A stretch of DNA of 33,156 nt, from positions 1 through 33,156 of the forward strand of contig JAUSNA010000081.1 in NCBI GenBank assembly GCA_030645455.1, given 5' to 3'. This document shows, piece by piece, positions 1 to 33,156 of the stretch. Numbering within the stretch: the stretch's first letter is position 1; each line of letters begins with the position of its first letter. Origin of the DNA: Candidatus Levyibacteriota bacterium (GTDB lineage: Bacteria > Patescibacteriota > Microgenomatia > Levybacterales > GWA1-39-11). Below the pieces are notes generated by a model. It was not told the DNA's origin. It did no database searches and saw nothing but the letters and a program-made list of their open reading frames with translations. The position numbers and the translations under genes are program-made.

Positions 1-1
1 G

Positions 2-31
2 AAAAAAATTAAAAAAGAAAAAGCCAACTAA
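2..31 (+). CDS. rpsP: 3' end of an upstream gene, probably ribosomal protein S16
   Basis: The first bases encode KKIKKEKAN and then TAA, three bases before the khpA start. A lysine-rich tail directly ahead of khpA and trmD fits the end of ribosomal protein S16, because rpsP-khpA-(rimM)-trmD is a widespread gene order. Only nine residues are visible, so the identity rests on context. The tail itself would suit any basic ribosomal protein. Confidence 0.4.
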   Translation, partial: KKIKKEKAN

Positions 32-34
32 TCC

Positions 35-271
35 ATGCAAGAACTTCTTGAATATATTCTTAAAGAAATGTACGGTAATCCGGAAATTACAGTAACGTCT
101 TCAGAAGAGGAAGAAGGTAACTTAATTCTCACTATACATGCACCCCAAAGTGAAATCGGTAGAATTATTGGAAAAGGCGGAAAAATTATCAACGCAATCA
201 AGCAAATCATTAAGATCCAAGCAATTAAAGAGAACAAAAGGGTAGAAATTAATGTAGAGGAAATATCATAA
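35..271 (+). CDS. khpA: KH-domain RNA-binding protein KhpA
   Basis: This is a 78-residue single KH-domain protein. The RNA-binding GxxG loop is visible as IIGKGGKII around residues 44-52, inside the usual beta-alpha-alpha-beta fold pattern, and the length matches the KhpA family (about 75-80 residues). KhpA proteins bind RNA, in Firmicutes together with KhpB, and affect cell division and sRNA or mRNA handling. The gene starts three bases after the stop of the upstream reading frame, so the two are almost certainly co-transcribed and translationally coupled. It is followed 70 bases later by trmD. The family assignment is firm; the cellular role in this organism is inferred. Confidence 0.93.
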   Translation: MQELLEYILKEMYGNPEITVTSSEEEEGNLILTIHAPQSEIGRIIGKGGKIINAIKQIIKIQAIKENKRVEINVEEIS

Positions 272-341
272 ATTGTTTAACTGTTAAATTGCTTCATTGT
301 TTTTTAACAAGGGAATAATTGAACAATATTACAATTACCCA

Positions 342-1022
342 ATGAAAATCTCCGTTATCACACTTTTTCCAGAACTATTTAAAGAAACGCTCAACTATTC
401 GATTCTAAAACGCGCCCAAGAAAAGGGACTTATCACATTTAACGTAGTTAACCACAGAGATTTCGGGATAGGGCGGCACAAAATAGTTGATGATAGACCG
501 TACGGCGGAGGAGTTGGCATGGTTTTGCGGAGTGACGTACTGCTCGAAGCTATAAAAAAAACGAAGGAGAATATAGAAGGTGAAGTGGTAATTCTTATGG
601 ATCCGCAAGGAATGGTTTACTCGCAAAAAATCGCGGAGGAATTGACAAAATTTTCTCACATTATCCTTGTTTGTGGCCATTATGAAGGGTTTGACGAACG
701 AATTCGTGAGTTTGTCGATATGGAGATATCTTTGGGAGACTTTGTCCTAACGGGTGGTGAAATTCCTGCGATGGCAATAATTGACAGCATAACCAGACTA
801 ATACCCGGGGTGTTAAAGGATATAACTGCAACAAAATTTGAATCACACTCTGAAGCTGAGGGAAAAAGAATTCTAGAAGGCCCCAGCTACACAAGGCCGG
901 AGATTTTTGAGAAAATAAAGGTGCCCCAAGTCCTACTTTCCGGTGACCCAAAAAAAATTGCTCAATACAAAAAAGAGGAATCTATCAAAAAAACTAAAAA
1001 AAATAGACCTGATCTACTCTAA
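342..1022 (+). CDS. trmD: tRNA (guanine37-N1)-methyltransferase TrmD
   Basis: TrmD methylates N1 of G37 next to the anticodon of tRNAs, using S-adenosylmethionine, which prevents +1 frameshifting. The 226-residue product opens with MKISVITLFPELF. It carries the trefoil-knot SPOUT motifs: CGHYEGFDERI near residue 110 and SLGDFVLTGGEIPA after it, followed by the short C-terminal helical domain. I use the ATG at 342 because homologues begin exactly there; an in-frame TTG at 297 would add 15 unconserved residues. It follows khpA. RimM, usually between these two genes, is absent. The next gene is convergent and belongs to the pilus cluster. Confidence 0.97.
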   Translation: MKISVITLFPELFKETLNYSILKRAQEKGLITFNVVNHRDFGIGRHKIVDDRPYGGGVGMVLRSDVLLEAIKKTKENIEGEVVILMDPQGMVYSQKIAEELTKFSHIILVCGHYEGFDERIREFVDMEISLGDFVLTGGEIPAMAIIDSITRLIPGVLKDITATKFESHSEAEGKRILEGPSYTRPEIFEKIKVPQVLLSGDPKKIAQYKKEESIKKTKKNRPDLL

Positions 1023-1038
1023 GTTTCTTAATAATTAT

Positions 1039-1707
1039 CTACTGCAAGACAGGGGATGATTGCCAGGAACGCAATGTCTTTAGCATGTCATTCTCAGAAT
1101 TAGTCAAGGGTTCCAAAGCTACCGTATCGGCCTTTTCAGGACGTATTGAAACGGGTTTGTAGTAAAATTTTACTTCATACCGGGCGTCATTCCTTCCTAC
1201 ATCTAGACTTTCTATTTCAACCAGGGGCATACTTTGATATAGTTTTTTTGCAAAAAGTCTCACATTAACATTTTCTCCGCTAACGCTAACCAGTATGCTT
1301 AGATACGGAACCCCGGTTACTGCTTTTTCTTTCTTTTGCTGTCCTGAAGCTGCAGAATAAATACCTCCAACTTTAACACTAAATCCGCCTAAATCGACAT
1401 CCGTTTCACTTGCAGCGTTATTTAGCTCTTCAAAAATTAGAATTATATCTTTTTGCAATGGCAAGGCAGTAGTTATTAAATCGAAATCTGAAGCCACACC
1501 TTCTTCTGGCAACGAGTTGAGGAGGAGCACGCTTGCCTCTTTGGCTTGAATAGTTGAATTTTTGGTTGTGATAAGTTGCAACGCATTTTGAATATCGGTC
1601 CATTGCGGAAGAACGATTCTAAATAGAATAAATACTGACGCAAACCCAAATATCAAAGGGAGTAGTTGCTGTTTTCTTTTTCGATAAATTAATTGTAATT
1701 CTTTCAT
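1039..1707 (-). CDS. pilO: Type IV pilus inner-membrane alignment protein PilO-like
   Basis: The 222-residue protein has a short basic cytoplasmic tail, one membrane helix (about residues 16-34, PLIFGFASVFILFRIVLP), a coiled-coil-like stretch and a C-terminal alpha/beta domain. This is the layout of PilO, which pairs with PilN to link the cytoplasmic PilM ring to the pilus assembly platform. Its start codon abuts the pilN stop without any gap, so the two are translationally coupled. It is the last gene of the long leftward pilus operon. Sequence identity is weak, as is normal for PilO, so the call rests on topology plus its place after pilM and pilN. Confidence 0.85.
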   Translation of the reverse strand: MKELQLIYRKRKQQLLPLIFGFASVFILFRIVLPQWTDIQNALQLITTKNSTIQAKEASVLLLNSLPEEGVASDFDLITTALPLQKDIILIFEELNNAASETDVDLGGFSVKVGGIYSAASGQQKKEKAVTGVPYLSILVSVSGENVNVRLFAKKLYQSMPLVEIESLDVGRNDARYEVKFYYKPVSIRPEKADTVALEPLTNSENDMLKTLRSWQSSPVLQ

Positions 1708-2244
1708 TTATATAAACTCAATTCCGAAAGATATACTGTACTTAAGAGTCTTAGGATTAAGCCCAAAGGACCTCATTTCAATTCTTTTAATGCCCTTCTT
1801 CTTGTCACTTGCAAGCTCGGCGATTTTTTGCTCAAGAAGCTCACTTAAAGAGGCTAGGTCCTCAGATTCAATTGTCATTTGGACATCAACATCATCTCCT
1901 GCAAGCGAATTTACTTGAGAGGTTAGTGGTACTATACTCGAAAGAGTATCGATGCGCACTGTCATCGGAGCCCGGTTTGATAAAATTTTACGTACTTCAG
2001 AAATCCTACTCTTAATTTCTAAAAGTTTATCTTTTTTTTCTTGCTGGGCAAGTAACTGAGAATTGAGCTCTTGCTCGCGGCTTTCAAGAGAATCATATGT
2101 ACCTTTTAAAATTAACCTGTAAGTGATAAGTCCTAGAGAAATTACAACTGAAATAATGAAAACTACAACCGTAGCGTAAAATATTTTCCGAAGAGCGCCA
2201 TCAACACGCTTTCGTCCAAGTGTAAGATTTATTGTTCTTTTCAT
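1708..2244 (-). CDS. pilN: Type IV pilus assembly protein PilN
   Basis: PilN is the bitopic partner of PilO; its cytoplasmic N-terminus binds PilM. The sequence begins MKRTINLTLGRKR, close to the conserved PilN peptide (INLLP-like) that inserts into PilM. A single membrane helix follows near residues 22-45, then a coiled coil rich in E, Q and K, then a small globular domain. I choose the ATG at 2244; a TTG two codons upstream is possible. The gene lies between pilM and pilO in the canonical order. The pilM stop is 14 bases upstream, and pilO begins on the base after the pilN stop. Confidence 0.88.
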   Translation of the reverse strand: MKRTINLTLGRKRVDGALRKIFYATVVVFIISVVISLGLITYRLILKGTYDSLESREQELNSQLLAQQEKKDKLLEIKSRISEVRKILSNRAPMTVRIDTLSSIVPLTSQVNSLAGDDVDVQMTIESEDLASLSELLEQKIAELASDKKKGIKRIEMRSFGLNPKTLKYSISFGIEFI

Positions 2245-2258
2245 GACCAATCATTGAT

Positions 2259-3284
2259 TTATAACGCGTCCTTCAACGCTAACCCCGCAACAACATTAAA
2301 ACTTAAAGCGTCCGATTCAACCTCTTGGGGAACATTTTTTATTCCATAAACCTGAAAAGCATTACCCAAAACAACTTGTATATTGAGCTGGTTGGCTAGA
2401 TATATATCAATACCAGGAAGCTGTGCTGAACCCCCAGATAAAATGATCTGGGTTATTTGTTGATTTGGATTCTTTTCTTTGTACAGTAAAATAGTCTTTC
2501 TAATGTCTCCCAATATGGATTCCAGTATTGGGAATAAGGACTTACCAATTTTCCCTTCAAAAGCGTCTTTGTTAAGACCATATGCCTTCTTGTATGAATC
2601 TGCCTGGTTAAATTCTATCCCAAGGTCTAATGAAATAGCACGAGTAATTGCTATCCCCCCTTTATCAATAGAAAATACCATAATTATTTCTCCATTTTCC
2701 ACGACCGCTATGTTGGTCGTTACTGCTCCCATATGAACAATCATATTCGAGCTCTGTGTATTAACCAATGGAAAAAGTGACCGGTGGGTGGAAAGCATCT
2801 CTGTCTCAATAGTCGCGGGAACCAACCCCAATTCATCCATAAGAGTTTCGTATTTTTTAATCAGCACAAGAGAGGCTGCTACCAATAATATTTTTGTTGA
2901 TTTATTTTGCGAAGTGGAGGAACCTAAAACCTGCCAATCGGTCTTTACCTGATCAAGAGGCAGGGGAATATACTGCTCCATTTCATATTTTAACGCAGCC
3001 GCCAATTCTTTCTCGGAGAGAGCAGGCATTTCAATAATTTTGGTGTATACCTGACTTTCGGGGAGGGCAATATTTACTTCTTTTTGTTTGATGTTTGCGC
3101 TGCTAATTACAGATCTTACCGCATCTGAAAATATTTTGTTGTCCTCCGGGGACTCGGATATTATGCCTTTGGCAGGAGATGGTGCAATACCCAATGATTC
3201 GATCGCAAATGAACCTCCACTTTTTTTAATGGATAGAGCTTTAATTGAGGTAGTACCAATATCAAGGCCGAAAGTTGCACTCAT
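2259..3284 (-). CDS. pilM: Type IV pilus assembly ATPase PilM
   Basis: This 341-residue actin/FtsA-fold protein forms the cytoplasmic ring of the type IV pilus alignment complex. The phosphate-1 motif is visible at the N-terminus (FGLDIGTTSIKAL). A second glycine-rich nucleotide-binding motif, LSGGSAQLPGI, lies near residue 287. Length and domain order match PilM. Its ATG overlaps the stop of the preceding PilX-like gene as ATGA (3281-3284), so translation is coupled. Together with pilN and pilO it forms the assembly sub-complex. Confidence 0.95.
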   Translation of the reverse strand: MSATFGLDIGTTSIKALSIKKSGGSFAIESLGIAPSPAKGIISESPEDNKIFSDAVRSVISSANIKQKEVNIALPESQVYTKIIEMPALSEKELAAALKYEMEQYIPLPLDQVKTDWQVLGSSTSQNKSTKILLVAASLVLIKKYETLMDELGLVPATIETEMLSTHRSLFPLVNTQSSNMIVHMGAVTTNIAVVENGEIIMVFSIDKGGIAITRAISLDLGIEFNQADSYKKAYGLNKDAFEGKIGKSLFPILESILGDIRKTILLYKEKNPNQQITQIILSGGSAQLPGIDIYLANQLNIQVVLGNAFQVYGIKNVPQEVESDALSFNVVAGLALKDAL

Positions 3285-4132
3285 TGTGATAGTAGAGAAT
3301 AAGGAAAAACTTCTAATGGCAGTTGGGGAAATGATTTATAGTAAGCAACTTTTCTTACAGTATCACCAGATGTTCCCGTAGAAGTAACTACTGAACCTTG
3401 AGCAGGAAAGGGAACGCTTGCGGACTGAAATCCTATAACAGTTGAGTTATATATCGGAATAACTTTCATAATTAGACCGTCTTCCATTGGATTTCCGCCA
3501 AATTGCATTTGTGCAGAATTCCTAAAAATTGTACCCTTTAACGTAAATGGTCCACCTACTGTTGATCCTGCGGTTGCGTTACTTATCCTGTTGCAACCAG
3601 CTGATTCGTAAATATTTCTTGCTATCGTCGGGCTGGATATGGGGCCAATCAGCGCAATAACCTCGATAGCGGGTGCAGTATCGGAACCCGACGCTGGGCA
3701 CTCGTCTTGGTTAGTTGCACCCCAGTAAAGAGTGATATCAACGGGGTTCCCACCTCCCATAGGATTTAGGAATTGAAGAGACGGCACCGGAGAGTAGTCA
3801 GACAACCATACATCAGCACCCACTGCTTGATCGACATCCAGACCATTATTTAAAACTATCGCTTGCCCGCTATCTGTTACGTAAGTAGTCGAAAAGGCAG
3901 CATTATTGTCAAGCTCAATAGGTGCGTTGAGTGTGCCTATATCGCTTTGCCTTACGAGGGTTTGCTGAATTCCAGATTCTGCGGCCTGAAAAGCCCGTTG
4001 TGATTCTTCGTTTTGCTTGGATAATTTAAGCTCTGTTACAATTCGAGCTGCAATGGATAACCCGACAGTGAGGGCTACAATCATAGTAAGCACCACAACC
4101 AACAGCACTTGACCTTCTGAATTTTTTCGCAT
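3281..4132 (-). CDS. PilX-like minor pilin
   Basis: The 283-residue product starts MRKNSEGQVLLVVVLTMIV: a short charged leader, then a hydrophobic helix beginning GQ-V-L-L, then AFQAAESGI at about residues 47-55. That AFQAAE signature is typical of PilX-type minor pilins. The remaining exported part is rich in Gly, Ser, Thr, Asn and Pro and has a few cysteines. Minor pilins of this kind prime pilus assembly and can sit at the tip. The classical FTLIE sequence is not present, so cleavage by PilD after the glycine is likely but not certain. It sits between the pseudopilins and pilM. Confidence 0.75.
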   Translation of the reverse strand: MRKNSEGQVLLVVVLTMIVALTVGLSIAARIVTELKLSKQNEESQRAFQAAESGIQQTLVRQSDIGTLNAPIELDNNAAFSTTYVTDSGQAIVLNNGLDVDQAVGADVWLSDYSPVPSLQFLNPMGGGNPVDITLYWGATNQDECPASGSDTAPAIEVIALIGPISSPTIARNIYESAGCNRISNATAGSTVGGPFTLKGTIFRNSAQMQFGGNPMEDGLIMKVIPIYNSTVIGFQSASVPFPAQGSVVTSTGTSGDTVRKVAYYKSFPQLPLEVFPYSLLSQ

Positions 4133-4193
4133 ACTACATTAATAATACGTTCAATAATAAGCGCATGTCAAGGCAGGTGGAAATTAATACGGC

Positions 4194-4790
4194 CTATTTT
4201 GGGTTATAGTTTCTCATTGTCACAGAAGTCTTAAAAGTACTCGATGCCGCATTCTCAAATACAACCGAATTTGACCTCTGAGTCACAGTAAAAGCTATCC
4301 CAATAATTGGAGGTGCGTAGGGACTATCATTACTTTGTTGGCAAGTAAAACTGCATGATGCCTGATCTACTTTTACTGAATTGTTATCAATCAAATAGGT
4401 TGTGATTGCTCCACTTTCTGAGGCTATACTAGAAGCTGCAAGATCACACGAAAATTTCACGAGCGACCCATCAGACTGTTGAAATTCTATAGACCTTGCA
4501 GGAGTTGCTTGTGCAGTTGTGCAGTCGCTAACGGGACTCCCATCAATCTCAGTAACATCCTCGGCAAGAAGCGCTGTATTGGATATCACAGAGAGGGCAT
4601 AATTACCGTTTTGAGAAACATCATTTGTTACCCTTGTTTTATTTCCACCCCGAAGGGTAGAGTACAAAACACCGACAATCAAACCTGACACTATAACCAA
4701 AATTGAGGTAGCCGTCAAAAGCTCAATAAGAGTATACCCACCCAAATGCTTCTGATTTCTGATTTTGGATTTCTGATTTTTGATTTTCAT
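4194..4790 (-). CDS. Type IV prepilin, PilW-like
   Basis: A 198-residue prepilin with a class III signal. A basic leader of about 18 residues ends GG and is followed by YTLIELLTATSILVIVSGLIVGV, the methylated-phenylalanine-type helix with the required glutamate at +5. The mature domain carries several cysteines. It is probably a minor pilin that caps or primes the fibre. The leader residues KIKNQKSKIRNQK are encoded by a degenerate 7-bp tandem repeat (4753-4786), so the N-terminus seems to have been built from repeat DNA. Its start overlaps the stop of the upstream prepilin gene by four bases. Confidence 0.85.
   Translation of the reverse strand: MKIKNQKSKIRNQKHLGGYTLIELLTATSILVIVSGLIVGVLYSTLRGGNKTRVTNDVSQNGNYALSVISNTALLAEDVTEIDGSPVSDCTTAQATPARSIEFQQSDGSLVKFSCDLAASSIASESGAITTYLIDNNSVKVDQASCSFTCQQSNDSPYAPPIIGIAFTVTQRSNSVVFENAASSTFKTSVTMRNYNPK
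4753..4786. repeat. Degenerate 7-bp tandem repeat (TGATTTn)
   Basis: TGATTT, or GGATTT once, recurs at 4753, 4760, 4767, 4774 and 4781, exactly seven bases apart. The array overlaps the start of the PilW-like prepilin gene and encodes part of its leader peptide. It is one of at least six such heptamer arrays in the window. Confidence 0.75.
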
Positions 4791-5263
4791 GGATTGCTTG
4801 CAGGATAATTATACGGCATGCAGCTTATGAGCTCAGATTTATGACAAAATGTATTATTGGTTGGGCACTTGGTTGAAGACCAAGCAACAACAACTGTTAC
4901 CTTTATTTCTGAAGCGATGCATTGACTTGCACCTGGAGAAAAAGTAACAGTACGTATGTGCGAGGTTCCGGTGTTTACGGTAGTAGCATTGCAATTGTTG
5001 GTAGTTAAAGTACTATTTACCTCATCGATACAATACGTTGCATTTTGGTTGAAAGAGCCGAAAGCTCCAAGGTCATTCTTTTGTATGTTTCTGACAAATT
5101 CCATTCCTTCTTGTGCATATTTATTAGCTTCATTTTGGCCTTTTATAAATTGAGAGTTGTACAGCCCATTTACAATGACGATTGCAATAGCTGTCACAAT
5201 CAAAAGAATTGTAACTAAAGCAACGACAGCCTCTATTAACGATTGACCCCTTTGATTCTTCAT
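4787..5263 (-). CDS. Type IV prepilin, PilV-like
   Basis: This is a 158-residue minor prepilin. The very short leader MKNQRG is cleaved before QSLIEAVVALVTILLIVTAIAIVIV, the GQSLIEAVVAL form seen in PilV/GspI-type proteins. Several cysteines in the mature part (for example CIDE, NNC, CIAS, CHKS, SCMP) could form disulfides. It starts seven bases after the end of the previous prepilin gene and overlaps the next by four bases, so it is cotranscribed and coupled. The role as a minor or priming pilin is inferred from family and position. Confidence 0.85.
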   Translation of the reverse strand: MKNQRGQSLIEAVVALVTILLIVTAIAIVIVNGLYNSQFIKGQNEANKYAQEGMEFVRNIQKNDLGAFGSFNQNATYCIDEVNSTLTTNNCNATTVNTGTSHIRTVTFSPGASQCIASEIKVTVVVAWSSTKCPTNNTFCHKSELISCMPYNYPASNP

Positions 5264-5270
5264 TTTTTCA

Positions 5271-5831
5271 TCAATTTATTGATACATTTCCAATTGCATC
5301 AACGCTTATAGTTTTGCTTTGCCCAAAACCATTAACAACAAAATTACACGGAAGACCATTTCCTTTCGCACTCAAGCTGTCAAAAAGAACTTGATTGCAA
5401 GTAGTTCCGGCAGTAAAGGTCAAACCGGAAGGCAGTGTGTACCTCTTGATCCTATTGGATCCTCCACTAGCACAAACTTGATTAAGATCAATGCTGCTAT
5501 CTCCAAATGTCGTTATTGAATAACCCGATAAAGCATCGACACCGCAGTCAATAGTAATTCCCTGCTCGTTGCTGTTACTTTTGACCGTAGAGATTGCATT
5601 AAAGCGCGCCTGACTTATTAGAAGCTTTACGCTATTGGCTGACTGGGCTACCTGCTGAGTTCTACTATAAGAAGCAAAAGACGCAATACCTACTGCTGAG
5701 AGTATTGTAATTACGCTGAAAACCACGAGAATTTCAATAAGCGTAAAGCCTTTATTTGAAAATTCGTTTCTTTTTAAAAATAGAGCGGTTTCTTTAGAAG
5801 TGCCGCTTATTTCCCTATCAAAAATTCTCAT
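5271..5831 (-). CDS. Type IV prepilin, GspH/FimT-like
   Basis: A 186-residue prepilin with the cleavage region NKG/FTLIEILVVFSVITILSAVGIASF. The rather long leader has 28 residues. Downstream, the pattern around residues 70-80 (ANSVKLLISQARFNAI) is characteristic of FimT/GspH minor pilins. The beta-rich C-terminal part has four cysteines. The start codon overlaps the stop of the upstream prepilin gene as ATGA (5828-5831). FimT/GspH proteins cap or prime the fibre, and some bind DNA during uptake; no DNA-binding tail is evident here, so that role cannot be claimed. Confidence 0.85.
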   Translation of the reverse strand: MRIFDREISGTSKETALFLKRNEFSNKGFTLIEILVVFSVITILSAVGIASFASYSRTQQVAQSANSVKLLISQARFNAISTVKSNSNEQGITIDCGVDALSGYSITTFGDSSIDLNQVCASGGSNRIKRYTLPSGLTFTAGTTCNQVLFDSLSAKGNGLPCNFVVNGFGQSKTISVDAIGNVSIN

Positions 5832-6289
5832 GGATTCGTGAGCGTGAATGAGGCATCAGTACAATTGGCATTTTTTGGGTTGTCCTTTTCAGAATCTTCC
5901 GGATTTTCAAGGCATCCAAAGAGCGTATAGGTCAAACAGCTGACGCTGACGTTATCACAACTAGCAGGAGCAGCCGTATACCCAAAAGGACCGCCTGCAG
6001 ATGATGGATCACATGGAATTTCCTGCATGTAAACGGTTCCTCCAGCAGAAGTCAGTGGAATTCCGCAGGCAGCAAGAGCCGAATCGGGCGGATATTTACC
6101 GTTATCCGCTCTATATAACTCAAGAGAGGATTGTAGTTGATAGAGATTGGCCTTTCTTTGTCCATCCCGACCGCGCTGTCTTGCACCAATAAAGTTGACA
6201 GTCAAAAGAGCAGTAAGAACTGCCACAATCGAGATCGATACCAATAGCTCAATTAAGGTAAACCCACGAATTGTCTTTTTATTTTTCAT
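5828..6289 (-). CDS. Type IV prepilin (GspG/PilE-like major-pilin fold)
   Basis: The product begins MKNKKTIRG/FTLIELLVSISIVAVLTALLTVNFIGARQRGRDGQRKANLYQLQSSLELYRADNG. The run RGRDGQRKANLYQLQSSLELY is typical of GspG-like pilins, and paired cysteines near the C-terminus could close the D-loop. I choose the ATG at 6289, which gives a normal nine-residue leader. The ATG at 6295 is also possible, and the frame stays open upstream to 6406, but those residues overlap the previous gene and are not pilin-like. The intergenic part before the start is a heptamer repeat, and no good Shine-Dalgarno is visible. Confidence 0.85.
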   Translation of the reverse strand: MKNKKTIRGFTLIELLVSISIVAVLTALLTVNFIGARQRGRDGQRKANLYQLQSSLELYRADNGKYPPDSALAACGIPLTSAGGTVYMQEIPCDPSSAGGPFGYTAAPASCDNVSVSCLTYTLFGCLENPEDSEKDNPKNANCTDASFTLTNP

Positions 6290-6300
6290 ATCCATATACA

Positions 6301-6327
6301 TAATACTTAATACGTAATACGTAATAC
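6301..6327. repeat. Degenerate 7-bp tandem repeat (TAATACn)
   Basis: TAATAC occurs at 6301, 6308, 6315 and 6322, each exactly seven bases after the last. The array fills the gap between two prepilin genes. It has the same period as the arrays at 4753, 10767, 16209, 22432 and 26886 but a different word. Confidence 0.8.
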
Positions 6328-6330
6328 AAG

Positions 6331-6948
6331 TCAGGGTGATATATTTGGACTCGTAACGCCAAAGTTGCATATCCCGCCGCACGATATTCCCGTTGACCCT
6401 GCACACGCGGCTCCTCCGTTACAAGCCTGCGAATCTTTCCCTCCCCGGTCAAGTGATGCGTAAAGCGCGTATGATTGGCCTGAATTATCTGTCCAATAAG
6501 CATAGTTCTTTCCTCCTCGAGGATCTATAGGCAACACATCCATGTAAGGCCTCCAATCGCTTCCCCAATCAACAACCGTGTTGCTTGTCCCATCTGCAGA
6601 TATTTTATTGGCAAAAGCGGGGGGATACCTATTGTAGTCCTGATAGTATATTTCAAGCGACCTTTGTAGCTGAGCCAAATCGGACTTTCTTCTAGCGTCC
6701 GCACTTTTATAGAATTGCTCAAGTGGATTTATGACTACTAGTGCCGCTGAAGCCATAACAGCCAAAACACCCATTGCAGTTATGAGCTCGATAAGTGTAA
6801 ATCCCGAGGAGGTGTACCTCTTGTCTACATGAAGCTTGCCAAAAAACGTGCTATTAATTCTTCTCCATAGAAAAAGGCCACTATCGCCGAGACTATTAAA
6901 AATGGTCCGAATGGAATAGTACCCCCAAAAAATCTTATTTTTCTCCAT
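6331..6948 (-). CDS. Type IV prepilin with unusual start overlapping pilD
   Basis: The prepilin signature SSG/FTLIELITAMGVLAVMASAALVVINPLEQFYKSADARRKSDLAQLQRSLEIYYQDYNRYPP is clear, and a cysteine-rich C-terminus follows. The start is not clear. The only in-frame ATG is at 6948, giving a 49-residue leader that overlaps pilD by 124 bases. No ATG, GTG or TTG lies between it and the cleavage site. An ATT at 6858, preceded by GGAG, would give a normal 18-residue leader, but this is only a possibility. Translation may instead depend on coupling to pilD. The pilin identity is firm; the 5' boundary is not. Confidence 0.8.
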   Translation of the reverse strand: MEKNKIFWGYYSIRTIFNSLGDSGLFLWRRINSTFFGKLHVDKRYTSSGFTLIELITAMGVLAVMASAALVVINPLEQFYKSADARRKSDLAQLQRSLEIYYQDYNRYPPAFANKISADGTSNTVVDWGSDWRPYMDVLPIDPRGGKNYAYWTDNSGQSYALYASLDRGGKDSQACNGGAACAGSTGISCGGICNFGVTSPNISP

Positions 6949-7604
6949 ACAACCAGTATGATAGAGACGCCTGCACCTGTCAAGAAAGCCATATATAGAG
7001 CAGCAATTATATTAGGGAATCCAAGAAATAACCCTAAGACAAGTGACAGCTTCACATCTCCAAAACCCATTCCTTTGCCTTTGGTTACGAGAAAAAGAAT
7101 CAAGAAGAATAAGAAAGATCCCACAGCAGAAAGGAAATGAGTGGTCAAAGGAGCTGATGTTGCAATAAGATACAAGACGCTTGAAAAAAATGATACAACT
7201 ACCAACGCGTCAGGTATAATACCATACTCAATATCTGCAAAAAAGATCCCGATAAAGCTAAAAAGAGTAACCCCTAAAAAAATTGCAGCAGGCAAAGTGA
7301 AATAATTATTAAAATAGCCAAATCCTATTAAGGCTAATGTTGCTGCACAAATCAATTCAACAACAAAAAGGCGCACGGGAATTGTTGCCTTACAAAACCT
7401 GCATTTACCATTCAATAATAAATACGAGACAAGAGGTATAAGATCAATGGGTTTTAGGGTTTTTTTACAGTGTTCGCAATATGATCTTCCAAATAGAATG
7501 GATCTGCCGGTAGATAACCTGTCAATGACAACATTTAAAAAGCTGCCAAATGCCGCTCCGATAAATAAAAAGGGGATTAATGAAAGTAGGATAATTGAAT
7601 CCAA
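6825..7604 (-). CDS. pilD: Prepilin peptidase PilD (A24 family)
   Basis: PilD is the membrane aspartyl protease that removes prepilin leaders and methylates the new N-terminus. The 259-residue protein has the N-terminal GAAFGSFLNVVIDR motif and the cytoplasmic zinc-type pairs C43-x2-C46 and C68-x2-C71. The two catalytic aspartates are D124 (FFADIEYGIIPD) and D183 (GFGDVKL). About eight hydrophobic segments complete the expected topology, so both protease and methylase domains are present. It sits inside the operon of the prepilins it would process, 12 bases after the first of them. Its 3' end overlaps the next prepilin frame. Confidence 0.97.
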   Translation of the reverse strand: MDSIILLSLIPFLFIGAAFGSFLNVVIDRLSTGRSILFGRSYCEHCKKTLKPIDLIPLVSYLLLNGKCRFCKATIPVRLFVVELICAATLALIGFGYFNNYFTLPAAIFLGVTLFSFIGIFFADIEYGIIPDALVVVSFFSSVLYLIATSAPLTTHFLSAVGSFLFFLILFLVTKGKGMGFGDVKLSLVLGLFLGFPNIIAALYMAFLTGAGVSIILVVWRKIRFFGGTIPFGPFLIVSAIVAFFYGEELIARFLASFM

Positions 7605-7616
7605 GGGATTATCTAT

Positions 7617-8207
7617 TTATTGCGCGCACCAGTGGCAACTGGCCGCTAAAGCACCCGGCGTACAAGCTACGTCTATCCAGCCGGATCTATTATATCGATT
7701 GTTATCGTCCGCTCTGCCTGACAATGATTCCGGGTTGTAGCAAATTGAAGGACTCCCATCAACAGCTAGGTCTCCTCCTGCACAGGTTGATCCCGTACAG
7801 TATGGTTCAATAACATAAATCTCATCAAGACCTTGCGCCGTTGTAAATGCTTGCTTCAACTCTCCCTCAGCAATCAAATCTTCTAGGCATGGGAGTAGAC
7901 CCAATACGGTTTGGCCCACCTCAAGATCATCTGCCGTACCCGCTGTACCAACCGCAATACACGCCGCAGAAGCGCCGCTTCCTGTCTCCCATGGCATTTT
8001 TTCATGCGTTGTGTAATAGCGTACCAAAGCCCCATGAAGCTCAACAGCAATATTTTGTGTCCTTGAGTCTCTTGCTTTCCTCAACTGCTCAAATGGATCA
8101 ATTGTAGCAACAAGAGCTGCTGCCAGGATACCAAGAATACCGATAACAACAAGAAGCTCGATGAGAGTAAAACCTTTTTGGAGATGTCGGGCAGGTGACA
8201 ATTTCAT
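7617..8207 (-). CDS. Type IV prepilin, first pilin of the operon
   Basis: The 196-residue product starts MKLSPARHLQKG/FTLIELLVVIGILGILAAALVATIDPFEQLRKARDSRTQNIAVELHGALVRYY. The 12-residue basic leader and FTLIELLVVI core are textbook type IVa/GspG-like. The extended exported domain has paired cysteines at the C-terminus. I choose ATG 8207; the frame remains open to an ATG at 8276, but the extra residues do not look like a leader. As the first pilin gene, just before pilD, it could be the major subunit, though this cannot be decided from sequence alone. It follows the delta'-like gene in the same direction. Confidence 0.87.
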   Translation of the reverse strand: MKLSPARHLQKGFTLIELLVVIGILGILAAALVATIDPFEQLRKARDSRTQNIAVELHGALVRYYTTHEKMPWETGSGASAACIAVGTAGTADDLEVGQTVLGLLPCLEDLIAEGELKQAFTTAQGLDEIYVIEPYCTGSTCAGGDLAVDGSPSICYNPESLSGRADDNNRYNRSGWIDVACTPGALAASCHWCAQ

Positions 8208-8282
8208 GTTAAGTCCATCATAACCACAATGAAATTTCGTTGTCAAGTAGTAGTTTTGCCGGAAAAATAGCTTCAAAAAAAG

Positions 8283-8897
8283 TTAAAAAAATACCGATTC
8301 GAGAATAATCCGCTCGCTTACATTATTGTTTGAAGAAAGCGAGGACAAGCTTAACAATCTCTTACAGTAATTATGATAATTTGAGACCTCCTGTTTTTTA
8401 TCCAAATTCTCCAATATTAATGTTCTCAATACTAGGATAATAGGTTCAATGGTATTATTCTTGGCGTATTCGGACAAAGTATCGATTTCGTCCCAAAATA
8501 AAGGCCCGCTCTTTCTTAAATTTCGGACTATCTCAAGTAACTCCCGATCTAGTTGTAGGTCTGAAGGCAAAGATACAATGCTGCACCTTGAGCGTACTGT
8601 CTCAAGAAGATCTTCTTTCTTTTCCACGCAAAAAATAAAATGTACACTATCTGAGGATTCCTCAATACTTTTTAGCAATGCATTTTGACTCTCGTGCGTA
8701 AAATTTCCGGACAAAACAAACACTCTCTGATTATTACTTTTGGCAACAAGAGACTTTCTGATAGCACGGGCGTCCTCAATTTTTATCTTGTCATGAAAAT
8801 AAGTCACATCGTACTCTTTGAATTTGTGATCTTTTATATATCCGTCTATGTAATTTTTTGCGCTCATTTTGCTTCCCGTAAGTATAATATTTGCCAT
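8283..8897 (-). CDS. holB: DNA polymerase III delta'-like clamp-loader subunit
   Basis: The 204-residue protein contains NALLKSIEESSDSVHFIFCVEKKEDLLETVRSRC at about residues 72-105. This matches the segment around the SRC motif of clamp-loader delta' subunits (HolB), which help open the sliding clamp for loading. There is no Walker A lysine loop at the N-terminus, as expected for delta', which does not hydrolyse ATP. It is shorter than E. coli HolB (334 residues) and lacks most of the C-terminal collar domain. It leads the pilus operon, probably transcribed from a TATAAA element eight bases before the ATG. Its function there is presumably housekeeping. Confidence 0.78.
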   Translation of the reverse strand: MANIILTGSKMSAKNYIDGYIKDHKFKEYDVTYFHDKIKIEDARAIRKSLVAKSNNQRVFVLSGNFTHESQNALLKSIEESSDSVHFIFCVEKKEDLLETVRSRCSIVSLPSDLQLDRELLEIVRNLRKSGPLFWDEIDTLSEYAKNNTIEPIILVLRTLILENLDKKQEVSNYHNYCKRLLSLSSLSSNNNVSERIILESVFF

Positions 8898-8927
8898 ATA
8901 CTTTATTTATATCACACCCGTATGGGA

Positions 8928-8957
8928 TTGACAGCGAAAGATGGTATCAACTACGAT
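8928..8957 (+). promoter_or_regulatory. Sigma70-type promoter of pilB-pilT-pilC
   Basis: A perfect -35 hexamer TTGACA (8928-8933) is followed after 18 bases by TACGAT (8952-8957), which matches five of six consensus positions. Transcription would start near 8964, leaving about 39 bases of leader with GGTGAG eight bases before the pilB ATG. It lies between two divergent pilus operons. Confidence 0.6.
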
Positions 8958-9002
8958 TGAACTACTACTTCTCCGGAGTGGAGTTTGTGGTGAGCAAAAA
9001 AC

Positions 9003-10748
9003 ATGAATACACCTGTCCAAAACCAGTACGTCTCTGGTGCCAACGAACGCCCTTCAATTGGAGCGATATTATTGGAAGAGAAAATTCTTACACCCGAGCA
9101 GCTATCCAATCTTAAAATAGAGGCTGCAAAACAAAACCTGGAGATAGACAAGCTCATACACGATTTACAAATTGTTCCCGAAGAAAAATACTATGAAGCA
9201 CAAGCAAAATTACTCAATGTTCCCTTTACAAGCGTAACAACTCTACCATTCTCACCGGAAGCATTGGGCTTTATACCAAAATCGGTCGCAGAGCGGTTCA
9301 AACTTATTCCATTCGCTTTTGAGCAGGAAGGAAAAGTTTTGTCCGTTGTTATGAGCAACACAAATGACGTAGAGGCAATAGAATTTATAAAGCAAAAAAC
9401 GGGCGCGTCAATAAAGGTTTTTCAAGGCATTCCCTCCGAAGTCAACCAAGCAATTCAGACCCAATATAGCTTTGGACTTGTGGGAGAAGTTAAGGCAGCG
9501 CTTAAAGAGAGTGAACAAATCCAAAAAGTCAAAACATTCGATCTGCAAAGCATCTCTGAAGTCATTAAAGAGGCACCGATCGCAAAAATTGTATCGACTA
9601 TTTTGGAATATGCGGTCAAAAGCAGAGCATCCGATATCCATCTTGAGCCGCAAGAAGATAGAGTAAGAGTACGATACAGAATCGACGGCATACTATATGA
9701 AAGACTCTCACTTCCGCTTGGAGTAAGCGAAGCGGTAATATCCAGGGTAAAAATTCTGTCAGGACTAAAAATTGATGAGCACAGGACCCCTCAGGACGGA
9801 CGGTTTAATTTTAAAGTCGGAGATGAAGAGGTAGATCTACGTGTGAGCTCGTTGCCTACCGTATTTGGAGAAAAAATTGTCATGAGGCTGCTTCGAAAAT
9901 CGGGTGGAGTACCAACATTGGGAGATCTTGGAATCACAGGCACTTCACTTCGTACGCTTGAAGCGGCGATGCTAAGACCACACGGTATAATTTTGGTTTG
10001 CGGTCCGACGGGAAGCGGTAAAACCACAACGCTCTATGCAGTCCTTTCAAAACTCAACACAACAAGGGTAAATATTTTGACGCTTGAGGATCCCGTTGAA
10101 TACCAGATCCCCGGAGCAAATCAAGTACAAATTAATGATGATGTGGGTCTCACTTTTGCAACGGGGCTACGTGCTTTTTTGCGGCAAGATCCCAACATAA
10201 TCCTTGTCGGAGAAATCCGGGATAAAGAAACAACAGAGCTGGCAATTCAAGCCTCGCTCACCGGACACTTGGTTTTTTCAACTCTTCACACAGATAGTGC
10301 AGCTGGAGCACTTCCGAGGCTCATTGACATGGGAGCAGAGACATTTCTACTGGCATCCACAATTAATGCAACAATGGGGCAACGCATCGCCCGTAAAATT
10401 TGCCCGCACTGCAAAGTGGATTATGTTCCCCCGATGGAAATAATTGAAGAAATTAAAAAAGTACTAGGACCTCTAATGCCAAAGTCTACGGACACAACTA
10501 TTAAGCTTTTCAAGGGAACAGGGTGCGAGGTCTGCGGTCATTCCGGATTTTTGGGCCGAATCGGTATATATGAAGTAATGGCAATTACAGATGGAATTGC
10601 AAAACTTATTCTTGAAAGAAAAGACAGTACAACAATTGAAACAAGAGCAAAGCAGGAAGGAATGATAACAATGAAACAAGACGGTTACTTGAAAGTTTTG
10701 GCGGGACAGACAACAATTGATGAGATACTAAGAGTTGCACAAGAGTGA
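9003..10748 (+). CDS. pilB: Type IV pilus extension ATPase PilB
   Basis: PilB is the hexameric cytoplasmic motor that powers pilus extension. The 581-residue protein has an N-terminal GspE_N-type domain (about residues 15-150) and a RecA-like motor. Walker A is GPTGSGKTTT at 334-343 with K340; then come EDPVEYQIPG, the Walker B region NIILVGEIRD and the His-box region GHLVFSTLHTD. The zinc-binding pairs C467-x2-C470 and C508-x2-C511 identify the GspE/PilB class rather than PilT. It begins the divergent operon pilB-pilT-pilC. TGA is its stop codon, which argues that TGA is not reassigned in this organism. Confidence 0.97.
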   Translation: MNTPVQNQYVSGANERPSIGAILLEEKILTPEQLSNLKIEAAKQNLEIDKLIHDLQIVPEEKYYEAQAKLLNVPFTSVTTLPFSPEALGFIPKSVAERFKLIPFAFEQEGKVLSVVMSNTNDVEAIEFIKQKTGASIKVFQGIPSEVNQAIQTQYSFGLVGEVKAALKESEQIQKVKTFDLQSISEVIKEAPIAKIVSTILEYAVKSRASDIHLEPQEDRVRVRYRIDGILYERLSLPLGVSEAVISRVKILSGLKIDEHRTPQDGRFNFKVGDEEVDLRVSSLPTVFGEKIVMRLLRKSGGVPTLGDLGITGTSLRTLEAAMLRPHGIILVCGPTGSGKTTTLYAVLSKLNTTRVNILTLEDPVEYQIPGANQVQINDDVGLTFATGLRAFLRQDPNIILVGEIRDKETTELAIQASLTGHLVFSTLHTDSAAGALPRLIDMGAETFLLASTINATMGQRIARKICPHCKVDYVPPMEIIEEIKKVLGPLMPKSTDTTIKLFKGTGCEVCGHSGFLGRIGIYEVMAITDGIAKLILERKDSTTIETRAKQEGMITMKQDGYLKVLAGQTTIDEILRVAQE

Positions 10749-10766
10749 ATTTCGCGAAAAATTCAC

Positions 10767-10898
10767 AAATTCGAAGCACTAAATACGAAATTCGAAATAA
10801 TGTTATAAAAAACAAATTTTAAAAAATGAAAGTTTCAAATTTAAAACATTATAAATCGAAACTTGTTTAGTATTTAGAATTTAGTGTTTAGAATTTAA
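10767..10898. repeat. Heptamer array folding as an imperfect inverted repeat
   Basis: From 10767 five heptamers follow in register: AAATTCG, AAGCACT, AAATACG, AAATTCG and AAATAAT. On the far side TTTAG recurs at 10866, 10873, 10880 and 10887, ending in TTTAA at 10894, again every seven bases. The two halves are complementary: 10767-10784 pairs with 10879-10896 at 16 of 18 positions, and ATAATGTT (10797-10804) pairs with AACATTAT (10845-10852). The unit fills the pilB-pilT gap and could form a long hairpin in the operon mRNA. Confidence 0.75.
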
Positions 10899-10904
10899 AA
10901 TATT

Positions 10905-11975
10905 ATGGATCTAAATGCACTGCTTGAAAAAGCGATACAAACAAACGCATCCGACCTTCACATGCTGGCCGGAGTTTCGCCCGTGTATAGAATCAATGGC
11001 CTGCTTCAGCAATTAACGACCGTTGCGCCGCTTACTGAGCCGCAATTGGAGCAAATGATTTTTTCTCTACTTACTCCTGCTCAAAAGGAAATGTTTGTAA
11101 ATTCACGAGCTTTGGATTTTTCTTACGGATATGGCGGAGGCACTTACGGCGACAAGGGCAGATTTAGAGTCAACATTTATTATCAAAGGAGCACTCTTGC
11201 CGCAGCATTCAGGCTTCTTCCCCCAAAAGTTAAAACCATTGAAGAGCTCTTACTTCCCGATATCTGTCATAAATTATCAACGCTCAAGCAAGGATTTGTG
11301 CTTATTACAGGGCCTACCGGTCATGGCAAAACAACAACAATTGCAGCTATCGTCAATGAAATAAATATGACCCGTTCCGCCAACATCCTCACAATTGAGG
11401 ATCCAATTGAATATGTCTACCCTAAAGGTAGAAGCATAATTTCTCAAAGAGAGCTGGGGCACGACACTTTATCATGGGGGGAGGGACTTAAAAGTGCGCT
11501 TCGTGAAGACCCGGATGTTGTAATAGTAGGAGAAATGCGTGACCCAGAAAGCATTGCCTCGGCAATTACTATCGCCGAAACAGGTCATTTAGTGCTCTCC
11601 ACACTTCACACAAATTCTGCATCCCAAACGGTTGATAGAATAATTGACTCATTTCCGGAAGCTCAACAAAACCAAGTGCGCATCCAGCTTGCCTCAACTC
11701 TTGAAGCCATCATCTCTCAGCGACTCATACCAACAATCACAGCGGGTAGGGTTGTTGCTACAGAAATTCTTATGGCAACGACAGCGGTGCGTTCAAATAT
11801 CCGCGAAGGCAAAACACACCTTATCGATTCGATAATTGAGACGTCGTCTGACGAGGGAATGAACTCTTTGGAAAGCTCGTTGGCAAAGCTTGTTGCTGAT
11901 GGAAAAATAGCAGTAGATACCGCAAAAGCTTATGCGCTTCGTCCGGATAGTCTAACCCGACTTTTAGGGCAATAA
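10905..11975 (+). CDS. pilT: Type IV pilus retraction ATPase PilT
   Basis: PilT depolymerises the pilus and gives twitching and DNA-uptake force. The 356-residue protein has the PilT-type N-terminal domain (DLNALLEKAIQTNASDLHML) and Walker A GPTGHGKTTT from residue 136 with K142. These are followed by IEDPIEYVYP, a Walker B region DVVIVGEMRD and the His box GHLVLSTLHTNSA. The C-terminal AVRSNIREGK matches the PilT AIRNLIRE retraction motif. It lacks the four-cysteine zinc site of PilB. It is separated from pilB by a hairpin-forming repeat, and its stop is one base from the pilC start. Its presence predicts retractable pili. Confidence 0.97.
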   Translation: MDLNALLEKAIQTNASDLHMLAGVSPVYRINGLLQQLTTVAPLTEPQLEQMIFSLLTPAQKEMFVNSRALDFSYGYGGGTYGDKGRFRVNIYYQRSTLAAAFRLLPPKVKTIEELLLPDICHKLSTLKQGFVLITGPTGHGKTTTIAAIVNEINMTRSANILTIEDPIEYVYPKGRSIISQRELGHDTLSWGEGLKSALREDPDVVIVGEMRDPESIASAITIAETGHLVLSTLHTNSASQTVDRIIDSFPEAQQNQVRIQLASTLEAIISQRLIPTITAGRVVATEILMATTAVRSNIREGKTHLIDSIIETSSDEGMNSLESSLAKLVADGKIAVDTAKAYALRPDSLTRLLGQ

Positions 11976-11976
11976 C

Positions 11977-13179
11977 ATGGAGTATTCATTTATAGCAGCT
12001 GACCCACAAGGGGCAAAACAAAAAGGAAAACTTGAAGCTAATGACCAGAAAGAGGTTATTGAGTATCTCAGAATGAAGGGATACATACCTTTATCTGTAA
12101 AAAGCTTAGAAAAGAATAGTTCCAGCATTCTTGCGTATTTTTCAAGGGTAAAAGGTTCCGACATCGTACTTTTTACCAGGCAACTTTCGTCAATGATAAC
12201 TACAGGACTGACGGTTATTGAAAGTTTGAATATTCTTAAGCAGCAAAATAACAAGCCACAAATGCAAAAAGTTCTCGATGATCTTATTGCAAGCCTATCT
12301 GAGGGTACTGCTCTTTCCAAGGCACTTTCCAATTACCCCTCCATCTTTTCACCTACTTATATTGCACTCATAAAGTCTGCAGAGGAGGGCGGAATTCTTG
12401 ATAAAGTCTTAGAACGGTTAGCCGATAATTTGGAAAAATCGGAGGATGTTAAAAAGCGAGTAAAATCCGCACTTTTTTATCCCGGAATTATCATATCGGG
12501 CGTCATCACGGTTATTATCATGATGAATATCTTTGTCATACCCCAAATGGGGAGTCTATACGAGAGTCTTGATCTAGAACTTCCTTTTATGACACGTGTT
12601 GTGCTGGCCGGTTCAAAACTCACAACTACACTGCTGCCATTTTCCATCTTCTTCATTATCGGAGGAGTTATCGGATTTAAAAAATTTGCCAAGACCCCGC
12701 GAGGAATACGATTCGTTGATAAAATACGGTTGAAAATGCCTGTTTTTGGGGACATTGTAAGACTTTCAGTTCTTAGTGAGGTTTCGCGAACTATTTCCCT
12801 TCTCGTCAACTCTGGAGCCTCGCTTATTGGAGGACTTACCATTGCGGGAGATGTGGCAGGAAACATTTATTATAAGAATGCTCTTGTGGGAACAAGCTCA
12901 TTGGTCGAAAAAGGTGCCGGTCTTTCAATCGCTCTTCAAAACCAAAATATTTTCCCTCCCCTCATGATACAAATGGTAAAAGTGGGGGAGTCAACGGGAA
13001 AAATTGACGAAAGCCTCCTTAAAGTAAGCGAATATTTCGAACGCGATCTCGATATAAAAGTAAAAACACTAACAACATCAATAGAGCCGATTCTTATTAT
13101 TTTCCTTGGAGTTTCGGTTGCTTTTCTTATCATCTCAGTCATTACTCCTATTTATTCTCTTGTATCCCAAATCCAGTAA
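11977..13179 (+). CDS. pilC: Type IV pilus platform protein PilC
   Basis: PilC is the inner-membrane platform on which PilB and PilT act. The 400-residue protein has two GspF domains. The first (about residues 50-190) contains FTRQLSSMITTGLTVIESLNIL; the second (about 250-390) contains LSEVSRTISLLVNSGASLIGGL and MIQMVKVGESTGKIDESLLKVSEYFE. Three membrane helices are visible: near 167-187, near 207-227, and a C-terminal one. The ATG lies one base after the pilT stop, which indicates translational coupling. Length and layout match family members. Confidence 0.96.
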   Translation: MEYSFIAADPQGAKQKGKLEANDQKEVIEYLRMKGYIPLSVKSLEKNSSSILAYFSRVKGSDIVLFTRQLSSMITTGLTVIESLNILKQQNNKPQMQKVLDDLIASLSEGTALSKALSNYPSIFSPTYIALIKSAEEGGILDKVLERLADNLEKSEDVKKRVKSALFYPGIIISGVITVIIMMNIFVIPQMGSLYESLDLELPFMTRVVLAGSKLTTTLLPFSIFFIIGGVIGFKKFAKTPRGIRFVDKIRLKMPVFGDIVRLSVLSEVSRTISLLVNSGASLIGGLTIAGDVAGNIYYKNALVGTSSLVEKGAGLSIALQNQNIFPPLMIQMVKVGESTGKIDESLLKVSEYFERDLDIKVKTLTTSIEPILIIFLGVSVAFLIISVITPIYSLVSQIQ

Positions 13180-13337
13180 TTATAGCTTTCTTTTCTGCTT
13201 CAATTTTGCTACAATAAACTACACTTTTCTATCATAAGCTTGCTTAAAATACGAAGAGTAGTGTATACTTTTTTGAATTCGGATTTTAACATAACGATGT
13301 CTTTCCATTATCAAAGCAAACGAATATTTCTTCTCCC

Positions 13338-13366
13338 TTGCAACAACCCAAAAATCCATTTACAAT
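13338..13366 (+). promoter_or_regulatory. Sigma70-type promoter of gyrB
   Basis: TTGCAA (13338-13343), a 17-base spacer, then TACAAT (13361-13366). The predicted start near 13373 leaves a leader of about eleven bases with no Shine-Dalgarno before the ATG at 13384. The rest of the 204-base pilC-gyrB gap has another possible TACAAT at 13210-13215 but no recognisable gene or terminator. Confidence 0.55.
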
Positions 13367-13368
13367 AG

Positions 13369-15336
<1,968 letters not shown>

Positions 15337-15343
15337 ATAAGTT

Positions 15344-15688
15344 ATGGAAAGAAATCCGATCAACCATTTAATGCGGACAGTCGAAAAAATTGAAAATAGT
15401 CAGGAAAGTGATAGGGGTTCTGTGATTAAATTAATCGCTCAACGCAAAGATTTAGCTATAAGTGGAATCGAGGAATTTAACGGTGACATTGATGCAATAA
15501 ATGCATACGGGTTTGAAGGTATTGCGGATGTTTATGCAAAAGCTCTTACAGATGAACGAAATGGAAACACAGCGTCTGTGAATTTTTTAGGAAGAAGTAT
15601 AGCTAAAGACTTTGGACGGTTTGGGGAAACCGATATTGCTAATAAAATTGTTTATGCATTGGGAATAAATAGGGGAGGTGACAATTAA
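15344..15688 (+). CDS. Unknown 114-residue protein between gyrB and ppa
   Basis: I do not recognise this family. The product is soluble, predominantly helical in appearance and of mixed charge, with no membrane segment, signal or cysteine pair. It starts seven bases after the gyrB stop and ends three bases before ppa, so it is plainly part of the same transcript. Its last codons overlap a purine-rich GGGGAGGTGA run that may serve ppa translation. It contains EEFNGDIDAINAYGFEGIADVYAKAL and SVNFLGRSIAKDFGRFGETDIANKI, which suggest a compact helical-bundle protein. Confidence 0.75.
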   Translation: MERNPINHLMRTVEKIENSQESDRGSVIKLIAQRKDLAISGIEEFNGDIDAINAYGFEGIADVYAKALTDERNGNTASVNFLGRSIAKDFGRFGETDIANKIVYALGINRGGDN

Positions 15689-15691
15689 ATT

Positions 15692-16207
15692 ATGAGTATA
15701 ACAGCAGGAAAAAATGCACCAGAGGACGTAAATATGATGATCGAAATCCCCATGGGCACAAACGTAAAATACGAATTTGATAAAGAGTATAACGTTATGG
15801 TTGTTGACCGTTTTTCAAGAACATCAATGAACTACCCATGCAATTACGGGTTCATTCCAGGCACTTTATCTGGTGACGGTGATCCAGTAGACGTTTTGCT
15901 TCTTTCCGAACAAAGCATCTTGCCGGGAATGTTTATCCACGTAAGACCTATCGGAATGCTTGAGATGGAAGACGAATCAGGAATTGATGCCAAAGTACTC
16001 GCAGTACCTGGCGTAAAAGGCGATCTCACATTCGGGAAAATAAACGATATTTCAGAAATTGATGAAACAATTAAGGCAAGAATCAAACATTTCTTTGAGC
16101 ACTACAAAGATTTAGATGAGGGTAAATGGGTAAAGGTAAAAGATTGGCTCGGAAAAGAAGCAGCTTACACAGAAATTAAGAACGGAATAGCAAACGCGGC
16201 GAAATGA
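15692..16207 (+). CDS. ppa: Inorganic pyrophosphatase (family I)
   Basis: This enzyme hydrolyses pyrophosphate to two phosphates, pulling biosynthetic reactions such as nucleic acid and aminoacyl-tRNA synthesis forward. The 171-residue sequence has the family I pattern: KYEFDKE near residues 26-32, YPCNYGFIPGTLSGDGDP at 48-65, and the signature DGDPVDVL with metal-binding D62, D64 and D67. The C-terminal region ends HFFEHYKDLDEGKWVKV. The start is preceded by GGAGGTGA about eleven bases upstream, slightly far for an efficient Shine-Dalgarno. It ends with TGA and is followed by a hairpin-forming heptamer repeat before gyrA. Confidence 0.96.
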   Translation: MSITAGKNAPEDVNMMIEIPMGTNVKYEFDKEYNVMVVDRFSRTSMNYPCNYGFIPGTLSGDGDPVDVLLLSEQSILPGMFIHVRPIGMLEMEDESGIDAKVLAVPGVKGDLTFGKINDISEIDETIKARIKHFFEHYKDLDEGKWVKVKDWLGKEAAYTEIKNGIANAAK

Positions 16208-16208
16208 C

Positions 16209-16276
16209 AAATTCAAAGCACCAAGTTCCACTGGTTTGGAGCTTGTTATTTTGAATTTATTTGGAACTTGAGATTT
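16209..16276. repeat. Heptamer-derived inverted repeat before gyrA
   Basis: AAATTCA, AAGCACC and AAGTTCC run in seven-base register from 16209. Arm 16209-16230 pairs with 16237-16258 across a six-base loop with only a few mismatches, giving a stem of about 22 positions. A second exact inverted pair joins CAAGTTCCA (16222-16230) with TGGAACTTG (16262-16270). The first 16 bases match the pilB-pilT repeat (10767) at 14 positions, so the two loci are related. Confidence 0.75.
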
Positions 16277-16298
16277 TTAAATTTAAATTTTATTAATT

Positions 16299-18890
16299 AT
16301 GAGTGAAATTGGAAAATTAGAATACATTGATATTAGTACAGAAGCCAAAAAGGCTTACTTGGATTATGCGATGAGCGTTATAGTCTCTCGTGCTCTTCCA
16401 GACATCAAGGATGGACTCAAGCCAGTACACCGTCGTGTTCTTTTTGCAATGTCTGAGATGAACCTTACCCCGCAGGCAAAATACGCAAAATCAGCAAAAA
16501 TTGTTGGAGAAACAATGGGTAAATACCATCCTCATGGGGATATGGCAATTTACGACTCGCTAGTTCGTCTTGCTCAAGACTTTTCTATGCGATACCCATT
16601 GGTTGACGGACAAGGTAATTTTGGCTCCATGGATGGTGACTCAGCGGCTGCGATGAGGTATACGGAAGCAAAGCTTACTCCTCTTGCTATGGAGATGCTT
16701 TTTGACATTGATAAAGAGACAGTCCGATTCTCAGATAATTTTGACGGTACCATGAAGGAGCCCGACTATTTGCCGTCAAAGCTTCCAAATCTTCTCCTTA
16801 TGGGAAGTGAGGGCATTGCCGTTGGAATGGCGACAAAAATTCCACCGCACAATTTGGGAGAGGTAATTGACGCTGTAATACACACGATTGATAAGACTAA
16901 ATATGATGTCCAAAAAACAAATGTCTTGAAAAAATTACCCGAGGGAGAGGTGGCTCCGGATACAACTAAAGAAACAATACTTTCCGAAACCCTGGAGTCC
17001 AAATTGTCCCGCCTTTCATCTAATGTCGAGATTGACGAATTGCTGGAATATATTAAAGGACCGGATTTCCCAACAGGAGGGGCGATATTTGATATTAACG
17101 AGATTAAAAATGTTTACAGAACGGGACGCGGAAGAGTACTCATTCGGGGAATTGCCAATATCGAAGACATCGGACAAGGAAAAAGCGCAATTATCATTAC
17201 AGAGCTCCCCTACCAAGTAAATAAAGCATCCCTCGTTGCAAAAATTGCAGAACTTGCAAAACTCAAAAGACTTGAGGGGATAACCGATCTTCGTGACGAA
17301 TCAGATAGACGCGGCATTAGAGTTGTTGTAGAACTTAAAAGAGACACAACTCCAAAAAGGGTCTTGAATAATTTATTCAAACTTACCGCTTTGCAAACTT
17401 CTTTCCCTGCAAATTGTGTGGCGTTGGTTGACGGAGTACCAAAGACTGTCAATCTAAAGATAATGCTTGATGAATACATCAAGCACAGATTTTCTGTCAT
17501 TACAAAAAGATCGGAATTTGAACTTGCTCAAGCAAAAGCCAGAATCCATATCCTTGACGGGCTTATTATCGCCGTCAATAACATAGACGAAGTTGTCAAA
17601 ATAATTAAAGAGAGCAAGAATACAGAGGATGCCAGAGCTAACTTGATGGAAAGATTTAAGCTTTCAGAAATCCAAACAAATGCAATTTTGGATATGCAGC
17701 TCAGACGTCTTTCAGCACTTGAAATAGAAAAATTGGAAGCAGAATGGAAGGAAGTCAAAGCTCTTATCGACTATCTTGAAGGACTTTTAGCCGATCCATT
17801 AAAACTTTTGAAAGTAGTGCGCGATGAATTGGTTGCGATAAAGGAAAAGTATCAGGACCCTCGTCGAACAAAGGTATACAAATCAAAAGTAGATGAATTT
17901 TCAGACGAAGATCTTATTCAGAATGAACAGACGGTAATAACAATTACAACAACAGGCTACATCAAAAGACAAAGCGTATCATCTTTCAAAACACAGGCAA
18001 GGGGAGGCAAGGGAGTCATGGGGATGAAAACAAAAGAAGAAGATACAATTGAGCACATGTCGTTTGCAGAAACACATGACCATATTTTGTTCTTCACAAA
18101 TCTAGGCAAAGTATACGCAACCCGCGTATTTGAAATTGCTGAAGGATCACGTATTGCAAAAGGACAGGCGGTTGTTAATGTTATTGATATTTCAAGCGGT
18201 GAAAAAATAGAAAGCATTTTGACCTATTCTCCAAAGGCTGACATGGGTGGAAAGTTTGTATTCCTGGCAACTAAAAAGGGGACAGTTAAAAAATCCTCTC
18301 TCGCAGATTTTTCAAATATCAGACGAAATGGCATTATCGCCATCAAGCTTGAAAAAAGCGACCAGCTTACATGGGTCCGTCTTTCATCAGGCACGGATGA
18401 CATTGTGCTTGTTACAAAGAAAGGCAAAATCATTTCATTCAAAGAAGACCAGGTCAGACAAACAGGTAGGTCATCCCAGGGGGTGAGGGGAATTAAAATC
18501 GGAACCGATGATGAAGTGGTATCTATGGATTTGGTTTCAGGCGGAGACCGAGATGCAGAACTTTTAGTTATTGCAGAAAACGGCCTTGGTAAAAGAACGA
18601 TTGTTAGTGCTGTCAGAAATCAAAATAGGGGAGGGCAGGGTGTAAAAATTCAGAACTTGTCAGCCAAAACTGGAGATCTTGTCTTTTCGTCTGTCATTCC
18701 GGATAAATCAACAGAAGTGATCATTACCTCGAAAAAGGGGCAGGTCGTTAGAATTCCATTAAAATCAGTACCTGTTTTGTCACGCAACGCTCAAGGAGTA
18801 ATACTTATGCGCTTTACTGACAAAGATGAGACGGTAGGATCTGCAGCATTAGTCACAGAAGAAGAAGCGCAAGAGATAGAGACTCCCTAA
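16299..18890 (+). CDS. gyrA: DNA gyrase subunit A
   Basis: GyrA cuts and reseals DNA during supercoiling. The 863-residue product has the winged-helix/tower domain with catalytic R120-Y121 in AAMRYTEA. The C-terminal beta-pinwheel contains a GyrA box at 566-572 (QARGGKG), the feature that distinguishes gyrase from ParC. The quinolone-determining segment reads [12 protein letters not shown], so the position equivalent to E. coli Ser83 is Met82; the acidic residue equivalent to Asp87 is kept (D86). It is 91 bases after ppa, with a hairpin-forming repeat between, and no Shine-Dalgarno is seen before the ATG. Confidence 0.97.
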
Positions 18891-18975
18891 CCTTCGCAAC
18901 CCATAGTCTTTCTTTTCGATTCAAAAAGTTGTAAAATTACGTGTTCGTTGACAACGGATACGGTAACAGTCTGCA

Positions 18976-19013
18976 CTCACGCACTTTGCTTGCGTGAGAT
19001 TCGGATTGAATCT
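18976..19013 (+). ncRNA. Hairpin leader ahead of the small-gene cassette
   Basis: CTCACGC (18976-18982) pairs perfectly with GCGTGAG (18992-18998) around a nine-base loop. Overlapping it, AGATTC (18997-19002) pairs with GAATCT (19008-19013) around five bases. The two stems share two bases, so they could be alternative or abutting. They lie just upstream of a strong ribosome binding site and may form the 5' structured leader of the 52-residue gene. Function is unknown. Confidence 0.4.
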
Positions 19014-19036
19014 TTAATTTCATTGCGAGGTAGCCA

Positions 19037-19195
19037 ATGCAAGGTCTTATTCTAGGTGTTTTCCTAGCTGTTGTTGGGCTATACGCCTACAAACACCACG
19101 AGGAACATCGAACAACCGCGCTTACCTTATCAACCATTTCGCTCTTTGGAGCGACATGGTCCATCGTAAGTCTTGCGCAACTTCTATCCCGGTGA
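19037..19195 (+). CDS. 52-residue two-helix membrane protein
   Basis: The ATG is preceded by GAGG at good spacing, a much clearer ribosome binding site than most genes here. The peptide starts MQGLILGVFLAVVGLYAYKHHEEH and continues with TALTLSTISLFGATWSIVSLAQLLSR. It has two hydrophobic segments (about 2-18 and 27-50) joined by a charged, histidine-rich turn. I know no family for it. It begins a two-gene cassette with local G+C near 50% (122 of 240 bases counted over 19081-19320), against about 35% in a gyrA sample. Small toxins, holins and membrane regulators share this topology, but nothing here allows a choice. Confidence 0.6.
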   Translation: MQGLILGVFLAVVGLYAYKHHEEHRTTALTLSTISLFGATWSIVSLAQLLSR

Positions 19196-19260
19196 CATCC
19201 GGAGTATCTTTAACGCCATCTCCCGGGCTCACCCGCGATACAAGGCAAATGGAGGTTGAA

Positions 19261-19449
19261 ATGCGAACTATCATGCTCACCATCCAAACGGCACATCCCA
19301 AAAAGGACCTCCCGATCTTGGTATCAAGGTTACTTAGGAAAGGCTGGAACGTAAGCGGTCCGATGTTTACGCAGATCGAAGAAGGAAGCTCTGACACCTA
19401 CTCATTCCAATTCATCAAGAGAAAGAGAAAGAAAAGGAAAAAGAAATAA
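19261..19449 (+). CDS. 62-residue protein with polybasic tail
   Basis: I choose the ATG at 19261 because GGAGGT precedes it at ideal spacing; an in-frame ATG at 19249 overlaps that site. The product reads MRTIMLTIQTAHPKKDLPILVSRLLRKGWNVSGPMFTQ, an alpha/beta pattern with GW and GP. This faintly recalls small DUF1737-like domains, in which a helix is followed by GW and a glycine-rich strand. It ends with the run KRKRKKRKKK, which would bind nucleic acid. The tail is encoded by a purine tract. The stop codon lies inside a hairpin (19448-19461). Function is unknown. Confidence 0.6.
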   Translation: MRTIMLTIQTAHPKKDLPILVSRLLRKGWNVSGPMFTQIEEGSSDTYSFQFIKRKRKKRKKK

Positions 19450-19503
19450 CCGTATCCGGTTGAAGACAACATGGCCCCGAAGCTCGAAAGAGTAGAGGGG
19501 CCA
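19448..19503 (+). ncRNA. Candidate structured RNA downstream of the cassette
   Basis: Three stems follow one another. AACCG/CGGTT closes TATC (19448-19461). GTTG/CAAC closes AAGA (19459-19470), partly as an alternative to the first. TGGCCCC (19472-19478) pairs perfectly with GGGGCCA (19497-19503). Inside the last stem, GAAG faces TAGA as a purine-rich internal loop capable of tandem G-A pairs, then CTC/GAG closes a GAAA tetraloop. No T-run follows, so it is not an ordinary terminator. Such regular features suggest selection for RNA structure. Confidence 0.45.
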
Positions 19504-19534
19504 AAGGTCTGACCATCCTAAAACCTAAATAAGC

Positions 19535-19540
19535 TATAAT
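19535..19540 (+). promoter_or_regulatory. -10 element of a probably leaderless folD mRNA
   Basis: A perfect TATAAT ends six bases before the folD ATG (19547), so transcription should start at the ATG itself. No convincing -35 and no Shine-Dalgarno are present. Confidence 0.55.
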
Positions 19541-19546
19541 ACAGAA

Positions 19547-20392
19547 ATGGAAATCAGCGGAAAAAAACTACAAGAAGAATTACTACCCCAGCTTAAAAGG
19601 CGGCTAGAAAACCTAAAATCAAGAGGGGTTAATCCTGCGATTGGTATCGTAACCTTAGGTCCAGAGGAAACGTGGGAGGCGTATGTAGGGCAGAAAATCA
19701 AGCTTGCAAAATCCCTAGGAATCACAACAAAATTGTTAAATCTGAGGCCAAAAACTACCGATGACGTACTAAGGGATGTAAAGACACTAAATAGCGATAA
19801 TACTATACACGGTCTTATAGTACAGAGACCTTTTCCGACATATATTGATACGGACAAAGTAATTCAAAGTATATCAAAAGAGAAAGATATTGATGGGTTT
19901 AGAAATGACTCCCCATATCAAGTTCCCGTATGGCTTGCCGTTCAGCACTTTCTCACTCACGTCTCACAACTGCTAGGTGAACTTGATTTTCAGTTTTGGC
20001 TGTCACAACGTACTGTTTTGGTCATTGGCAAGGGGCAAACAGCAGGCCGACCGGTGATTAAAGAGCTTCAAAACTTAAAAATAAAGACTTTGGTTATGGA
20101 CAGCAAAACGATTGATCGTAACAATCTATTCCGTAGCGCCGATATCATAATCTTTGCAACAGGAAAAAGGATGGAGATACCATATAAAATGCTCAAAAAA
20201 ACTTGTATCCTAATAGGAATTGGATTGCACCGCTTTGAAGGTAAATTACAGGGTGATTTTGATGAATTTGAGGCTAAAAACAGCGTCCTATATTATACAC
20301 CTTCACCCGGTGGAGTAGGACCCCTCAACCTTGCTTTTCTTTTCGAAAATTTACTAACAGCCGCAGAAAATTCTACAAAACGGGGAGTATAA
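19547..20392 (+). CDS. folD: Methylenetetrahydrofolate dehydrogenase/cyclohydrolase FolD
   Basis: FolD interconverts 5,10-methylene- and 10-formyl-tetrahydrofolate. The 281-residue protein keeps the key residues: Y46 and K50 in AYVGQK, Q93 in the GLIVQRPFP motif, and the KDIDGF motif at 113-118. The Rossmann half has VIGKGQTAGRPV where the classical sequence is VIGRS-x-VG-x-P, and the C-terminal PSPGGVGPLN motif is present. The altered nucleotide loop suggests a divergent enzyme with cofactor preference that cannot be read from sequence. A TATAAT seven bases upstream indicates a leaderless mRNA. It follows the small-gene cassette. Confidence 0.93.
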   Translation: MEISGKKLQEELLPQLKRRLENLKSRGVNPAIGIVTLGPEETWEAYVGQKIKLAKSLGITTKLLNLRPKTTDDVLRDVKTLNSDNTIHGLIVQRPFPTYIDTDKVIQSISKEKDIDGFRNDSPYQVPVWLAVQHFLTHVSQLLGELDFQFWLSQRTVLVIGKGQTAGRPVIKELQNLKIKTLVMDSKTIDRNNLFRSADIIIFATGKRMEIPYKMLKKTCILIGIGLHRFEGKLQGDFDEFEAKNSVLYYTPSPGGVGPLNLAFLFENLLTAAENSTKRGV

Positions 20393-20413
20393 TTATCTTA
20401 AATACCCACCCGC

Positions 20414-21589
20414 ATGAAAAAGTTAATAGTTCTTTTTTTGTTTTTTATTCTACTTGCCGTGTATTTTTTTACAAAAGATAAGATAGGAGATCTACGGCCT
20501 TCACTTGTTCCCTCATCTAAAGATCTAGTTGCAGAAATACTAGATGCTCAACAAACCGGCTCTCGTCCCGACATACCCCTCACATTGCCGGAGGGATTTC
20601 AAATTGGGGTTTTTGAAAGCGGCCTGATAAATGTACGCGATTTACAATTTACACCCACAGGAACCTTGCTTGCTTCACTTATGAAAGAGGGGAGTGTAGT
20701 TGCTCTTCCTGACAAAAATAAAGACGGTCAGGCGGATGGAATTTATACGGTCATAAAAGATCTTCAAAAACCTCACGGAATTGCTTTTTATAAAGGTAAA
20801 TTATTTGTGGCCCAAGAGGAAAGTGTTTCTCGTTATTCTTACGACGAAACTAATTTTGTAGCAACTTTTGACAAAAAACTTTTTGATTTACCTATCGGTG
20901 GAAGACACAAAACGAGAAGCATTGTATTTGATAAAAAAGGAAATTTGTATGTCTCTCTTGGATCAACTTGCGATACGTGTATTGAGAAAAATGCCTTTAT
21001 AGCTACGGTTCTCATAAGCGACAGTGAAGGCAAAAGCCCCCGTGTTTACTCTAAGGGACTCAGAAATGCAGTCTTTCTTGCTGTCAATCCTGTGACTGAC
21101 GAGATTTATGCAACAGAAATGGGTAGAGACTTCCTGGGAAACACGACCCCTCCCGATGAAATAAATATACTTTCCGATAACGGAAATTTTGGTTGGCCAT
21201 TTTGTTATGGAAAAAAGGTGTGGGACAAGAATTTTGGATTTAAAGATGAGAGCTATTGCAGAAATACCATTTCTCCCATCTACGAAATCCCGGCACACTC
21301 AGCACCCTTGGGGATTACATTTATAAAATCTTCTCAGGTGCCAAGCTCTTGGCAAAATGATATCTTGGTGTCTTACCATGGATCATGGAATAGCACGGTT
21401 CCTGTTGGATATAAAATTGTTAGGATTTCGACCAAGGGAACACCCAGTGAGCATGACTTTATCACAGGATTTATCAGCGGATCGGACGCATTAGGAAGAC
21501 CCGTAGATGTCGAATTTGATACCGATGGAAGTCTATACATCTCAGATGACAAGGCAAATGCGATATATAAAGTAATTGCAAAGCCCTAG
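20414..21589 (+). CDS. Membrane-anchored glucose/sorbosone dehydrogenase-like beta-propeller
   Basis: The 391-residue protein begins with an uncleaved-type signal anchor (KKLIVLFLFFILLAVYFFT). It continues with the soluble quinoprotein glucose/sorbosone dehydrogenase fold: LPEGFQIGVFESGLINVRDLQFTPTGTL, HGIAFYKGKLFVAQ, GGRHKTRSIVFDKKGNLYVSLGS, GLRNAVFLAVNP and DILVSYHGSWNS. These match the repeated blades and the active-site GRHKTR-like motif of the family. It probably oxidises a sugar outside the cytoplasmic membrane with bound PQQ, but whether this organism has PQQ is unknown; some relatives are non-enzymatic. A TATAAT at 20388-20393 overlaps the folD stop. Confidence 0.88.
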   Translation: MKKLIVLFLFFILLAVYFFTKDKIGDLRPSLVPSSKDLVAEILDAQQTGSRPDIPLTLPEGFQIGVFESGLINVRDLQFTPTGTLLASLMKEGSVVALPDKNKDGQADGIYTVIKDLQKPHGIAFYKGKLFVAQEESVSRYSYDETNFVATFDKKLFDLPIGGRHKTRSIVFDKKGNLYVSLGSTCDTCIEKNAFIATVLISDSEGKSPRVYSKGLRNAVFLAVNPVTDEIYATEMGRDFLGNTTPPDEINILSDNGNFGWPFCYGKKVWDKNFGFKDESYCRNTISPIYEIPAHSAPLGITFIKSSQVPSSWQNDILVSYHGSWNSTVPVGYKIVRISTKGTPSEHDFITGFISGSDALGRPVDVEFDTDGSLYISDDKANAIYKVIAKP

Positions 21590-21592
21590 CAC

Positions 21593-21621
21593 TTGACCAT
21601 CCTTTCACATTTCTGTAATAT
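21593..21621 (+). promoter_or_regulatory. Promoter of the CAP-domain gene
   Basis: TTGACC (21593-21598), a 17-base spacer, then TAATAT (21616-21621). The GTG start codon at 21631 is only ten bases downstream, so the mRNA would have almost no leader. Confidence 0.5.
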
Positions 21622-21630
21622 GATCTTTGC

Positions 21631-22431
21631 GTGACTTTTTACAAAAAGCGTAATAAAAGATACGGTCCTCTTGTCCACCAGCAGCGTCATCACAGAAAAT
21701 ACACAGTATTTCTCTCAGGGAGTATTGTGTTCTCATCTGTTGTATTGGGTATTGGTTTTTTCACATCCATATTTAGCAATAAAACGAATCAAGCCGTACT
21801 CGGAGCAAGTATTTCAAATGCCCAGACTGCGCTATTAATGCCAATTGTTGAAGTAACCATTGGACCAACAATAGCTCCAACTGTTACTCCAACCAACAAG
21901 CCAACTCCCACCCCCACAATCCGCCCCAAAAATACACCAACATCAATCCCACAACAACAGGAACCCACCACAACTGCTACTTCAGGACAATACACAGCCG
22001 AAAAGATTAATGACGTCACTTGGAGAGTAAAAAACGTCAAAAATGATGACAATATGGCAAGCCCTCAAGATATTGTAAATGCCCTCAATTCATACCGGGG
22101 AGAACGGGGAAAACCAAATCTAACAGTTGACGGCAATCTCGCCTCTTATGCTCAGGATCGCGCGAATTTATTTGCATCAAATGGCTCACTTGATTCTCAT
22201 GCAGGTTTTAGAAATTATATGGATAACGGGGGATTTGATAAAGCAGGATTTAATTCACTTGGGGAAAATTCCGCGTATATTTCAGGTCCAATGAACGGTG
22301 ACAAAATTATAAGAAGTATATTTGGAGCAGACTCATCTCATGACGGAAATCAGCTGGACAACTGGACACATGTAGGAGTTGGGGTGAATGGTAATGCAGT
22401 TAATGTAAATTTTGGAAAGAACAAGAAATAG
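21631..22431 (+). CDS. Surface-anchored CAP/SCP-domain protein
   Basis: The 266-residue protein has a basic N-terminus and a membrane anchor (about residues 25-48). A Thr/Pro-rich extracellular linker follows (about 70-115, many PTxxPT steps), then a C-terminal CAP domain (about 143-266). The domain shows IVNALNSYRGERGKPNLTVDGNLASYAQDRA, then SHAGF, GENSAY, and finally HDGNQLDNWTHVGVGV, the usual order of CAP motifs. CAP proteins act outside the cell in adhesion or wall modification; the substrate is unknown. GTG is the start codon, used by an almost leaderless mRNA. A heptamer repeat follows immediately. Confidence 0.88.
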   Translation: MTFYKKRNKRYGPLVHQQRHHRKYTVFLSGSIVFSSVVLGIGFFTSIFSNKTNQAVLGASISNAQTALLMPIVEVTIGPTIAPTVTPTNKPTPTPTIRPKNTPTSIPQQQEPTTTATSGQYTAEKINDVTWRVKNVKNDDNMASPQDIVNALNSYRGERGKPNLTVDGNLASYAQDRANLFASNGSLDSHAGFRNYMDNGGFDKAGFNSLGENSAYISGPMNGDKIIRSIFGADSSHDGNQLDNWTHVGVGVNGNAVNVNFGKNKK

Positions 22432-22460
22432 GAATTAGTGGTTTTCGAATTAGGAATTAG
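22432..22460. repeat. Degenerate heptamer repeat (GAATTAG)
   Basis: GAATTAG occurs at 22432-22438, 22447-22453 and 22454-22460; the last two abut. The longer unit GGAATTAGTGGT is repeated exactly at 22431-22442 and 22453-22464. It lies between two convergent genes. Confidence 0.7.
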
Positions 22461-23136
22461 TGGTAATTTTGATTCGGAGTTTTTCTAATTGTTCTTTGCG
22501 AAGTTTTAACCTCATGTCAGAGGCAATTACTTTTCCTGCTTCGTCTAGTAGTTCTTTTGCCTTATTTTTATCTGTTTCAAACAATGCTTCCGCCATATGC
22601 ATATAAGCACCAGATAGCCAGACACATTTTGCATAACTGTCCTTATCCTCTGCTGAAATAAGGTCATTTAGTGAAGATTCAAACCTTTCCAATGCGGTTG
22701 TGTCTCCTTTTTTATATTCCAGAACAGAAAGTCTCGTCTTCATTTCAGAAAGCATTGCTAGCCTATTTGCATCTAACAATACAGCTTCTCTGTAGCTTGA
22801 TAAAGCGTCATCATCGTCACCCAAACTTTCCTGTACCTTACCTAAATTATAAATTGCCATTGAAAGTAGGGTAGTGTCACTTCCTAGTCTTGCTAACTCA
22901 ACCGATGCCATTGCTGAATGCTTTGCTAGAACTAAGTAATTTTTGGATGTCGTTTTGTCAGACAAGTGACGGTAGACTAGTGCTTGGCTTGCAAGGGCAT
23001 CAACCAATTTTTCTTCTTTCCGTTCTTCAACAATTGCTACTATCGCATCAGAAAGCAGTTCTAAAGATTTTTTAAAGTCGCCACGTTCGCGAGCTTGTTC
23101 ACTTTGCATTAGAAGTCCTCTCGCATCATTATTCAT
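22450..23136 (-). CDS. TPR-repeat protein
   Basis: A 228-residue helical protein built from tetratricopeptide-like units. Clear examples are the stretches near residues 20-55 (GDFKKSLELLSDAIVAIVEER), 88-120 (LLSMAIYNLGKVQESLGDDDDALSSYREAV) and 130-160. TPR arrays are protein-interaction scaffolds; no catalytic domain is present. It starts two bases after the stop of the upstream small membrane protein and so shares its promoter. The C-terminus lies inside or next to a heptamer repeat. The partner is unknown. Confidence 0.8.
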   Translation of the reverse strand: MNNDARGLLMQSEQARERGDFKKSLELLSDAIVAIVEERKEEKLVDALASQALVYRHLSDKTTSKNYLVLAKHSAMASVELARLGSDTTLLSMAIYNLGKVQESLGDDDDALSSYREAVLLDANRLAMLSEMKTRLSVLEYKKGDTTALERFESSLNDLISAEDKDSYAKCVWLSGAYMHMAEALFETDKNKAKELLDEAGKVIASDMRLKLRKEQLEKLRIKITTNS

Positions 23137-23138
23137 AT

Positions 23139-23543
23139 TTATTCCCTGGCATTCTTTCCTGTTGGCCCCATATATCCATGTCCAAACTTTTCAGGAGTAG
23201 GCTTGGTTTGATTTTTAGGCTCAACCGATTTTATAGATCCTGTCCCATTGATTTTGATTCGGAGACAACTTACATCTTCACTAGGAGAATTTGACGCAAC
23301 AAACAAAGACTCAAGGGGACTAAATCGCTGAACAAGTCTAGTTTCAATGTCTGCTATTAATACACATGAAGGGGCATCGCTTGATTCAAACTCCGTGGAA
23401 ATATTGCTATCACTAGGAGTATCTTCACCAACTGCCATCATTAATGATCCGGCAACAATTCCAGAACCCACTGTAGAAAGTACAAATAAACCCCTTTTTA
23501 CACTTTTTCCGAATGTATAAGCGCTAGACTCATTGGATGCCAC
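23139..23543 (-). CDS. Small membrane-associated protein, unknown
   Basis: I start this 134-residue protein at GTG 23543 because a TGCTATAAT element ends seven bases upstream, predicting an mRNA that begins at this codon; the open frame extends to 23606 without good signals. The product has a basic N-terminus, one hydrophobic segment (GLFVLSTVGSGIVAGSLMMAVG, about residues 17-38) and an exported-looking region with three cysteines (SCVLI, SCLRI). No family is recognised. It forms a two-gene transcript with the TPR protein downstream. Confidence 0.6.
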   Translation of the reverse strand: MASNESSAYTFGKSVKRGLFVLSTVGSGIVAGSLMMAVGEDTPSDSNISTEFESSDAPSCVLIADIETRLVQRFSPLESLFVASNSPSEDVSCLRIKINGTGSIKSVEPKNQTKPTPEKFGHGYMGPTGKNARE

Positions 23544-23549
23544 GAGCAC

Positions 23550-23555
23550 ATTATA
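23550..23555 (-). promoter_or_regulatory. Extended -10 (TGCTATAAT) of the membrane/TPR pair
   Basis: On the minus strand TGCTATAAT ends seven bases before GTG 23543. The TG at the extended position compensates for a missing -35. It is divergent from a similar element at 23630-23635. Confidence 0.55.
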
Positions 23556-23629
23556 GCACAAGGATCCAATTTTATTATTCCACCAAATGAAATTTATGGT
23601 AGACATCCACTTAATACTAAAAGGGTGCT

Positions 23630-23635
23630 ATAATT
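23630..23635 (+). promoter_or_regulatory. Extended -10 (TGCTATAAT) of the split gene
   Basis: TGCTATAAT, with TATAAT at 23630-23635, ends five bases before the ATG at 23641. This fixes that ATG as the likely start, again with no leader and no Shine-Dalgarno. Confidence 0.55.
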
Positions 23636-23640
23636 TCTCC

Positions 23641-23940
23641 ATGGAAAGAGGCAGACTAGAACAGGAAAAACTATCAGAAAAACTCTCACGCATACTACAG
23701 GCAAAAAACAAAGTTGTAAGGGGTATCTGGACAGGCATCCCTATAGATGAAAAAACTGCATTTCAAAACCTCGAAGCGAGGCTTGAGCTGGGTCAGAAAG
23801 GAGAAGAAATTGCACTTGAAGAATTCTGGAAAAACAATGAAGGATTTATTAAAAAATCCGGTTCAGCCCTTAACGCTCGAATGCGCCAGAATTTAGTGGA
23901 GTCAGCATTTACTGAACTAATTGGCCGCTTCAGGAATTAG
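23641..23940 (+). CDS. N-terminal part of an unknown gene interrupted by TAG
   Basis: This 99-residue helical, charged protein starts MERGRLEQEKLSEKLSRILQAKNKVVRGIW. I recognise no domain. It ends at TAG 23938-23940, but the same frame continues without another stop to 24285, and the sequence reads on smoothly as RFRN-stop-DGTPVVLFEQPETNG. The pair may therefore be one 215-codon gene with a nonsense mutation, a readthrough site, or two coupled genes. The frame open upstream to 23587 lacks a start with signals; the extended -10 at 23630 supports ATG 23641. Confidence 0.6.
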   Translation: MERGRLEQEKLSEKLSRILQAKNKVVRGIWTGIPIDEKTAFQNLEARLELGQKGEEIALEEFWKNNEGFIKKSGSALNARMRQNLVESAFTELIGRFRN

Positions 23941-23952
23941 GATGGAACCCCA

Positions 23953-24285
23953 GTGGTACTTTTTGAACAACCTGAAACCAATGGACAGCCAAAAATTCTT
24001 GATTTGTTCAAGTTTGAACCGGAAATCCGAGAGAATGCTTTAAAATTCTATGACGAACAAGCAAGACAAGACATCATATCAACAGTCATTAAAAAGGACC
24101 AACTACACAATACGCCATTGATACATCCCAGGCATTTAGCCCCTGGATTGATAGTTACAACCAGCAATGTTGGTGAACATAAAATTATTACACCAACAAT
24201 GATTGATGGTGTAATGCTTAGATTCACACACCCTCAAGCCAACAGTACGCCAATTGTCGAATTTATTCCTGAAATAGCAGCCTAG
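23953..24285 (+). CDS. C-terminal part of the split unknown gene
   Basis: A 110-residue product if it restarts at GTG 23953, which has AGGA about ten bases upstream. It is in the same frame as the preceding gene, separated only by TAG and four codons. The sequence (ILDLFKFEPEIRENALKFYDEQARQDIISTVI, then HPRHLAPGLIVTTSNVGEHKIITPTMIDGVMLRF) looks like a helical segment followed by a beta-rich domain. No family recognised. It converges on the recombinase gene, eleven bases away. Confidence 0.5.
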   Translation: MVLFEQPETNGQPKILDLFKFEPEIRENALKFYDEQARQDIISTVIKKDQLHNTPLIHPRHLAPGLIVTTSNVGEHKIITPTMIDGVMLRFTHPQANSTPIVEFIPEIAA

Positions 24286-24295
24286 CCAGAAAGTG

Positions 24296-25261
24296 CTATC
24301 TTTTATTCCCTTGATGAAACTTTCGGTGGACGTTTTTTAACTGCGGGTTGGTCACGTGAGTATAAATCTGAGTAGTACTAATATTTTTGTGTCCCAGCAT
24401 TTCCTGCACAGAACGTAAATCGGCCCCATTATAAAGTAGGTCCGTTGCAAAACTGTGTCTTAGTCCATGCGGGCTAATTTTTACAGGTAATTTTGCCTTT
24501 CGCACATATTTTTCAACAATTCTCTCAATGGAGCGGGGAGTGAGCCTCATCCTTTCTCCTTGATTGATCGGATCAACACCTTTTGCATAACGAATAAATA
24601 CTGGAGCAAAATTTTCATCCCTGGCGTCAAAATATTTTGTGAGCCAAAAGATGGCAGAATCGGACAGAAATACAACTCGCGCCCTTCCCCCTTTTCCAAT
24701 AACACCAAATTCTAGAGTCTTAAAATTCATTTGATCCCTGTTGAGTCTGCACAATTCAGAAACACGCAGGCCTGTTGAGAAAAGCAGTTCCAAAATCGCT
24801 CTGTCGCGAAGACCTTTAACATCTGAAGTGTCGACTGCATTCATAAGCTCCCGAAGGTGATCGCGGCCTAAAAATTTTAATGATTTACTTTCTCCTTTTG
24901 GAAGATCAATTTTTTCGGGAGACAGGGTTTCCATGTCATTTCTCACGCAAAAACGCAAAAAAGAACGTAGAGCAATTATGTGATAGCCCTGAGTCACCCG
25001 CATTAAAGTTATTCCTTTATCGTCAGCATAATCAGACAACCATACACGGTATCGCCGTACAAGCTCAATATTGATGTCCTTTATGCTTTTTTGAGGGTAA
25101 TTAGCCTCAAACCAAGAAGTAAACCGGCTTAAGTAAAACTTATAATTTCTTATCGTAAGCTTGCTCGCGTTTTTCTCTATTTCAAGATACTCAAGGTAAG
25201 TATTTATTGGTTTTGCAAGATGAGAGGGAAGTGTGGGAACATTTTCCATAGGGCAGAGCAC
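24296..25261 (-). CDS. Tyrosine recombinase, XerC/XerD-like
   Basis: The 321-residue protein has an N-terminal SAM-like core-binding domain (about 15-105) and a C-terminal catalytic domain with the full set of active-site residues: R166 (TGLRVSEL), K190 (GKGG), H265 and R268 (HGLRHSFAT), H291 (LGHKNI) and nucleophile Y300 (IYTHV). It may be the housekeeping Xer that resolves chromosome dimers or a mobile-element integrase. The GTG at 25261 fits a promoter with TTGACA at 25290-25295 and CATAAT at 25266-25271; ATG 25249 is an alternative. A dyad covers that promoter, suggesting autoregulation or a recombination site. Confidence 0.92.
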   Translation of the reverse strand: MLCPMENVPTLPSHLAKPINTYLEYLEIEKNASKLTIRNYKFYLSRFTSWFEANYPQKSIKDINIELVRRYRVWLSDYADDKGITLMRVTQGYHIIALRSFLRFCVRNDMETLSPEKIDLPKGESKSLKFLGRDHLRELMNAVDTSDVKGLRDRAILELLFSTGLRVSELCRLNRDQMNFKTLEFGVIGKGGRARVVFLSDSAIFWLTKYFDARDENFAPVFIRYAKGVDPINQGERMRLTPRSIERIVEKYVRKAKLPVKISPHGLRHSFATDLLYNGADLRSVQEMLGHKNISTTQIYTHVTNPQLKNVHRKFHQGNKR

Positions 25262-25265
25262 AAAT

Positions 25266-25295
25266 ATTATGCGACATATTGATCTTATATGTCAA
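25266..25295 (-). promoter_or_regulatory. Recombinase promoter with overlapping dyad
   Basis: On the minus strand TTGACA (25290-25295), an 18-base spacer and CATAAT (25266-25271) precede GTG 25261 by about five bases. A perfect inverted repeat, GACATAT (25273-25279) and ATATGTC (25287-25293) with a seven-base centre, covers the spacer and part of the -35. That is where a repressor, or the recombinase itself, would bind. Confidence 0.6.
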
Positions 25296-25351
25296 CACCA
25301 ATATAGTACTTTTAAGGAAAATTGCCAATATTTTATTCGTAATTTAATAAA

Positions 25352-25377
25352 TGTACGATATATCGATATATCGTACA
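25352..25377. repeat. Perfect 26-bp palindrome
   Basis: The two 13-base halves are exact reverse complements, reading TGTACGATATATC outward-in and centred on TCGA at 25363-25366. There is no spacer. It sits between the recombinase promoter and the promoter of the broken gene, as a dimeric-protein operator or cruciform might. Confidence 0.9.
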
Positions 25378-25392
25378 CAAGGTGCCCTACTT

Positions 25393-25407
25393 TTATTGTG
25401 CGACATA
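25393..25407. repeat. Direct repeat copy 1, TTATTGTGCGACATA
   Basis: This 15-mer is repeated exactly at 26083-26097, 690 bases away, and its core recurs with one change at 25266-25278. It overlaps the -35 region of the promoter for the broken gene. It could be a recombination half-site or a regulator box. Confidence 0.75.
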
Positions 25408-25424
25408 GAAAATATTTGTAGGAA

Positions 25425-25433
25425 TGCTATAAT
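25425..25433 (+). promoter_or_regulatory. Extended -10 element TGCTATAAT
   Basis: TGCTATAAT ends seven bases before the ATG at 25440, the same leaderless arrangement as several intact genes, so the now broken gene was probably once expressed. Confidence 0.5.
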
Positions 25434-25439
25434 TGATGC

Positions 25440-25747
25440 ATGAAGCCAATTGAGCAACTTGTTGACTTTTTCACCTCACCCGAAGCCACACGAATCCAGA
25501 TAATCTCAGAAGGTATTACTAGCGGAATTTTCATGTTGTAGAACCAGGCTGCGTCGATAATATAATTGAAATACAATCCAAAAATACATCTCATAATTCA
25601 GATAATTTGCCAGGACTTACACTTGGTTATGGCATCTGAATTAAGATAATTAAGGGCGATGAAAATAATGCCACAACAATGCCGATGTGGATCATTCCAG
25701 AGCTTTCAAATAACAACTCACCACAAGATTTGACACTTAAGAATTAG
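25440..25747 (+). pseudogene. Broken small gene (frameshift plus stop)
   Basis: From ATG 25440 the frame reads MKPIEQLVDFFTSPEATRIQIISEGITSG, then hits TAG at 25539. A one-base frame change near 25523 restores a second frame, NFHVVEPGCVDNIIEIQ...LPGLTLGYGI, then TGA at 25637-25639. The same frame continues IKIIKGDENNATTMPMWIIPELSNNNSPQDLTLKN to TAG at 25745. Codon use and amino-acid texture look protein-like across all three parts, and a promoter is preserved. I do not recognise the ancestral protein. Readthrough of TGA is unlikely because TGA ends intact genes here. Confidence 0.5.
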
Positions 25748-25887
25748 CCTCACGCTAGCCCTTCCAGGATGCGATTTAAGGCCCCTGAAATATCAGCAAG
25801 CACTATGTAATCCTCTCATATTAATAGTTAATACTTGGCAGTTGATATCTTAGAAGGAAAATCGAAAAAACATAGCCTTTCTACTAC

Positions 25888-26026
25888 AATTTTACCGTAC
25901 TCTATTAATAACCTATAGTAGAGTAGTTTGAACAGGTTATTAATGTACGAAAAGTAGGCCATGAAATCAACTCAGTACGCATTTGTATGTATATTAAAAT
26001 TCATCCTTAAATTCGACGGTAAAATT
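25888..26026. repeat. Nested perfect inverted repeats
   Basis: The outer arms AATTTTACCGT (25888-25898) and ACGGTAAAATT (26016-26026) are exact complements 117 bases apart. The inner arms ATTAATAACCT (25904-25914) and AGGTTATTAAT (25934-25944) are exact complements around 19 bases; the stem extends by CGTAC/GTACG after a three-base bulge. The arrangement resembles a small non-autonomous element with terminal inverted repeats, or a large regulatory hairpin. Confidence 0.75.
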
Positions 26027-26077
26027 CCTACAAGGAGCCAAATAGGTACAGCCTCAGAAGTCGTTAGTATGTCGTAA
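25961..26077 (+). pseudogene. LexA-like winged-helix fragment
   Basis: A 38-residue frame starting MKSTQYAFVCILKFILKFDGKIPTRSQIGTASEVVS resembles the N-terminal DNA-binding segment of LexA-type repressors, in which xVLxFIxxF precedes a glycine, then PT-x-x-EI. It stops at TAA (26075-26077), six bases before the second TTATTGTGCGACATA copy, so only a stub of a regulator remains. The similarity is short and judged by eye. It could be an entirely different small peptide. Confidence 0.3.
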
Positions 26078-26097
26078 AAGTATTATTGTGCGACATA
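26068..26097. repeat. Direct repeat copy 2 within a dyad
   Basis: TTATTGTGCGACATA recurs exactly at 26083-26097. Here CGACATA (26091-26097) is also complementary to TATGTCG (26068-26074), with 16 bases between. A one-mismatch dyad GCGACAT/ATATCGC follows across three bases. Confidence 0.7.
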
Positions 26098-26289
26098 AGA
26101 TATCGCCACAAAACAACCACTCCCATAGAGCAGCCGGTATTCACTTCAAATGCCAAAAATCCTGAAATCCACACGTATTCATTTTGTCGATTTTGGCCTC
26201 ATATTTCGCCACTCTTCGAGGAAAGATAGCAACTCTTAAGGTCAGGGGTGCTGTTATACGAGCATTTTACCCTCAAAACAGCGGAGAAA

Positions 26290-26374
26290 TAGCCTCAAAA
26301 TGAGGTCGTATTTTCGATTTATTTTCGACTCTCCTGCTCCGCCGGTGCCTACAAAAACACACCTAGCCTCAAAA
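26290..26374. repeat. Two TAGCCTCAAAA boxes (third at 26870-26880)
   Basis: The 11-mer TAGCCTCAAAA is found at 26290-26300, 26364-26374 and 26870-26880, always in the same orientation. The first is inside a small hairpin (CCTCA/TGAGG). The third is preceded by a related TAGCTTCAAAT. They may be binding boxes for one protein. Confidence 0.5.
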
Positions 26375-26384
26375 CCGTGAAAAG

Positions 26385-26490
26385 TTATCCACATCCTGCG
26401 TGAAATATTAGCTATTGAGCTCAGTTGGCACTTTTCTGTTTTTGTTGATAATCCGCTCTAAACTATCATTTTTGTGGCTGTTTATCAACA
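26385..26490. promoter_or_regulatory. Cluster of DnaA-box-like 9-mers
   Basis: TTATCCACA (26385-26393) matches the bacterial DnaA-box consensus exactly. TGTTGATAA (26443-26451, minus orientation) and TTATCAACA (26482-26490) each differ from the consensus at one position and form an inverted pair. A+T-rich sequence follows (26491-26510 and 26736-26790). This is what a minimal origin would show, though chance or a DnaA-titration site cannot be excluded. Confidence 0.4.
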
Positions 26491-26505
26491 ATTAGTTATT
26501 AATAA

Positions 26506-26712
26506 TTAAGCACAAGTGACAGAAGAACATGATGAGCTCTCTACCTTTTTGTTTGAAAAACTAAGCACTATTTGCATTACAGTCTTGGGTGCATTTTTTC
26601 TAACAATCGAACTAACTGTGTAGTATTCCAAAATTATAGGATATATATTATGGGACGCATTATGAGATACCACACCACTATATCTAACTATATCATTTGA
26701 AGCCAGAATCAC
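26506..26712 (-). CDS. Doubtful 68-residue reading frame
   Basis: A GTG at 26712 has GGGGGAG eight bases upstream on the minus strand, a good ribosome binding site. The peptide (ILASNDIVRYSGVVSHNASHNIYPIILEYYTVSSIVRKNAPKTVMQIVLSF...) has no recognisable domain, and its serine/cysteine-rich tail looks random. It lies in the repeat-rich region where no other frame is intact. I list it because of the start signal only; it may not be a gene. Confidence 0.22.
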   Translation of the reverse strand: MILASNDIVRYSGVVSHNASHNIYPIILEYYTVSSIVRKNAPKTVMQIVLSFSNKKVESSSCSSVTCA

Positions 26713-26885
26713 ATCACTCACTCCCCCACTTCTTGTAAAAAATTAAATATTATTTACTGTTAATATTTATTATAAGAACTATATTGTGATTACTGGCTAG
26801 GAGAATATGAATGATAAATTTCTAGTGATATATACTATGGGATACTACAGGCGCATTTTTAGCTTCAAATAGCCTCAAAATACCC

Positions 26886-26906
26886 AATGCTTAATACTTA
26901 ATGTTA
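26886..26906. repeat. Short heptamer array at a gene end
   Basis: AATGCTT, AATACTT and AATGTTA follow one another in seven-base register and run into the stop codon of the membrane protein gene. It is the sixth heptamer array of the window. Confidence 0.5.
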
Positions 26907-27701
26907 TACTCCCCACTTGGAAAATATCACTAAGAATAAAACGGATATAAAGCCAACCCACACATATTCCCACAAAATTCCTTTAAAAAGACGCCTTTCG
27001 AGCCACGCATGACAAAGTCCCGAATAAGTATAAAAAATCCCTGTTAGAAATAGCGAATATATAGATGCATTAACCGGCCACAATATGAGTACGTAGGACA
27101 GCTGCAGGATACATAGTGAAATAATAAAAGAGAACAATGAAATAGCCTTAACTTGTGAAGTATCAAGCGTATATGTCCACAACGACTGTATATTCATAAA
27201 GAATGAAATTGGCAGTATAGCCAGAGGTGTAAGCAATACGGGAAGTCTGAGTGAAAAAACAAAGTTGACTAAAAAGTAAAAAACAAGGAGCGTAATAACA
27301 AAAGCAACAATACGGGCACTTCGCAAAAGATTTATAGTCCGTATACCCGATACAGCAAAGATATTTTGTGTTAAAAAAAGTGAGTAAAGTCCAAATGCAT
27401 AAATTATCGTTATAATTAGCCTACTCAGTAGTCTTTCGGGTACCAAAGCGTAGAAAAATGGAAAAGCCAAGGTAAAAAAGAATGGCAAAATAAGAATGGG
27501 ACCAAAGAACGTTCCTTTAATATCCTTGCGCAAAATAAGAAGCAAAAACAAAACCGTTGCAACTGCAAGAACTGCCGAAGCAACAAGCAGCTTCAAACCG
27601 CTAAAATATTCGCTCATAAATACTCCAACGGAAAGTATAAGTACTGCCAATACAAACTTTTGTCGCTTGTTGAGATTGATAAGTGAGAGAAAAGCTCGCA
27701 T
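26904..27701 (-). CDS. Multi-spanning membrane protein, unknown family
   Basis: The 265-residue protein is hydrophobic almost throughout. I count about eight membrane segments, starting after a short basic N-terminus (SLINLNKRQKF). Loops are short with few charged residues, and no transporter or enzyme motif is visible. Aromatic and leucine-rich helices and a conserved-looking YSGLCHAWLERRLFKGILWEYVWVG near the C-terminus would help find relatives. It is separated from yebC by 154 bases in which I see nothing recognisable. It could be a lineage-specific envelope protein; no function is assigned. Confidence 0.8.
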   Translation of the reverse strand: MRAFLSLINLNKRQKFVLAVLILSVGVFMSEYFSGLKLLVASAVLAVATVLFLLLILRKDIKGTFFGPILILPFFFTLAFPFFYALVPERLLSRLIITIIYAFGLYSLFLTQNIFAVSGIRTINLLRSARIVAFVITLLVFYFLVNFVFSLRLPVLLTPLAILPISFFMNIQSLWTYTLDTSQVKAISLFSFIISLCILQLSYVLILWPVNASIYSLFLTGIFYTYSGLCHAWLERRLFKGILWEYVWVGFISVLFLVIFSKWGV

Positions 27702-27855
27702 AGTTACTTATAAATCGGTTAACTTATGTACATCGAGAAGAATAATTGCCTTGAGTGCTTGCAACACCCCTCATCCTACCGCCGATTCCTGAGTCTAGAC
27801 CGAAAATAACCATACAATTTTAGAAATCAAGATCCGTAAGATAAATGAAACTATT

Positions 27856-28587
27856 TTAGGAACTGTACTCCAAATTGGTGTACACCTTCTGAACATCGTC
27901 TAATTCTTCTAATTTCTCTACCAATTGTACTACTTTTTCCTCTATTTCAGGGGCAACGGAAATTCTGGAAAGTGGTCTATATACAAGAGATGCCTCTTCA
28001 ACTGCAAAACCTCCCTGAATCATTCCCTTCTGAGCACTCTGAAGATCACCAGGCTGCGTATAGAGAATTACCACCTCATCAACATCTTCATAATCTGAAA
28101 CGTTATTGTCGAGCGCGACGGTAAGAATGTCGTCCAGTGTTTTTCCATTCTTATGTACAATTATCTCTCCGGATTTTTGGAATAAGTAACTTACCGCACC
28201 CTGTCCCGCCATAGTTCCCCCATTTTTTTCAATGGTATTTTTTACCTCCGCAACAGTTCTTTGTTTTTTATCAGTTACTGCCTCAACTAATAGCCCCACT
28301 CCACCATTCGCAAAGCCTTCATACAGCACCTCATCAAGCTCTACTCCACCTGCACCTCCCGCACCTTTAAGAATGGCCCTTTCTATGCCATCCTTTGGCA
28401 TGTTAGCTGCCTTCGCCTTGTCAATCACAAGCCGTAACGACGCATTAAATTCCGGATCGGTATTGCCCCCACCCTGCTTGACTGCAATAGTGATGGCGTT
28501 GGCAAGCTTTGTGAAAAGCTGACCGCGCTTTGCATCGTTTACTCCCTTTTGGCGTTTTATTGTTGCCCACTTACTGTGTCCACTCAT
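27856..28587 (-). CDS. yebC: YebC/PmpR-family protein
   Basis: The 243-residue protein starts MSGHSKWATIKRQKGVNDAKRGQLFTKLANAI, the invariant YebC opening. It shows GGGNTDPEFNASLRLVIDKAKAANMPKDGIERAI, YEGFANGGVGLLVEAVTDKKQRTVAEVKNTIEKNGG and the usual three-domain length. YebC proteins were described as transcription regulators, and some act as translation factors that relieve ribosome stalling; which role applies here is unknown. It has its own promoter (28639-28667) with a leader of about 45 bases. In many bacteria it precedes ruvC, but that gene is not next to it here. Confidence 0.96.
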   Translation of the reverse strand: MSGHSKWATIKRQKGVNDAKRGQLFTKLANAITIAVKQGGGNTDPEFNASLRLVIDKAKAANMPKDGIERAILKGAGGAGGVELDEVLYEGFANGGVGLLVEAVTDKKQRTVAEVKNTIEKNGGTMAGQGAVSYLFQKSGEIIVHKNGKTLDDILTVALDNNVSDYEDVDEVVILYTQPGDLQSAQKGMIQGGFAVEEASLVYRPLSRISVAPEIEEKVVQLVEKLEELDDVQKVYTNLEYSS

Positions 28588-28638
28588 ATAAATGATTGTT
28601 GTCTGAGAATATCAGCAGATTCCTTCAGCACGAGTCAA

Positions 28639-28667
28639 ATTATAGTCTGTTTTGATTCTTATGGCAA
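28639..28667 (-). promoter_or_regulatory. Sigma70-type promoter of yebC
   Basis: On the minus strand TTGCCA (28662-28667), a 17-base spacer, then TATAAT (28639-28644). It lies back to back with the promoter of the divergent TPR gene. Confidence 0.6.
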
Positions 28668-28685
28668 TGCTTTTCTATTTATTTC

Positions 28686-28714
28686 TTGACAATTTTTTTT
28701 AATTTATCTACAAT
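28686..28714 (+). promoter_or_regulatory. Near-consensus sigma70 promoter of the TPR gene
   Basis: TTGACA (28686-28691), exactly 17 bases, then TACAAT (28709-28714): eleven of twelve consensus bases, the best promoter in the window. The start near 28721 gives about 20 bases before ATG 28741. Confidence 0.7.
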
Positions 28715-28740
28715 GGGACAATCAAAATTTGCAAAGTTTA

Positions 28741-29379
28741 ATGAACGCTTTGCACAAAAAAGCCTCAATGCCAACTCTCAAAGACCAAGCAATCAAACTA
28801 GCTCTAGAAAATAACTGGGAGGAGGCTATTCTTGTGAATAAAGAAATACTTGAGGCTGTTCCGAAAGATATTGATACCCTCAATAGACTGGCGTTTGCAT
28901 TTATGCAGTCAGGAAAATTCTCAGATGCTAAAAATACCTATAGCTCAATTATTGAGATGGACAGTACGAATCCTATCGCAACAAAAAACCTTAGAAAATT
29001 AACTACTCTATCACAACAAAAAAATGGAGCATCGACCATGTCACACCTTAATCATATGGATAACGTATTTATCCAAGAAGCAGGTAAAACAAAAACAGTT
29101 GAGCTTACAAACATTGCCGACAAAAGAACTCTTATGACCCTGCAATATGGAGACGAGGTCCAGCTTATAATTAAGCGTTCTAAGATCTTTGCTATAACCA
29201 CAGATAAAACCTTTATTGGTATGCTCCCTGACAGCATTGGGATACGGCTGATATCTTTTGTTAAGGGAGGAAATGAGTACCAAGCGTGTATTAAAAGCGT
29301 AGACGACAAAAGCGTTACTGTATTTATTAAAGAGACAAAAAGGGCAAAACGGTTTTCCAATCAATCTTCATTCTCCTAA
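28741..29379 (+). CDS. TPR protein with a C-terminal beta-rich domain
   Basis: I start at ATG 28741, downstream of the strong promoter; ATG 28768 (MPTLKDQ) is a close alternative and TTG 28729 less likely. The product has TPR-like helices (IKLALENNWEEAILVNKEILEAVPKDIDTLNRLAFAFMQSGKFSDAKNTYSSIIEMDSTN). A linker follows, then about 100 residues that look beta-rich, with KTVELTNIADKRTLMTLQYGDEVQLIIKRSKIFAITTDKTFIGMLPDSIGIRLISFVKGGNEYQACIKSV. The latter could be a small RNA- or ligand-binding barrel, but I do not recognise it. It converges with a small membrane-peptide gene one base beyond its stop. Confidence 0.8.
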   Translation: MNALHKKASMPTLKDQAIKLALENNWEEAILVNKEILEAVPKDIDTLNRLAFAFMQSGKFSDAKNTYSSIIEMDSTNPIATKNLRKLTTLSQQKNGASTMSHLNHMDNVFIQEAGKTKTVELTNIADKRTLMTLQYGDEVQLIIKRSKIFAITTDKTFIGMLPDSIGIRLISFVKGGNEYQACIKSVDDKSVTVFIKETKRAKRFSNQSSFS

Positions 29380-29380
29380 T

Positions 29381-29527
29381 CTAATCTTTCACGAATAATA
29401 TTTTCTCTTTCATGAGTTCTTTTTTAGTCATTTCAATTTCTTTTGGGCTTTTTAATTCCTTTCTCAGAGACAAAAGTGCCAACACAAATGCAAGGCAAAA
29501 AATTATCACAACGGCTAAAATAAACAT
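29381..29527 (-). CDS. 48-residue single-helix membrane peptide
   Basis: This small gene reads MFILAVVIIFCLAFVLALLSLRKELKSPKEIEMTKKELMKEKILFVKD. It has one membrane helix (residues 1-20) with its charged, amphipathic tail in the cytoplasm. TATAAT on the minus strand (29534-29539) ends seven bases before the ATG, predicting a leaderless mRNA, as for several other genes here. It follows the LytR_C-domain gene by 15 bases, so it may also be on that transcript. No family recognised. Confidence 0.6.
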   Translation of the reverse strand: MFILAVVIIFCLAFVLALLSLRKELKSPKEIEMTKKELMKEKILFVKD

Positions 29528-29542
29528 AAATTGATTATATCA

Positions 29543-30349
29543 TCATGGAGAAAGCATAGCCTCCAGATCGTCTCCCAAAAAAATTGTAATATCTGCTGCC
29601 GGCGAAATTTTCTCTTTCTTATAATCAAAACCTGTTAGTCCAATGAGTGAATTAACATAAATATTTTCTTCCTCCGGATACGCGACATATGAAGCTATTT
29701 CGGCACGCGCCGTACGGACCGCAATTACATTAAATCCTTCCTTCCCCAATATTGTCGCCAGTTGATTACCCAAACCATTAATAGACGTTCCATTTTCTAT
29801 CTCGATTGTATACTGCACATTATTAATCGCGGAATCAACAAAATGCTCCTCTATTTTTTTCATGTCTTCCTTACTAAATATATCGACCCTTTCTTCAGTC
29901 CGATTGTCTTTAAGAGCACTGCGCATCGCATCAATCACCTTATGAATGTCGTATCTATTCATGTTTTTTAACGTGACGTTACCATCAAATATCAACCGCC
30001 ACTCATTCTGTGAAGTAATAAATTCCGATATATTTGCCGGCGGTTTGTTATCTAAAATCATTGCATTAATGGGCAATCCTAACGCAAAGGAGACGCCAAG
30101 ATAATTTTTTCCTTTCGTGTACTTGCGCAAATCCCCCAATGAAAGGTAAAGCACTTCTTTCGTGTTCTTATCAACATAAATTAACTTTGAATCCTTTGCA
30201 ACGTATAAGACGCTGAATGCATTATTACGAAATTTGGATTGAATAATCTCGCTCCCTATTTTTAAAATAACAGCGCCAACAATGAATAAAAATACAATGA
30301 AGAAAAAAAACTTGAGATACGTGAGACCAACATAGCTGTTTTCTTTCAT
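29543..30349 (-). CDS. Membrane protein with LytR C-terminal domain
   Basis: The 268-residue protein has one N-terminal membrane helix (about residues 11-32) and an extracytoplasmic region of about 150 residues resembling a degenerate LCP-like domain. It ends in a LytR_C domain (about 180-265) recognisable by YTIEIENGTSINGLGNQLATILGKEGFNVIAV. LytR_C domains accompany LCP enzymes that attach polymers to the cell wall, but the Arg/Asp catalytic set of LCP proteins is not evident, so it is probably not itself a ligase. It follows the antiporter gene by two bases and is cotranscribed with it. Confidence 0.8.
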   Translation of the reverse strand: MKENSYVGLTYLKFFFFIVFLFIVGAVILKIGSEIIQSKFRNNAFSVLYVAKDSKLIYVDKNTKEVLYLSLGDLRKYTKGKNYLGVSFALGLPINAMILDNKPPANISEFITSQNEWRLIFDGNVTLKNMNRYDIHKVIDAMRSALKDNRTEERVDIFSKEDMKKIEEHFVDSAINNVQYTIEIENGTSINGLGNQLATILGKEGFNVIAVRTARAEIASYVAYPEEENIYVNSLIGLTGFDYKKEKISPAADITIFLGDDLEAMLSP

Positions 30350-30351
30350 AA

Positions 30352-32055
30352 TTAATGGACGAAATGAAATTTCCGGAGTTTGCGTAATAATTCCAAGGTA
30401 TTTTTTTCAGAAAAACCCAGCAATTCAAGAACTTTCTTACCAATCCTAAGTCCTGCTTCAAATTCGGGAATAACAATTGTATTTACCCCTAAATTTACTA
30501 ATTCATATTTATCCTCGTCAACGTGAGAACGACATAAAACAATTAATTTTGGATTGAGTTGTAGAGAATTTTTAATAATAACTTTTTGGACAAAACCATC
30601 GGGAAGTGCCACAACTAATATACGCGCCTTCTTAATTCCGGCACTTTTTAAAACATCAATATCCGTGGGATCACCGTAAAGTGAATTCTTCATATTTTGT
30701 GAGAGTGCATCAATCGTTCTCCTGTCAAAATCAACAACAACGTATGGGATTTCACCCATATCCAAAAGGTTTCTAACTTCACGACCAACACGCCCGTGTC
30801 CCAAAATTACCACATGATTCTCAATTTCCTCAAATGGAGAACGCATAAAATAATGAGAATCACCCATAAAGTTTTTGACAAATGAAGTATTTTTATACTT
30901 TTCAAAAATTCTTTTTGCAAATCCTGTTATTCCGGGGATCAAAAGTAGGGACGCAATAAAAATAGCCAATAAACTTTGGTAGTCAGAGATATCAATAAAT
31001 TTTGATACAAACGCAATTTGGGCAACTACAACAGCAAATTCGCCAATATTAGTTAGGTGTGACGATATAAATACATTTGCGGTTGGTAAAAATTTAAAGA
31101 ACCTTAGGATAAAAAATAACACAAAAAATTTAATAATAAGTATGAGAACTGTTGCAAGAATAATTACCGGAATTAGGGGAAGAACAGCACCACCATTTAC
31201 CAACATCCCTATCAACACAAAAAATAAAACTAGCAAGATATCTCGCAGCGGTTTTATAGTCGAAAGCGCTGCCAGATTTTTACCCTCTTCAGAAACCAAT
31301 ACTCCCGCAAAAAATGCCGCAATTGACTGCGGCAAACCGGCGTACGTCAAAAGCCCGATTGAAACAACAGCGGTAAAAATAGTCGCAAGAATTGTTAGCT
31401 CCTGCTGCGGATAGCGAAAAAGGATGTGTAGCATTTTTGACAGGAAAATTCTTCCCAAAATAAACATAAGAATAAAAGCTCCCAATGGTTTTATGAGAGT
31501 CAGAACTAACGTAAAAATTGTTTGAGGAAATACAAATTGTGCATTAAACAAAAGCGGCATGAGAAATATTACAGGCACAATAAAAAGGTCTTGAATTAAA
31601 AGAATAATAAATACGTTATTGCCCGGAAAATTTGTTACCATACCCTTCTCTTCAAGAATTTTTAAAATAACAGCACTCGAAGAAAATGAAAAAAGTACGG
31701 CAAAAAGGAGCGCAATTTGAATACTAAAATGAAAAAGTAAAAGTACCGGTACGATAAATACAGTGCTTAAGACAACCTGAAGCAATGCAACATAGATAAT
31801 TTTTTTGTTAATTTTCTTAAGCGCCTTTAATGACACCTCAAACCCAAGTGTAAATAGAAGAAGTGAAATACCAACCTCAGACAGTCGGAAGAGATTATCG
31901 TAGGAAGGAATAAAAGCTTTTCCGACAATTCCAAAAAGAATGCCGCTTACCAAATACCCGACTATTGGAGGGAGTTTTACTGTGCGAGCTGCAAATCCCC
32001 CAATAAATGCAGCGACAACAAGAAGAATTATTTCATTAATAAATGAAGCATGCAC
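30352..32055 (-). CDS. CPA2-family cation/proton antiporter with TrkA-N domain
   Basis: The 567-residue protein has a Na+/H+-exchanger transport domain (about residues 5-385, a dozen hydrophobic helices). It contains the motifs LPPIVGYLVSGILFG and IQDLFIVPVIF (Q155-D156), typical of KefB/KefC-like and other CPA2 members. A TrkA-N nucleotide-binding domain follows, with the Rossmann loop GHGRVG at 419-424 and acidic residue in VVVDFD. It would exchange K+ or Na+ for H+ under nucleotide control. The final TrkA-C domain is missing, as in some relatives. It is followed by the LytR_C-domain gene and preceded 11 bases upstream by the pseudouridine synthase gene. Confidence 0.93.
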   Translation of the reverse strand: MHASFINEIILLVVAAFIGGFAARTVKLPPIVGYLVSGILFGIVGKAFIPSYDNLFRLSEVGISLLLFTLGFEVSLKALKKINKKIIYVALLQVVLSTVFIVPVLLLFHFSIQIALLFAVLFSFSSSAVILKILEEKGMVTNFPGNNVFIILLIQDLFIVPVIFLMPLLFNAQFVFPQTIFTLVLTLIKPLGAFILMFILGRIFLSKMLHILFRYPQQELTILATIFTAVVSIGLLTYAGLPQSIAAFFAGVLVSEEGKNLAALSTIKPLRDILLVLFFVLIGMLVNGGAVLPLIPVIILATVLILIIKFFVLFFILRFFKFLPTANVFISSHLTNIGEFAVVVAQIAFVSKFIDISDYQSLLAIFIASLLLIPGITGFAKRIFEKYKNTSFVKNFMGDSHYFMRSPFEEIENHVVILGHGRVGREVRNLLDMGEIPYVVVDFDRRTIDALSQNMKNSLYGDPTDIDVLKSAGIKKARILVVALPDGFVQKVIIKNSLQLNPKLIVLCRSHVDEDKYELVNLGVNTIVIPEFEAGLRIGKKVLELLGFSEKNTLELLRKLRKFHFVH

Positions 32056-32066
32056 AGTAATTTAGT

Positions 32067-32792
32067 TTAGGTGAGTTGAGCTAAAAAATCAACAAGCTCG
32101 GAAGACAAAGGAGCCTCAAATTCAACCTGAGCCATAGTTTTTGGATGATTGAGTGTAATTTTGCTTGCGTGTAAAAAATGCCTTCCCAAAAGCTTCCTGT
32201 CACGTACTATTGTTTTTCTCCCAGCATATAGACTGTCAGCAAATATAGGGAACCCTGCATACTGAAAATGTACCCGTATTTGATGTGTTCTACCCGTCTT
32301 GGGAAAAACCCTGACAAGAGTCAGTACCTCACTACTTTTTCCCAAAGTAAGCTTTTTGTATTCAATCACCTGAAATTTTGTAAGCGACTCCCTTCCCTGA
32401 GGGATTACCCCAAACCTCATTCTATTCCAGGGGAGTCTTCCAATTGGAACATTTATTTCCCCATCCGTTGCGAGTTTTCCGTGGCACAATGCAATATATT
32501 CCTTAATTACCGTCCGCTCTTTAAATTGCTTTTGAAGTGCACTAAATATTTCTTCATTGAGGGCAACAAGCAACACTCCACTCGTCTCCTTATCAAGTCT
32601 GTGGACAATGCCTCCACGCCGTGCAAATTCAGAATCGTCCTCAGACATTATGGCATCAGGATATGTTTGCCTAATAAAATCCTGGACAGTGTATGCCTCT
32701 TTAGACGTATCGGCATTATTCACAATCATTCCAGCAGGTTTGTTGAGGACTAAAAAATCTTGATCTTTATAAATAATTTCCGGATGTTTCAT
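32067..32792 (-). CDS. RluA-family pseudouridine synthase
   Basis: This enzyme isomerises uridine to pseudouridine in rRNA or tRNA. The 241-residue protein has VLNKPAGMIV at 15-24 and the catalytic motif GGIVHRLDKETSGVLLVA with nucleophile D67. It continues with YIALCHGKL, and RTHQIRVHFQYAGFPIFADSLYAG near residue 170. There is no N-terminal S4 domain, so it is the short RluA/RluC-type form rather than full RluD; the target uridine cannot be predicted. Its ATG overlaps the stop of the upstream membrane gene as TAATG. Confidence 0.93.
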   Translation of the reverse strand: MKHPEIIYKDQDFLVLNKPAGMIVNNADTSKEAYTVQDFIRQTYPDAIMSEDDSEFARRGGIVHRLDKETSGVLLVALNEEIFSALQKQFKERTVIKEYIALCHGKLATDGEINVPIGRLPWNRMRFGVIPQGRESLTKFQVIEYKKLTLGKSSEVLTLVRVFPKTGRTHQIRVHFQYAGFPIFADSLYAGRKTIVRDRKLLGRHFLHASKITLNHPKTMAQVEFEAPLSSELVDFLAQLT

Positions 32793-33156
32793 TACTGCTT
32801 ATTAAAGGTATCTCTTTGTACAAAAAACAATAAAACGGCAGAAATAACCGTCACAATTCCTAATAAGATATTGAACCAAAGATATTTTTGAGAAACATAC
32901 CCGTATACCGCAAAGGATAGGGCAAGCGAAACAAGTGAGTAAGTAATAATCGTCATGAATGTTATAAAGCCATCCTTTGTTGTGTACTTATTATGAATTT
33001 TTATAAACCATCCATAAAAAACTATCAAAACAAAAGCAGAAATTACTTTTATGAGAAGCGTAATCCCGTTATTGGTATGCAACAATACATCGAGAAGGAT
33101 GAGCGGTGAAAATGAAATAAAATAAATATCCAAAATCCTTAATTTATTCTTTTTTT
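32792..33156 (-). CDS. Small four-helix membrane protein, 5' end outside the window
   Basis: From a TTG at 33133 the frame gives 113 residues, but it stays open to the window edge and reads KNKLRILDIYFISFSPLILLDVLL, which looks like continuous protein. The true start is therefore probably at or beyond 33156. Four hydrophobic segments are seen (about 8-20, 24-43, 56-76 and 83-105 from the TTG), with short loops and no enzyme motif. The stop overlaps the pseudouridine synthase start by one base, so the two are coupled. Function unknown. Confidence 0.7.
   Translation of the reverse strand, partial: KKNKLRILDIYFISFSPLILLDVLLHTNNGITLLIKVISAFVLIVFYGWFIKIHNKYTTKDGFITFMTIITYSLVSLALSFAVYGYVSQKYLWFNILLGIVTVISAVLLFFVQRDTFNKQ

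Follow-up and report, generated by a model that had tools for sequence, protein, structure and literature searches.

A single in-frame TAG in a rare accessory gene between folD and xerC of a Candidatus Levyibacteriota genome

Bacterial interrupted coding sequences (ICDS), or nonsense pseudogenes, are otherwise intact frames that are broken by a single in-frame stop and have a relative lacking the interruption, and the locus described here has the same features. Unlike typical ICDS, it has one distant relative, from which neither age nor decay is measurable, and its gene family is unnamed. The large-scale analysis by Belinky et al. 2021 (PMC7918605) deals with in-frame stops that are kept under purifying selection. 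The TAG presented here is similar in that it lies within a gene with undamaged coding on both sides, but it differs in coming without a set of close orthologues that share the TAG and could serve for dN/dS. An in-frame TAG is also the common feature of amber recoding, which depends on a suppressor tRNA or on pyrrolysine. Unlike such systems, the present genome uses TAG as a routine stop, has a gene for release factor 1 and shows no CTA-anticodon tRNA among 42 matches.

The interrupted frame and its start signals

The window, i.e., the whole stretch of DNA analysed, comprises 33,156 nucleotides of contig JAUSNA010000081.1. The interrupted gene and its signals are arranged as follows.

23641-24285, plus strand: frame with a single internal stop, from sequence and translation
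23626-23634, plus strand: extended -10 box TGCTATAAT, from sequence; its TATAAT begins 12 nt before the ATG at 23641, a leaderless arrangement
23641-23940, plus strand: upstream part, 99 codons plus TAG, with homology to the intact relative (E 3e-12) and a coding score
23938-23940, plus strand: in-frame TAG, in a gapped, weakly conserved stretch of the alignment
23953-23955, plus strand: candidate restart codon GTG, 12 nt past the TAG and without TATAAT at -12
23941-24285, plus strand: downstream part in the same frame, 114 codons plus the terminal TAG (24283-24285), with homology to the relative (E 2e-6) and a coding score

The original prediction of a single TAG that interrupts this frame, with coding on both sides, is borne out by the translation, the codon usage and the matches of the relative. 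The downstream part contains neither a frameshift nor a further stop before the terminal TAG. Codon usage was scored with a model derived from 152 long ORFs in 320 kb of the genome (the window and 20 further stretches), which superseded scoring based on the window only. The upstream part reaches 0.140, the 68th percentile of 498 true coding chunks, and the downstream part 0.115, the 51st percentile; among 2,490 wrong-frame chunks, these scores are exceeded by 0.16% and 0.32%, respectively. Taken alone, the length of the open frame past the TAG is weak evidence for one gene, and at least 110 open same-frame codons follow 10 of the 256 ORF-ending stops in the genome sample. Ten same-frame ORF pairs were found when this sample was scanned, the interrupted gene included; at least one of the others, the pair at window positions 15686/15692, represents two neighbouring genes, with the second start one codon past the stop. 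The frame at 23641 nevertheless exceeds chance expectation, because its two halves find their match in a single continuous protein of a related genome.

The frame is also open further upstream, to an ATG at 23587, and the -10 box together with the relative points to 23641 as the probable start. TATAAT-like hexamers begin at -12 before 33 of 221 ORFs (the window and stretches L037-L056) and mostly before one to eight at each other position (12 at -14 and 13 at -13), while Shine-Dalgarno 4-mers at -14 to -8 precede 4 of the 221; in both counts the first ATG was taken as the start, and true starts may differ. Starts in this genome thus often look leaderless, to judge from such motifs, and the 3' end of the 16S rRNA retains CCTCC. 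The intact leaderless promoter proposed for the gene holds as sequence, its TATAAT at 23629-23634 occupying the -12 position preferred in this genome. A literature search retrieved no report on Patescibacteria with both Shine-Dalgarno and leaderless starts or on Levybacteria with leaderless starts, and the pattern may still be published. Passages of PMC12641178 mention YchF and leaderless translation; the interrupted gene is absent from these passages.

An intact relative in a variable interval

The relative is encoded by Candidatus Levybacteria CG2_30_37_29 (G002; contig MNYS01000008.1, L002/L057/L058), a member of the same family as the window genome. It consists of one ORF that runs without a break across the position of the stop, with its likely start at an ATG (L057:5962), and the two halves match it separately and in order. 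Identity is 31% over 81 residues for the upstream part (E 3e-12) and 27% over 107 residues for the downstream part (E 2e-6). The full alignment is 27% identical, with the stop between two matched blocks and gaps beside it. Since one ORF in the same folD-xerC interval matches both halves, the gene at 23641-24285 was probably a single gene ancestrally. The TAG at 23938-23940 is most likely derived in the window lineage; this direction of change depends on one comparison, because the only relative is distant (27% identity) and the gaps beside the stop hide the ancestral codon. A sense codon in orthologues had been proposed as the mark of a mutation, and this proposal stands in part: the stop is absent from the one orthologue found, but this orthologue is distant and the alignment is gapped at the decisive place. 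Orthologues in the form of two separate proteins were not found, the one relative being a single ORF.

Further homologues are scarce. With the own genome counted, matches at E <= 0.01 occurred in 3 of 99 relatives and in 3 of 82 genomes of the order, and at E <= 0.001 in 2 of 373 genomes of the class and 2 of 379 of the phylum. Searching genome contigs gave no match with a single sequence as query and one with the alignment, and viral contigs gave none. Two weak matches were dropped as chance, one in L003 (E 0.004), within an ORF that by eye looks like a glycosyltransferase, and one in L006 (E 0.007, 62 positions). The gene is detected in two of the eight family genomes examined and elsewhere only by these two dropped matches; no genome of the same genus came up in the search of the 99 relatives. 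Neither half matched Pfam, PHROGs or NCBIfam entries beyond two weak Pfam matches of the upstream half (E 0.037 and 0.054, neither reaching its cut-off). The relative matched nothing in Pfam and NCBIfam, and the best match in a PDB search was no better than E 0.38. A predicted fold of the relative, based on a two-row alignment, was too poor for use (mean pLDDT 38, pTM 0.23).

Both genomes carry the gene between folD and xerC, and gyrA precedes folD; gyrA and folD were recognised by eye from their translations. The recombinase encoded by xerC in the window is a phage-integrase-family protein according to Pfam. In the window, the interrupted gene is oriented tail-to-tail with xerC (24296-25261, minus strand), and in G002 one other gene separates the relative from xerC. 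Of the six other family genomes, G001, G003, G004 and G005 hold other genes beside xerC, as read by eye from translations without one-by-one comparison, and the contigs of G006 and G007 end near xerC. Because the gene was detected in only two of eight family genomes and the content between folD and xerC differs among them, it is an accessory gene of rare occurrence, and the interval around it is variable.

Two further observations concern the surroundings. Gene content between folD and xerC (window 19547-25261) varies across the family genomes, and the interval, with its neighbouring gene for a tyrosine recombinase, may be a hotspot of insertion; the approx. 1.6 kb that follow xerC up to the next long ORF (25262-26903) are devoid of ORFs of at least 110 aa. 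At some distance, positions 1039-8276 and 9003-13179 hold a type IV pilus cluster, recognised by eye, with several pilin-like ORFs, a prepilin peptidase, PilB/PilT/PilC and PilM/N/O-like genes.

Reading of TAG and the rival explanations

TAG is an ordinary stop in this genome. It terminates 54 of 214 ORFs of at least 150 codons in 320 kb, next to 121 that end in TAA and 39 in TGA. A release factor 1 homologue (L079) is encoded that contains RVPLTE and GGQ stretches. The RVPLTE stretch is of the PxT type. L079 is matched best by the NCBIfam models for release factor 1 but does not reach their curated cut-offs (335 against 400 and 324 against 423 bits); the sequence searched lacked 8 residues at the ORF start and 11 at the end. 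Release factor 2 (L080) is encoded as well and scores above its cut-off. None of the 42 tRNA matches in this 88% complete genome has the anticodon CTA, and a suppressor tRNA was rejected on this count; 40 of them were typed by ARAGORN and two by eye, at C42:9944 (GUG) and C8:24258 (CAG, cut by the contig end). A recoding RNA structure past the stop was likewise rejected, since the fold of 120 nt is no better than those of shuffled sequences (z = 0.08). With TAG as a routine terminator, a release factor 1 gene, no CTA tRNA and no such fold, termination at this codon is expected.

The main rival to a nonsense mutation is gene fission, in which the TAG would have split the protein into two functional ones, the second made by restart at GTG 23953; we consider it unlikely, if worth keeping in view. 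The GTG is the fifth codon past the TAG and the first common start codon there. Its distance from the stop is only 12 nt, and a restart at this position would cost very little of the downstream block in the alignment. The stop also falls in a gapped, weakly conserved stretch, codon usage beyond it is normal, and the genome does contain same-frame neighbours with a start one codon past the stop (the pair at 15686/15692 described above). However, the only relative found is unsplit, and the GTG lacks both a leaderless TATAAT box at -12 and a well-placed Shine-Dalgarno motif, so that restart would be needed for a second protein. The nearest Shine-Dalgarno-like sequence, AGGA at 23939-23942, shares bases with the stop and is 10 nt away from the GTG, and only 4 of 221 ORFs in this genome have such 4-mers ahead of their starts. 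That a two-part protein has recently become two separately initiated polypeptides, the second by GTG restart without a ribosome-binding site, is less likely still.

The TAG could also be an error of the consensus or of base calling, or a minority allele, in a metagenome-assembled genome; we regard this as improbable. The assembly consists of 82 contigs, with 88% completeness and 3.76% contamination, and both halves of the gene are otherwise undamaged. The difference at the TAG, however, is of the substitution type. Substitutions are less typical of sequencing errors than insertions or deletions. For the interrupted coding sequences of Mycobacterium smegmatis, PMC1852416 attributes a significant proportion to sequencing errors.

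Readthrough, in which near-cognate misreading or a programmed signal would bypass the TAG often enough for a useful full-length protein, is very improbable: the frame is continuous with normal codon usage on both sides, and PMC7918605 argues that bacterial genes widely contain and often tolerate in-frame stops, many with dN/dS below 1, but the relative lacks the TAG, and the programmed amber readthrough considered in the original prediction finds no support in the tRNAs, release factor gene, TAG usage and folding described above.

Nonsense mutation as the preferred reading

A recent nonsense mutation in an accessory gene is the explanation we prefer, with reasonable if not high confidence. The ancestral gene would have been a single ORF of approx. 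215 codons, transcribed leaderless from the TATAAT at 23629-23634. The amber codon would then have arisen within its frame, either in the lineage of the window genome or in some members of the population that was sequenced. Ribosomes would start at 23641 and terminate at the TAG via release factor 1, yielding a product of 99 residues. The downstream half would remain mostly untranslated and would still look coding-like because the event is recent. The direction of change, this recency and a loss of function of the interrupted gene are what we infer. Besides the dependence on one distant and gapped comparison, two points count against a mutation. The downstream half is undamaged and has normal codon usage, as if it were still translated. 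The stop also lies between two matched blocks, where conservation is weak, a position that a functional split would favour likewise.

Most likely, the gene is a dispensable, fast-evolving accessory gene, and its TAG is possibly only a population variant or a consensus error; dispensability fits a folD-xerC stretch of varying content among family members. As it stands, this is an ordinary interrupted gene that merits a pseudogene flag in annotation. The case would matter more if close relatives retained the TAG and selection acted on both halves, because Shine-Dalgarno motifs are rare here and restart past the stop would then offer a way of making two proteins that is open to testing.
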